Assembly (NCBI GenBank): GCA_005223125.1
Contig: NJBH01000026.1
Location: 1 to 53,951 of the forward strand
Source: Promethearchaeota archaeon Loki_b32
Lineage (GTDB): Archaea; Asgardarchaeota; Lokiarchaeia; Sigyniarchaeales; SOKP01
Length of the DNA stretch: 53,951 bases
Direction of reading: 5' to 3'
Part shown: positions 1 to 53,951 of the stretch, in pieces
Position numbering within the stretch: the stretch's first letter is position 1
How the letters are laid out: each line of letters starts with the position of its first letter
The notes under the pieces: generated by a model
What the model saw: the letters and a program-made list of their open reading frames with translations, nothing else
The model's database searches: none
Told to the model about the DNA's origin: nothing
Program-made: the position numbers and the translations under genes

Positions 1-545
1 AACCCATCGGATAATCCAAATGAGCCCAAACCTGCTGCGAAACAATTATGCTTATGAGACCAGTTAGATGCCCTAATTTTTCGATTAATTCTAAATAATT
101 TCTTATTAAGAGCAGGAGCGAAGGCATTAATTCCAAGCTTTTTTAATTCCTCTATTAAGTATTTTTGAATGTTCATGTTTGCTTGTTCCCCAAAAAGCCT
201 TGTGTGAGCCCATCTTTCAGATGGCATTGTTTTAGAATAAATAAAATTCTCAATCTTAGTTTTATGATTGATAGGTAAAATATAAGCTACTACACTTAGA
301 TTATTATCATTGAACTTAATATTATTCTGATTGCAATATCACTTATAAGCCTCAAAAGGAATTAGATGAAATTTACCGATAATACTGTTATATCTAGTAT
401 AAATACCATCATTTCCATCAACAATTCCTACGAGTACATCTGTTTCGAAAAAAAGTGACCCATCAAGCTTACTCATTTTATTACTCTCATCACCCTTAAG
501 GAATCCATTGATTTCATTGATATACCATTCTTTATTTACATCCAT
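1..545 (-). pseudogene. QueG-like 4Fe-4S protein, N-terminal part, with in-frame TGA
   Basis: One reading frame runs from the ATG at 543-545 off the left edge of the window, broken only by a TGA at 339-341. After the TGA it continues without another stop for 112 codons and contains WSHKHNCFAAGLGSFGLSD, close to the WSHKH..YIAGLGKFGL motif of the intact epoxyqueuosine-reductase-like protein at 27240-28007. The segment before the TGA (GIVDGNDG..., IGKFHLIP) also fits this family. The C-terminal Cys clusters lie outside the window. The break may be a pseudogene mutation, a sequencing error or a recoded (selenocysteine) codon. Homology is seen by eye; the substrate is unknown. Confidence 0.7.
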
Positions 546-695
546 ACCCCTAACCTCATAAATATAGATTTTATTTTTTGTTTGGTTCTCAAATTTTTAA
601 TTGCTAATTAATTTTTTTCTTATAGCGTGGAGAATAATTATTTAAAGAATAAGTTTAACTAAAGAAATTTAACCGTAATTTAATTGTATTATAAT

Positions 696-983
696 ATGGA
701 TGAAATTGATCTCAAGATAATTCTTCTCTTATTTAACAATTCCAGATTAACATATAGAGAGATTTCAGACTATTTAAGATTATCTGTGAACGCTGTATAT
801 AAACGAGTGCAAAATCTCATAGATCGTAAAATCATACAAAATTTTACCGCTAGGTTAAAACCTTATGCAATTAACGCTATTTATGCGTTTATTTTTGGAC
901 AAAGTAATGCTCAAGATATAGATAAAGCAATAACAGAAATTACTTCTTCACTTTTAGGACTCATAGACATTATTTATTTTTAA
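696..983 (+). CDS. Lrp/AsnC-type HTH regulator, truncated (95 aa)
   Basis: The N-terminus (MDEIDLKIILLLFNNSRLTYREIS, then DYLRLSVNAVYKRVQNL) is a typical Lrp/AsnC winged-helix DNA-binding domain at residues 1-50. About 45 residues follow before a TAA. The RAM effector/dimerisation domain that normally makes up the second half of a roughly 150-residue Lrp protein is absent, so this is either a DNA-binding-only regulator or a decayed gene. A TTG at 684 is in frame, but the ATG at 696 starts the conserved domain. The 450 bases downstream hold no recognisable RAM remnant. Target genes unknown. Confidence 0.6.
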   Translation: MDEIDLKIILLLFNNSRLTYREISDYLRLSVNAVYKRVQNLIDRKIIQNFTARLKPYAINAIYAFIFGQSNAQDIDKAITEITSSLLGLIDIIYF

Positions 984-1437
984 TATTTTTAAAATTTGTT
1001 TTAGATTTCTTCTAACAATTTTGATCTTAAATTCTAATAATTTAACTTATTTTATTGTTATTTAGATTTTAGGTGATTAATTTTACAAAACTTTCCCTAC
1101 TCATTAATGTTGATGAAAAAATTATATATTGGGGGAAGAGATCATTGTAAAGATTGCATAAAAGCTTGGCCAGATTACTAATAGTGATAAATAAAACTAA
1201 ACACTTTCATAACTTTTTTTACTCTATTGATGAAAAATTGAAATAAAAAACTTTATTTATTAAATTTATTAAAAAAAAATTCAGAAAAAGTCACATTCAA
1301 CTATACAACTATCAATAGATTTAAATATACAACTTTGATCTATAATTATACATACACGTGTATTAAATTATTATCAAATGTTTAATACAGTGATATCATT
1401 TGCGCTTTTTAAATAATTTGTTGCATTGTGACTTATC
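984..1437. other. Gene-free stretch upstream of TFB gene
   Basis: AT-rich, no credible gene. A short frame around 1081-1150 (reading LLINVDEKIIYWGKRSL) is stopped soon after and has no start, so it may be a coding remnant. The right end contains the TFB promoter region. Confidence 0.5.
1403..1416 (+). promoter_or_regulatory. Putative TATA box of the TFB gene (leaderless)
   Basis: The sequence CGCTTTTTAAATAA has its centre about 27 bases before the TFB ATG at 1438. That is the distance expected for an archaeal TATA box driving a leaderless transcript. There is no Shine-Dalgarno sequence before this ATG, which agrees. Inferred from position only. Confidence 0.4.
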
Positions 1438-2364
1438 ATGAATGAGCAGTATCGTGACCGATTCTTAAATAATAAAATCGATAAAAATATATTACTTCAA
1501 TCCGAATGTTGTTCTAATCCTTTTGTTGAATCTCGAGATGGAAATAAAGTTTGTTTAAATTGTGGAGTTATTTTTGAGCGAACCTTCGTAGGAAATGAGC
1601 GTAGAGCGTATACCATTGAAGAAATACAAAATCGTCGCAGAACAGAACCCCGCTGGAGAGATTTTGGACCACGAACAATGTTACCATCCACCAAGACAGA
1701 TAGTAAAGGTAAATCTATTGGAGCAAAAGAACAAGCTCTCTTCTCTCGACTCTCAAAAATTCAAAATTCATTAATTTCAAGCATTGAAAGAAACTTTTGG
1801 GAAGCAAAACCAAAATTAAAAATGCTCACTTCAAAACTTAATATACCAGAATATATAGCTGAAACTGCATGGAAAATATACAGTATTGTGGCAAAAAAGA
1901 AATTAACCATGGGGAGATCAATCAATGGGTTTATTTCTGGATCATTATATGCTGCAATTCGAGTTCATGATTTTCCACGCTTATTAGATGAGGTATGTGA
2001 AGCCTCATTAACTCCAAGACGAACAGTTCATAGAAGTTTAGCTATGATTATTCGAGAAGTATTACCTGATCTTAATTTAAGGTATCAACCTATAACTGCC
2101 GAATCACTGGTGTTCCGTTTCGGAAATGAGCTGGATTTACCTATAAAAATCCAAAAAAATGCAATTAACATGCTAAAAGACGCTTCCAGGAATGGTCTTA
2201 AACGTACAGGAAAAGATCCGAAGGGTTTAGCTGCTGCTTGTATTTATATTGCTGCAAAAAATGGATGCATTCGTAAGACTCAATCGAAGGTTGCGGACAT
2301 AGCGAAGATCACAGAGGTTACTTTGAGAAGTCGTGCCAAACAGATAAAAAGTAAGCTTTCATAA
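1438..2364 (+). CDS. tfb: Transcription initiation factor IIB (TFB)
   Basis: 308 aa, normal for archaeal TFB. An N-terminal zinc-ribbon region is followed by a B-finger-like stretch (RRRTEPRWRDFGPRT) and two cyclin repeats, about residues 115-205 and 215-308; the second includes DPKGLAAACIYIAAKNG. In the ribbon the first ligand pair is unusual: ECCSNP replaces CPxC, while the second pair CLNC is normal. The protein bridges TBP, the BRE and RNA polymerase at promoters. A second, much more divergent family member is at 8357, as expected for archaea with several TFBs. Confidence 0.93.
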   Translation: MNEQYRDRFLNNKIDKNILLQSECCSNPFVESRDGNKVCLNCGVIFERTFVGNERRAYTIEEIQNRRRTEPRWRDFGPRTMLPSTKTDSKGKSIGAKEQALFSRLSKIQNSLISSIERNFWEAKPKLKMLTSKLNIPEYIAETAWKIYSIVAKKKLTMGRSINGFISGSLYAAIRVHDFPRLLDEVCEASLTPRRTVHRSLAMIIREVLPDLNLRYQPITAESLVFRFGNELDLPIKIQKNAINMLKDASRNGLKRTGKDPKGLAAACIYIAAKNGCIRKTQSKVADIAKITEVTLRSRAKQIKSKLS

Positions 2365-2707
2365 AAGATCTCAGGAAACTGGGCAATTGAATAAATTCTT
2401 TTTTATTTTTCTCTATTCTTAATTTCTCATTGAAATTTTACATACCTAAAAGTGTTGGAAGCTGAAAAAAAGGTGTGCGTGACTCGCAACTTCGGAAAAA
2501 GAAAACTTTATTTATTTGTAAAAAAAATCAACTTACATTAGGTTTTATCTCATTTTATTGTAAGTATCTATTATAATTCAAACTATAATCTTAGTCGTAT
2601 AATAAGACCTAAAAATATCTTGTCTAACTCTTTGAATTAAATGGGAGGCTAACCAAGCACTCTTGGATTTAACATCGATGAATTCAAACTCGATTTAGTG
2701 GTTAAGT
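2365..2707. other. Intergenic stretch between convergent genes
   Basis: Gene-free 3' region between the TFB and LRR genes. Mostly AT-rich. A segment near 2460-2500 and one near 2641-2706 are more GC-balanced but form no tRNA or clear hairpin that I can fold by eye. Confidence 0.5.
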
Positions 2708-3655
2708 TCAATCCCCAATATATATATGTCTTGAGTCCAATTGTCTCTTCATATCGTCGGATACAGTCTCTAACAGATTAGAATCAATTTTTAATTCTTT
2801 TATCTTGGGAAGATCTAACACAAAATTTGGTATATTTTTAAAATAATTACCATCTATATCTAATTTTTCTAAATTGATTAAATTGTGAACTGTATCGGGT
2901 AGAGATTTTAGCTTATTTAATTCTAATACTAGTTGTTTTAAATTAGATAAATTGCCTAGTGAATCAGGTAATTCTTTTATTACATTTCCATTCAAATATA
3001 ATTCCTCCAGATACTTTAAAAGCCCAATAGATTTTGGAAGCTCTTCTAACTCGTTACCCCCACAATTTAGTTCTTTAAGGTTGACCAAATTTCCGATCGA
3101 AATTGGTAATTCTGTCAAGTAATTATTAACTAGATTTAATTTTTCTAGCCGCTTGAGATTACAAATCGACCCCGGGATTGATTCTAAATCACAGGATCTT
3201 AAAGCTAAAGTTTCAAGGGCTTTAAGATCCCCAATCCATTTAGGGAGATTTCTAAAATCATTACCATTTAAGTAGAGATGTTTTAAATGTGTCAATTTTA
3301 TTAGATTCTCTGGAAGATATTTTAGTCCACAACCCACGACTTGCAATCGAACAATTTTCTTATTTTCAATTGTTATGGACATTCTCTCATCTTCCTCATA
3401 TTCTTTTATGTCATCAATCTTAGTTGTCTCCCCTAAAAATGCTTCCAGCTCTAATATTACTTCTGCTTCTTTCGGTTCTAATAAGCTGTAAAATAGATCC
3501 TGCCTGCTAATATAATCAGTATATTTTTCTTTTAATAGGTAAGTTATTACTGATGGATACCCAGATCCGAGTCGTTTCACTATCTCTTCCTTAAATACTT
3601 TTACTGCTAGAGGGTCCCCAACCTCGGTTAGTCTTTTTAATAATGGAAATGCCAT
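2708..3655 (-). CDS. Leucine-rich-repeat protein, 5' truncated
   Basis: 315 aa. The N-terminal 90 residues are helical (MAFPLLKRLTEVGDPLA...). From about residue 95 there are nine or so LRRs of 23 residues with the consensus L..LP.S(I/L)GNL..L..L.L..N, running to the end. LRR domains are protein-binding scaffolds and proteins of this layout are common in Lokiarchaeia. The coding signal continues upstream of the ATG in the same frame to 3769 (reading SNLQVWYENGYNTRLLHSN before the Met) and is then stopped at 3770-3772, next to a transposase remnant, with no start codon in that extension. The gene has therefore probably lost its true 5' end. Stop codon is TGA. Partner unknown. Confidence 0.8.
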   Translation of the reverse strand: MAFPLLKRLTEVGDPLAVKVFKEEIVKRLGSGYPSVITYLLKEKYTDYISRQDLFYSLLEPKEAEVILELEAFLGETTKIDDIKEYEEDERMSITIENKKIVRLQVVGCGLKYLPENLIKLTHLKHLYLNGNDFRNLPKWIGDLKALETLALRSCDLESIPGSICNLKRLEKLNLVNNYLTELPISIGNLVNLKELNCGGNELEELPKSIGLLKYLEELYLNGNVIKELPDSLGNLSNLKQLVLELNKLKSLPDTVHNLINLEKLDIDGNYFKNIPNFVLDLPKIKELKIDSNLLETVSDDMKRQLDSRHIYIGD

Positions 3656-3715
3656 GTTAGAGTGTAAAAGACGTGTATTGTAACCATTTTCATACCAGAC
3701 TTGTAAATTTGATGA

Positions 3716-4306
3716 GTGTCCCCAGAATTCTGTTTCAAAAGGTATATTAATGGTTTGATTATTGTGGTCTTAAAGATCAACCGAGACATTCTTAAAACCA
3801 AAAAATTACGAGTAATCATCGTACTTTCCATAGAAAAAGTGAATAATGAGTTGGGATTAACATGGAGAATCGATGATACCGCACGAGAGGAATGCATGAA
3901 ACATTTTGAAAAATCCATCATCTTTTCCAACAGAAATGAGTGGAGCATGTTAGAAATAGTTAAAATATATCGAGCACAAATCGGGGTGAAACAACAATTC
4001 AAAGAATTGAATAAAAGGGATAGAATCAGTGTAATGCCCATGTACCATTGGACAGATCAGAAGATAAGGGCGCACGTGTTTATTAGCGTGTTAGCCTTAC
4101 TTCTTTCCAATTTACTTTATCTTAAAATTCAATTAGCAGGAATAACTCACTCCAAGGAAGAATGTTTTGAAACCTTGGAAGATATAAAAGAGATTCGCTT
4201 ATATTATGATGATGAATATCCTCCTGATTTGATCCTTACTCAGATGTCCTTACTGCAACGTAGATTGTTTAAAACCTTGGATTTAAAGCGATTTACTGAA
4301 AAATAA
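3716..4306 (+). pseudogene. IS1634/IS4-type DDE transposase, C-terminal remnant
   Basis: The 196-codon frame resembles only the C-terminal third of IS1634-type transposases. It has the segment with EWSMLEIVKIYRAQ, then ISVMPMYHWTDQKIRAHVFI and a hydrophobic LALLLSNLLYLKI helix, and the family's tail ending ...LTQMSLLQRRLFKTL. The catalytic N-terminal and middle parts are missing. Recognisable homology begins near 3770, exactly where the frame of the opposing LRR gene is cut; upstream of that the plus-strand frame is antisense to LRR coding. I see no terminal inverted repeats or target duplication, so it is a fossil, not an active element. Confidence 0.75.
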
Positions 4307-4401
4307 TTTTTATGTAGTGGAAAAAAAAAAAATTCTCAAATAGAAGCTATATTATCGCATTATAAAATAATAACTTTGAAAGTCAAAAATAAAATATCAT
4401 T

Positions 4402-5550
4402 TTACCCTAAACCAAAAAATGAGATTATCAATGGAATGACTGAAGAGGAGAGCGTAATGACCAATTTCTTAATTGATGTTGGGTTAAAGGGCCAGTCGCT
4501 AACTTCGTCAACTTTTTCATAATAGTCATGAATATTATAAATTGTTTTATATTTCTTATGTATATCCATTTCAGTAGAATTTTTTAATGAAATAGTTTTA
4601 ATTTGTTGTATTAACGAATATTTCAAATTGAATTTATATTGTTTTATTGCTTCGTGAATGTGGATTGTATTTCTATATAAAAGCGTAGAAAAAATAACAG
4701 TTAGCAGTATACTTGTTATAATGTAAAAATATCCTATAATAATATTATTGAACACAAAAAGGACATATAATCCCATTATACTAAAAAATGTACTCAATAT
4801 AATACATGGGATAGAAGTTGATATAATAAATTTACCAATAGAATCAAAAGCACCAATTTTTAAGTCTTCATAGGTTACATTTAAAGGATATTCTTCAGTA
4901 CCAAGTTTATTAAGGCATCTTAAAGTATTTAGTAGAATTACAAGTCCCGAAACAATAAAAATAATATATATAACTGTCCACGATAAAGCCACAAAATAAT
5001 TAATCGTATGTATAACCAGCTTATGACCCTCAAGATAAATACCCTCAGGTCCATAACCGGCCAATGCCGACATACCAACAAAAAAAAAAGAACCTAATCC
5101 ATAAATTATTCCAAAAATAATTGGAAAATAGATTTCGATCTTTGAACTGAAAGTTTCATGAACATAATTTACGTATTTTTTGAAAACTTCCTCTGGTTCA
5201 ATGATTCTTTTGTTAAGGGCTATCAATTCTTCGAGAGATTTAGGTATCTTTTTTGTCAAATGGAAAGCAAAAAATAGAGTACCTACTATAATTAAATCGG
5301 ATAATGGAACCCATGAATTGAAGTAATTCTCTAATCCCCAGATATATACATAATAAATTGACCAAAAAATCACTAAAATTATAAGATAAATATACTTGAT
5401 AGGTGTATCAAACTTGAGTCTATTTCTCCAAAATTTAATGTTTGTTATGAAATTTGATTGTAAATCTCCAAAATTACTATTTGCAGTTTGACTTTTTGAA
5501 TTTTTAATTCTGGATTCATTCATTTGTAATATCATATTCTGAATTTTCAC
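4402..5550 (-). CDS. Multi-pass membrane protein, unknown function
   Basis: 382 aa with a soluble N-terminus, then about seven hydrophobic segments in three groups: residues about 53-95, 140-215 and 240-290, with a last one at the C-terminus (LVITLSSSVIPLIISFFGLG). Between the sixth and last segments is a charged loop with a conserved-looking DYYEKVDEVSDWPFNPTS. I do not recognise a catalytic motif. The listed start is GTG; ATGs at 5535 and 5523 are in frame, and a TATA-like AAAGTATATTTAT on the minus strand around 5560-5575 would suit them better. It stands alone between the transposase remnant and the HEPN gene. Confidence 0.6.
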   Translation of the reverse strand: MKIQNMILQMNESRIKNSKSQTANSNFGDLQSNFITNIKFWRNRLKFDTPIKYIYLIILVIFWSIYYVYIWGLENYFNSWVPLSDLIIVGTLFFAFHLTKKIPKSLEELIALNKRIIEPEEVFKKYVNYVHETFSSKIEIYFPIIFGIIYGLGSFFFVGMSALAGYGPEGIYLEGHKLVIHTINYFVALSWTVIYIIFIVSGLVILLNTLRCLNKLGTEEYPLNVTYEDLKIGAFDSIGKFIISTSIPCIILSTFFSIMGLYVLFVFNNIIIGYFYIITSILLTVIFSTLLYRNTIHIHEAIKQYKFNLKYSLIQQIKTISLKNSTEMDIHKKYKTIYNIHDYYEKVDEVSDWPFNPTSIKKLVITLSSSVIPLIISFFGLG

Positions 5551-5974
5551 ATGAAACTATAAATATACTTTAACGTAAAAATTTATAAATCTTTTGACAA
5601 AACGATTTTTCACTTTTTGTGAATACACAGAATTTAGTGATAAATAAATCACTCGACAATAAAAACTTCATGACTCAACTTGAAATATCTTAAATATACT
5701 TCCATGTATTTGTTAAATATTTGTTAACTTTACTAATCGAGAAAAATACATAAGAGAAATTGTTGAAGAATTAATAAGTCAAAAACAAGCAAAATGGCTT
5801 TCAAAAAAGAAAAATGAAGTAAGAATCTTTTGGAAAACTCTTGAAGTCTGGTCAGATGAGATTTATGACTGGGCTTATGAAAATGGAAAAATTAAGAATT
5901 TTGATATCCAAACTAAATCATTTGTTCTTGTTATCAAAATAGTTAAATTAACCCAAAAAGAAGTAACCCATCCA
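5551..5974. other. Stretch before the HEPN gene; right half looks coding
   Basis: 5551-5716 holds the divergent promoter area and nothing else I can recognise. From 5717 to 5974 the frame of the downstream HEPN gene is fully open and has coding-like composition (reading e.g. VRIFWKTLEVWSDEIYDWA), but contains no ATG, GTG or TTG. Confidence 0.55.
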
Positions 5975-7051
5975 GTGACTAAATTATCTCAAGTAATTGA
6001 TCCAGAGATTGGGATTGGAATTTCTCCATCAAATATATGTGAGGATTTGCTAAATATACTTACTCTATACTTTAGATCCTGGTTTAAATTAATAAAACAA
6101 TTATTTATAGAGGACCAAAACGAGGAATTTTCGCTTATCAAAAAAGATTATAAAAAAATTGCCCCGGGTAAACAAGGAGAAGATTTAACTCATAATTTAA
6201 TAACTATATGTAGTTTAAGAGAAGATCAATTCTATTTAATACAAAAATCTTTATCAAGACTTAATCAATCTTTAAAAAGCGTTGATGACGATATGGAATT
6301 GGGTTTGTTACTCTTGGTTTCTACAATAGAAAATCTATCTCGTAAATACGGTGAAATTGAAGAAGTATTTAATGAAGATCTTGAATTCTATTTAAAATTA
6401 AAGAAAATATTAAAAAATCAAAAGTATACAGAAGTTCTCGAAGGAGAAATTGGTAATCAATTATTTACTGAAATCGGAAACTCGTATGTTAAATTATCTT
6501 ACATTAAAACTAAAGCTAAATTCAAGAATTTTTGCTTATTATATACATCTCCTTATTTGAAAAATGAAAAATTTGAGGAGATGATAAAAAACCTTTATGA
6601 TCTTCGAAGTAAAATTCTACACGCAGGAAAAAGCTTAGTTGTAAACTCGAGAAACGACATTATTTTGTATAACCTTCAAACGAAAGGAGGAAATGTTAAA
6701 AGTTTTTCAGGGAAGAAAGGGAAATATGCGGAACTTGTTAGAATACCTTCTTATAATGATTTATTACAAATTTTAAGTAATATTATAAGAAATTTTATTT
6801 ATTATCTTTTTTCTGTTAAAGATGATAATGAGGATAAAAAATTATATAAGAAGAGCGATATTGTTAAGCGAAATATGGTAGAAGCTTCAATTAATAAAGA
6901 AGGTTATAAACCAGGTTATATAGTTAACCTAAACAGCGATTTTTATAAAAAAGTTGATTTTATCGAGCTAACTAGAATTAAACACCGAATAAGAGAAATT
7001 GAAGGAATAATTTCAGAAAATAATAAGAAGGAGGCTTTAGGTAAATTATAA
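5975..7051 (+). CDS. Apea-like HEPN domain protein
   Basis: 358 aa from the first possible start, a GTG at 5975. The C-terminal half has the layout of Apea/RiboL-PSP-type HEPN domains: LLLLVSTIENLSRKYG at the first helix and LYDLRSKILHAGKSL with the HEPN R-x4-H motif (R211, H216). HEPN proteins are often RNases in toxin-antitoxin, phage-defence or RNA-processing systems, so an RNase role is plausible but not shown. The frame is open upstream to 5717 with coding character and without a standard start codon, so the N-terminus is either truncated or begins at a rare codon. Gene decay is common around it. Confidence 0.6.
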   Translation: MTKLSQVIDPEIGIGISPSNICEDLLNILTLYFRSWFKLIKQLFIEDQNEEFSLIKKDYKKIAPGKQGEDLTHNLITICSLREDQFYLIQKSLSRLNQSLKSVDDDMELGLLLLVSTIENLSRKYGEIEEVFNEDLEFYLKLKKILKNQKYTEVLEGEIGNQLFTEIGNSYVKLSYIKTKAKFKNFCLLYTSPYLKNEKFEEMIKNLYDLRSKILHAGKSLVVNSRNDIILYNLQTKGGNVKSFSGKKGKYAELVRIPSYNDLLQILSNIIRNFIYYLFSVKDDNEDKKLYKKSDIVKRNMVEASINKEGYKPGYIVNLNSDFYKKVDFIELTRIKHRIREIEGIISENNKKEALGKL

Positions 7052-7111
7052 TTAATTTTAGCTCATCAGGATTTTTCAATAGAGTTTTATTATTTTCGAT
7101 GTGCTTGTTAT

Positions 7112-7480
7112 TTGAAAATTAAACTCTTACACGATCTAGATGATTTTGATGGTTGTCTTCAGATATTTGAGGATTATCAAATTAAGGAGATTAATGAAGA
7201 AAATATCCTATATTTTAATCTTAAGGCTTATTGTCCAGCAAAATTAGATATTTTTCAAGAAGCACATAAGATTATCGATGAAGTCATAATAAAGGCTAAA
7301 AAAGACGAACTAAAAGCTTGTTTTCTTGATTCTAAAGGAGAGTTTTACCAATTAGCCAATGATTATCAAAATGCGATTATTTTCTATAATAAATCTTTGG
7401 AATATAAACAAGATCCACCCTATACTTTCCAAGAAGAAACATTAAAGAAATTGAAAGAATGCCAAAAACAATTAGAATAA
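7112..7480 (+). CDS. TPR-like fragment
   Basis: 122 codons from a TTG. The C-terminal part fits a tetratricopeptide repeat (FLDSKGEFYQLANDYQNAI, then FYNKSLEYK), and the N-terminal part may hold two weaker repeats. The frame is the same as that of the HEPN gene, whose TAA at 7049-7051 is followed by 20 open codons (AHQDFSIEFYYFRCACYLK...) that also look TPR-like. The TTG is therefore probably not a genuine start, and this is likely the remaining end of a larger TPR protein. No Shine-Dalgarno sequence precedes the TTG. Confidence 0.45.
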   Translation: MKIKLLHDLDDFDGCLQIFEDYQIKEINEENILYFNLKAYCPAKLDIFQEAHKIIDEVIIKAKKDELKACFLDSKGEFYQLANDYQNAIIFYNKSLEYKQDPPYTFQEETLKKLKECQKQLE

Positions 7481-7640
7481 ATGAGTTAAACCAATTTTAA
7501 TAAAGCACAGGAATAGTGGAAATATTTATTTTGGTTTTAATTCTTGATAATAAAGGAAATCTATTCTCAATAACATTTGAGACTTCTTTAATAAAACTAA
7601 TTGCTTCTTAATTTTATTTTTTCTCTTTTTCTCAATTAAA

Positions 7641-8198
7641 TTAAGAATTTTCAGTTTGTTCCTGAAGAAGCGTCCATTTTATTGCAATTCCAGTTACAAA
7701 TAATCCAGCAATTAAAATAGAACAATTAATCAAAATGAAGATTATCCAAAGAAAATTAACCATTATTGGTGTATAAGTAAGGCTATAAATTGCATTTTGA
7801 AATCTGATTGACCCAGAAATTGTACTAATATTTATCTTTCCTAATAGTACTAAGAAATTCATTTTTACAAAACCTCCTAATAAAATTACCATACCGAGAA
7901 CAACCATGTATTTTGCCAATGGCCAACTTTCGATTTTTTTGGAGAGAATTATTTTATACATAAAAAATCCTAAGATTAGAAAGCAAATAGTAGCTATGAT
8001 TAAGAATATCCACAATAAGGTTCCAGAAAGAGGCACTATTTCTGCAGCATAGATAAATTCTGATAATAAAATTGAATCTCCATTAAGAGTGAATGGTGTA
8101 AAATGCATTACTATAATAAATACAATCTCGACTAATGAAACGATAATGAATATAACACCAATGATTTGTAGAAATTTAAGAACTTTTCTGTGTTCCAT
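7641..8198 (-). CDS. Small four-helix membrane protein
   Basis: 185 aa from the ATG at 8196-8198, which is preceded by a GGTG and starts just before the first membrane helix. The frame is open for 66 more codons upstream, but that part is AT-rich low-complexity sequence and overlaps the divergent TFB-like gene, so I exclude it. Four hydrophobic segments lie at about residues 10-35, 55-80, 97-120 and 150-175. No recognised motif. The 158 bases to the divergent TFB-like gene must hold both promoters. Confidence 0.55.
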   Translation of the reverse strand: MEHRKVLKFLQIIGVIFIIVSLVEIVFIIVMHFTPFTLNGDSILLSEFIYAAEIVPLSGTLLWIFLIIATICFLILGFFMYKIILSKKIESWPLAKYMVVLGMVILLGGFVKMNFLVLLGKINISTISGSIRFQNAIYSLTYTPIMVNFLWIIFILINCSILIAGLFVTGIAIKWTLLQEQTENS

Positions 8199-8356
8199 TT
8201 TTACACCACTTATTTTATTTAAAAAAGCAAGTAAATTTTTTATTCTATTATATTTATACTTATTATTGTTTTTGGAATTAATATAAATTTTTAATGTTAT
8301 TGGTTTTCTATTAAATTCTAAGTCAATGTAATTATTTATCTCAAATTGATTTTTAA

Positions 8357-9322
8357 TTGAAAAAAAAAGCAAAATTTGATTCGGAAGTCGCAACATGTTC
8401 CCATAAAAACATCAAAAAAGATAGTGGATTTTTCGTTTGTCAAGATTGTGGACTTATTATGGAAGATAGCTTAGCTTTCGAAGAAACAGTACCGACTCGC
8501 GATTTTTTTATAGATTCACAAAGAGATTACGAAAGAAGAATAAGAGTGAGTAATTCTAAGGCACTCCAAGATCCTGTAATAAAAGAAAAATACGATCGAA
8601 TTAAAACACTTGAGAAGTGGTTTAGAGATTATGAATCTGATTTTACTGAACAAAAAAAGACAATTGAATTGTTAAAAAGCCATGGAATAGGGTTAAACAT
8701 TAATAATGTTAAGTATAAAGAAATAAAAGATAGGTATTTAAAGTATAATAAATATCACCGTCATAATTATCAAAACATGGTTATAATTTTCCTAGCGATT
8801 GTTTGGATGGAAATAAAAGACACTACAAATATTCGGATTGAGGAATTCATTAAAGTTTCAAGAGAATTAGGGCATAAAATAAACAAAAAAATGTTAAATA
8901 AGACTATGCTAAAGGTGAAACGGACTGAAAATATGCTAAAAAGTAAAAAAAGCACTTTAGATATCGAAAAAGAAATTAAAAGTAGGATAAAACTAGTTTT
9001 TCAAAAGGATTTAAACAATATTCCTTATCAAAAAGTTCAAGAGTTTTTTAAAGATAAAGTTGAATATGAAAAAATTAAAGTTGGAATGCTATTATTAGCT
9101 GACAGAATATTGAAAAAAATATCATATAGTCAAATTCAGAGTCTTAATTACAAAGCATTTGCAGCGGGATTAATATATTATGTAGGACAAACTCTTGAAA
9201 ATAGAAAAATATTTACTCAAAGTTTAATAGAAAGTACAAGTAAATTCTCAAGTACTACTATTAGAAAGAGATATCATGTATTAAAAAATCTTTTAGGAGA
9301 TCCTCAAGCACTTAAACTCTAA
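8357..9322 (+). CDS. Highly divergent TFB-like transcription factor
   Basis: 321 aa, TTG start. An N-terminal zinc ribbon with C-x-H and C-x2-C ligands (TCSHKN at residues 13-18; CQDC about residues 27-30, followed by GLIME) is like the CxH ribbons of TFB/Brf proteins. The middle is strongly basic and barely resembles a cyclin repeat. The C-terminus (NYKAFAAGLIYYVGQ, then TTIRKRYHVLKNLL) fits the end of the second cyclin repeat of TFB. I infer a specialised or degenerate TFB. The B-finger conserved in normal TFB (RRR..RWRDFG) cannot be seen. It lies directly upstream of two P-type ATPase genes. Confidence 0.65.
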   Translation: MKKKAKFDSEVATCSHKNIKKDSGFFVCQDCGLIMEDSLAFEETVPTRDFFIDSQRDYERRIRVSNSKALQDPVIKEKYDRIKTLEKWFRDYESDFTEQKKTIELLKSHGIGLNINNVKYKEIKDRYLKYNKYHRHNYQNMVIIFLAIVWMEIKDTTNIRIEEFIKVSRELGHKINKKMLNKTMLKVKRTENMLKSKKSTLDIEKEIKSRIKLVFQKDLNNIPYQKVQEFFKDKVEYEKIKVGMLLLADRILKKISYSQIQSLNYKAFAAGLIYYVGQTLENRKIFTQSLIESTSKFSSTTIRKRYHVLKNLLGDPQALKL

Positions 9323-9377
9323 TTTTGATTATCATTTCTTAAGCCTGATCCTTTAATAAGCTTTGAATTCATATTAA

Positions 9378-9391
9378 ATAATATTTAAATT
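9378..9391 (+). promoter_or_regulatory. Putative TATA box of first P-type ATPase
   Basis: TAATATTTAAATTA is centred about 30 bases before the ATG at 9416, a spacing that fits a leaderless or very short-leader archaeal transcript. Position-based inference. Confidence 0.35.
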
Positions 9392-9415
9392 AGAATCATA
9401 GTTAAAATAATTAAG

Positions 9416-12295
9416 ATGTCATCATCAGAGAAGAAAAAAGAAATCTATTATTATAACCAGCCAATTGAACACTTAATAAATACTTTCAATTCTGATATTG
9501 ATCATGGAATAACTTCTTCTGAATTAAATGAGAGACATCTAAAATATGGATATAATGAATTACCTAAAGTTAAAAAATCTATTTGGAAGATTTATTTAGC
9601 ACCTATTTTTAATTTTTTAATTGTAATTTTATTGGTTACAGGGATTGTCATAATTATTTTAGGCTCAATTGGGGATACAATAATTACTTTTACTGTTGTG
9701 ATTATTAATTCAGTTACAGCTATAGTCCAACAATTCCGTGCTCAAAAAGCTCTAGAATCTCTAAGAGAAATATCTGCCTTAAAAACGACAGTTTTACGAG
9801 ATGGGATACAACTTGAAATTAGTACCAGAGAATTAATTCCGGGGGATATAGTACTATTAGAACAGGGAGATAAAATTCCTGCGGATGGAAGATTAATAGA
9901 ACAAATGAATTTAACAATTGATGAAGCTCCATTAACAGGTGAAAGTGAACCAGTAGAAAAAACCAGTAATCCCCTAGAAGAAACAGAAATTTCCCTCCAA
10001 AAACAGTCAAATATGGTATTTATGGGAACTTATGTCCAGACCGGTAGAGCAAAAGAATTAGTAACAGGAATAGGAGAAAATACTGAGATTGGCAAAATTT
10101 CTCAAACATTAAATGAAATGGGTAGTATTGAAGATATTCCTTTAACGAGAAAATTAAACAGATTAGGGTATATCTTAGGGACGATTGTTATCATTAATTT
10201 GATTATTTTAATAATTTATAAACTTTCATGGCTACAGATTCAAGAAAATTTCATTCAAAGTCAAATTATTGATGCTTTAGTAGATTCTATATTGAGAGCT
10301 ATGAATATTGTCCCCATTAATTTACCATTATTATCTACTCTTGTTCTAATCACTGGAGTTCTAAGGATGGCGCAAACTGGAGTCATTATCAAAAACTTAT
10401 CTGCTATAGAATCTCTTGGACGAGTTTCTGTAATTTGTTCAGATAAAACTGGTACTATTACTAAAAATGAGATGACTGTTGAAAAATTTTGGATAAACGA
10501 AGAAGAATATGAAGTCACTGGATCTGGATATGAGGCAGAGGGAGAAATTGTAAAAAATGGAACTCCTATTGATTTAAGCAATAATGCTACATTCCAAAAG
10601 TTTATTGATTCTATGGTCGTCAATAATAATGCGAAACTTGTATTTGAGGATGTTAAAGTAAGATTAAGAGATTTAAGAGAAAAAGCAGTCAGAAGAGCAC
10701 TAGGATCGCCTACAGAAGCGGCTTTATTAGTGTTAGCAGAAAAAGCTGGTTATTATACTTACGATCTACAAAAAAAGTATGAAATTATAACTGAATTTTC
10801 TTTTAGTTCTGAATTTAAAAGGATGACATCAATTTTTAAGCCTACTACGGGAAATCCATATTCTCTTGTTTTTTCAAAAGGTGCTCCTGAAAGAATTTTA
10901 AGTATTTCTTCTCAAATAGAAATAAATGGTACCCTTAAATCTCTTGATAATGATTATAAAAAACAAATTTCTAACAAAATAAATGAACAAGCCAATAAAG
11001 GTTTTAGAATTTTAGCAATTGCTTATAGAATAATAAATTCCGTCAATGAACCTAAAAGAGAAGAAACTGAAAAAGATTTGGTATTTTTAGGATTTGTTTC
11101 AATAATGGATCCGCCTCGTATTGGCGTTAAAGAATCTGTTGAAGATTGTAAAAAAGGTGGTATTAAAGTAGTTATGATTACTGGTGATCATCCCGCAACA
11201 GCTCAAACAATAGCTTCTCAAATGGGCATTTTTTCTGAAGAAAATTTGGTTGCAACTGGAGATCAAGTTAAAAATTTAGCTCTATTAGACTTTAATAAAA
11301 CCACAGTTTTTGCCCGTGTAGAACCAACTGATAAAGAGATTATTGTTGAGAATTACCAAAAACAAAATTTTATTTGTGCTATGACAGGTGATGGTATAAA
11401 TGACGCTCCTGCATTAAAACTTGCGAATGCTGGGATCGCGATGGGAATAACAGGAACTGACCTTGCTAAAGAAACTTCAGATATGGTAATAACAGATGAT
11501 AATTTTGTATCTATTAAAAAAGGTGTTAAAGTAGGCAGGGGAATTTTTGCAAAAATAAGAACTATTATCTTTTTCTTTATTTGTACGAATATAATGGAAG
11601 GTGTCATCTTTTTTACCTTTGAAATTTTACAACCATATACGGGATTTGAATTGTTTGCGTCAAATTGGCAACATATCTATATCTTTGGAATATTGCATTC
11701 TCTTCCATCCTTAGCATTAGTTGTGGATAATCATCCCAAAGATATTATGAATGAAACTCCGAGAAATGAGGAAGAACTATTGAATAAAAATTTATGGATA
11801 TTCCTACTAATACAAGCTTTTCTTGGAGGATTAGGTTTAGTCTTGGCATTACAGTTAACCACAGAAGGTATAATTCCACTGAATCCTTGGAATACAAATA
11901 GCTCTTTAAGTTATATTCCCACTGGAGCAACTGAACCCGATATGATATATATGAAAGCAAGAACAATGTTTATTACAGTTATCTATCTCTTTGAATCATT
12001 TTTTATCTGGACATTTAGACGACCAAATAAATCTCTATATAAGAGTTTAAAGGAAGAAATAAGTTATACACTATTAGTCATATGCTTATTCACGTTAGGA
12101 TTGCATATCTTCTTTATTTGTTTTTCCTATAGTGCAAATTATTACATAAATGATGTATTTGGTTTAAATCTACAAATAAACTTTTTGTTTCTAAGTGGGA
12201 CTGATTGGTTAATTTGTATTATGCTTGCCCTTCCAGGAATTGTCGGTATAGAGTTATTTAAGTACTTTGCTAGAGAGAAGAATATTCATTTTTAA
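9416..12295 (+). CDS. P-type (P2-like) cation-transporting ATPase, copy 1
   Basis: 959 aa with the full P-type order: N-terminal cation-ATPase domain, TM1-2, actuator with TGES (174-177), TM3-4, phosphorylation motif CSDKTGT with Asp343, nucleotide domain, hinge TGDGINDAPAL (657 onward), and a C-terminal six-helix bundle. The layout is that of SERCA/Na,K-type P2 pumps, but by eye the ion-site residues differ. The TM4 motif is PINLP (300-304) in place of PEGLP, and the TM6 position of SERCA Asp800 appears to be His761. TM5 keeps Asn725 and Glu728. The ion is therefore not predictable. The gene is the first of a tandem pair with no other gene between. Confidence 0.9.
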   Translation: MSSSEKKKEIYYYNQPIEHLINTFNSDIDHGITSSELNERHLKYGYNELPKVKKSIWKIYLAPIFNFLIVILLVTGIVIIILGSIGDTIITFTVVIINSVTAIVQQFRAQKALESLREISALKTTVLRDGIQLEISTRELIPGDIVLLEQGDKIPADGRLIEQMNLTIDEAPLTGESEPVEKTSNPLEETEISLQKQSNMVFMGTYVQTGRAKELVTGIGENTEIGKISQTLNEMGSIEDIPLTRKLNRLGYILGTIVIINLIILIIYKLSWLQIQENFIQSQIIDALVDSILRAMNIVPINLPLLSTLVLITGVLRMAQTGVIIKNLSAIESLGRVSVICSDKTGTITKNEMTVEKFWINEEEYEVTGSGYEAEGEIVKNGTPIDLSNNATFQKFIDSMVVNNNAKLVFEDVKVRLRDLREKAVRRALGSPTEAALLVLAEKAGYYTYDLQKKYEIITEFSFSSEFKRMTSIFKPTTGNPYSLVFSKGAPERILSISSQIEINGTLKSLDNDYKKQISNKINEQANKGFRILAIAYRIINSVNEPKREETEKDLVFLGFVSIMDPPRIGVKESVEDCKKGGIKVVMITGDHPATAQTIASQMGIFSEENLVATGDQVKNLALLDFNKTTVFARVEPTDKEIIVENYQKQNFICAMTGDGINDAPALKLANAGIAMGITGTDLAKETSDMVITDDNFVSIKKGVKVGRGIFAKIRTIIFFFICTNIMEGVIFFTFEILQPYTGFELFASNWQHIYIFGILHSLPSLALVVDNHPKDIMNETPRNEEELLNKNLWIFLLIQAFLGGLGLVLALQLTTEGIIPLNPWNTNSSLSYIPTGATEPDMIYMKARTMFITVIYLFESFFIWTFRRPNKSLYKSLKEEISYTLLVICLFTLGLHIFFICFSYSANYYINDVFGLNLQINFLFLSGTDWLICIMLALPGIVGIELFKYFAREKNIHF

Positions 12296-12408
12296 TCTTC
12301 TCATTTTAAGATCACAATTTAAATTAAATGATTATTATAGGTTATTTATTATATTGAAATTAGAATTCAATTTTCATTAATTATTTTTAAAAACTTTGGT
12401 AGCCCCGT

Positions 12409-15291
12409 ATGGAATCTACAGAAGAATATTTTTATAATATTGAATTAGAGCAAATCTATAAAAAATTTCAGACAAATCCTGATAATGGATTAACTCTAAA
12501 AGAAGTTAATAAAAGATTAGAAAAATTTGGCTATAATGAAATTCCAAAAGTATCTAAAGGTTTCATTAAAATCTATTTAGCTCCATTATTTAACTGGTTA
12601 ATTGTAATTTATTTAATTGGATCTTTAATTTTATTTTTAGCATGGTTATTTGGTGGAGAAGGTGATGTGACTTTTATTGCAATAACCTTAGGAATTGTGC
12701 TTCTAAATTGTTTAGTTGCAATCATTCAACAATATCGAGCTACAAAAAAACTTAATGCTTTACGTGAATTAACGGCTCCTACATCGACAATTATTAGAGA
12801 TGATCAAAAACAAGATATTCCTACCAAAGAAATTGTAGTTGGCGATTTATTAGTTTTAAATCAAGGAGATAAAATCCCTGCTGATGCTAGAATAATTGAA
12901 TCATATAATTTAGTGATAAATGAGGCTTCTTTAACAGGAGAATCCGAGCCTGTAAGAAAGGCTGAGCTAGGAAAACTCTTAAAGAAAAGAGATATCTCCA
13001 TTGGAGAGCGTAATAATATGGTATTTTATGGAACCTATATCTCTACTGGAAATGGTAAATCAATTGTTGTCAAAACAGGTGGTGATACTGAAATTGGAAA
13101 AATTTCTCATGGATTAGAAGAAGCAGGAACCAGTGAAATTCCTATTAGAAAAAAAATGAATAATTTTGGAAAGTGGTTAGGACTAATTATTTTTGCTTTT
13201 TGGTTTATAATATTAATGATTCTTTGGGCAGTAAGAGGAGAAGCTGATATTGTAGAAAGTATGAATTCCGCGCTTGATCTAATGCCAATCAATTTGCCAC
13301 TGCTCACAACTATTGTTTTGATTACGGGTGTAGTAGCTTTGGCACATCATGGTGTTATAATAAGAAATCTGGCATCTGTTGATAGTTTAGGTAGAGTAAG
13401 CATAGTATGTTCAGATAAAACGGGTACATTAACTAAGAACCAGATGAGCGTTCAACATGTTTGGACAAACGGATCAATATTTCGAGTTACTGGCAGCGGA
13501 TATGCTCCAGAAGGGGAAATAATTTTAATGGATGACCCAAAGAACCCCAATTATGTAAAACATATTGACGATTATCCTTATCTTAAATTATTATTAACTG
13601 CTGGATTTTTAAATAACAACTCAGCATTAATTAAAAATGAAATTGAGATTTCTGGGAAGATTATTCCCAATTGGAATGTCGTAGGTTCTCCAACAGAGGG
13701 TGCTTTAGCAGTATTATTTCAAAAAGGCATGGGAGATTATCTTCTTGATGATTATGAATCTATTACTGAATATCCTTTTGATTCTTCATTAAAAAGAATG
13801 ACAAAACTTTATAAAAGAGATCATGATTACTATTCCTTTACAAAAGGCGCAAGTGAAATTTTAATCCCACATTGTACAAAAATCTTATATAATGATGTAG
13901 AAATTAATTTTAGTGAAGAGATAAAAAATAAGGTAATGGAAATTGTAAATCTATATGCAAATCAGGGTTATCGAATATTAAGTTTATGTTATAAAGTAAT
14001 GGATACAATTCCACCAGAGGGTGATAAAGGAAGAGAAGTTAGTGAATCAAACATGATTTTTATAGGATTTGTAACAATTTTAGACCCTCCTAGAGAAGGA
14101 GTTAAAGAATCTGTAGAACAATGTCATGAAGCAGGTGTAGAGATTGTAATGATTACCGGTGATTCTCCTTCAACAGCAAGAGCAATTGCATCACAAATTG
14201 GTATTGTATCAGATGAGAGTGATATAGCAATTGAAGGAAAAGATATTAAAGATTATGAAGCATACGATGAGTTTAAAAAAATTAAAGTTTTTGCTCGTGT
14301 AGAACCAACTGATAAAGAAGATATAGTAGAACAATATCAGGAACAGAAAAAAGTTGTCGCTATGACTGGTGATGGAGTAAATGATGCTTTAGCATTAAAT
14401 ATGGCAGATGCAGGGGTCGCTATGGGAATAGCAGGAACAGATGTAGCTAAGGAAGCTTCTGATATGGTTATCTCAGATGATTCATTTAACTCAATCGTGA
14501 TTGGTATCCATCATGGAAGAGGAATTTTTGCAAGGATCCGTGTGGTAGTATTCTTTTATATTTGCATCAATATATTTGAAGGATTAGTTCAATTTATATT
14601 AGCAATAATTTTAGATTTACCATATTTCTTAGACGATGCATTTCACTGGCAATGGATATTTCTTTCAATTACCTTACATGTATTTCCAGGTCTAATCTTG
14701 ACTTTTGATTCTACTTCTGATGATGTCATGAAAGAAAAACCAAGAGATTCAGAAGAAATACTTTCTCGAAATATTATGTATCTTCTGTTCATATTTGGAA
14801 TTTTGCTGGCATTAGTCATGGTACTGGTATATTTCGTAACTATGAGTGGAAATTATCCTGTTTTTTTTGAGAATTGGAACTTTGGTGGATTAAATGAAGC
14901 ATACCTCTATTCACCAGAAAATGCTGAATTAAATCCATTTGGGGTAGGCTTAACTGAAGCAAAAGCTCTTACTATGTTAATGGTAACGTTATTCTTTTGT
15001 GAATCATTTCTTATATTTCAAATTAGACGGCCTAATAAGTCTTTAATTAGAAGTCTTATAGAAGATAGTAATAAACGGATGTATCTTATAATAGGCTTTT
15101 TATTTGCGGTTTTCCTTATGTTAATGTATATCCCAGGAGTTCAAATTACATTAGCAAATTGGGGAGTTAATTTTATGTTCATGCTTCTAACCGGTCTTGA
15201 TTGGTTAGTATGTTTCTTGATTTCCTTAATTTGTATTGTTTCTTTTGAGCTTGTAAAATTTTTAGCGCGTAAGAAAAATATATCATTCTAA
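12409..15291 (+). CDS. P-type (P2-like) cation-transporting ATPase, copy 2
   Basis: 960 aa, a full-length paralog of the gene just upstream; both end in a similar (R)xKNIxF tail. The phosphorylated Asp is residue 336 in CSDKTGT. It shares PINLP in TM4 (293-297), Asn721/Glu724 in TM5 and a His (757) at the TM6 Asp800 position. One difference stands out: the hinge reads TGDGVNDALAL, with Leu661 where the family has a nearly invariant Pro. The gap to copy 1 is 113 bases and contains no gene, so the pair arose by tandem duplication and may be co-regulated. The duplication is old, because the sequences differ substantially. Confidence 0.9.
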   Translation: MESTEEYFYNIELEQIYKKFQTNPDNGLTLKEVNKRLEKFGYNEIPKVSKGFIKIYLAPLFNWLIVIYLIGSLILFLAWLFGGEGDVTFIAITLGIVLLNCLVAIIQQYRATKKLNALRELTAPTSTIIRDDQKQDIPTKEIVVGDLLVLNQGDKIPADARIIESYNLVINEASLTGESEPVRKAELGKLLKKRDISIGERNNMVFYGTYISTGNGKSIVVKTGGDTEIGKISHGLEEAGTSEIPIRKKMNNFGKWLGLIIFAFWFIILMILWAVRGEADIVESMNSALDLMPINLPLLTTIVLITGVVALAHHGVIIRNLASVDSLGRVSIVCSDKTGTLTKNQMSVQHVWTNGSIFRVTGSGYAPEGEIILMDDPKNPNYVKHIDDYPYLKLLLTAGFLNNNSALIKNEIEISGKIIPNWNVVGSPTEGALAVLFQKGMGDYLLDDYESITEYPFDSSLKRMTKLYKRDHDYYSFTKGASEILIPHCTKILYNDVEINFSEEIKNKVMEIVNLYANQGYRILSLCYKVMDTIPPEGDKGREVSESNMIFIGFVTILDPPREGVKESVEQCHEAGVEIVMITGDSPSTARAIASQIGIVSDESDIAIEGKDIKDYEAYDEFKKIKVFARVEPTDKEDIVEQYQEQKKVVAMTGDGVNDALALNMADAGVAMGIAGTDVAKEASDMVISDDSFNSIVIGIHHGRGIFARIRVVVFFYICINIFEGLVQFILAIILDLPYFLDDAFHWQWIFLSITLHVFPGLILTFDSTSDDVMKEKPRDSEEILSRNIMYLLFIFGILLALVMVLVYFVTMSGNYPVFFENWNFGGLNEAYLYSPENAELNPFGVGLTEAKALTMLMVTLFFCESFLIFQIRRPNKSLIRSLIEDSNKRMYLIIGFLFAVFLMLMYIPGVQITLANWGVNFMFMLLTGLDWLVCFLISLICIVSFELVKFLARKKNISF

Positions 15292-15371
15292 ATTGCTTCT
15301 TTTTTCTTTCTTTATTCTTAATTTTGACTAGAATGATTAATTTTTTATTTTGATGTTGATTTCTTTCTTCT

Positions 15372-15914
15372 ATGTTAAAGGGAAAGAGAATTAATTTAGC
15401 TCCAATTAAGAGAGAATATATAGAATCATTTCTCAAATGGTTTAATGATCCAGAAATTACTCAATATTTGGTAAGGTATCGTCCTATGACCAAAATGGGG
15501 GAAGAGGATTGGATTGAAAATCTTAAAAATCAAGAGAATTCTATTCATTTCGCTATCGTCATTTTAGCTGAAGATGGTTCAGAGAAACTTATTGGTAATT
15601 GTGGAATACATAATGTTGATTGGAAAAATAGAGTAGGAGAGTTGGGGATTGTAATTGGAGAAAAAGATTATCAAAACAGAGGATATGGGACTGAAGTGAT
15701 AGAATTGCTATTAGAATACGGGTTCGACACAGTAAATTTAAACAGAATTGAATTATACGTATATGATTATAATATAAGAGCATTAAGATCTTATCAAAAA
15801 GCAGGCTTCACGGAAGAAGGAAGAAAACGGCAATTTATGTGGAATAAGGGAAAATATTATGATGCAATCATAATGGGTATTTTAGCAGAAGAATGGAGTG
15901 AAAAAAAAAAATAA
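15372..15914 (+). CDS. GNAT acetyltransferase, RimJ/RimL type
   Basis: 180 aa, one GNAT domain over the full length. It starts MLKGKRINLAPIKREYIES, as in RimJ/RimL and spermidine acetyltransferase relatives. It has an acetyl-CoA-binding loop Q-N-R-G-Y-G-T near residue 97 and the C-terminal NIRALRSYQKAGF motif. It would transfer an acetyl group from acetyl-CoA to an N-terminal or small-molecule amine; the substrate is unknown. It is a monocistronic-looking gene convergent with the next one. Confidence 0.85.
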   Translation: MLKGKRINLAPIKREYIESFLKWFNDPEITQYLVRYRPMTKMGEEDWIENLKNQENSIHFAIVILAEDGSEKLIGNCGIHNVDWKNRVGELGIVIGEKDYQNRGYGTEVIELLLEYGFDTVNLNRIELYVYDYNIRALRSYQKAGFTEEGRKRQFMWNKGKYYDAIIMGILAEEWSEKKK

Positions 15915-15925
15915 GAAACTAATAT

Positions 15926-16972
15926 TTATTTTTCTAATTCTTTAAAGTAAGGGATAATTTCATTACGAAAGATTTCATAAACCTGATTAATATCAGGACC
16001 TCGGTTCATAAGAATCATTGCGGTCGCGCCTGCTTCTTTAAACTTTTCTATACTTGCAATGACATCATCAGTAGAACCTAAACAATTAGTGTCTTGAAGG
16101 ATAGTTTCAGGAAGGTTATCTATGCATGATAATTGCTTAGTTGCATCTTTTACTTGCATATCAAAATTATGAATTGTATAATCCGTTGGAAGACATAAAT
16201 CAGGATATATTTGATTAGTTTTTGTTGGATTGAGCACATAGGAAACTCTGAAGAATTCACAGCGTTTAACAGCATTTTCCGGAGTTTCATTATCTATAGC
16301 CACAAAACAATTATATGTATAATCAATTTCTTCTGGATTTCGCCCTACTTTTTTAGCGGCTTCAACTATTTCTTTTTTATTCTCTTTAAATGATCTAGCT
16401 GACTCTACAAAAGGATACCATCCATCTCCTAATTCACCAGTCATTTGACGAGTTTTGGGACTGTTTGCTGCAATATATATAGGAGGAGTATTTTGAATAG
16501 GTTTAACTTGGATATAAGCTCGGTGAATATTACCCCAAAAATCACTTTTTCTACTTACTTTACGTTTTGTCCAAAATTCTCTTAATAACTCAATGTATTC
16601 TCTTAATTTCGATATAGATTTATCACGATTCAATCCGTACATATCAACATTCATTTTTTCTCCTGCACCGAGACCTATCATAGCTCTTCCATTTGAAATT
16701 TGGTCGAGAGTAGCAACTTTTTGAGCCATTAGTGCAGGATGAAACCTATGAGGATCAGAAACACCAGTACATAATTTAGCCTTATTAGTGATCATTGCGA
16801 TTGAGGTGAGAAACATAAAAGCATCAAAACAAGTACCGGGCCCTGGAGGTAGCATTACTGTATGATCTGCATAAAACACATATTCAAAACCACATTGTTC
16901 GGCTTTTTTAGCTCCTTCATACATATAATCAAGCCGAGGGGTGGGAACTGGGATTGAAAATCCAAACTTCAT
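15926..16972 (-). CDS. Luciferase-like (LLM) F420/flavin oxidoreductase
   Basis: 348 aa, a TIM-barrel of the bacterial-luciferase superfamily, beginning MKFGFSIPVPTPRLDYMYEG. Family marks are the FADH-type motif (FYADHTVMLPPG), TGVSDPHRFHPALMAQKVAT, GLGAGE and ELGDGWYPF. In archaea such proteins usually use coenzyme F420. I chose the ATG at 16970-16972 because it begins the conserved beta-strand. A second in-frame ATG at 17008 sits just after AGGAGA and adds 12 non-conserved residues; it remains possible. It is divergent from a second LLM protein. Substrate unknown. Confidence 0.8.
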   Translation of the reverse strand: MKFGFSIPVPTPRLDYMYEGAKKAEQCGFEYVFYADHTVMLPPGPGTCFDAFMFLTSIAMITNKAKLCTGVSDPHRFHPALMAQKVATLDQISNGRAMIGLGAGEKMNVDMYGLNRDKSISKLREYIELLREFWTKRKVSRKSDFWGNIHRAYIQVKPIQNTPPIYIAANSPKTRQMTGELGDGWYPFVESARSFKENKKEIVEAAKKVGRNPEEIDYTYNCFVAIDNETPENAVKRCEFFRVSYVLNPTKTNQIYPDLCLPTDYTIHNFDMQVKDATKQLSCIDNLPETILQDTNCLGSTDDVIASIEKFKEAGATAMILMNRGPDINQVYEIFRNEIIPYFKELEK

Positions 16973-17107
16973 AATAATTAAAATTGTTTGAATCTTAAAA
17001 ACTTCCATGTTCTCCTAACATTTGGGCTAGATTTCAAACTAAAAGGATAAGTTATAAATTATTATTAGATAATATATTTTTAGAATCAATTTTTGGAAAG
17101 TGATATT

Positions 17108-18232
17108 ATGGATATTAATGATATAAAAATCGGTACTGAAGGAAGTTTCATTGGCCCCTTTGAAAAAGGAATTGCTAATGTAAAAAGGATAGAAGAGAAT
17201 GGGTATGATTCAGTATGGTTTGCGGATCATCTGATGGGGTGGACACCGGAAAGTATATGGACCCCTGATATTATTAGAGCTGCTGAATTTCAAGATAGCC
17301 CACATTTATTTCATGAAGTATATTCTACTATAGCAGTTGCTGCTTGGAATACCAATAAAATTAAATTAGGTACAAGCGTAACTGAAACTTTTCGAAGAAA
17401 TCCTGCTGTTTTAGCTCAAACATTATTAACACAAGATCATATCTCAAAAGGAAGAGTAATATTAGGTATAGGTGCGGGGGAAGGTGAAAATGTAATACCT
17501 TATGGAATTAAATGGGAGAGTCCTGTAAGTAGGTTAGAGGAATCCATTCAAATAATTAAGCTACTATGGAAGAGCGATAAAAAAGTAAATTTTGAAGGAA
17601 AATTTTGGAATTTGAAAAACGCTGTTCTTTCTCTAAAACCATTCAAGAAAGGAAAATACCCACCGATTTGGATTGCCGCACATGGTCCCAAAATGCTTGA
17701 TTTAACCGGAAGATTAGGGGATGGTTGGATACCTGCATATTCTGATCCTGAATCATATAAATATAGACTAGATCATATCAAAAATTCAGCAAAAAAAGCA
17801 AATAGGGATCCAAATGAAATTACTCCTGCTCTTTTTAGCTTTCTTGTTATTGATGAAGAACATAATATCTGTGATGATATGCTTGAAAATCCCGTAATTA
17901 AAAATCAACTATTAACTATGCCTCCTTCAATGTATAAAAAATATGGAGCAATTCATCCTTTTGGAGAGGATTTTTATGGATTACTTGAATATATACCAAC
18001 AGAATATGATAGAAAAACAGTATTAGAAGCAATAGATAAAATCCCCGCAAAAATGTGTGATGATAATACTTTACATGGGACCCCTGATGAAATTATCAGT
18101 AAAATTGAAGAATATGCTAAAGTGGGTCTAAAACATATTGTTCTTTATAATACAACTTATTTAGCGGATATTACCAAGATAAAAAGTTCATTTGGCTTAT
18201 TGAAAAAAGTATTAGAATATTTTCATGGATAA
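17108..18232 (+). CDS. Luciferase-like (LLM) F420-dependent oxidoreductase
   Basis: 374 aa, second member of the luciferase-like superfamily, resembling methylenetetrahydromethanopterin reductase / F420-dependent glucose-6-phosphate dehydrogenase relatives: SVWFADHLMGWTP, TSVTETFRRNPAVLAQT, GIGAGEGENVIPYG, LTGRLGDGWIPAY. The ATG at 17108 is preceded by GGAAAGTGAT, which favours it over the TTG at 17093. It is divergent from the other LLM gene with 135 bases between them, so they may share regulation. The physiological substrate cannot be told from the sequence. Confidence 0.8.
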   Translation: MDINDIKIGTEGSFIGPFEKGIANVKRIEENGYDSVWFADHLMGWTPESIWTPDIIRAAEFQDSPHLFHEVYSTIAVAAWNTNKIKLGTSVTETFRRNPAVLAQTLLTQDHISKGRVILGIGAGEGENVIPYGIKWESPVSRLEESIQIIKLLWKSDKKVNFEGKFWNLKNAVLSLKPFKKGKYPPIWIAAHGPKMLDLTGRLGDGWIPAYSDPESYKYRLDHIKNSAKKANRDPNEITPALFSFLVIDEEHNICDDMLENPVIKNQLLTMPPSMYKKYGAIHPFGEDFYGLLEYIPTEYDRKTVLEAIDKIPAKMCDDNTLHGTPDEIISKIEEYAKVGLKHIVLYNTTYLADITKIKSSFGLLKKVLEYFHG

Positions 18233-18245
18233 GATTTTACTATAA

Positions 18246-18260
18246 TTAATTTTTTTTTTT
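18246..18260 (+). terminator. Poly-T terminator between convergent genes
   Basis: An unbroken run of more than ten T on the plus strand lies 14 bases after the LLM stop codon. Oligo-T runs end archaeal transcription, so this would stop the plus-strand gene; the run overlaps the end of the opposing gene. Confidence 0.5.
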
Positions 18261-19029
18261 ATTTAAATCCTTGACAAAAAGAATCAACATTTTTGGGTAA
18301 TACGCTATGATTATAACCTCCTTCTAATAAAGCATATCGTCTTCCCTTGCACAATTTTTCCGAATACTCTTTCATTAATCTGCCTAATTCAAAATAATCT
18401 TCAGGGTATAAAAGATGACCCCAATCTTCAATACCTTGGTCAAATCCCGCACTGGCGACAAAGATATCAATATCATTTAATTTTTGCATATATGATTCAA
18501 CTTCTTTTAAATAATGAGAGGGACTACTTGAATCAGGATTAAGAATCTTTACTCTGAAGTTATCACTTCTATTTTTTAAGATATTGACATTTCCATCACC
18601 AAAGTGAAGATCGAAATCTAAGATAAATGCTGAGTTAATCTTCTTATCCGAAAATAGCTTAAGTAAACTAATACTAATATTATTAAAATAGCAGAAACCC
18701 CAGCAAGAATCAGCAGAAGCATGGTGTCCGGGAGGTCTGATAACAGCGAAAGTTGGATTACCCTGATAACCTTCTTCAGCTGCTAAAATTGCTCCTCCCG
18801 CTGCTAAGGAGGCTAATTCATATAGTAATTTATCCCTTCTAATAGATTGGAGGTGTCTTGATGTATGAGCCCTTAAAATATCTTCTTCTTTAGCAGATCC
18901 AGGCGTAATTATCTCATATTCATTATTTTTTGAAATCTTACTCATTATTCCTTCTAAACGACCTGTAGACGCAGCTGGATCCCAAGCATATTCTGAATTA
19001 AAATATTTTTCATGAAAAATGATTTTCAT
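18259..19029 (-). CDS. Histone-deacetylase-family amidohydrolase
   Basis: 256 aa, HDAC/acetoin-utilisation/acetylpolyamine amidohydrolase fold. Catalytic and zinc motifs are complete: RPPGHHAS (His pair), WGFCYFNN, DFDLHFGDG (zinc Asp and His), SAGFDQGIEDWG (zinc Asp) and LEGGYN. It is shorter than typical bacterial members (about 300-340 aa) because loops are reduced. It would remove an acetyl group from lysine, polyamine or a similar amide. The GNAT acetyltransferase 2.3 kb away is a possible but unproven counterpart. Convergent with the LLM gene. Confidence 0.88.
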   Translation of the reverse strand: MKIIFHEKYFNSEYAWDPAASTGRLEGIMSKISKNNEYEIITPGSAKEEDILRAHTSRHLQSIRRDKLLYELASLAAGGAILAAEEGYQGNPTFAVIRPPGHHASADSCWGFCYFNNISISLLKLFSDKKINSAFILDFDLHFGDGNVNILKNRSDNFRVKILNPDSSSPSHYLKEVESYMQKLNDIDIFVASAGFDQGIEDWGHLLYPEDYFELGRLMKEYSEKLCKGRRYALLEGGYNHSVLPKNVDSFCQGFK

Positions 19030-19205
19030 AATTGTCTCATCCTTATTTAATTACATTTAAAAGAACATATGATGAATTATATTTTAATCATTTTGTAAGA
19101 TTAATAGATTTTGATAAAAAAAATGACAACAAATAATGATCATGGATAAAAACAACAACTAAGAAGAAAAAATAAATAGAAAAGAAAAATAATTACAGAT
19201 AAAAT

Positions 19206-20159
19206 CTATAATCTTTTACTTAATTTCTCAATCATATCTTTTGTCATGGAAGCAAGATCATAACTGGGATCCCAATTCCATTCTTCACGAGCAAGCGAAT
19301 CATCTATCGATTTTGGCCAAGAATCTGCAATTTCTTGTCGAAAATCTGGTTCATAATCTATTTGAAATTCTGGAATATGTTTCTTAATTTCAGCAGCAAT
19401 TTCTCCGGCAGAGAAACTTATGCCTGTAACATTATAAACACGACGCTTTAATTTTAAATTATCTGCTTCTAAAAGATCAATCATGCATTTATTACAATCT
19501 GGCATATACATCATAGGTAAATAAGTATCTTCTTTAAGAAAGCAGGTATATTGTTTTTTCTTGATAGCTTCATAAAAGATCTCAACAGCATAATCGGTAG
19601 TCCCTCCCCCTGGAAGCGTTTCACTACTTATTATCCCAGGAAGTCTCATTGAACGAGTATCAAGCCCGTATTTCTTATAATAATATTCTGCTAAAAGTTC
19701 TCCAGCTACTTTAGTGATGCCATACATCGTTGTTGGCTCCAATATAGTAGTATTTGGAGTATTATCTCTTGGAGTAGTAGGACCAAAAGCAGCTATAGAA
19801 CTTGGCCATATTACATTTTTAATCTTGTAACTTCTACTAGTTTCAAGGACATTTATTAACCCATTTATATTTATATTCCATGCAGTCTGAGGCATTTTTT
19901 CTCCAGTAGCTGAGAGAATTGAAGCCATATGAAAGATTGTATCTATTTCATACTCATACAAAACCTTTTTGAGGGCATCGATTTCTAATGCATCCAAATA
20001 AATAAAAGGGCCACCTTCTTTTAGTATTTTGGGGGGAGGTGTACGACGTCCAGTGGCTATTACATTATCATTTCCATATTTTTCTCTAAGTGCAGGGACC
20101 AATTCAGTTCCTATTTGTCCACATGAACCAATTACAAGGATTCTTCTCATTTTGATCAT
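19206..20159 (-). CDS. tdh: L-threonine 3-dehydrogenase, SDR type
   Basis: 317 aa extended short-chain dehydrogenase. Rossmann motif GSCGQIG follows the start; SSIAAFGP gives the catalytic Ser region, and YGITK holds the Tyr-x3-Lys pair. The segment LPGGGTTDYAVEIFYEA, then LPMMYMPDC, is characteristic of the SDR-type threonine dehydrogenases known from Thermoplasma and Flavobacterium, which oxidise L-threonine with NAD to 2-amino-3-ketobutyrate. The next gene, divergent with 159 bases between, encodes the enzyme that consumes this product. An ATG three codons in (20150) is an equal start. Confidence 0.88.
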   Translation of the reverse strand: MIKMRRILVIGSCGQIGTELVPALREKYGNDNVIATGRRTPPPKILKEGGPFIYLDALEIDALKKVLYEYEIDTIFHMASILSATGEKMPQTAWNININGLINVLETSRSYKIKNVIWPSSIAAFGPTTPRDNTPNTTILEPTTMYGITKVAGELLAEYYYKKYGLDTRSMRLPGIISSETLPGGGTTDYAVEIFYEAIKKKQYTCFLKEDTYLPMMYMPDCNKCMIDLLEADNLKLKRRVYNVTGISFSAGEIAAEIKKHIPEFQIDYEPDFRQEIADSWPKSIDDSLAREEWNWDPSYDLASMTKDMIEKLSKRL

Positions 20160-20318
20160 TTTTTTTATTCAATAGCATTTAGTATTATTCATAGTTTAGT
20201 CAATATAAAAAATTTTATTTATTTCCTAACTGCTGGATTGATAAAACTAATATACTTTTCTAAATACCATTAAATTATTAATTTTCTCAACATACGTAAA
20301 ACTAATAATGGTGATTAC

Positions 20319-21506
20319 ATGAAAAGAGATCCTGTTGCTTTTCTCAAAGAGGAAATGACCGAATTGAGAAATAACAATCTTGAATGGATTATAAGATATC
20401 TTGAAGAAGGCTCAAAACCACATTGTGTTGTAGATGGTAAGGAAGTTTTAATGTTGAACACAAATAACTACCTGGGATTATCGACTCATCCAAAAATAAT
20501 TCAAGCCGCTATTGATGCTACACAAAAATATGGTGCTGGTGCTGGAGCAGTTCCAGTTATCGCTGGTTCCTTTGATTTAACTAAGCAATTTGAAAAAAAA
20601 TTTGCTGAATTTAAAGAAGTAGAAGCATCAATTCTTTGTCAAACTGGATATGCTGTTAATTCGGGCTTAATTCCTATGTTAGTTGGAAAACCTGATATTG
20701 TTGTCTCAGATGAATTAAATCATGGGTCTATTATTGATGGAGTTAGATTATCTGGGGCTAAAAGGATAATTTATAAACATCGCGATGTTGGAGATTTAGA
20801 AAGACAATTAAAGGAAGCGGAAAAAGAAGGTGCTAGAAGAATGTGTATTATTACTGATGGTGTTTTCAGTATGGATGGCGATATGGCACCACTAGATAAG
20901 ATTGCTAAAGTTGCTGAAGATTTTGGAGCCATGATTTTTGTTGATGATTGTCATGGAGAAGGTGTTTTAGGTAATGGTAGAGGTATTGTTGCCCACTTTA
21001 ATCTGCAGGGAAAGGTTCATGTAGAAGGGGGGTCAATGAGTAAAGGGTTTGGAGTATTTGGAGGAACTGTTGCGGGTTCAAAAGATTTAATTGAGTTTTG
21101 TGCAAATAAAAGTAGGACTTATCTGCTTAGCACTGCTCATCCTCCAGGTGTTGTGGCAGCTAATAAAGCATCTATTGAAGTTGTTGAAAGTGAACCAGAA
21201 CATGTAAAAAAAGTATGGGATCATACTAATTACTTTAAAAAAGAAGTTCAAAGTATGGGTTATAATACAGGAAATTCAGAAACTCCGATTATTCCTTTAA
21301 TAGTTGGTGATCCAGGCAAAGCCCAAGAATTAGCTAGAATTCTTTTTGAAGAAGAGAACATATATGGTACACCTATTGTATTTCCTATGGTTGCTAGGGA
21401 ACTTTCTAGAATTAGAGTTCAGATGAATGCGCTATTAACGAACGATGATTTAAATACTGCTTTGGGTTCAATCGAAAAAGTAGGAAAAAAACTAGATATA
21501 ATATAA
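20319..21506 (+). CDS. kbl: 2-amino-3-ketobutyrate CoA ligase (glycine C-acetyltransferase)
   Basis: 395 aa, alpha-oxoamine synthase family of PLP enzymes. Seen: LNTNNYLGLSTHPKI, the PLP-phosphate and ring-contact segments (DDCHGEGVLG), and SMSKGFG with the Schiff-base lysine. It splits 2-amino-3-ketobutyrate with CoA into glycine and acetyl-CoA, completing threonine breakdown with the divergent SDR dehydrogenase. The reverse-type family members KAPA synthase and serine palmitoyltransferase are close relatives, but the neighbour makes KBL the best call. A GTGATT precedes the ATG as a possible ribosome site. Confidence 0.9.
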   Translation: MKRDPVAFLKEEMTELRNNNLEWIIRYLEEGSKPHCVVDGKEVLMLNTNNYLGLSTHPKIIQAAIDATQKYGAGAGAVPVIAGSFDLTKQFEKKFAEFKEVEASILCQTGYAVNSGLIPMLVGKPDIVVSDELNHGSIIDGVRLSGAKRIIYKHRDVGDLERQLKEAEKEGARRMCIITDGVFSMDGDMAPLDKIAKVAEDFGAMIFVDDCHGEGVLGNGRGIVAHFNLQGKVHVEGGSMSKGFGVFGGTVAGSKDLIEFCANKSRTYLLSTAHPPGVVAANKASIEVVESEPEHVKKVWDHTNYFKKEVQSMGYNTGNSETPIIPLIVGDPGKAQELARILFEEENIYGTPIVFPMVARELSRIRVQMNALLTNDDLNTALGSIEKVGKKLDII

Positions 21507-21510
21507 TTTT

Positions 21511-21530
21511 CTTTTTTATTTCATTTTATT
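21511..21530 (+). terminator. T-rich terminator after kbl
   Basis: TTTCTTTTTTATTTC begins a few bases after the kbl stop codon; T clusters of this kind end archaeal transcripts. Further T runs follow to 21550. Confidence 0.35.
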
Positions 21531-21594
21531 TTCTATTTCTAACTTTCTAACGAAATTATTATTCTTTTACTAACGAAAGTTTGAAATTTGGGAT

Positions 21595-22416
21595 TTAATC
21601 TCTAAATCTACGATATTTTTCGACGTTTCTAGTTCTTTTCATCATTATAATAGCATTTAGAGGGCAGTTATTAAAGCAACGCATACAAAATATACAATTT
21701 GGTCCATATTTTACTTCTGGTTTATCTATAGTCTCCTCTATAGACAGATTGTCAACAGGACACTATTCAACACAAATTTTACATAAATTACAAATATTAC
21801 TATCGGAAGTAAAAAGATTACGAAAACGATTTTCTTCCCATATAAATGTAACACGTTGAAGTACTGCAACGAATCTGGTAAAAGGATCCCTACGCATTAA
21901 CCATTTTTTATTCTTTATAATTTTATCAACGAATTTTCTGATTTTTTTCTCTGCATTATCAAATATTTTCTTCTGCTTCTCTTTTTCCCACGTCATCATG
22001 CTTTTCATTTGTGGAAGATTAGATAATGTTCTGATGTTAATTGCTTGCTTAACCTGAAAACCCCCTTTTTTCAACAATCTTTTCATAAGTAAAGGTGTAT
22101 CTCCACTGAACATTGCCATAGTATCATATACAAAAGCCTGTATTTTTTTTTTCCTTTTCTGCGAAAACAAGCATAGAGTATTTTTTACCCAATCTCTTAT
22201 AATAAATGGAATCCGAGAACCATAAACAGGAAAGCCCACCCCTATAATATCGCTCTCATTTAGGATAATTGGTAATAACTCCTCCCAATTCAAATCTTTT
22301 TTCTCTATTGAATATAACTCAACTAAATGACCTTTTTCTCCGAAAATCTCCTTTATTTTTTGTGTAACCCACCATGTATTCCCAGTACCACTGAAGTAGA
22401 AGATAGAAATTTTCAT
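21595..22416 (-). CDS. EFR1-type flavodoxin-ferredoxin protein with in-frame TAG
   Basis: Residues 1-160 are a flavodoxin domain (FMN loop SGTGNTWW; GFPVYGSRIPF). The end is a 2[4Fe-4S] ferredoxin domain. A TAG at 21763-21765 interrupts it inside the first cluster: CNLCKICVE, TAG, CPVDN, and the same frame goes on through CIFCMRCFNNCPLNAI to a TAA at 21595-21597. All eight cluster cysteines are thus present if the TAG is read; if it stops, the protein ends at 217 residues without the fourth Cys and the second cluster. The interrupted position is a variable one in ferredoxins. Mutation, sequencing error or pyrrolysine-type readthrough are all possible. Role: electron transfer between FMN and Fe-S clusters. 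Confidence 0.75.
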
Positions 22417-22455
22417 AATAATTAAAAAGAAGTTTCTTTCTTTATCTTATTAAAA

Positions 22456-23040
22456 TCAAAGTGGTTTCGCTAATATTGCTTTAACTCGTAATTGATCAAA
22501 TAAACTAGTGGTCATTGGTTTAATTAGGCAAACAGTATCTGCACCTCTTCCTGTACCACCAATACATATTATATCTTTGCTTAAATCTTGGATCAATCCA
22601 CCATCACTAGCCATGAGAGCAATTTCCATGCATACTTTCATTCCCTGACAAAAATTCGTTCTAAGATATTTTGCTAATATTTCAACAGGTCCCCATTGTT
22701 GTAATGCAATTCTCATACTACGCTCTACTCCACCAAAAGCATGTGTTGTTGAAAAAACAATTAATCCTTTTTGGGTAAGACTTTCTCTTAAATCCTCGGG
22801 GAAAGATTGCCTCTTTTCTAACCCTCCAAAATAATACGTATGAGTTATAATAATGATATTATATCGTTTTGAATCAAATAATTCTGAAGCCTTTTTAGCT
22901 GTTGTTCCTGTTGTACTTGCAATTACAATATCTTGTATTCCAAATTGATCAGCATATTTCTTTGCAATCTCTAAAGCTTTATCAGTATTCTGTGGTCCAC
23001 CATTCTCAAAATAAGTAACTTCAATATTTAAATCTGCCAT
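22456..23040 (-). CDS. COG1751-type protein (pyruvate kinase C-terminal-like domain)
   Basis: 194 aa, a stand-alone domain resembling the C-terminal alpha/beta domain of pyruvate kinase without its catalytic barrel. It begins EVTYFENGGPQNTDKALEIA, then IVIASTTGTTAKKASELF, and ends with IICIGGTGRGADTVCLIKP. Proteins of this type are widespread in archaea and anaerobic bacteria and have no established function. It runs in the same direction as the flavodoxin-ferredoxin gene, 39 bases upstream of it, so they may be co-transcribed. Confidence 0.75.
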   Translation of the reverse strand: MADLNIEVTYFENGGPQNTDKALEIAKKYADQFGIQDIVIASTTGTTAKKASELFDSKRYNIIIITHTYYFGGLEKRQSFPEDLRESLTQKGLIVFSTTHAFGGVERSMRIALQQWGPVEILAKYLRTNFCQGMKVCMEIALMASDGGLIQDLSKDIICIGGTGRGADTVCLIKPMTTSLFDQLRVKAILAKPL

Positions 23041-23080
23041 ATTACATCAAGCTTTTTACTTTTAATATTTAAAATATTAT

Positions 23081-23160
23081 TTTTTTATTAGGATAGAATA
23101 TGAATCTAATTAAATGAATGTTATTGAGGTTATAGATATTCTAAAAAAGATTTGATATAG
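23081..23160. repeat. 80-bp direct repeat, copy A
   Basis: Matches 24561-24640 at 70 of 80 positions with no gaps, in the same orientation. The two copies flank the serine-hydrolase gene. Each contains an ATG...TGA micro-frame of 13 codons (here 23114-23155, reading MNVIEVIDILKKI). This copy lies 41 bases before the start of the minus-strand COG1751-type gene. Confidence 0.75.
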
Positions 23161-23168
23161 TATTTTTT

Positions 23169-24455
23169 CTATTCTCTGATTTTACTACTTGTTTTTTCTA
23201 GTGCCTCGTAAACCAAATTGTCTATTCTGAGCCAATCAATTGGAAAAATCCAATCACTGTCTTCTGGACAATATTGTGTTAAGACTATTGAAATTACTTG
23301 ATTCGTTGGATCTATATCAAAGAATGTATTAAACGCTCCACCCCAGCTATAATCTCCAACTCCACTTCTAGACATATTTTCTGCTATTTTCACCTGTACA
23401 CCCAATCCAAACCCATATCCTTCGTTTCTTTTTATTGATACAGGATCTCCATATTTAATATACTGCATATCCAGAAAAGTTTTATTATTTGGTAATTGAT
23501 TAGATGTCATCAACTCTATTGTTTCCTTAGAAACAATTTGATTGTTTTTATATTGTCCTCTATTTAGCATCATTATACAAAATTTCATGTAATCTTCTAA
23601 TGTGGATACCAATCCTCCCCCACCTGACAAGTACTGGATTTTATGTTTGAATCCTTCATAAATAGCCCCTTCTATTTCGATTAATTTGTCGTCTTGATTC
23701 TTTGTATATACTTTTGTTAATTGGTTCCATTTTTCCTTAGGAACGTAAAAATCAGTATCATTCATACCTATTTTATCAAAAATCTGTTCTTTAAGAAAAA
23801 CATCTAATTTCTTTCCTGAAAGTACTTCAATTAGGAAACCCAAGATTTCATGACTGAAAGCATACCACCAATACTCTCCTGGTGCGAAAGCAAGAGGGAG
23901 TGTAGCTAAACGCTTACTAAATTCATCTAACGGTGGCATTATGGGAAACATATCTAGTTTTGTTTTTAGCCTGTTTTCACCAGTAAAACTAAATTTCTCT
24001 CCATATAATTTGTCAACGGGGATTTCTTCGGGATCATCGCCATAACTAAGTCCAGATGTATGAGTAAAAAGCTGTTTGATGGTTATTGGGTTCTTAATTT
24101 CTTCTAATTCAGTTTCACCTGTTTTATCATCATAAGATTTCAATACCTTAAGATTTTTAAACTCAGGCAGATATTTCTCAAGTGGATCATCTAAATCATA
24201 TTTCCCTTGTTCGTGAAGAATTAATGCAGCCAAACAAGTAATTGGTTTTGTCATCGAATATATTCGGAAGATATCATCAAAAGCAATTGGAATCTGATTT
24301 TCTTTATCTTTCCAACCAAATTTATTACAATATACTAGTTTATCTCGATGATAGATTGCACAAAGAACACAACCAGTTATATTATCATCTATATAAGTCT
24401 GAAATTCATGTGATAGCTTTTTAAAAACTACAGGATTTATTTGTTTAATTTTCAT
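23169..24455 (-). CDS. Serine hydrolase, beta-lactamase / class C family
   Basis: 428 aa, penicillin-binding-protein/beta-lactamase fold. The nucleophile motif SxxK is SMTK at residues 67-70 within FRIYSMTKPI. The second motif Y-x-(S/N) is represented by WWYAFSHEILG, and a late SWGGAFNTFF segment provides the third. No signal peptide, so it appears cytoplasmic. Members include esterases and D-aminopeptidases; in archaea a beta-lactam role is unlikely and the substrate is unknown. It ends with TAG and is flanked by an 80-bp direct repeat. Confidence 0.85.
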   Translation of the reverse strand: MKIKQINPVVFKKLSHEFQTYIDDNITGCVLCAIYHRDKLVYCNKFGWKDKENQIPIAFDDIFRIYSMTKPITCLAALILHEQGKYDLDDPLEKYLPEFKNLKVLKSYDDKTGETELEEIKNPITIKQLFTHTSGLSYGDDPEEIPVDKLYGEKFSFTGENRLKTKLDMFPIMPPLDEFSKRLATLPLAFAPGEYWWYAFSHEILGFLIEVLSGKKLDVFLKEQIFDKIGMNDTDFYVPKEKWNQLTKVYTKNQDDKLIEIEGAIYEGFKHKIQYLSGGGGLVSTLEDYMKFCIMMLNRGQYKNNQIVSKETIELMTSNQLPNNKTFLDMQYIKYGDPVSIKRNEGYGFGLGVQVKIAENMSRSGVGDYSWGGAFNTFFDIDPTNQVISIVLTQYCPEDSDWIFPIDWLRIDNLVYEALEKTSSKIRE

Positions 24456-24560
24456 TAAAAGGAAGTAAGTTGTTCTGGTTTATATTACTTTTTCAAAATT
24501 TAAATCCTAAAATCTGAAATATTTCAGCAAACTTATTAATTTATACTATTAACAATAGAG

Positions 24561-24640
24561 ATTTTTATTAGGTTAGAATATAAATCTAATTAAATGAATA
24601 TTATTGAGGTTAAAGTTGTTCTAAATAAGTATTGATATAG
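24561..24640. repeat. 80-bp direct repeat, copy B
   Basis: Second copy of the repeat at 23081-23160, same orientation. The 13-codon micro-frame is kept (24594-24635, reading MNIIEVKVVLNKY), including its TGA. It lies between the divergent serine hydrolase and transporter genes, 106 bases from the hydrolase start. Confidence 0.75.
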
Positions 24641-24714
24641 TTTTAAAAAGATCAAAATTTAACATCATTTAATTATAATTTTTTGTAAATTTACTAACAA
24701 ACGTGGGATATTAT

Positions 24715-26121
24715 ATGAGTGAAAGAAAAATTTCATTGAAAGAAAAAATACTATTTGGTGCAAGCGCATTCCCAGATCAATTGACTTACCAAGCTTTTAC
24801 CATTTACGTCTTTACTTTTTATTTTGCTGTTGTAGGCTTAACTATGCTTGAAATGTGGATTGGATTTGTTCTATGGGGTATCTGGAATATGTTTAATGAT
24901 CCAATTTTAGGCGCTTTAAGCGAGAAAACCAAACAGAAAGGTAAATTAGGAAAAAGAAAATTTTATTTAATAATATCATTTGTACCATTGTCATTAATTA
25001 TGATATTCCTATTTACTACGCCCCCCAATTTTAAATTCTGGTATTTTATCTTTATAATTTTTACCTTTGAATTCTTTTATACAATGTTTTCTGTAAATAC
25101 AAATGCTGTTTTTCCTGAAATGTTTCCAACAGAAAAACAAAGAGGAGATGTAAATGTGTTTATAAAAAGTTTAACTATGCTTGCCATAATAATAGCATCA
25201 TTAATTCCAACATTTATTATTGACCCGTTAGTTCCAACTTCATACCCTCCCGATCCAAAAGAAGCTGCTAGCATTCAATTTAATTATATCATTTCAGGTA
25301 TAATTATGTGCGTTATAGTGTTGATCATGGCAATTCTATTTATTTTCTATGGTGTTAAAGAAAAGGAAGAAGAAACTATGGATTTTGAAAGAAGACCTGG
25401 ATTTTTAAAATCAATTAAAATAACTTTTTCTAATAAGACGTTTATAAAATTCACCTTGGGAAACATGCTTATCTGGTATTGTTTTAATTTGTTATTAACT
25501 GTATTTCCATTATACTCTGTTTTTGTACTTGGAAGAGAAGAGGGAGCATTTTTAATTGGTGTTACATTGATGCTAGCCCTTCTTGGTGCTGTAGTATTTT
25601 TACCACTCCACTCTAGAATTAGAGAAAAAATAGGTACTCGTAAAGGTTTGATGATCGGAATGGGAATCTGGATTATTTCTTTATTCCCATTATTGCTTTT
25701 ATCAAATAATGAAACAAGTAGAATACTTTCTATGGTGGTTTTTTTTACAATAGGCTTTGGATTATCAGCTGCTTTATTTTATATTGATTTAATTCATGGT
25801 GATATAATTGATCAAGACGCTTTGAAGTTTGGTGTAAAAAGAGCAGCTAGTTATTACGGTGTGAATGCTTTTATTCACCGATTCTCAATGATCCTTGGTA
25901 TTACCACCATTTACATTATATTTTCGGGAACAGGTTGGAGTAGCTATGTACCAATTGTTGATGATCCTGTTTTAAGAGATCTTGGTTTGAAGGCTTTGAT
26001 GTTTATTTTTCCGTCAATAGCTCTTATTGTATCGATTCTTATCTTTAGACTTTATGATTTACATGGAGAAAAACTCGAAAAAATGAGACAGGAATTAGAG
26101 AAGCATCCTGAATTAAAATAA
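24715..26121 (+). CDS. GPH-type (MFS_2) sugar/cation symporter
   Basis: 468 aa with twelve predicted membrane helices. The loop NDPILGALSEKTKQKGKLGKRKF between helices 2 and 3 is the signature of the glycoside-pentoside-hexuronide (melibiose carrier-like) group of the major facilitator superfamily. I start at the ATG at 24715, five bases after GTGGGA. The substrate cannot be inferred; a sugar or other organic solute taken up with a cation is usual. It is convergent with the BKACE gene and divergent from the serine hydrolase. Confidence 0.85.
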   Translation: MSERKISLKEKILFGASAFPDQLTYQAFTIYVFTFYFAVVGLTMLEMWIGFVLWGIWNMFNDPILGALSEKTKQKGKLGKRKFYLIISFVPLSLIMIFLFTTPPNFKFWYFIFIIFTFEFFYTMFSVNTNAVFPEMFPTEKQRGDVNVFIKSLTMLAIIIASLIPTFIIDPLVPTSYPPDPKEAASIQFNYIISGIIMCVIVLIMAILFIFYGVKEKEEETMDFERRPGFLKSIKITFSNKTFIKFTLGNMLIWYCFNLLLTVFPLYSVFVLGREEGAFLIGVTLMLALLGAVVFLPLHSRIREKIGTRKGLMIGMGIWIISLFPLLLLSNNETSRILSMVVFFTIGFGLSAALFYIDLIHGDIIDQDALKFGVKRAASYYGVNAFIHRFSMILGITTIYIIFSGTGWSSYVPIVDDPVLRDLGLKALMFIFPSIALIVSILIFRLYDLHGEKLEKMRQELEKHPELK

Positions 26122-26126
26122 TTTTT

Positions 26127-26141
26127 AATCTTTTTTTTTTA
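26127..26141 (+). terminator. Poly-T terminator after the GPH transporter
   Basis: A run of ten or more T follows the transporter stop codon by about ten bases on the plus strand, as in archaeal intrinsic termination. Confidence 0.45.
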
Positions 26142-26161
26142 TAAGAATTTCTTCTTAGATT

Positions 26162-27091
26162 TTATTTCAATCTTAGTTTTTCTCGCGTTTCATCTAAAGT
26201 TGCTGGTTCTCTTCCAATTTCTTTTGCAACCCTAGCCATTCTTTCCACTAATTGGGCATTACTTTTAACAAGTTCACCCTTTCGATAATAAACAGTATCT
26301 TCAAGACCAGTTCTAATATTACCACCCATACACATAGCTATCATTGTCGTTCTAAGACAATATTTTCCAATAGTTACAACTTGCCATGTAGATCCTTCTG
26401 GAAGTAATTCAACCATATTTAAAAGGTTTCTAACGGTAGCAGGAGCGCCACCTTTAATACCAAGCACAATACTAAAGTGAAGTTTCTCATTTGGCTGAAA
26501 TACACCCATATCGACTAATTCCATAATATTTGCCATATGACTTGTGTCATATACTTCTATTTCAATACCTGCCCCGATTTTTTTACAACCATTAACGTAA
26601 TTTTTGTTAAAATCTATTGGATTATTAAAAATTGAGGATGTTTCCATACCTCTCATATTTGTTCTAAACTCAAAAGTACCAGCGTTTATAGTAAACATAT
26701 CAGGTTGAGGATCAATATTTAATAAATTGATCCTTTCTTCTAATGTAGCCATTTTGAGAGCTTGGCCATACCTTTTTCCTGATTTACTCACCTTAATACC
26801 ATATTCTATACGAGCACCAATTCCATTCCCAATTTGAGTAATAATCGGACATTTTTCTTTTATTAATCTCACTGTTTTGTTATACACATTTAGATCTGCG
26901 GTTGACAAGCCATCTTCTCCCCTTACATGGATATGGCATACTGTAGCACCTGCTTCATAACACTCTAATGCATCTTTAGCTTGTTCTTCAGGAGTAATTG
27001 GTAAATTAGGATTTGACCATTTTCCATGAGCACCTCCTGTAATCGCAGCAGTTATAATTACCTTTTCCTCAGATAATAAATTTGGTTTCAT
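26162..27091 (-). CDS. Beta-keto acid cleavage enzyme (BKACE, DUF849)
   Basis: 309 aa TIM-barrel of the 3-keto-5-aminohexanoate cleavage (Kce) family. Seen: VIITAAITGGAHGKWSNPNL at the start, then the zinc-binding ATVCHIHVRGEDG (His-x-His). The ETS and SHMAN segments and GLEDTVYYRKGE near the end are typical. The family condenses a beta-keto acid with acetyl-CoA to give acetoacetyl-CoA (or a homologue) and a shortened product; known substrates include 3-keto-5-aminohexanoate and dehydrocarnitine. A 3-hydroxyacyl-CoA-dehydrogenase-like gene lies in the same direction 0.9 kb upstream and might supply its keto acid. Confidence 0.9.
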   Translation of the reverse strand: MKPNLLSEEKVIITAAITGGAHGKWSNPNLPITPEEQAKDALECYEAGATVCHIHVRGEDGLSTADLNVYNKTVRLIKEKCPIITQIGNGIGARIEYGIKVSKSGKRYGQALKMATLEERINLLNIDPQPDMFTINAGTFEFRTNMRGMETSSIFNNPIDFNKNYVNGCKKIGAGIEIEVYDTSHMANIMELVDMGVFQPNEKLHFSIVLGIKGGAPATVRNLLNMVELLPEGSTWQVVTIGKYCLRTTMIAMCMGGNIRTGLEDTVYYRKGELVKSNAQLVERMARVAKEIGREPATLDETREKLRLK

Positions 27092-27239
27092 GATTATCTT
27101 AATCTCTTCACATTACTTTTCTTTAAATTATAGAATATTCCTTTTATATTTTAATAATTATTTCTTTCATTTAATCCTCATGTATTAATTTATTACATGA
27201 TCTGTCGATTTTCAAATTTACAATTAAAATAGGGACTCT

Positions 27240-28007
27240 TCACTTAACAGGGTTTTTAAGAGAACAGGGAACTCCACAAGCACACTTCCCACACATATCT
27301 GAAAGACCTAAATGTGAATATATTCGACCATTTTCTAAGCAAACATCATAACATTTTTGCCTATCAAATGATTCTGCCTTTAATGCGTTATAAAAACATC
27401 GATCTATGCATAATTTGCAAGATTTATTATAATAATAAAGACAATATTCTTTCTCTGTTCTATTCGTTGTTTTGATTTTAGCTGATGTTATTAGGCTTCC
27501 TAGTCTCCCACTACATCCTTTTTCAGTTATTATCATTTTATGTAATCCAAATTTACCCAAACCGGCAATATAAGCTACATGCTTGTGAGACCAATAACTT
27601 ACTAGTAAATCTTTATCATAATTATGAGTTGGGGATATATGTAAGGAATCAAAGCTTTCATGTTTTAAATTATCTATTAAAAAAGCATTTATTTTTGTTA
27701 TTATTTTGTTAGTTTCAACATAGGCAATTGCCCATTCTGTAGAAGCAAATTTCCCTTTAGTATTACTCGAAACTATACTTTGATTAAATGGTATAAAATA
27801 TGAAATAACTGTTTTTGCTTGGCTATACAATTCATTTGGTGATTTATGATTTTCATTAACTATATTCTTTAGTTGGAAAAAAAGTGGATCATTCGCTTTA
27901 GCAAATCCTACTATTGGTTCATCCCAATCAGTTTTGAAATTTAAATTTTTTTTAGAATCTTCTATAAAGTCTTTAATCAGATTCTCAATACTCTTTTGCC
28001 TAATCAT
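27240..28007 (-). CDS. Epoxyqueuosine-reductase-like 4Fe-4S protein
   Basis: 255 aa, related to the Fe-S half of QueG-type reductases. The centre has SYWSHKHVAYIAGLGKFGLH, followed by the clusters EKEYC, SCKLCIDRC and C...C, ending CGKCACGVPCSLKN. It lacks recognisable cobalamin-dependent QueG specifics by eye, so I call it QueG-like only. Starts four bases after the stop of the 3-hydroxyacyl-CoA dehydrogenase gene, so the two are probably one operon. Its stop is TGA. A paralog with an in-frame TGA sits at the left window edge. Confidence 0.75.
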   Translation of the reverse strand: MIRQKSIENLIKDFIEDSKKNLNFKTDWDEPIVGFAKANDPLFFQLKNIVNENHKSPNELYSQAKTVISYFIPFNQSIVSSNTKGKFASTEWAIAYVETNKIITKINAFLIDNLKHESFDSLHISPTHNYDKDLLVSYWSHKHVAYIAGLGKFGLHKMIITEKGCSGRLGSLITSAKIKTTNRTEKEYCLYYYNKSCKLCIDRCFYNALKAESFDRQKCYDVCLENGRIYSHLGLSDMCGKCACGVPCSLKNPVK

Positions 28008-28011
28008 TTAA

Positions 28012-28869
28012 TTAAACTTTATTTTTTTCTTTTTTTTTTCCCCATGTGTAGAATCCTTTACCAGTTTTCATCCCTAAATCCCCTTTCTCAACCATATCTT
28101 TAAGGGCATCAGGTGGTTTATCCCTGAGTTCTCCAGTTTCATTATAATAACTCATTTGAACAGCATACACAACATCTAAACCGATAGCATCCATTAATGA
28201 AAAAGGTCCCATAGCCATCCCTGTAAAAATCTTCCAAGCTGAATCGATAGTTTCAATCTCTGCGTGTCCCCCTGCCCAGAGATCAAGAGCTTGTCTTCTT
28301 GCAGCATGCCACATTCTGTTAAAAACGAAGCCAATAATTTCTCTTTTCACAACAATTGGCTTACAGCCGATACTTTCGAGCCATTTTTTTCCCTTTTCAA
28401 ATGTATCTTCACTTGTTTTTGTACCACGCATAATATCTGCCATTGGTCGTAGAGGGATGGGTGGATAAAAATGGATATTTAAGACTTTATCTTTCCTCTC
28501 TACTGCATCTTCAATTTTAGAAACTGGAATCGAAGAACTGTTTGTCGCAATTATACAATTCTTAGGAGCTAATCTGTCGATTTGAGAAAACACTTTTTTT
28601 TTCAGTTCGATATTCTCTGGAATAGCCTCTATTACAAGATCTGCAACATTAACAGCTTGTTCAATCTCATCGTAATATTGAATATTTTCAATTAATTCAG
28701 GTTTTTCCTTTCTTTTTAGCATACCATTAATATACTTTTTTGCATCTTCTAATATCTCTGAATTGATATCAAATATACTTACATTATACCTGTATAAAGC
28801 CGTGATTGCAGCTATTTGTTTCCCTGTGAACCCCGCACCTATTATTGAAACGCTTTTTATTTCATTCAT
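28012..28869 (-). CDS. 3-hydroxyacyl-CoA dehydrogenase family protein
   Basis: 285 aa. Rossmann domain with GAGFTG (residues 11-16) and an acidic strand-2 end (FDINSE) for NAD. The catalytic region is LNIHFYPPIPLRPMADI, with His in the usual place, and the helical C-terminal domain has FVFNRMWHAARRQ and FSLMDAIGLDVVY. The enzyme should oxidise a 3-hydroxy acid or 3-hydroxyacyl-CoA to the keto form. Carnitine dehydrogenase and hydroxybutyryl-CoA dehydrogenases are in the same family; the BKACE two genes downstream makes a non-CoA keto acid product conceivable. Confidence 0.88.
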   Translation of the reverse strand: MNEIKSVSIIGAGFTGKQIAAITALYRYNVSIFDINSEILEDAKKYINGMLKRKEKPELIENIQYYDEIEQAVNVADLVIEAIPENIELKKKVFSQIDRLAPKNCIIATNSSSIPVSKIEDAVERKDKVLNIHFYPPIPLRPMADIMRGTKTSEDTFEKGKKWLESIGCKPIVVKREIIGFVFNRMWHAARRQALDLWAGGHAEIETIDSAWKIFTGMAMGPFSLMDAIGLDVVYAVQMSYYNETGELRDKPPDALKDMVEKGDLGMKTGKGFYTWGKKKEKNKV

Positions 28870-29037
28870 CTTATTTAATTCTCACATCTTTATAATTAAT
28901 TTTAAGTTATCATTGATAAAATAAGAAGATTCATTAATACTATTTAAGCTGTGTAAAATTTTATTTAATTGTAAATATTATTGCTGATGTGTTGGTAGCA
29001 ATGCTCGATCCTCGAATTAGATTAAATTAAAAATTAT

Positions 29038-29060
29038 AAAACATCTGATTAAGATGTTTT
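29038..29060. promoter_or_regulatory. Perfect 9-bp inverted repeat, possible operator
   Basis: AAAACATCT and AGATGTTTT are separated by GATTA. The palindrome lies 71 bases before the RAM-domain gene and 169 bases before the divergent 3-hydroxyacyl-CoA dehydrogenase gene. It may be an operator or an RNA hairpin; regulator unknown. Confidence 0.4.
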
Positions 29061-29130
29061 GACTATAATCTTTTTAAATTTAAAAGATAATATTTAATTA
29101 AAAAACATATTAATAAGGAATTGAGTAAAA

Positions 29131-29364
29131 TTGACTTTATGTTTTGTTTTAATGAATGTACAAGCAGGATTTGTCGAATCTGTCGTTCATGAATTAGAGA
29201 AAATAGAGGACGTTAGAGAATCATTTCCTGTTACTGGAGGGATTGATATAATTGTTAAAGTGGAAGGTCCGGATGTTGAAACAATTGCAAAAACAATTTT
29301 GGCAAAAATTCACAGAATTGAAGGTGTTTCGCGGACTGAAACTCATATAGTAGTTCCCCTATAG
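29131..29364 (+). CDS. Stand-alone Lrp/AsnC ligand-binding (RAM) domain
   Basis: 77 aa. The sequence LCFVLMNVQAGFVESVVHEL...VTGGIDIIVKVEG...RIEGVSRTETHIVV is the beta-alpha-beta RAM domain of Lrp-family regulators without a DNA-binding domain. Such proteins form rings that bind amino acids and can modulate full Lrp proteins. Start is TTG, with AAGGA 13 bases upstream. Ends in TAG. The DNA-binding-only Lrp fragment at 696 is its structural complement but is far away, and no link is shown. Confidence 0.82.
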   Translation: MTLCFVLMNVQAGFVESVVHELEKIEDVRESFPVTGGIDIIVKVEGPDVETIAKTILAKIHRIEGVSRTETHIVVPL

Positions 29365-29431
29365 AATAGATAATTAAGAATTCCTTTCTTTTAATTATAG
29401 TGATTTATATCATTTAGTTTTGAAATTAGCT

Positions 29432-30229
29432 TTAATCGCCATTGGAATTTATAGGTTTTTTTTCTATTTTATTTTTAATATATTTAATGTTTTTTTTAAG
29501 TGTTTTTTTTATAGGCTCATCCTTTATATCAAGTTTATCTAATATCTCAACTGCGTCTTCGAATAATTTTAAAGCTTCAGGAAATTGAGCTTTTTTATAA
29601 TACATACCAGGAATTTTAAAAAATTTGTACAAAATACATTGAATTGCAGTGATTATAATCCAAATAAGGATTAATATTGTTAATATCCATTCAATTAAGG
29701 GGTTCAGTGTAACTAATAGAATTATCAAAAAAAGCCCTATAAAGAAACCATAATATGCTAAATATTTCTTAAATTTTGGCCCCTCGTACATTTTAGATTT
29801 AGGTACATAATACATTAAGATACTATAAAGAACTATATAGAAAGAAGAACCCGCAAAACTAAATACGGCTACAAAACCATGAAATATTATAAAAGCTTCA
29901 ATATATGTTTCGTCTGGAATTATACCGACTAGTGCAATACAAACATTTGTCAAAATAGATATCCCTGTCGCTAATCTTCTGATACTATCTTTAATATCTA
30001 CTAATTCTCTTTCAAGATAAATGTAAAATGGAATCATTAAAGAACCAGTCACCACAAAACTAATGCTAAATAACGATTTCGCTTGTCCTTCTCCTAATTC
30101 ACTCACAGTATTTGTTAATGGTGAATATCCGGGAGTTAATGAAGCGATTATAGGTAACATTATAGCCATAAATAAAGCACCACCTAGACCAAATAACGCT
30201 TCCATTTTAGATTCTGATTTTATTCCCAT
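29432..30229 (-). CDS. DUF998-like membrane protein
   Basis: 265 aa from the ATG at 30227-30229, which is six bases after GTGAGA on the minus strand. Six hydrophobic helices with LTPGYSPLTNTVSELGEG after the first helix, the mark of the DUF998/Frag1-like group (SPLxNxxSELG). The last 55 residues are charged and helical (AQFPEALKLFEDAVEILDK) and resemble a single TPR-like unit in the cytoplasm. Function unknown. It is convergent with the RAM-domain gene. Confidence 0.65.
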   Translation of the reverse strand: MGIKSESKMEALFGLGGALFMAIMLPIIASLTPGYSPLTNTVSELGEGQAKSLFSISFVVTGSLMIPFYIYLERELVDIKDSIRRLATGISILTNVCIALVGIIPDETYIEAFIIFHGFVAVFSFAGSSFYIVLYSILMYYVPKSKMYEGPKFKKYLAYYGFFIGLFLIILLVTLNPLIEWILTILILIWIIITAIQCILYKFFKIPGMYYKKAQFPEALKLFEDAVEILDKLDIKDEPIKKTLKKNIKYIKNKIEKKPINSNGD

Positions 30230-30435
30230 TATTCTCACTTTTTTAAAATTAAGGTTCTAGTACACTTCTGTTAAGATTTCACAATTTTCTAACATAAGTA
30301 TGGTCTCAACAATTTATTAAATTTTTGATAAAGATAAAATAATTAGATCTTATTGGGGAGAAGGAGAAAATTTATATGCATAAAAATTTGATATTTATAA
30401 TTAGTTAAAATTATTAAAAATAATGAGATGATCCA

Positions 30436-30987
30436 ATGAGTAAGAAAGGAGATAAATTCACTTTCAAAGTGACAGTGATCGGTGACGGCGCCGTAGGTAA
30501 AACTTCTTTAATAAAAAAATTTACAAAAGGGAATTTTCAAGAAGAATACATCCAAACCATTGGAGCACAATTTTCTAAATATATAGAAGATATAAAAGAA
30601 GATCGATGTAAGTTATTTTTCTGGGATATTGCAGGTCAAGATACATTTCATTTCCTACGACCAGCTTTTTATAAAGCAAGTGTAGCAGCGATTATAGTAT
30701 ATTCTCTTGAAGAGAATGATTCAGGGAAAGAAAGTTTGAAACATGTCCCTAAATGGCATAGTGAGATAAAGAAATTCTGTGGAGATATCCCCGTTGTATT
30801 ATTTGGAAATAAAGTTGATTTAGTTGATGAAAAAGAATTAACCGATGAAAAGATATCAAAATTAAGAGAAAAAAAAGATTTCTTAGGATATTATAGAACT
30901 TCAGCAAAAACAGGCCAAGGAGTTCATGAAGCCTTTCAAGCAATTATCAAAGAATTATATTCTAAATATAAAACAATCTCTGCTTAA
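30436..30987 (+). CDS. Ras-superfamily small GTPase
   Basis: 183 aa. G1 GDGAVGKTS (16-24), G3 WDIAGQD, G4 GNKVD and G5 SAKTG are all intact, with a Thr/Ile effector region (YIQTIGAQF). It is a single-domain Ras/Rab-like GTPase of the kind that is abundant in Asgard archaea. No C-terminal cysteine for prenylation and no membrane anchor. The ATG at 30436 follows GAGATGAT. It stands alone and divergent from the DUF998-like gene. Effector and exchange factors unknown. Confidence 0.9.
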   Translation: MSKKGDKFTFKVTVIGDGAVGKTSLIKKFTKGNFQEEYIQTIGAQFSKYIEDIKEDRCKLFFWDIAGQDTFHFLRPAFYKASVAAIIVYSLEENDSGKESLKHVPKWHSEIKKFCGDIPVVLFGNKVDLVDEKELTDEKISKLREKKDFLGYYRTSAKTGQGVHEAFQAIIKELYSKYKTISA

Positions 30988-31050
30988 TTAATCTTTTTAA
31001 GAGCTTAAAAATTTCTTAAATTAAAATTTTAAATTAAAGGATGTGCAATT

Positions 31051-31626
31051 TCAAAAAATTTTGTATATAATTTCATTTATATCCTTTTTAGGAACATGCA
31101 TTAATCCTTTTTCATCTTTCCAGTAATCAAATGAACCTTCATAAGGCTCCATTGTAGATTCTTCATCTGGATATCCTAAACTTATTACATGTGTAATTTC
31201 AAAATATTCTGGGATGTTAAATAGTTCTCTTATTTTATCTCTGTCGATTGCTCCCATCCAACAACATCCTAATCCAAAATTAATTGCTCCAAGTAATATA
31301 TTTTCAACTGCAGCACCTACATCAAAATTATAATAAGTTTTCTTTATATTTGTATTTACTAAAACTACAAAATATGCTGTCGGTTTTCTTCCTTCTTCTG
31401 GAGTTCTTTGATCTTCAGGAAGCGAGGAAGCCCACCTTATTAAAGGGAACAATTCTTCTCTATTCTTCTCATTATGGACAATAATAAATTCAAGTCCTTG
31501 AATATTTCTTGCTATAGGCGCTACACGGGCAAAATCAACTAATTTTTTTAAAAGGTCTATTGATAATGGTTTTTGTTTAAATCTTCGTATTGTTCTTCTT
31601 TTGTAAATGATTTCTTCAAAATCCAT
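31051..31626 (-). CDS. Nitroreductase-family flavoprotein
   Basis: 191 aa. FEEIIYKRRTIRRFKQKPL is the FMN-phosphate-binding start of nitroreductases, followed by ARVAPIARNIQGLEF and, in the second half, VGAAVENILLGAINFGLGCCWMGAI. Uses FMN and NAD(P)H to reduce nitro groups, quinones or other acceptors; in anaerobes the true substrate is usually unknown. It begins 20 bases after the end of the longin-GTPase gene and is likely in the same transcript. Confidence 0.88.
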   Translation of the reverse strand: MDFEEIIYKRRTIRRFKQKPLSIDLLKKLVDFARVAPIARNIQGLEFIIVHNEKNREELFPLIRWASSLPEDQRTPEEGRKPTAYFVVLVNTNIKKTYYNFDVGAAVENILLGAINFGLGCCWMGAIDRDKIRELFNIPEYFEITHVISLGYPDEESTMEPYEGSFDYWKDEKGLMHVPKKDINEIIYKIF

Positions 31627-31646
31627 TTTTATCTGTCTATTTCGTG

Positions 31647-32690
31647 TTATTGCTTAGATTTAATCAAGGCTTTTGCTAATTTACAAAAGCTTTCTTCTAC
31701 ATTTTTACCTGTTAAAGCAGATGTCTCTAAATATTCTAAATTTAACTTTTTCGCGATTTCATTTGCTTGTTCTACTGAAACTTTTCTTTCATCAAGTAAA
31801 TCTTCTTTATTTCCTAAGATAAATCCAATTAATTCTTCATTTTGCATTTTTAGATTTTTAATGACATCATTATACCAATTAGGAATGCTCTCAAATGATT
31901 TAAGATTTGTCAAATCAAAGATTAAAATTACTGCTTCCGACCCTTTATAGAAGTGTCGCCGCATGATCTCGAATTTACTCTGACCAGCGATATCCCATAG
32001 AATCAAATTAGCATAATCATTATCAACTTTAATATTCTTCTCTGAGATACTTACTCCTAGCGTTGGAATATAAGTACGTATAAAAGCATGGTCAGTAAAT
32101 CTTAGAATTGTACTAGTTTTACCAACACTAGGATCTCCACATATTATTATCTTATAATTGTACCCTGATTTTCTTTCTTCTATTTTATTATCTTCCGGAA
32201 ACGCTTCTAATTCAGAGGTTGACTTCTCTTTATTAGATAAATCATCTAAAATTTCTGAAACTCTATTTTTTAATTCATTAATTTCAGTGTAGATGTCATC
32301 TGATTTAGCTTGATTATTTTCTAAATCTATGATTTTTTGAGCACTTTCACTAAAAGCGGATTCAAGATAATCGATATATTTGTAGAATATGAGATCGTAT
32401 GCCTCTTTAAATAATAAAGTAATTGACGATACTGCTGCACCTCCACGTCGAGATTCATCTGCACGTTCAATATACTTTGTTATGCCTTTTAAATTCAACA
32501 TAGGAAAAGGGATAATAACTAAAGATTGTGGAATAACACCTTGGTCAGTTGAGAGCATGGTAATTGATTTTATACCAACTGACATACTAATATTGTCAGA
32601 CAAATCAATCGGATCCCATAAGAACGGTTTAGGGCCTATTTTCTCGTCTAATAATGTGTATACTATAGCGGTAATTATTTCTTCTGACAT
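31647..32690 (-). CDS. Longin-like module + Ras-like GTPase fusion
   Basis: 347 aa. Residues 1-120 form an alpha/beta module (AIVYTLLDEKIGPKPFLW, then LVIIPFPMLNLKGITKYI) that I judge longin-like. A helical linker with coiled-coil character (about 120-165) follows. The G domain from 170 has GDPSVGKTST, WDIAGQ, GNKEDL and ETSALTG. The same N-terminal module heads the proteins at 33863, 43654 and 53167. Longin domains regulate trafficking GTPases in eukaryotes; here the fusion suggests intramolecular control or membrane targeting. No transmembrane segment or prenyl motif. Confidence 0.85.
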   Translation of the reverse strand: MSEEIITAIVYTLLDEKIGPKPFLWDPIDLSDNISMSVGIKSITMLSTDQGVIPQSLVIIPFPMLNLKGITKYIERADESRRGGAAVSSITLLFKEAYDLIFYKYIDYLESAFSESAQKIIDLENNQAKSDDIYTEINELKNRVSEILDDLSNKEKSTSELEAFPEDNKIEERKSGYNYKIIICGDPSVGKTSTILRFTDHAFIRTYIPTLGVSISEKNIKVDNDYANLILWDIAGQSKFEIMRRHFYKGSEAVILIFDLTNLKSFESIPNWYNDVIKNLKMQNEELIGFILGNKEDLLDERKVSVEQANEIAKKLNLEYLETSALTGKNVEESFCKLAKALIKSKQ

Positions 32691-32778
32691 CGCTGAGCTA
32701 TGTTGGTAATATAAATTATAAAAATTTAAATTAATAAGAATTTGTAAATTTGACGGTTTTTGTACTTATAAATCAAAA

Positions 32779-32802
32779 TTCGTGAAATTTCCCTTTCACG
32801 AA
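32779..32802. promoter_or_regulatory. Perfect 9-bp inverted repeat upstream of longin-GTPase gene
   Basis: TTCGTGAAA and TTTCACGAA are separated by TTTCCC. It lies 89 bases before the longin-GTPase start at 32690. Symmetry and position suit an operator; a hairpin RNA is also possible. Confidence 0.4.
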
Positions 32803-32956
32803 GAATTAGATTTTTACGATTTACTTTGAAATATTATGTTTTTGGCATTATCATCCTGATTTGGAAATAAATCATTAGGGACACTAATTTTTTCTAGTGC
32901 TTTTGCAACAATTAATTACAACAAATTAATAAAAAACTACTTTATATTTATAGGAT

Positions 32957-33002
32957 ATTCTGGTTATTTAGTGATCATATAATATACTAAAAAAACCAGA
33001 AT
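32957..33002 (-). terminator. Hairpin downstream of the small membrane protein gene
   Basis: ATTCTGGTT pairs with AACCAGAAT and the pairing continues inward (TTTAGT against ACTAAA, with one bulge) around a 12-14 base loop. It lies 90 bases beyond the stop of the minus-strand gene at 33092. Could be a processing or termination structure. Confidence 0.35.
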
Positions 33003-33091
33003 TCTCAAGGATATCTTATCTATTTAATAAAAAATAGTAAAAAGAAAAAAAAGTATATTTTTTAATTTTTTTATATGAAATTGTTAATTAT

Positions 33092-33538
33092 CTATTCTCC
33101 GCCAACGAATTTATCAATAACAAACGCCGCTATCGATAAACATCCAGCAATGATAATACCGATGGGTGCAAAGCCAATAACAGCATCCTCTGTCGCTTCA
33201 AGTATAAGCGCTAAAATTGGGAAAATTAACATAGCAATTCCAGCTAGTACATAGATTAACCAATCCCACTTCCATTCTTTACCTTTCCAAGTACTGATAC
33301 TCAATAATAAAAGTGCTGCGATTGACATCATTGTTAATCCAAAAGTCCAAGCTTGTAATCCAGCTCCAACCCACATATCTGCTGGATCGCCCCAATATTG
33401 AACAGCACCTGTAAGCCAACCGGTTATATCAAAACCAAATCCTGAGTCGGCAGTACCCCATGGTGTTAATATTGCTATTAACGCTAAAACTGCAGCTATT
33501 AAGGCATAAAACCAAGAGTCTTTCTTAAAATCTACCAT
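33092..33538 (-). CDS. Four-helix membrane protein, unknown
   Basis: 148 aa with four membrane helices (about residues 10-26, 58-84, 92-115, 120-143). Between helices 1 and 2 is a Gly/Trp-rich outer loop (WGTADSGFGFDITGWLTG). Minus-strand GAGTGA precedes the ATG. No family recognised. It lies between the two longin-GTPase genes and in the same direction, so it may belong to the same functional group, but the gaps of 325 and 401 bases argue for separate promoters. Confidence 0.6.
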   Translation of the reverse strand: MVDFKKDSWFYALIAAVLALIAILTPWGTADSGFGFDITGWLTGAVQYWGDPADMWVGAGLQAWTFGLTMMSIAALLLLSISTWKGKEWKWDWLIYVLAGIAMLIFPILALILEATEDAVIGFAPIGIIIAGCLSIAAFVIDKFVGGE

Positions 33539-33862
33539 TTTTTTTCACTCTATTTATTTAAACTAAAATTGATTTTCATAAATTTTTTTGTTAATTTCTT
33601 CTTTATTCACAAGATATTTAAATGTTATCTAAAATACTCCTTCATTAATTATTAAAAGTAAAATATACTAAAAGATAACCTCTCAGTAAAATAATTAAGT
33701 CCTTGATCTTAGAATAAGTTGATAATGATTATAAGATTTTAAGTCTTCAACAATTTATCCTACCTCGGTGTTAATTCTCAAAATAAGAAGGTTGACCAGC
33801 TACAAGGCATTGAGAAAGATACATACAAAAATGTGCAAGATTTGGATCAAAATAATAAATTA
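33539..33862. other. Gene-free stretch with a possible coding fossil
   Basis: Mostly AT-rich. At 33760-33867 one plus-strand frame reads VNSQNKKVDQLQGIEKDTY and on to a TAA without any start codon, which may be a fossil of a coiled-coil protein. Confidence 0.4.
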
Positions 33863-34912
33863 CTATAATCGAGATTCATACAATAACTTCGCAATGGTTG
33901 AAAACGCATAATTCACATTTTCTCCCAATAGTGCTGAAGTTTCAATAAATCCTAATTTTAATTTACTTGCTAATTGATCTACTATTTCAGAAGATATCTT
34001 ACAACTATCTTTCAAATCTTTTTTATTTCCAATTATGAATCCAACTAATTCTTCAGAGCGGTCTTTCACTTGATCAACTACATCTGAAAACCATTTAGGT
34101 ATATTATCAAAAGATTCAGGTTTTGTCAAATCGAACACTAAAAAAACCGCATCTGAACCTCGGTAGAATTGTTGTCTCATTGTTTGAAATTTTTGTTGGC
34201 CTCCTATATCCCAAAGTGTTAATTGAATAACAGTTTGCTCGATCTTAAAGATTTTGTCGCTCACCATGACCCCGAGAGTTGGCACGTAATTTCTCCTGAA
34301 CGCATTATTAGTATATCTTAAAATTAATGAAGTTTTTCCAACATTTGGGTCCCCCACTATAATAATTTTAAATTGATAATCTATTAAACTTCGATCTTTA
34401 ATTTGTTGTTCAGGAAATTCTTCACTCGCAATCTCTTGTTGAGCAACCTCTTGAAGTCTTAGTTCTTCTAAAAGGCTAGAGATATTAAATTCAAGATGTT
34501 CTAATACATTTATGAAATCTTCTCTAGAAGCCCCTGATTTTTCTAGACTTACTATAGTTCCAGAAAGATTATTGAAAGGAATAGAAAGTTCATTAAGATA
34601 TTTATAAAAAATGACATCAGCATTTTCTTGAAATAATAAAACTATTGCAGATTGACCAATGTTTCCTCGTCTAGAAGGATCATCCCATTTAATATATTTA
34701 ACTAATCCCTTTAAATTCTTTGAAGGAAAAGGTAATATTACTAAAGATTCTGGAACCAGCCCTTTCTCTCCTGATAATATCGTTAAAGCTTTTATACATA
34801 TATGAATAAGATCCATCTGTGAAAATTGAGTAGAAAGCCAAGCTACTGGATTTGGACCTAATTCGTCGTTCATTTCTACATAAACAATCCCTGATATTAT
34901 TTTCTGCTCCAT
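33863..34912 (-). CDS. Longin-like module + Ras-like GTPase fusion
   Basis: 349 aa, paralog of the protein at 31647 with the same plan. Module residues 1-120 (GIVYVEMNDELGPNPVAW; LVILPFPSKNLKGLVKYI), Glu/Gln-rich linker, G domain from 172 with GDPNVGKTS, WDIGGQ, GNKKDL and ETSALLG. Switch II reads DIGGQ, while the neighbour has DIAGQ. The conserved DPSRRG after the LP(F)P strand is shared with DESRRG in the neighbour. The two probably arose by duplication and then diverged. Confidence 0.85.
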   Translation of the reverse strand: MEQKIISGIVYVEMNDELGPNPVAWLSTQFSQMDLIHICIKALTILSGEKGLVPESLVILPFPSKNLKGLVKYIKWDDPSRRGNIGQSAIVLLFQENADVIFYKYLNELSIPFNNLSGTIVSLEKSGASREDFINVLEHLEFNISSLLEELRLQEVAQQEIASEEFPEQQIKDRSLIDYQFKIIIVGDPNVGKTSLILRYTNNAFRRNYVPTLGVMVSDKIFKIEQTVIQLTLWDIGGQQKFQTMRQQFYRGSDAVFLVFDLTKPESFDNIPKWFSDVVDQVKDRSEELVGFIIGNKKDLKDSCKISSEIVDQLASKLKLGFIETSALLGENVNYAFSTIAKLLYESRL

Positions 34913-35060
34913 GATTATCTGAAATTTAACTTTCTGAAATTTAACTTAATAAAGAAGTTATTGATATATAATCTGTAAATATTTCGCTTTTAACTAATAA
35001 TATAATTATTTTATATAAATAATAATTGCTGAAAAAAAAAAGAATATTAAAATTAAAATT

Positions 35061-35771
35061 TCATTTCAGACCAAAATACATAAACCAGAAACTACTCAAA
35101 TATCCAATTCTCACTATAATTCCCATAATTCCAGGCTCAGTTAATCCTTCCAATAATCCAAATATACAAAAACAGATTGCCCCCGCTGATAATAAAAGAA
35201 AGTTTTTACGTATAACTCCTGAAGATTGAAAGCCTTTATATAAAAATCCAAGGCCTAAAAAGATTAGAACTGTTATTAACATAATACCCATTAATATTCC
35301 CGCAGAAGTCATTAAATTGACGTTATAATCAATCAAATTTGCACTAGGTATTATTGGTGGTACCGGATCAAAATTAAAAGATCCTAAGGGATACATAAAT
35401 ATTATGATTTCAAAGATTAATGAAATAACTAAAGATATGAGTATAATATACTTTTTTATATTAGGGGTTAATAATTCTGCGCCGATATACATTGCAGTAA
35501 TAATTACAGGAGCAAACCAAATATAAGATAAAATAGCAACTATACCATTGGTATTAATTATATTCTCTTTAATTATGAGAACAAATAGGAAATCCACAAA
35601 AACGCCCATAAACACAAGACCAGCAAATAAGGTTGTTAAACCTAAATATGCAAGTAGTTTGGCATTTGTCTTTTTTGATCTATAGATAAAGAATAAACCA
35701 AATATTATACCAAAAATCACTACGCCTGAAGCAGTGATTCCATCAATCCAACCGTCTACTTCTAATGCCAT
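35061..35771 (-). CDS. Seven-helix membrane protein, unknown
   Basis: 236 aa made almost only of hydrophobic segments, about seven helices with short loops. The outer loop between the fifth and sixth helices is Pro-rich (NFDPVPPIIPSANLID). GGTGAGACT eight bases before the ATG is a good ribosome site. The count of seven recalls receptor-like or rhodopsin-like folds, but there is no retinal lysine motif and I do not assign a family. Confidence 0.6.
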   Translation of the reverse strand: MALEVDGWIDGITASGVVIFGIIFGLFFIYRSKKTNAKLLAYLGLTTLFAGLVFMGVFVDFLFVLIIKENIINTNGIVAILSYIWFAPVIITAMYIGAELLTPNIKKYIILISLVISLIFEIIIFMYPLGSFNFDPVPPIIPSANLIDYNVNLMTSAGILMGIMLITVLIFLGLGFLYKGFQSSGVIRKNFLLLSAGAICFCIFGLLEGLTEPGIMGIIVRIGYLSSFWFMYFGLK

Positions 35772-35913
35772 CTTTGAGTCTCACCACAAATTATTAATTT
35801 TATCCTAAGAAAAGGAATAGTTATTAGTTTAATATATGGTGTTTCAGTTTAATAAATGCTATGTATAATGAGATAAATTCTTAAATATTCATAGTATATT
35901 TAAGACGATAAGA

Positions 35914-36189
35914 TTAATCTTTAATTTTCTCTAAGATAGATATGATTCGGTAAACGGTTGTGCGTTGTGCAAAAGGAATATTTGCATCTTGCGCAAGATC
36001 ATCAACCATATACATTATATTACTGGAACGGACACCTGGAGTTTCATCCTCATTATGTAATTCATTAATGCTTCTCTGTGCAACTCTTTTTATGTTTCTG
36101 GGTACACTACGGTCTTTTATCATACCATTCAAAAGATATTCAACATTTTCAAAGCCTTTTTTTTCTTCCTCAGTTATTGCCCTTGGCAT
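35914..36189 (-). CDS. UPF0147 family protein
   Basis: 91 aa from the ATG at 36187-36189. Helical archaeal protein of the UPF0147 group (NVEYLLNGMIKDRSVPRNIK, then AQRSINEL and IPFAQRTTVYRIISILEKIK). A TTG ten codons upstream is in frame but adds residues outside the family. UPF0147 is conserved in archaea and has no settled function. Same direction as the PEP synthase gene. Confidence 0.85.
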   Translation of the reverse strand: MPRAITEEEKKGFENVEYLLNGMIKDRSVPRNIKRVAQRSINELHNEDETPGVRSSNIMYMVDDLAQDANIPFAQRTTVYRIISILEKIKD

Positions 36190-36280
36190 TAAAAACACTC
36201 TTTTTGGTGATCTTTTCAATGAGTAAAAAGTTTAAAAATTAAAATATTTTTTAAAATTTAATTTTTGTGATTTTAAGTAA

Positions 36281-39193
36281 TTAGTAGATGCCAAATTCAC
36301 GAATTTCTTTTTTGAGAATAGGGATTTTTTCTTCAAACTCTTGTATTTGGTTTTCGTAATCACTATAAAAATCATCAAATTTCTTGATTTCCCTCTCATC
36401 AATAGCTTTTACAAAATCATAGGAAATTTTTTGGATGTTATTAAAAATTTGATTAAATTGTTCTGTAGTTTCTATTAGTTTTTTATTTACTATCTTACCT
36501 TGCTTTCTAACCATATTTCGAAGTTTACCACGAGGAATTCGAATTTTATTTATTAAATTATCACATTCATTTAAAAACTTGTAAGATTGAGCTTTATTAT
36601 TATCATCGAGTTTAGCTTCAATTATTTCTGTTCGCCATGTATTCATTCTACCTCTAGCAAACGTATCAAAGTTCAATGAGAGAGAATCAATACCTTCTCG
36701 TACTAAAAATCGAAGAAAGTCGGGGTCATCACTTGGGGCTTGTCCGCATATCCCTACTTTTCTCCCGAACTCATGAGCTGTTTTAATTAAGTGACTTACT
36801 GATCTTCTTATTGCTTCACTATTTGTATTATAATTGTAATTATTCATTAAAGGAATCATTTTTTCATTATCTCGCCCTACTCCATACGTGAGTTGAGTAA
36901 GGTCATTTGATCCTATGGAGAATCCGTCGAAAAATTGGCTAAAAATATCAGCTAAAATAATATTTGATGGAATTTCTGCCATAACATAAACTTTTAGATC
37001 GTCTTGACCTCGAATTAATCCTTCGCTTTCCATAATATCCATAATCCTTTGGGCTTCTTCGGGGCTTCTACAGAAAGGTAACATAGGTATAATATTTCTT
37101 AACCCCCAATCTCTAGCTTTTTTAATCGCCCGTAATTCTAACATAAAAGCTTGCTGAAATTCGTCGTGTACATACCGTGAACAACCTCTGAATCCTAGCA
37201 TAGGATTATTTTCTTCTCCCTCATAAATCCAACCACCAATTAGATTAGCGTATTCATTAGTCTTAAAGTCTGAAAGCCTTACGACACATTCAGCAAGGCT
37301 TTCATCTCCCAGTCTTTTCCAAACACCTGCAGCAATAGTAGCAATTCCTTCTGCTAATTTTTGTATATAGAACTCTTCTTTATCATCATACCCTACTGTC
37401 AATTCTCTGATCTTATCTAATGTCTGCTTTAATCTCAAGATCTCTTGACTAAAAGGATCTTTATGATATAAATCACTTTTTTTAATGTTCTCTATTCTTT
37501 TCCTTTGTTCTAATAAAATATCATATCTCATTATTAATGCTTCAAAATCTATTAATGCATTAGGGTGAATTTGAATCTCGTCGTTAATTATAAATTCTAG
37601 CCTTGCCAAACCAGTACCATCAGGATGTTTGCCAGAGGAGAGGGCTCCTTTGGGAATTCCTAGATTGACTAGTACTTTCGTCTTTGTTCTTGGAAGTTTG
37701 GCAAATTCAATTGTATCAGAGTCATATTCTGCTGCTTTTAACCAAATTCTTGGCTCTCCTTGGCTACAATCAATTGTAACATATTCATTTCCTTCACGTT
37801 GTTTTTCTTTCATAATTTGTACGATATTATCTGCTCCAACTATTGATGATATATTTAACTCTCTCGAAACAATCGCAGCATGACATGTAGGACCACCTTT
37901 TTCTGTTATTACTCCTCCTAAATTTTGCATGTAAGAAGTCCAATCAGGATTAGTTTCCTCAGTAATCAGAATATCTCCTTCCCTTAATAAGTGAGCGTCA
38001 TTTATCGATTCTATAATCTTAATTTTTCCATATCCTATTCTTCTGCCGATTGCAGTACCAGAATTTTCAACAAGATAGCCATCTTTTTCTAATTTGTCTG
38101 GGTTTTCAAGAAGATAAAATACTTCTTCTGTATCACCTTTTTGTGAATGAACGGTTTCTGGACGTGCTTGGACAACATAAATTTTGCCATTATTACCTAA
38201 TGCCCATTCAATATCCATTGGTGTATTATAGTGTTCTCTTATTTTTTGGGCATAATCTGCTAAAATTAAAACTTCTTTATCCGTTAGACAATACTTCATC
38301 TGTTTTTCTTCTGGGATGGGTATGACTTCTGTTCCAATTTGTTCTCTACCCTCGGAAAATATCATCATATTTTCTTTTCGCACGAGTTCGCGTCGAATTA
38401 TACGAAGTTTTTTAGGATCATGCTTAAAAACAAGAAACTCATCACCTTTTTCAGCACCTTGTACAAGTAATTCTCCCAAACCCCATGTTCCTCTAATAGC
38501 TACAACATTTGAGTTTCCAGAATCGGGGTCTTCAGTGAACATTACACCTGATGCCTTGACTCCTTCTAAACCTCCAGCCATTTCTTGGACCCCTACTGAG
38601 AGTTTAACTATAAAATGATCGAAGCCTGCTCGTTCACGGTACATAGTAGCTCTTGTAGTAAAGACTGAAGCCATATCCTTTAAAATATATTCAAGAATTT
38701 CATTTTCTCCAGAAATATTTAAGTGGGTATCTTGTTGCCCTGCAAATGAAGCGTCAGGTAGATCTTCTGCTGTAGCAGAACTTCTCACAGCAAATGTAGA
38801 TTCTTCACCGATTTTTTTTATTAATGTTTTGTATGCTTCTAAGATTTCATCTGCTAAAGAGTCAGGAATTTTAGATTGTTCTATAACATATCGAATGTTT
38901 GCACAAATTTTATCAACTTTTTCTACAGCTTTGATATCTTCTGATTTCAATTCGTTGGAAATCTTTTTAATGTCTCTCGCAATTAATTCTCGAAGAGATA
39001 TTTTTTTTTCTTTTATAGTATAAAAGTTTGAATCTAAAACATAATCAAAAGCTTTTGATGTAACAGCAAATCCAAGAGGTACTGAGATTCCAAAAGAGAG
39101 TAATTCTCCAAGAGAAGCATTTTTGCCCCCTACAAGAGGAACATCTCCCACCCGTAAATCTTCAAAGAATTTTATATATCTATAATCACTCAT
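36281..39193 (-). CDS. ppsA: Phosphoenolpyruvate synthase (pyruvate, water dikinase)
   Basis: 970 aa. N-terminal ATP-grasp domain (VGGKNASLGELLSFG; AVRSSATAEDLPDASFAGQQ), swivelling phospho-His domain (GGPTCHAAIVSREL with the catalytic His), and a C-terminal PEP/pyruvate TIM barrel ending in GICGQAPSDDPDF. It makes PEP from pyruvate and ATP for gluconeogenesis. At 970 residues it is longer than usual (about 800). Residues about 880-970 form an extra charged helical tail after the barrel, likely coiled coil. Same strand as the macrodomain and UPF0147 genes. Confidence 0.93.
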   Translation of the reverse strand: MSDYRYIKFFEDLRVGDVPLVGGKNASLGELLSFGISVPLGFAVTSKAFDYVLDSNFYTIKEKKISLRELIARDIKKISNELKSEDIKAVEKVDKICANIRYVIEQSKIPDSLADEILEAYKTLIKKIGEESTFAVRSSATAEDLPDASFAGQQDTHLNISGENEILEYILKDMASVFTTRATMYRERAGFDHFIVKLSVGVQEMAGGLEGVKASGVMFTEDPDSGNSNVVAIRGTWGLGELLVQGAEKGDEFLVFKHDPKKLRIIRRELVRKENMMIFSEGREQIGTEVIPIPEEKQMKYCLTDKEVLILADYAQKIREHYNTPMDIEWALGNNGKIYVVQARPETVHSQKGDTEEVFYLLENPDKLEKDGYLVENSGTAIGRRIGYGKIKIIESINDAHLLREGDILITEETNPDWTSYMQNLGGVITEKGGPTCHAAIVSRELNISSIVGADNIVQIMKEKQREGNEYVTIDCSQGEPRIWLKAAEYDSDTIEFAKLPRTKTKVLVNLGIPKGALSSGKHPDGTGLARLEFIINDEIQIHPNALIDFEALIMRYDILLEQRKRIENIKKSDLYHKDPFSQEILRLKQTLDKIRELTVGYDDKEEFYIQKLAEGIATIAAGVWKRLGDESLAECVVRLSDFKTNEYANLIGGWIYEGEENNPMLGFRGCSRYVHDEFQQAFMLELRAIKKARDWGLRNIIPMLPFCRSPEEAQRIMDIMESEGLIRGQDDLKVYVMAEIPSNIILADIFSQFFDGFSIGSNDLTQLTYGVGRDNEKMIPLMNNYNYNTNSEAIRRSVSHLIKTAHEFGRKVGICGQAPSDDPDFLRFLVREGIDSLSLNFDTFARGRMNTWRTEIIEAKLDDNNKAQSYKFLNECDNLINKIRIPRGKLRNMVRKQGKIVNKKLIETTEQFNQIFNNIQKISYDFVKAIDEREIKKFDDFYSDYENQIQEFEEKIPILKKEIREFGIY

Positions 39194-39304
39194 ATTAAAG
39201 AGAAACCCTTAAGCTATTGTTTTAATGAGATTTTCTCTTATTTTAATTATTATTCTTCTAATTATAAATTAAACGTTTATAAAAAGAGTAACGTTGAAAC
39301 TAGA

Positions 39305-39823
39305 TTATTTTAACTCTTTTTCAAAAACCTCAAAATCAGAAGCAGTATATAAGCAAAATACTACTTTTTCAATTTGAGTATCTGTTTGTAAATATTCTTT
39401 AGTGGTATCGATCATAATTTTAGAACATTTCTTTATTGGAAAACCAAAAATACCTGTTGATATAGCAGGAAATGCAATAGATTTTAAATTAAATTTATCC
39501 ATTAATTTTAAACTATTTACAGTAGCACTCCTTAATTTTTTATCCTCATCTCCTTCTCCCATTCTTGGTCCAACCGCATGAATTACATGTTTTGCTTTTA
39601 AATTCCCACCCGTTGTAATTACAGCATCCCCTACAAATGTACCTCCAATTTTGTTACATTCATCTTGAATAATTGGTCCTCCCTTTTTCCTTATTGCTCC
39701 TGCCACGCCTCCGCCCAATATAAGGCGGTCATTTGCCGCATTTACAATGACATCTATTTGTAAATCAGTAATATCTCCTTGAATCAAACTAATTTTTGAA
39801 TTTTTTACCTTTAATTCTTTCAT
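39305..39823 (-). CDS. Macrodomain ADP-ribose-binding protein
   Basis: 172 aa from the ATG at 39821-39823; another ATG four codons upstream is in frame. Single macrodomain: LIQGDITDLQIDVIVNAAN, the LGGGVAGAIRKKGG loop and the phosphate loop AISTGIFGFP. This is the MacroD-type arrangement that hydrolyses O-acetyl-ADP-ribose or ADP-ribose from proteins. Possible link to the HDAC-family protein only if that acts as a sirtuin-like source, which is not supported. Gap of 55 bases to the cysteine-cluster gene. Confidence 0.9.
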   Translation of the reverse strand: MKELKVKNSKISLIQGDITDLQIDVIVNAANDRLILGGGVAGAIRKKGGPIIQDECNKIGGTFVGDAVITTGGNLKAKHVIHAVGPRMGEGDEDKKLRSATVNSLKLMDKFNLKSIAFPAISTGIFGFPIKKCSKIMIDTTKEYLQTDTQIEKVVFCLYTASDFEVFEKELK

Positions 39824-39878
39824 GATATATAACATTTATTGTTTTCAATTAAGTAAGAAATAAAAATAAAAAGAAGAG

Positions 39879-40583
39879 TTATTGGTCTTCATGACCCTTT
39901 TTGAAAATCTCATCAAGTTTAGCCCTATCTTCATCAGTCATTTTGCTCATTGCATCCATGTTTTGCCTCATTAAGTCCATCATTATTTTTTGGGAGATGA
40001 GTTGATTTAATACAGGTAATGCGATCCTCATACGAGTTAATTCGTAATGCATGATTTTTGCTGTTTCTCTCATCTCTTTTAAATCTTCTTTAGTCATTCC
40101 TTCTTCGCCAATTCCAGGACAATCTGCATCAACTACAATAAAGTTTTTGCCATCAAACTCTAATGGATATGTTCTACAACTTAAAGGGCGGTTTTCGTAA
40201 ATTAAACATTTCTTGTCATCTTTATTGTATAAAGGACATTTTACATCAAGTAGTTCCTCGATAGATACACCACCAAATGGTTCTTTTGGGCTTGTTTCTT
40301 CTTCTCCTTCCTTCGGAGGTGGTGCTAGAGGTTTTAATATTAAATCAATCCCTGCATCTGGTTTTTGATAAATATCCAAATATGGCATAAAGTTTGCAAC
40401 AACTCCATTCTTAGCCCACATTTCTAAATCCCAAAATGTTATGGGAATAGGACCTCTTGCGGCACAACAGTTATTACAGCGCGTACATTTAAAGGAAAAT
40501 TTTGTTTTAGGCTTTTCCTCAACAGATTCTTTTTCATCCTCTTTCAGTTCAGATGTTTGAGTTTCTTTATCATCTTCAGACAT
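39879..40583 (-). CDS. YkgJ-type cysteine-cluster (zinc/iron-chelating) protein
   Basis: 234 aa from the ATG at 40581-40583, which follows GTGAG. Residues 30-180 hold the family pattern: CTRCNNCCAARGPIPITFWD, then CPLYNKDDKKCLIYENRPLSC with RTYP. The eight cysteines probably bind a metal. An acidic Glu/Lys N-terminus and helical C-terminus surround it. Function of the family is not known in detail; it is common in archaea and anaerobes. Confidence 0.85.
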   Translation of the reverse strand: MSEDDKETQTSELKEDEKESVEEKPKTKFSFKCTRCNNCCAARGPIPITFWDLEMWAKNGVVANFMPYLDIYQKPDAGIDLILKPLAPPPKEGEEETSPKEPFGGVSIEELLDVKCPLYNKDDKKCLIYENRPLSCRTYPLEFDGKNFIVVDADCPGIGEEGMTKEDLKEMRETAKIMHYELTRMRIALPVLNQLISQKIMMDLMRQNMDAMSKMTDEDRAKLDEIFKKGHEDQ

Positions 40584-40691
40584 TAAAAATCTCACTTGAT
40601 AATATATAATATTATTAAATTGGTATAAAATAAAAAAATATATCTTTGAAAAAAAATTTTATTTTTATTCAATATAAAAAGACTTGAATTT

Positions 40692-41291
40692 TTAAGATGT
40701 TGTAAACAAATCCTCCTCATCTAATAAGTTTCCAAGTCGAATTAATGCTGGTTCAACCATTTTTTTCTCACGGATCCCTGTTAAAACCACTTTTCCTGTA
40801 CTAAATATTAAAAAGACAGATTTTATTGGATTAGTTGTTTTGTATATCAACCCTGGAAAAACTTCTGGTTCGTAAATGGCGTTATCTAATCTTATTGCTG
40901 CTAGATTCAAATTAATTTCTATGTAGAAGTTAGCTGTAATTACAAGATTTACAATTTGTGGTTTTATTGAGTTAGGATCAATCCGAATCTTGAAAATATC
41001 ATTTAACTTAAAAATTAATCTTTTAATAACCAATTCAATTTGGTTAAATAACTTCAAACCAGTCAAAATTAGTTTTCCATTTCTGAAGAAGATAATTACA
41101 CATCTAGGATGGGTAAATCGAATAAAAAGTCCAGGAAAGCGTTTTGGATTATATTCTGTATTGTTAAGATTTATTAAAATTTCATTAAGATCAAAATTTT
41201 CTTCTTGGTTTAAGATTTCTTTGACGACAATATTTTGGATAACATAAGATAAGCTCTTTTTGTCATCTTTCAATTTTATTCTTAGAACCAT
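40692..41291 (-). CDS. tbp: TATA-binding protein, divergent
   Basis: 199 aa with the two imperfect direct repeats of TBP. The repeat core is Y-x-P-x-x-FPGL followed by a strand ending GK(L/V)(I/V)LTG: YNPKRFPGLFIRFTHP ... NGKLILTGLK and YEPEVFPGLIYKTTNP ... TGKVVLTGIR. The normal CTGAK motif is changed in both repeats, and overall conservation is lower than in ordinary archaeal TBP, so it may be a specialised second TBP. It would bind promoter TATA boxes and recruit TFB. Confidence 0.85.
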   Translation of the reverse strand: MVLRIKLKDDKKSLSYVIQNIVVKEILNQEENFDLNEILINLNNTEYNPKRFPGLFIRFTHPRCVIIFFRNGKLILTGLKLFNQIELVIKRLIFKLNDIFKIRIDPNSIKPQIVNLVITANFYIEINLNLAAIRLDNAIYEPEVFPGLIYKTTNPIKSVFLIFSTGKVVLTGIREKKMVEPALIRLGNLLDEEDLFTTS

Positions 41292-41608
41292 TAATGGACT
41301 CCTAAATTTTTCTTCATTCTTAATTTTCCCATTTAATTATTAAATTAACATTCTATTTAATTCTACTTTTTAATCCCAGTTTAAATACAAATTGCTTTAT
41401 AACATTTCTCTGTTAATTTAATGCTTGGATTTGATGGAAAGATTAAAGAATGAGAGAAAAAAAATGAAAAGTGGAATTCAGAAATCATGAACAAAGAAAT
41501 TCTAAAAAGTAATATTAAATTAAAGGGATAACGATATAACCATTCTAATAAAGATTTTTAATAAAGCTTAATTTATACTTTTAAAATATTGCCTTGAAAG
41601 TATAAACT
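41292..41608. other. Gene-free stretch before the archaeosortase pair
   Basis: AT-rich, no open frame or hairpin that I can support. Presumably holds the TBP promoter at the left end and that of the archaeosortase pair at the right. Confidence 0.5.
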
Positions 41609-41842
41609 ATGAAAGAATTTACATTAAAAAAGATATTTGTTTGGTTAATGTTAACAATTAATTTATTATTTGCTTTTGTAATTGGTTTAACAATTCCATT
41701 ATTAGAATCGGAGAGTAATTTTAATCTTGGATTTGTTATGATTCCATTGCTAGTAATTCTCAATTATGTAATAGTAGATAGGTATCACTATTATCTCAAA
41801 CATACTAAAAGAAACGAGGAAGAATTGGATGCAAATATTTGA
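41609..41842 (+). CDS. Small two-helix membrane protein linked to archaeosortase
   Basis: 77 aa: two membrane helices (about residues 8-28 and 40-56) and a charged tail. Its last 14 bases overlap the start of the archaeosortase gene (ATGCAAATATTTGA contains both the start and this gene's TGA), so translation of the two is likely coupled. No known family. The fixed overlap suggests a partner role. Confidence 0.65.
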   Translation: MKEFTLKKIFVWLMLTINLLFAFVIGLTIPLLESESNFNLGFVMIPLLVILNYVIVDRYHYYLKHTKRNEEELDANI

Positions 41843-42701
41843 GAACTTGAGCAAAATTAAGAAACCTATTATTGAATACGATGAAAGAAGATATATTTTT
41901 TCCATTAGATCTCTAATTCTTTTAACTATTGGAGCACCAATATCTGCTTATTTAATTTACCTATTCTTTGATTGGGAAGCTCAATTTTGGTTGCATGAGA
42001 TAGTCGTAAAACAAACAGTTTATTTCTTAAATTTATTCTTTAATATGGGCGCAGAAGCTCAATTTGCTCCAAGTGGGAAATATTTCTGGAAGTTTTCAAT
42101 TCCAGGACAGAGCCCAATTTATTTCGAGACGTTTTGTACTGGAATTCAAGCAATATGTATTTTCGCAGGTATTATTATTTTTACTCCCCACAGTCAAGAT
42201 CCAACTGCTAGAGAAGATATAGTGTGGAGAAAAACAAAGGCTCTTATTGTTTCATCAGTTATCTTTTATGTTGTTAACATAATTCGTATGATAATTCAAA
42301 TTAATTTATATTATATCGGGTATGAGTGGGCTGATATACATTTCTCTATAAGTGCAGCTAGTTCATTTATCGCAGCGATAATAGTACTTTTAATGCATAA
42401 ATGGATTCCTGAATTTATAATATCTATTATATATACAGGAACGCTAGTAAGTGAGCCTTTAAAACAAAAGAGGAAAAAACAAGTAAAGGAAATGGTGGAA
42501 AAATCTAATAAAGCTGAATTAAAACCGATGCGTAAAATTTTAAAAATGGAGAAAAAAACTTTTTCAAGAGATATTTCTAGTTGGTCAGACGATTTTGGTT
42601 ATACTATTGAAGGAGATTACTTGGTTATTCCACCTGAAAAAGCATCTAAATTTATAGAATTATTAATGCAAGATAAACCATTTCTAAAAGAGAGCGAGTA
42701 A
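41829..42701 (+). CDS. Archaeosortase/exosortase-family transpeptidase
   Basis: 290 aa with several membrane helices. The family's catalytic triad is visible in order: Cys103 in ETFCTGIQAI, Arg153 in NIIRMI and His171 in ADIHFSIS. These enzymes cut a C-terminal sorting helix and attach surface proteins to a lipid or other anchor. About 85 residues after the last helix form a cytoplasmic basic domain (PLKQKRKKQVKEMVEKSNK...) that ordinary archaeosortases lack. No sorting-signal protein (e.g. PGF-CTERM) is seen in the window. Confidence 0.82.
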   Translation: MQIFENLSKIKKPIIEYDERRYIFSIRSLILLTIGAPISAYLIYLFFDWEAQFWLHEIVVKQTVYFLNLFFNMGAEAQFAPSGKYFWKFSIPGQSPIYFETFCTGIQAICIFAGIIIFTPHSQDPTAREDIVWRKTKALIVSSVIFYVVNIIRMIIQINLYYIGYEWADIHFSISAASSFIAAIIVLLMHKWIPEFIISIIYTGTLVSEPLKQKRKKQVKEMVEKSNKAELKPMRKILKMEKKTFSRDISSWSDDFGYTIEGDYLVIPPEKASKFIELLMQDKPFLKESE

Positions 42702-42754
42702 ATTTTATCTTCTTTTTAATAAATTATAATAATAAATAGAGTTTTTATTGAATT

Positions 42755-43657
42755 ATGTTAAATTTTGAATCTGAACAAAAAACATTCAAAATGGGTAACG
42801 TTAAATTCGGTGGTCAGCCCGGAGAAAATCCGATTGTTATGGTAGCAACTGTTTTTTATACAAAACATGCCGCATTGTTGGATGAAAAAACCGGTAAATT
42901 TGATAAAAATATTCTCGAACAAGAGTTAAATGATTTTACAGAAGTTATTGAAGAAACACAATTACAAGGAGTAATTGATGTAGTTGGGGCATACCCAGAA
43001 GTGTTGATAAAGGAATGTGAGTTTATTGCTGATAATGTGGAATATCCATTCTTAGTTGATGGTCTGAATGATACTTCTAGAATTCCCGCTATGAAAGGAT
43101 TACAGGAGATCGGATTATTGGATAAAGCAATATTAAACAGTATTGATGAAAATACTAATGATGAGAATCTAGAAAAACTAAAAGAAATTGGAGTAAAAAA
43201 TGCTGTTTTATTAACATTTGGAAATAAATATATGTTTCCACAGCAGAAGTTAAAATTCTTAAAAGAAATTTTGATTCCTAAAGCTCAAAAAGCTAATATT
43301 GATAATTACATCGTTGATACGGCTGTTTTGGATTTACCCTCAATTTCCATTAACTTTGAAACTGTAGGATTAATTAAAAAAGAACTAGGATTGCCAGCTG
43401 GATTCGCTCCTGCTAATGCGATTTATGGGTGGAGTTTTGTTAAAAAGTATGGTGAAAGCGCTCGATGTGGTGCAATTGCTTCCATAATGGCCTATTGTGC
43501 TACTGCACCTAGTGATTTTATATTGTTTGGACCAATAAAATTCGCTAAATGTGTTGTACCTGCAATTGCATTGATTTCTGGAGTTAATTCCTACTATCAA
43601 AAGAGAGTAAAAAGAAAGAAAATATCTGAGCGAACACCATTAAAAACAATTTTTTAA
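42755..43657 (+). CDS. mtrH: MtrH-like methyltransferase (tetrahydromethanopterin S-methyltransferase subunit H)
   Basis: 300 aa TIM barrel of the MtrH family, which moves methyl groups between tetrahydromethanopterin and a corrinoid. It begins MLNFESEQKTFKMGNVKFGGQ, with PGENPIVMVATVFY next; later IPAMKGLQEIGLLDKAILNSI, and LPAGFAPANAIYGW. No other Mtr subunit is in the window, so this is a stand-alone member as found in non-methanogens with methylotrophic or corrinoid methyltransferases. Its stop overlaps the stop of the convergent GTPase gene. Confidence 0.88.
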   Translation: MLNFESEQKTFKMGNVKFGGQPGENPIVMVATVFYTKHAALLDEKTGKFDKNILEQELNDFTEVIEETQLQGVIDVVGAYPEVLIKECEFIADNVEYPFLVDGLNDTSRIPAMKGLQEIGLLDKAILNSIDENTNDENLEKLKEIGVKNAVLLTFGNKYMFPQQKLKFLKEILIPKAQKANIDNYIVDTAVLDLPSISINFETVGLIKKELGLPAGFAPANAIYGWSFVKKYGESARCGAIASIMAYCATAPSDFILFGPIKFAKCVVPAIALISGVNSYYQKRVKRKKISERTPLKTIF

Positions 43658-45156
43658 GCGATATATCTTAATAACAGGTCTTTTGTTTGATTTAAAAATT
43701 CTGATAATTGCTTATTTATTGTCTTTTTTCTCTTTTCATCATCTATTAAAAATAGAAGAAACATATTATTTTCTTCAATTTGGATTTTTTTAAAAAGTAT
43801 CACTGAATTAGCAACTTTAAATATTGCTTCTTCTTTCTGTAGAGCCTTGAATTTAGCAAAAATTTTAAATAACACAGTAAATTGCGGAGCTGTTACTTCA
43901 AATACATTCATTACATCTGCTTTTGGTATTTTAATTAATTCCATTGCTTCATTACTGTAAAAATCTGCTAAAACTAATCCATCACTGCTTAGTAATAGAG
44001 TCAAATAGGAATTTGTTGTTAAAGAGAAATTTCTAAGATTATGGTTAATCAAATCTCTATTTGGGCTTAATTTTGATATCCCAGAAGAAAAAGCGCGTAA
44101 TATTGTAAAAATTTGAAAGATGCTAGTTATAAAAATTTCGAGTGGTTCATCAGAAGTAATTTTAGCTAGTTTTTTTTTAATAAATTCAATATTTTCTTTA
44201 AGTTCCAATGTTTTTATGACGTCAGAATCTCCTTTAGATAAAATATAGATTATAGGAGTATTTTGATTGAATTTATTCAAAACATTTTTTAAACTTTGAA
44301 GATAATCGATACTCTCTTCGAATCTCTTTCTATTTTTTATATCAATAAAATAAAAAAGTAAATCTGCTTCATATAAGTAGATTTCTGCTTTATTAATATA
44401 CTTCTCTCTAAATACAAATTGTCCTCCTAAATCCCATAAAAAGATTGTTGCACCTAGTGCTTCTATAGATTTTATACTTGCACCAGCAGTGGGTTTTAAT
44501 CCAATTAATTTACTATATTTACGATCAACAGAAAGTAGAAAACTAGTTTTACCTGAGTCGTCTAATCCTGCGAACAAAATTTTCATCTTTCGGTGCGTAG
44601 TAATAGGTGTTGAGGGGCTTTTTTCAATTTCTATTAAGCCTAATAAAAGATCATCACGGAAAAGAGGTTCAATATCTTGACGGGGCGGATAAATTTTTTC
44701 GATATCTTTGTCAAAAGATTTGAAAAATTCATATACTACTGGTTTAATTCGATTCATGTTATTATACAAAAAACTTCGACTATTCTCTTCTACTAATATT
44801 GAAAAAGCCGTAGCTACAGGGTGATCTGAGTTTATTCTAATAAAATGGAAATATGTAAGCGAGGTAGTATTAAAATCAGGATACGGTAAAATTGCATAAT
44901 ATTGTATTTTTTGTAGATCTGTCTCTTGGGATACTATTTTATCACTAATAAACAAACTTAAATTTTTAATAGAAATTTGAGTTATATCTCTATATGTTAA
45001 AATAAGATTATCTTCCCTATTTGATTCTTCGCTAATTTCTTTTAATTCTTTTTCTGTATAATAATTGGGGAAGCAATAAATTGGAGCTGGGCCAAGCTCT
45101 CCATATACACTAAAAACAAAACCCTTTATAATTGAAGATTTGAGTAATTCTTCCAT
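43654..45156 (-). CDS. Longin-like module + Arf/Rag-like GTPase + roadblock-like tail
   Basis: 500 aa, three parts. Residues 1-125: the longin-like module (GFVFSVYGELGPAPIYCFP; YYAILPYPDF). About 190-360: G domain with GLDDSGKTS (197-205), WDLGGQ (241-246) and SKGD in the G4 place of NKxD, closest to Arf/Rag/Gtr GTPases. About 375-500: alpha/beta tail with LLLSSDGLVLADFYS, which looks like a roadblock/longin fold as at the end of Rag GTPases. AGGAGA stands directly before the ATG. Its TAA overlaps that of mtrH by two bases. Confidence 0.82.
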   Translation of the reverse strand: MEELLKSSIIKGFVFSVYGELGPAPIYCFPNYYTEKELKEISEESNREDNLILTYRDITQISIKNLSLFISDKIVSQETDLQKIQYYAILPYPDFNTTSLTYFHFIRINSDHPVATAFSILVEENSRSFLYNNMNRIKPVVYEFFKSFDKDIEKIYPPRQDIEPLFRDDLLLGLIEIEKSPSTPITTHRKMKILFAGLDDSGKTSFLLSVDRKYSKLIGLKPTAGASIKSIEALGATIFLWDLGGQFVFREKYINKAEIYLYEADLLFYFIDIKNRKRFEESIDYLQSLKNVLNKFNQNTPIIYILSKGDSDVIKTLELKENIEFIKKKLAKITSDEPLEIFITSIFQIFTILRAFSSGISKLSPNRDLINHNLRNFSLTTNSYLTLLLSSDGLVLADFYSNEAMELIKIPKADVMNVFEVTAPQFTVLFKIFAKFKALQKEEAIFKVANSVILFKKIQIEENNMFLLFLIDDEKRKKTINKQLSEFLNQTKDLLLRYIA

Positions 45157-45250
45157 TCTCCTAAAAATTTGTATTTGATTTTTAAGATGTAAATTTCTTA
45201 ATTTAATTTAAGCAAATTTAATTATTAATAGCTTTATATTTAAATCATAT

Positions 45251-46219
45251 ATGTCTCTGAAAAAAATCGCTAAAATCGCTGCTAACATAAGGAATAACCC
45301 ATATATTATTGAAAAACAAGAAATAAATCCTATTGTACAATATATTGATAAAAATTCTTTTAAGAGCACCAAAATATTCCGTGATATTGGAGAAGATTCA
45401 GCAGCGATAGATGATGATGAAAAGTTAATATTAATTACAACTGATAGAATCAGGACTTCCTTCATCGAAAATTTTCCATTTGGTGCTGGATTTAGTTCTA
45501 TTTTGGTCAGTGTTGATGATATTTATGCGTGTGGGGGTATTCCATTAGCAGCTAGTATTATTATTTCTGTAAAAGACCCTAAGACATGTAATGAACTATT
45601 AAAGGGGATATGTGAAGGTTCAAGAAAATTCCAAATCCCAATTATAAGGGGACACACCAATGTTAATAGTAAGTGCTATGAATTAAGTACTACGATGATT
45701 GGTGAAATAAAGAAAGAAGATTATATATCTGCAGGAAACGCACAAATTGATGATAAGATTATTTTAGCTGTTGATTTCGATGGGAAAGTAGGGAAAGCTA
45801 GTAACCTTTATTATGATACTACAACCTTTAAAGATTCAGAGATAGTTTTAAAAAAAAGAAGAGCTATGAATGTTGTTGCAAGCACACATTTAGCAAACGC
45901 ATCTAAAGATGTTTCAAATGGGGGGATATTTGGTACTTTAATCCAGTTGATTAAATATTCAAATGTAGGAGCAGATGTGAACATTAATAGAATTATACTT
46001 CCGCCAATATTATCTGAAAGTGAATATGATTTAAATACATACGTTAAAATGTATTTAACTACTTCTTTTATATTAACTGCTCCAGAAAATAATTGTGAAA
46101 AGATATTTGATATATTTAGAGAATATGGATTGGACGCTCAAGTTATTGGGGAGATTATTGCTCAGAATAAATTGAAAATAAATGATGGTAACGATTCAGT
46201 TGATGTAATCCGATTTTAA
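45251..46219 (+). CDS. PurM/AIR-synthase-like protein, methanogenesis marker 2 type
   Basis: 322 aa. The N-terminal half has IGEDSAAIDDDEKLILITTD, then GAGFSSILVSVDDIYACGG with the PurM-type metal/ATP residues. The C-terminal half has YYDTTTFKDSE and ASKDVSNGGIFGTL. The pair (D/E)TT..K.SE plus KD(V/I)S..G..GTL agrees with methanogenesis marker protein 2. PurM-like proteins (SelD, ThiL, HypE) activate small molecules with ATP; this one's substrate is unknown. It is divergent from the three-domain GTPase gene, with 94 bases between. Confidence 0.8.
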   Translation: MSLKKIAKIAANIRNNPYIIEKQEINPIVQYIDKNSFKSTKIFRDIGEDSAAIDDDEKLILITTDRIRTSFIENFPFGAGFSSILVSVDDIYACGGIPLAASIIISVKDPKTCNELLKGICEGSRKFQIPIIRGHTNVNSKCYELSTTMIGEIKKEDYISAGNAQIDDKIILAVDFDGKVGKASNLYYDTTTFKDSEIVLKKRRAMNVVASTHLANASKDVSNGGIFGTLIQLIKYSNVGADVNINRIILPPILSESEYDLNTYVKMYLTTSFILTAPENNCEKIFDIFREYGLDAQVIGEIIAQNKLKINDGNDSVDVIRF

Positions 46220-46349
46220 TAATTTTTAGTGAGAAAATCATGCCGGATTGCACAAAAGTTTAATCCTAATTCACCAAGAATTTTATGATTGAAATTAAAA
46301 ATGAGATTAAATTTAATCAAAATTCTTACCAAGATTTCACTTGGTTTTA

Positions 46350-47060
46350 TTAAATAAGGCTTGAATGACATAAATTACATTTTGTACGAGTTGAATCATT
46401 CATAGCACCACACATCGGACAAATAATTTTTCGTGATTTTTTCAATTGAATCTCGGCTTCCTTTTCTGCTCTAAATTTTGCCATTTTTTCCGCAACATCT
46501 CTTGCCTCTTTTTCCCTTGCCTCCCTTTCTGCTTTTTCTCTCGCTTCTCTTTCCACCTTTTCTTTTGCCTCTCTTTCAGCCTTTTCCTTAGCTTCCCTTT
46601 CTGCTTTTTCTTTCGCCTCTCTTTCAACCTTTTCCTTAGCCTCCCTTTCTGCTTTTTCTCTAGCATCTCTTTCAGCCTTTTTCTTAGCCTCCCTTTCTGC
46701 TTTTTCTTTGGTTTCTCTTTCAGCCTTTTCCTTAGCTTCTTTTTTCGCTTCTCTTTCAGCCTTTTTTTTAGCCTCCCATTCCGCTAATTCTTTGACTTTT
46801 CGCTCTATTTTTTCTCTATCTTCCTTTTCTGCTCTTTCGATCTCTTTTTTTTCCTTTCTTTGTTCCATGGCAATTTTTGCTTTTTCTTTGCTGTCTCCTA
46901 CTTTCTCCTTTACTTTTGTAGCAAATTTACCTAAACTTTGTTTACTACCTCTTAATTTTCCTTTTAATTTAGCTTTAAGAGTACCTTCGGTTTCTTTTTC
47001 TAACTCTTTCGAATTTTCTGAAGCAGTTTTGGTATCTTCTTCATTATTGGATTCATTCAT
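46350..47060 (-). CDS. Charged single-helix protein with C-terminal zinc ribbon
   Basis: 236 aa. Residues about 60-205 are nearly only Glu, Lys, Arg and Ala in an 8-residue period (EREAKEKA and variants), the pattern of a long single alpha-helix or coiled coil. The last 25 residues form a zinc ribbon: CPMCGAMN ... KCNLCHSSL. The N-terminus is Ser/Glu/Thr-rich. This recalls a rigid spacer holding a zinc-binding head. Zinc ribbons of the same type head the roadblock protein at 49015. Confidence 0.7.
   Translation of the reverse strand: MNESNNEEDTKTASENSKELEKETEGTLKAKLKGKLRGSKQSLGKFATKVKEKVGDSKEKAKIAMEQRKEKKEIERAEKEDREKIERKVKELAEWEAKKKAEREAKKEAKEKAERETKEKAEREAKKKAERDAREKAEREAKEKVEREAKEKAEREAKEKAEREAKEKVEREAREKAEREAREKEARDVAEKMAKFRAEKEAEIQLKKSRKIICPMCGAMNDSTRTKCNLCHSSLI
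46497..46770. repeat. 24-bp coding tandem repeat inside the charged-helix gene
   Basis: On the plus strand the unit TCTCTTTCAGCCTTTTCCTT plus AGCC alternates with TCCCTTTCTGCTTTTTCTTT plus CGCC, giving a 24-base period and a 48-base higher period. It encodes the EREAKEKA helix repeat. Copy number could vary between strains. Confidence 0.65.
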
Positions 47061-47184
47061 TTAGATTAACACTATTAAGTAGTTTTATTAGATAAGATTA
47101 ATATCACCAATATTAATATTTTATTTTTATCATTATTTTAATAGTTAAAATATTATCAGTAAGAGAAAATTGGGTCTGAATAAG

Positions 47185-47706
47185 ATGAATGTTGATTTTA
47201 AAAAGAAGTTTAAAGGGATAATTTCAGTAATTGGAGCTAGTGAAATCGATAAGAAAACTGAGGTTTTAGCGTTTGAAATAGGTAGATTACTTGCTCAAAA
47301 TAAATTCATCGTATCTTGTGGTGGTCTTTCAGGTGTAATGGAAGCAGTATGTAGAGGTGCAAAAGAAGAAAATGGATTAACTATTGGAATAATTCCTCAT
47401 GTAGAAAAATCTGCTGCAAATAAATATATTGATATTGTTATTCCTTGTCCATTTTCCCAAGCGAGAAATATTGTGGTTGTTCTCAGTGGTGATGCGTGTT
47501 TAGCTATTAGTGGTAAAGCGGGGACATTATCAGAAATTTGTTTTGCCTGGATATATCAAAAACCAATTGTAGCACTTACTAGTGTTAAGGGATGGTCATC
47601 AAAAATTGCTAATAAAAAATTAGATGATAGAAGAAATGATAAGATCTATGGCGTGGAAACACCACAAGAAGCAATTTCGAAAATCAAAGAATTACTTAAT
47701 AAGTAA
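47185..47706 (+). CDS. LOG/TIGR00725-family nucleotide-binding protein
   Basis: 173 aa from the ATG at 47185; a TTG five codons upstream is less likely. Rossmann-like fold: IISVIGASE, then VSCGGLSGVMEAVCRGA, and SGKAGTLSEI where LOG proteins have PGGxGTxxE. TIGR00725-type proteins are relatives of the LOG lysine-decarboxylase-like phosphoribohydrolases. Because the PGG is SGK, activity on nucleotide monophosphates is uncertain. It lies just before the GTPase-roadblock gene. Confidence 0.82.
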   Translation: MNVDFKKKFKGIISVIGASEIDKKTEVLAFEIGRLLAQNKFIVSCGGLSGVMEAVCRGAKEENGLTIGIIPHVEKSAANKYIDIVIPCPFSQARNIVVVLSGDACLAISGKAGTLSEICFAWIYQKPIVALTSVKGWSSKIANKKLDDRRNDKIYGVETPQEAISKIKELLNK

Positions 47707-47845
47707 TAAGTCTAATCTTTTAATTTAAAGAAGATATTGCAAAAAGAGAAATAATACAAAATCTAAAATAGTATGTTATAATTTTTTATCTTACAAAAAG
47801 AATATATTTATATTGAAATTACTTATATAAGGTTAAAGGTGAAAT

Positions 47846-48817
47846 TTGACTTTGGAAAAGAATCTGAAACAATCAATTTTATACTTAAAAAAAGAAGAAC
47901 CTGAAATGGTCGTAAGCCCTAATAAGGTTCTCTTTACAGGCTTAGATGATGCCGGCAAAACGAGCATTATTTTATCACTTCAAAGAGAATTTTCAAAAAT
48001 TGCAATCCTTTCCCCCACAAGAGGTGCACAGCGAAGAATATTCAATTTTTTGGATAAAGAAATCTCAGAATGGGATTTAGGCGGACAATTGGCATATCGT
48101 ATTGCCTACTTAAAAAATCCAGGCAAGTATTTTGAAGGAACTGAAATTGCAATCTATGTAATTGACATTCAAAACAAATCAAGAATACCGGAGGCTACAA
48201 GTTACTTTAAAGATGTAATAGAACAATTTAAAGAATTAGAAATTGAACCCCCGATATATGTATTTCTTCATAAATTTGATCCTGCTTTACGAAGAAGTGC
48301 CCAAAATGAAATGGAATTGTTAATTATAGATTTAAAAGATAAATTAAGAGACACTAAATATAAAGAAATTTATTATTATGAAACTTCTATTTATGATTTT
48401 GGTTCAATTATCACAGCTATGTCTGAGATTCTTTTAAGTCTATATCCAAAATCAGAATTAATAGAAAAAACAATTCATGAATTTGCTAAAAAAGTAAACT
48501 CTGAAGGAGTCGTAATAATTGATGACAATTCATTAATTATTGGATCTTACTATAAGGATGAAGAAACAAAACATCTTTTAACAGCCTCAACCCCATATTT
48601 CTTGACGTTGCATGATTCCTTCCAGTTTACCAGTCCCATGGAAGAAAAGTATGAAAATAGAATGATCGTTCAAAGATTTGGCAAGAACTTCATATTTAAA
48701 CAAATAACGCTAAAGAAAGAGTCAGAACCATATTATTTAATACTTTTAAAGGAGGATCCAGTTTTCCGTAAAGAAGATCTCGAATCCTTCGCAAACTTAT
48801 TAAAAGAGATTTTATAA
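47846..48817 (+). CDS. Rag/Gtr-like GTPase with C-terminal roadblock-like domain
   Basis: 323 aa, TTG start with AAAGGTG four bases before it. G domain at residues 25-190: GLDDAGKTS (32-40), WDLGGQ (76-81), HKFD in the G4 position. Residues about 210-323 are an alpha/beta domain (EGVVIIDDNSLIIGSYY ... YYLILLKEDPVF), as in the C-terminal roadblock fold of Rag GTPases. It has no N-terminal longin-like module, unlike the related protein at 43654. The next gene encodes a separate roadblock protein in the same direction. Confidence 0.82.
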   Translation: MTLEKNLKQSILYLKKEEPEMVVSPNKVLFTGLDDAGKTSIILSLQREFSKIAILSPTRGAQRRIFNFLDKEISEWDLGGQLAYRIAYLKNPGKYFEGTEIAIYVIDIQNKSRIPEATSYFKDVIEQFKELEIEPPIYVFLHKFDPALRRSAQNEMELLIIDLKDKLRDTKYKEIYYYETSIYDFGSIITAMSEILLSLYPKSELIEKTIHEFAKKVNSEGVVIIDDNSLIIGSYYKDEETKHLLTASTPYFLTLHDSFQFTSPMEEKYENRMIVQRFGKNFIFKQITLKKESEPYYLILLKEDPVFRKEDLESFANLLKEIL

Positions 48818-49014
48818 ATAGAGGAGTTTAGTTAAAATTATTTCTATTTGAAAACGTTGTATATTGGTTTCATTAGTACTAACATTAATAAAATTTAATT
48901 TTTATTTATATTTTATATTATAAACACTAAAAAAGGATATTTTCATTATTTATCTTATAAAGATTAACTGATTAACGAGATTAACCAAAAGAATCAAAAA
49001 GTGGGATTATTCTA

Positions 49015-50085
49015 TTGATCATATGTCAGAATTGTGGTACTACTAATAATGAAATTAATACTCGCATTTGTAGGAATTGTGGTGCATTATTACCAGTTTC
49101 CTCCAAATCACGTAGAGTAAGAGGGCAAAGAATTAGTACGGAAAAGAAAAAAAAACAGAAAGCAACTAAACAACCAAAACAAAAACCTGTTAAACAAGAA
49201 AAAAAAGTAGAAGATAAATTAGAATTAGAAGAAATCCCGAAAGAAAATGGGATTATTGATAAAGAATTGGAGTTACACGAGATTCCCACTACTGTCCAAG
49301 AAGATTTTGAAATTCAAGCCCCTGAAGAAAGTAAATCAACAATTTTACAAGAAATTCCAGCTCAACCTTTTAAAGGATCAATAATAAACTCTCGAAGTGG
49401 TGTCAGATCACCTCCATCCCTACCTACTCTCCCTCCTCGCTCTGGGGACACAATTTCTAATGCTTTTTCAGAACTTAAAAAATCAGTATTAGAAGAACAA
49501 GAGGAATATAAAGAAATTCCATTATCTCCAATTCCCTTAGAAACTAGCGTAAGCGAAGAATCAGTTAGAAAAAGAAATCAACTAGAAAAAGATATGACAG
49601 AAGTTTTAGGATTTCTTTCGAAAAAAATCTCAGTTAAAAAATTGGAAATTCCTAAAGCTAAGACAAAACAAAAAGAGGAACCGAAGGAAGAAATTCCACC
49701 TTCGAGTATGAATGAAATCTTGAAAAGATTAATCACATTAGACTTAAATATTGAAGCGTCCGCAATAATAAAAACAGATGGAACGATATTAGCGTCAGCA
49801 ATCTCAAGTAGAATTTCTGATTCTTTATTTGCTACAATTGCTATGAATCTTTCAACGATAGGAACGGATATTATAGAAGGATTAGGTGCTGGTACATTAA
49901 AATCTATTTCTCTAAAAGCCACAGAAGGAGTTTTAGATCTAGCCCCTATCGATAAAGAAAATCCAAGCGTTGAAGATATGTTTTTAATATTATTTTCTCA
50001 TCCCAAAGTAAAAAGTGGAATAATATCCTTTGCTGTTAGTATAGTCAAAAAACAAATTAAGAATTATTTAGGTTTAAAAAAATAA
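49015..50085 (+). CDS. Zinc-ribbon + roadblock/LC7 protein
   Basis: 356 aa, TTG start preceded by GTGGGATT. Residues 1-25: zinc ribbon CQNCGTTNNEINTRICRNCG. Residues about 30-230: long, charged, Pro/Glu-rich linker with the repeated motif LxxxEIP. Residues about 235-356: roadblock/LC7 domain (ILKRLITLDLNIEASAIIKT, then DGTILASAI and MNLSTIGTDIIEGLG). Roadblock proteins such as MglB and Ragulator subunits act on Ras-like or Rag GTPases, and the gene directly upstream encodes such a GTPase. I infer a GTPase regulator. Confidence 0.82.
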   Translation: MIICQNCGTTNNEINTRICRNCGALLPVSSKSRRVRGQRISTEKKKKQKATKQPKQKPVKQEKKVEDKLELEEIPKENGIIDKELELHEIPTTVQEDFEIQAPEESKSTILQEIPAQPFKGSIINSRSGVRSPPSLPTLPPRSGDTISNAFSELKKSVLEEQEEYKEIPLSPIPLETSVSEESVRKRNQLEKDMTEVLGFLSKKISVKKLEIPKAKTKQKEEPKEEIPPSSMNEILKRLITLDLNIEASAIIKTDGTILASAISSRISDSLFATIAMNLSTIGTDIIEGLGAGTLKSISLKATEGVLDLAPIDKENPSVEDMFLILFSHPKVKSGIISFAVSIVKKQIKNYLGLKK

Positions 50086-50121
50086 AATTGCTCCACAACA
50101 GATATAAAGGGTATTTCTGAC

Positions 50122-50916
50122 TTAATTTAATCTTTTTTGTATATATATTTTATTAATTTGAATAATCTTAAAATACTTTAAATTATTATGTAATTCTTGC
50201 AAAAACGAGTTCAATTCGTAGATTGAAACAAGAGGAATTTGATTATTATTAATTTTTATACTATTATCCTCTAAAGTAACCATTAAAGGTATTATTATAA
50301 ATGGTAATCGCTTCTTAAGATTCAATTTGCTGCCTAATAATTCTTGAACTAGCTTTGAGAATATTTCAGGATTTTTTTGAAGGGCTATAGCTCGATTATA
50401 CTGTAGATTTGCTGCTTTATTAATAGAACTGAATGAATCCTTACGTTTCCATTGTTTTGCGTCAACCAATAAAACGTATTTTGAATAAATCCCAATAACA
50501 TCAATTTCATAACGTTTTTGCGAAGTTTTGGATTTAAAAGTTGATTTATCTGAAAATCTAAAATTTTTTGTTGTAATATAATTATTTCTTGAAAGAATTT
50601 CTTGAACTAAAATTTCGAAACCGTCATAATTTAATATCTCAGAGAACCGTTTAATATCAAATTCTAAAGTGCTGATTGCATCTATTATAAATAGAATCTT
50701 GTTAATTACAACATAGTTTTGATAATTCCCTTTCTTAATAAAGATAAAATTGAAATTCCCCAAAAAATCTCTTAATTCATACTGATTAAATTGAATTAAG
50801 AAAGGAATTTCTGAAGGTTCCCACCAAATTTCAAAAACATTTGTATCTGTTTCCCTTAAAATATGATATATATCTGTATAAAACTGTCTTAACGAAATCT
50901 GAGAATAGATTTTCAT
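50122..50916 (-). CDS. PD-(D/E)XK restriction-endonuclease-like protein
   Basis: 264 aa. The middle has DGFEILVQEILSRNNYITT followed by YEIDVIGIYSKYVLLVDAKQW: the catalytic pattern E...(E)ID...DAKxW with the D-x-K of PD-(D/E)XK nucleases in the Mrr/NERD style. N- and C-terminal flanks are not recognised. No methyltransferase gene is nearby, so it is not a classical restriction pair; a repair or defence nuclease is possible. It is convergent with the roadblock gene, 36 bases apart. Confidence 0.7.
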   Translation of the reverse strand: MKIYSQISLRQFYTDIYHILRETDTNVFEIWWEPSEIPFLIQFNQYELRDFLGNFNFIFIKKGNYQNYVVINKILFIIDAISTLEFDIKRFSEILNYDGFEILVQEILSRNNYITTKNFRFSDKSTFKSKTSQKRYEIDVIGIYSKYVLLVDAKQWKRKDSFSSINKAANLQYNRAIALQKNPEIFSKLVQELLGSKLNLKKRLPFIIIPLMVTLEDNSIKINNNQIPLVSIYELNSFLQELHNNLKYFKIIQINKIYIQKRLN

Positions 50917-51197
50917 TAATTTAAAAATAACATCTCAGTAAAATAAATTAAAGAGAGTATAAGAATTCTGAAACTACTAAAAAAAACATTAGGAAGTGAT
51001 TTTTTCATAGGGGATTTCTATGAATTTGCCAGGAAAATGCGATAAAAATTAATTACCTTCATCTATATCTTACTTCTTAATAATTTGATGATAAATCTTT
51101 AGCTTTAATCAGTTAATAATATTTTTTTTAATAGACTCTCAGCTATTATTAATCAAGGTATTTATTTTAAAAATGAAAATAAGCTGTTATCATAATT

Positions 51198-53006
51198 ATG
51201 GATTTATTACCTAGAGTATTTAGAACTGAAGGAAACATAGCAGAATTCGATTCCGTTAAGATTTTTGAAAGCATATTAAAAGAGACACATATGAAAGAAA
51301 CAGATGCTAAACATATAACTGAATTAGTAGTAAGAAGGATAATTAGTTCTGGTATTAAATTTCTTTCTGGCCCCCATATAAGAGAAATTGTCTGTTCAAT
51401 ACTTTCAGAACAACATTTTGAGAACGAACGAAAATTATATACGCGAATTGGTATGCCTCTAATGGATTATGAAGAAATTCTTGAAAAAGGACATAGTGAT
51501 CAACCAAATTTGCGAATTAATCCAGAAAAAATCAATCATTGGTCAGCAAACCAAATAGCAGAAGAATATGCTCATTTAAGATTACTTGACAACGAAGAAT
51601 CTAAAGCGCATCTATATGGTGATATTCATATTAATGGATTGTGTTATTTTGATTTGAGACCATTCAGTCAAATTTGGGATCCCCGTATAATATTAAATAA
51701 TGGATTTCCTCCAATAAATAATCTAAAAGGTCACTTAAAGCAAGGCTTACCAAAAGATCTCGCTTCCGCCTTTTTTCAGATTTTTGCATGGCTCGGAACT
51801 GTTCAAAGTGAATTTTATGGGTGTCAAGGTTTCAATTTAATAACAATTTTTTTAGCACCCTATATTTCAAACTTATCTGAAGAAGAAATCAAACAAAGAA
51901 TTCGAAAATTAATTTATTTGATAAATAATTTACCACTTATTATTGGGCGTGAAGTTCCATCAATATTATTATCTTCATGTATTTCTATCCTTGATGTCTT
52001 CTCTAATGTTCCTGTTATAGATTTTAAGGGAAAAACCAAGAATGTTTACGGAGATTATCAAGAACAATGTTTAAAATTATTTAAAGCACTAATTTTCCTA
52101 TTTAAAGAGAGAAGTCAGAAAAATATTACTAATTCAACACCAAAACACCAAATAATCCTAAATAATAAATTTATCAAAGATGTAGAAGGTATTTACTCGA
52201 ATTTTTGGGATGATATTAGCACGAATGGAAATAATTATTTTATGAATTTATGTTTGGATACATATACTAAAAAAAATATTGATAAACTTTCTAAGAATAA
52301 CTTTTATAATTACGGACTTCTTCAGAATATTAGCTTAAACTTACCTAGATATGCTTATATTAGCCGAGATGAAGAGGACTTTTTGGAAATATTAAGATCG
52401 AAACTAATACTAAGTTCAGAAATTTTACTAAAAAAATACAATATAATAGAAAAAAGATTAGAATCAAATCATTTACCTTGCTGTAGTAGTATTTATAATA
52501 AAGAACCACTTTTTAAATTAGAAAATCAGAGTTTGTCATTTAGCTTGGTTGGATTGAATGAGTCAATAAAAACTTTAACAAATTATGAACTCCACGAACA
52601 TTCAGAAGCAGTTAAGTTTAGTTTGAGGATTTTAAACGAGCTAAATAAAATATGTGTAGAATTAACAGAAGAAAATGATAAAAACTTTATATTAAGTGAA
52701 AATATCTCAAAAAAAGCAATTAAAAGATTTGCAAAATTAGACTTAAAACATTTTCCAAAAGAAGTTAAATTATTACATAACAGCAATAATTACGAGTATA
52801 CAAATTCAATTCATTTTCGTAATGATATTAAGATTGATTTGCTTAAGAGAGTAGAAATTCAAGGAAATTTTCATCGCCTCATTCAAAATGGAGCAATTGA
52901 ATGTATTCCTTTAAATGAACTTAAAGAAAATAATTTGATCCTTAAAGAATTTATCAATATAATATGTGAAAAATCAAGAATTTCAAGCGTAAAGTTTTAT
53001 TCTTAA
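51198..53006 (+). CDS. NrdD-like anaerobic ribonucleotide reductase without glycyl-radical domain
   Basis: 602 aa. Residues 1-90 are an ATP-cone (EFDSVKIFESILKET ... RKLYTRIGMP). The body follows NrdD: YGDIHINGLCYFDLRPFSQ, the NLPRYAY segment, VGLNESIKTLTNYELHEHSEA and RVEIQGNFHRLIQNGAI. It then stops where the C-terminal zinc site and the glycyl-radical loop (R-(V/I)-x-GY) should come. I see neither, and the 160 bases after the stop do not encode them. The usual CC pair ahead of NLPR appears as a single Cys (NLCLD). The protein cannot form its own glycyl radical. Confidence 0.78.
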   Translation: MDLLPRVFRTEGNIAEFDSVKIFESILKETHMKETDAKHITELVVRRIISSGIKFLSGPHIREIVCSILSEQHFENERKLYTRIGMPLMDYEEILEKGHSDQPNLRINPEKINHWSANQIAEEYAHLRLLDNEESKAHLYGDIHINGLCYFDLRPFSQIWDPRIILNNGFPPINNLKGHLKQGLPKDLASAFFQIFAWLGTVQSEFYGCQGFNLITIFLAPYISNLSEEEIKQRIRKLIYLINNLPLIIGREVPSILLSSCISILDVFSNVPVIDFKGKTKNVYGDYQEQCLKLFKALIFLFKERSQKNITNSTPKHQIILNNKFIKDVEGIYSNFWDDISTNGNNYFMNLCLDTYTKKNIDKLSKNNFYNYGLLQNISLNLPRYAYISRDEEDFLEILRSKLILSSEILLKKYNIIEKRLESNHLPCCSSIYNKEPLFKLENQSLSFSLVGLNESIKTLTNYELHEHSEAVKFSLRILNELNKICVELTEENDKNFILSENISKKAIKRFAKLDLKHFPKEVKLLHNSNNYEYTNSIHFRNDIKIDLLKRVEIQGNFHRLIQNGAIECIPLNELKENNLILKEFINIICEKSRISSVKFYS

Positions 53007-53166
53007 AAAGATCTAATATTTTAGATTTTTGGTAAAAAGATTATTTAATAAGAATAATTATTTTGATTATATTGAAGTAATATTAAGATATTAAAATATT
53101 TTTAAATATTCATTAGTTTAAACTTTAGATAGAGTAAGATCTTCCTAATAAAATAATGGGGATTAT

Positions 53167-53951
53167 TTGACCAAATCAAAGGATAAGAAAAAAAAAGGCA
53201 AACCAAGTGAACAGCAAGACACTGAATCTAAATCGAATATTATAAAAGCAGTTGTCTTAAGTATATTTGATGAAAATGGACCTACTCCCAAGATTTACTG
53301 GCCATATGATTTAGTTGAACAATCGGGACTTTTAATTGCTATGAAAACAATTAGTTTATTAATGGGGGATGCTACTTATCAAGATGGGATAGGAACAGAA
53401 GGAGTTAATTATTTTGGAATATTACCTTTTCCTGATCTAAAATTAAATGGGTTGACGTATTTTTTCCTTATACCTGATGATGAAGCACGTGGTAAAGCAT
53501 TAGCTGCAACTATTACTGTATTAATTGATGAAGAAAATAAAGTTTTTTTCTATGAAAACATGAAATATTTAAGAATTATAATAGATAAAGCAGCTACCCA
53601 AATTCAGAATAATAAGCAACATAGTGAACGAGAAATAATTATGGATGAGATAAGGGAAGAACTTTTTGAATTTGCTAATGAATTAAAAGATCCCTTTTCT
53701 ACTAAAAGACAAATTAAAATTTTATTAACAGGATTAGATAAAGCAGGAAAATCAAGTTTTATGTATGGAATTAGAAGGAAATATTCTCAAATTATTAAAT
53801 CATTACCAACTAAAGGCGTAGAAAGAACTGAAGAAAAAATTTTTGAAGAACAAAATTCTCAAATTTCTGTATGGGACTTAGGAGGCCAGAAAAAATATCG
53901 AGAAAGATATCTTGAACAAAGTAAAGTCTATTTATATAATATTGATCTAAT
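53167..53951 (+). CDS. Longin-like module + Arf/Rag-like GTPase (cut by window end)
   Basis: TTG start after GGGGAT. 261 codons are visible. After a basic N-terminal tail (about 24 residues) comes the longin-like module: AVVLSIFDENGPTPKIYWP with GPTP at residues 38-41 and GILPFPDLKLNGLTYFFLI. The G domain starts near residue 181: GLDKAGKSS and WDLGGQ are present, and the rest lies beyond the window. It is closest in plan to the protein at 43654, which suggests a roadblock-like tail may follow. Confidence 0.8.
   Translation, partial: MTKSKDKKKKGKPSEQQDTESKSNIIKAVVLSIFDENGPTPKIYWPYDLVEQSGLLIAMKTISLLMGDATYQDGIGTEGVNYFGILPFPDLKLNGLTYFFLIPDDEARGKALAATITVLIDEENKVFFYENMKYLRIIIDKAATQIQNNKQHSEREIIMDEIREELFEFANELKDPFSTKRQIKILLTGLDKAGKSSFMYGIRRKYSQIIKSLPTKGVERTEEKIFEEQNSQISVWDLGGQKKYRERYLEQSKVYLYNIDL

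Follow-up and report, generated by a model that had tools for sequence, protein, structure and literature searches.

Lokiarchaeia are archaeal relatives of the lineage ancestral to eukaryotes. Asgard genomes contain dozens of small GTPases alongside roadblock and longin proteins, and these are hard to pair as switch and regulator. The question raised by the locus described here is whether several Rag-like GTPases and a roadblock protein, gathered near one end of a Lokiarchaeia contig, represent a Rag/Ragulator-like system or a switch of another kind. The window analysed is that whole contig (G000:C39; 53,951 bp), which belongs to a MAG of 71 contigs and 4.13 Mb. The original prediction placed within approximately 10 kb a longin+G+roadblock protein, a G+roadblock protein, a zinc-ribbon/roadblock protein and a further longin+G protein, and this content is confirmed by ORFs, Pfam, AF2 and family profiles taken together. 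An ORF check recovered all four reading frames, which are herein named LGR1 (43654), GR (47846), ZnRB (49015) and LGR2 (53167), and which are listed with their neighbours in Table 1. No tRNA genes were found in the window, and no Rfam match to an RNA element occurs within it.

Table 1. Location of the GTPase genes, the roadblock gene and their kept neighbours in the window.
Feature	Coordinates	Strand	Basis or context
Archaeosortase H (NF041736, E 5e-97)	41829..42701	+	adjoins LGR1 in families f1 and f2
LGR1: longin ~44620-45156, G domain ~44071-44598, C-terminal roadblock ~43660-44058	43654..45156	-	Pfam, AF2, Foldseek, orthologs
AIR-synthase/ThiL-like kinase (AIRS; methanogenesis-marker-2-like)	45251..46219	+	kept between LGR1 and GR
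TIGR00725 family Rossmann-fold protein	47170..47706	+	kept upstream of GR
GR: G domain + C-terminal roadblock	47846..48817	+	Pfam, profile, phmmer, trees; LokiRagO (PDB 8yl2) ortholog, HKFD G4 motif
ZnRB: zinc ribbon ~49021-49089, disordered arm with repeated EIP motifs ~49102-49707, roadblock ~49708-50070	49015..50085	+	Pfam, profile, AF2, Foldseek
NERD/Mrr-like PD-(D/E)XK protein (50122), convergent with ZnRB	50122..50916	-	invariant E137, D139, D152, K154; ZnRB's most widely kept neighbour
LGR2: longin + first part of G domain, cut by contig end	53167..53949	+	ORF list, orthologs

LGR1 (500 aa) matches the Pfam models Gtr1_RagA (E 9e-20) and Arf (7e-18). An AF2 model derived from 33 orthologs (pLDDT 78, pTM 0.79) displays a longin fold in residues 1-179 (b-b-a-b-b-b-a-a), a G domain in residues 187-362, within which the switch region is poorly predicted, and a roadblock fold in residues 367-499 (a-b-b-a-b-b-b-a). 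The top solved structures retrieved with this model by Foldseek are LokiRagO (8yl2), RagA and Gtr1, with the Loki longin domain 8yqg lower down. The G4 motif reads S/TKxD in LGR1 and mostly NKxD in LGR2, and the G3 motif of LGR1 is altered in family f2 and genus g7 (WDIPGQ, WDIPGK or WDLSGQ); judging from these two motifs, the LGR1 switch may have degenerated there. LGR2 matches Arf and Gtr1_RagA in Pfam up to the point at which the contig ends. Whilst the longin and the first part of the G domain are present, its orthologs, of about 487 aa, have a longin+G+roadblock arrangement, and a profile built on them extends into the roadblock region in its matches to RagA and Gtr1, such that a description of 53167 as longin+G only is ruled out by the truncation and by these full-length relatives. 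Two G-domain trees were inferred using IQ-TREE (33 and 32 rows), the first of which contained long branches (C32c, C34 and C18b from this same genome); the second, lacking these and with Arf1/Arl3 added, gave the same result. LGR1 and LGR2 are sister paralogs in both (support 99/98 and 99/97).

GR (323 aa) matches Gtr1_RagA at an E-value of 1.8e-26, and also Arf; its start codon is uncertain, being either TTG 47846 or TTG 47852. Its G motifs are intact, with WDLGGQ and HKxD each found in 35/35 rows, and switch II, counted from GGQ to the strand-end position, spans 25 residues, compared with 26 in RagA and 21 in Arl3, and is thus Rag-like rather than Arl-like. The family profile, built from 35 orthologs, matches LokiRagO 8yl2 with an E-value of 5e-131 and covers yeast Gtr1 through the C-terminal domain of the latter, whilst a phmmer comparison of GR with LokiRagO gives 3e-88; both LokiRagO matches extend over nearly the full length. 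The two proteins form one clade in each tree (100/100 and 99/99), and by sequence comparison GR is assigned as the ortholog of LokiRagO. The latter is a RagA-like small GTPase from Lokiarchaeota, released in 2025-09, which the PDB title describes as homo-tetrameric, with GTP; no papers on LokiRagO or 8yl2 were found in the open-access literature.

For ZnRB (356 aa), Pfam matches are to zinc ribbons only, with none to roadblock models. The cysteines of its Cys4 ribbon are at least 90 % conserved among 30 sequences, and beyond this lies an arm of roughly 200 residues, mostly with pLDDT below 50 in the AF2 model, in which EIP motifs occur at 2.1 per protein versus 0.19 in shuffles, the window protein having six. 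The C-terminus of the model has the a-b-b-a-b-b-b-a roadblock topology, with roadblock proteins of MK-D1 and Streptomyces, MglB and MP1/p14 as top Foldseek matches, and the family profile matches the Thor roadblock structure 7f8m (E 7e-6). The C-terminal roadblock folds that had been proposed for this locus are therefore found in LGR1 and ZnRB by AF2 and Foldseek, and in GR by profile. The succession of a G domain and a C-terminal roadblock, which is the Rag/Gtr plan, is seen in GR by profile, in LGR1 by AF2 and, for LGR2, in the orthologs only.

With regard to the conservation of the locus, the order archaeosortase H - MtrH-like - LGR1 - AIRS - TIGR00725 - GR - ZnRB - NERD - NrdD-like - LGR2 recurs in relatives. 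Of 41 genomes with both GR and ZnRB, 38 have the two genes on a single contig, whilst in the other three they are split between contigs. In each of the 38 they are adjacent, on the same strand and within 3 kb, with a median gap of 200 bp (103-487 bp, bar one exception of 2.4 kb). ZnRB and LGR2 lie within 20 kb on the same strand in 32/32 same-contig genomes, and LGR1 and GR are nearby on opposite strands in 29 of 30. Two elements of the original prediction are borne out by these counts, namely conservation of the neighbourhood across Lokiarchaeia and the adjacent, co-directional arrangement of 47846 and 49015, as for an MglA/MglB-like pair, although a gap of around 200 bp does not look like tight co-transcription. 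LGR1-GR-ZnRB-LGR2 is thus a real conserved neighbourhood, shared by dozens of species, and probably a vertically kept signalling set of Lokiarchaeia. A class-wide search shows that ZnRB is absent from Prometheoarchaeum and Harpocratesius (both f2), which keep GR, indicating that ZnRB is not essential to GR everywhere. Given that ZnRB is present in genus g13 of f2, between GR and LGR2 (genome G052), as well as in G060 and in f4, its distribution suggests that this absence is probably a loss.

Drawing on the observed domain content, folds, orthology, gene order and linkage, the reading we favour, with a probability of about 0.5, is that GR self-assembles and cycles, that a ZnRB dimer is its cognate platform or a GAP/GEF-type regulator, and that LGR1 and LGR2 form a pair, all within a kept Loki signalling neighbourhood. 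As to the contacts and regulator activity that we infer, GR would self-assemble through its roadblock domain and alternate between GTP and GDP, ZnRB would dimerise through its own roadblock domain and act upon GR in one of these two capacities, and the arm, by virtue of its EIP motifs, could serve as a multivalent docking tether. LGR1 may pair with LGR2 through longin/roadblock contacts; as sister paralogs, these are the more natural candidates if any Rag-like pair exists here. A PD-(D/E)XK protein regularly occurs beside ZnRB, which suggests a part for this nuclease-like protein in the output, or as another ZnRB client; it would then be an alternative or additional client.

This neighbour, 50122, had been overlooked in the original prediction. 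At E <= 0.01 its family matches the Pfam models NERD (26/27) and Mrr_cat (10/27), with the window protein itself just under the NERD cut-off, and the (E)xD...(D/E)xK core residues given in Table 1 are invariant in 27 sequences; a profile search retrieved no relative of solved structure. ZnRB and 50122 are both essentially single-copy in the class search. Sixty-two genomes contain the two genes, which share a contig in 58 of these and lie within 3 kb of each other in 56. These 58 genomes comprise 54 from f1 and one each from f2, f5, f6 and f7. An alternative that follows this linkage is that ZnRB is chiefly the partner or adaptor of 50122, in a putative zinc-ribbon/roadblock-guided nuclease-like module to which the GTPases would be secondary regulators or just adjacent genes. 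The genes are convergent in f1 and G060, usually tens of bases apart, and co-directional in f5, f6 and f7, where the NERD gene comes first, so that the adjacency has outlived a change of orientation; the convergent arrangement in f1, however, means that the two are not co-transcribed there. The f5-f7 pairs were examined with 7.6-17 kb of surrounding sequence, on short contigs in the case of f5 and f6, and no GTPase match was found there; the link of ZnRB to the NERD protein hence reaches further than its link to the GTPases. It does not extend to all genomes: in 4/4 f4 genomes holding both, the genes are on different contigs, with neither a GTPase nor the NERD protein near ZnRB, whilst no NERD protein was found in G052, where GR, ZnRB and LGR2 are together, or in G004, which has ZnRB. 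Weighing the breadth of the linkage and the invariant catalytic residues against these exceptions, we consider the nuclease-centred alternative possible, yet somewhat doubtful. No papers joining a roadblock with a nuclease-related domain were found in the open-access literature. A role in anti-phage defence was also considered and rejected, PADLOC giving no match for 43654, 47846, 49015 or 50122.

It might also be argued that functionally unrelated genes have stayed together by descent, through ordinary gene-order conservation amongst close MAGs of GTPase-rich genomes. The genome holds 84 Arf-model matches in 4.13 Mb, which gives an expectation of 0.2 per 10.3 kb versus the 3 observed; fixed-window Poisson probabilities are 0.0013 for GTPases in general and ~1e-5 for Rag-like ones only (using a genome count of ~17 Rag-like genes), figures which are post hoc and whose assumption is broken by tandem duplication. 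Chance clustering of the Rag-like genes is improbable by this measure, with synteny providing the stronger evidence. Further GTPase clusters exist on contigs C32, C49 and C50 of the same genome. In keeping with descent alone, collinearity within the genus spans the entire right half of the window, and genes other than GTPases belong to the same kept block, such that part of the synteny may reflect general gene-order conservation. Prometheoarchaeum and Harpocratesius, however, retain archaeosortase H-LGR1-AIRS-TIGR00725-GR across the distance between families f1 and f2, at roughly 33-53 % identity, and elsewhere in the ~75 kb around this block on the complete Harpocratesius contig there is no extended stretch collinear with the window. 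Together with the survival of the ZnRB-NERD adjacency at class level despite reorientation, this makes inheritance of gene order on its own an unlikely explanation.

A further proposal is that ZnRB is a roadblock hub joining the LokiRagO-type GTPase to the PD-(D/E)XK nuclease-like protein in a switch-controlled nuclease or DNA-linked system, with the EIP arm as its tether. We regard this as speculative and rather improbable; if true, it would give Rag-like/roadblock machinery a role outside membranes and nutrient sensing.

In both trees the window GTPases fall apart from the eukaryotic Rags, with LokiRagO/LokiRagM-type proteins in Loki-specific clades, whilst human and yeast Rags (RagA/Gtr1 and RagC/Gtr2) group with proteins encoded elsewhere in the same genome, namely that of contig C59 and the tandem pair of C32 (90/87 and 89/90, a moderate level of support). 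Single-sequence searches give a similar picture, with the C59 protein matching Gtr1 at 3e-22 versus Arl3 at 1e-7, the C32 protein searched finding RagC/Gtr2 first, and GR matching RagA and Arl3 about equally. As Arl3 scores on a par with RagA and the trees place the eukaryotic Rags with other genes, Rag orthology based on the Pfam Gtr1_RagA match alone was dropped. The nearest relatives of the eukaryotic Rag switches would thus appear, with moderate support from sequence, to be those of C59 and C32 rather than any protein in the window, and Rag-like architecture alone is no mark of a Rag ortholog. In Ragulator, two roadblock pairs are held by an extended LAMTOR1-like protein; the neighbourhood has one free roadblock protein, which is not a Ragulator, and no separate LAMTOR1-like gene was recognised in it. 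Of the Rag/Ragulator interpretation originally advanced, the architecture is retained in part and the orthology is not supported. Although the G+roadblock plan, profile matches to RagA and Gtr1, the HKxD motif of GR and its Rag-like switch II length speak for a Rag/Ragulator-like complex, in which a 43654:47846 Rag-type heterodimer would sit on the roadblock platform of 49015, such a complex is very unlikely in view of the above and of the homo-tetrameric title of 8yl2, which argues against an obligate heterodimer of this kind.

Returning to the preferred reading of GR and ZnRB as switch and platform or regulator, several of its elements have counterparts in described systems. MK-D1 encodes 74 GTPases, of which 26 are fused to RB or longin domains; L-G, G-RB and L-G-RB proteins are described, the G-RB ones with a switch II insert, as is a pair of Rag-like genes in an operon, but its GTPase genes generally lie outside operons with RB, longin and TRAPPC3 genes, and genome layout makes the matching of switches to regulators difficult in Asgards (Tran et al. 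2024, PMC10933270). The domain architectures of the window proteins are the same and are thus already known, whereas in the window three GTPases of this kind occur with a free roadblock protein in a kept neighbourhood. The open-access literature yielded no earlier account of this neighbourhood, nor of LokiRagO being paired with ZnRB or of ZnRB being linked to the NERD protein, and the first two appear to be undescribed so far. In the sister family of that of MK-D1, within the same order, gene layout pairs a GTPase with a crystallised ortholog to a roadblock protein in every same-contig genome, making GR-ZnRB one directly testable candidate pair; better candidates for Rag orthologs are those of C59 and C32.

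Compared with LokiRagO itself, GR shares roughly 48 % identity with the Prometheoarchaeum ortholog; the Prometheoarchaeum gene nearest 8yl2 sits inside the same conserved block, but has no ZnRB in its genome, whereas GR of family f1 has ZnRB as a neighbour. Resemblance to eukaryotic Rag/Gtr and Ragulator/EGO lies in the G domain with C-terminal roadblock, in HKxD of GR and in the lengthened switch II. Differences from Rag/Gtr are the separate clade of the window proteins and the N-terminal longin in two of the three, and from Ragulator/EGO the single free roadblock protein with its zinc ribbon and the lack of a TORC1 context. As in MglA/MglB, a GTPase gene adjoins a roadblock gene, and the C-terminus of ZnRB matches MglB by Foldseek; unlike that system, GR has a roadblock domain of its own, and ZnRB carries a zinc ribbon and an arm of some 200 residues.

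A better candidate for a Rag GTPase encoded with its regulators than the locus in the window lies elsewhere in the same genome, on contig C59. The GTPase found there is the most RagA/Gtr1-like of this genome (PF04670, E 3e-41) and itself carries a Robl_LC7 domain. Its gene is overlapped by 4 bp by that for a 298-aa protein, the N-terminus of which appears longin-like by eye, and this is followed by a convergent gene for a 222-aa protein with, by the same visual reading, an apparent zinc ribbon and roadblock. Both neighbours stand beside the GTPase in all 10 of the close-ortholog loci examined, with that of Loki_b32 itself included.

Features within the window and at two further loci of the Loki_b32 genome (G000; C, contig; L, locus).
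Feature	Location	Basis
RagA/Gtr1-like GTPase and two neighbours	G000:C59:4-2671 (L227)	PF04670 match; neighbours read by eye
Tandem Rag-like proteins, 300 and 305 aa	G000:C32:14002-17085 (L226:4003-7086)	
Three additional GTPases	window 30436-34912	
Archaeosortase H	window 41829-42701	NF041736, E 5e-97
KAEREAKE-type repeat protein with zinc ribbon	window 46350-47060	
Disordered arm of ZnRB, repeated EIP motifs	window 49102-49707	

Within the window, the disordered arm of the zinc-ribbon/roadblock protein ZnRB harbours six EIP motifs, with a mean of 2.1 per protein compared to 0.19 in shuffles; strong conservation is seen in two kinds of stretch, LxLxEIP and LQEIxPxPF. Orthologs of the longin-G-roadblock protein LGR1 in family f2 and in genus g7 of family f1 (loci L120, L131, L125, L140, L126 and L143) display an altered G3 motif, namely WDLSGQ, WDIPGQ or WDIPGK; unlike these, the longin-G-roadblock protein LGR2 mostly retains W[DE]LGGQ. 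Archaeosortase H adjoins LGR1 in both families. Some genomes carry a tandem duplication of the G-roadblock GTPase GR (L133, L118 and L122 of G026, G030 and G043), resulting in two dissimilar G-roadblock proteins adjoining each other. The protein at 46350-47060, which has a long charged repeat and, at its C-terminal end, a zinc ribbon, is retained in only part of the genus.

Of the additional GTPases, that at 30436 is Ras-like, whilst those at 31647 and 33863, which are retained at the same position in several species of the genus, each join a Ras domain to an N-terminal region of approximately 175 aa, which in alignment matches the longin portion of LGR2.

On contig C32, the second tandem protein finds its best solved-structure matches in RagC/D and Gtr2, and the pair is followed by a further GTPase with an N-terminal region of approximately 120 aa. 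A Rag-like gene pair within an operon has been reported for strain MK-D1 (Tran et al. 2024, PMC10933270), of which the C32 pair is possibly the counterpart.
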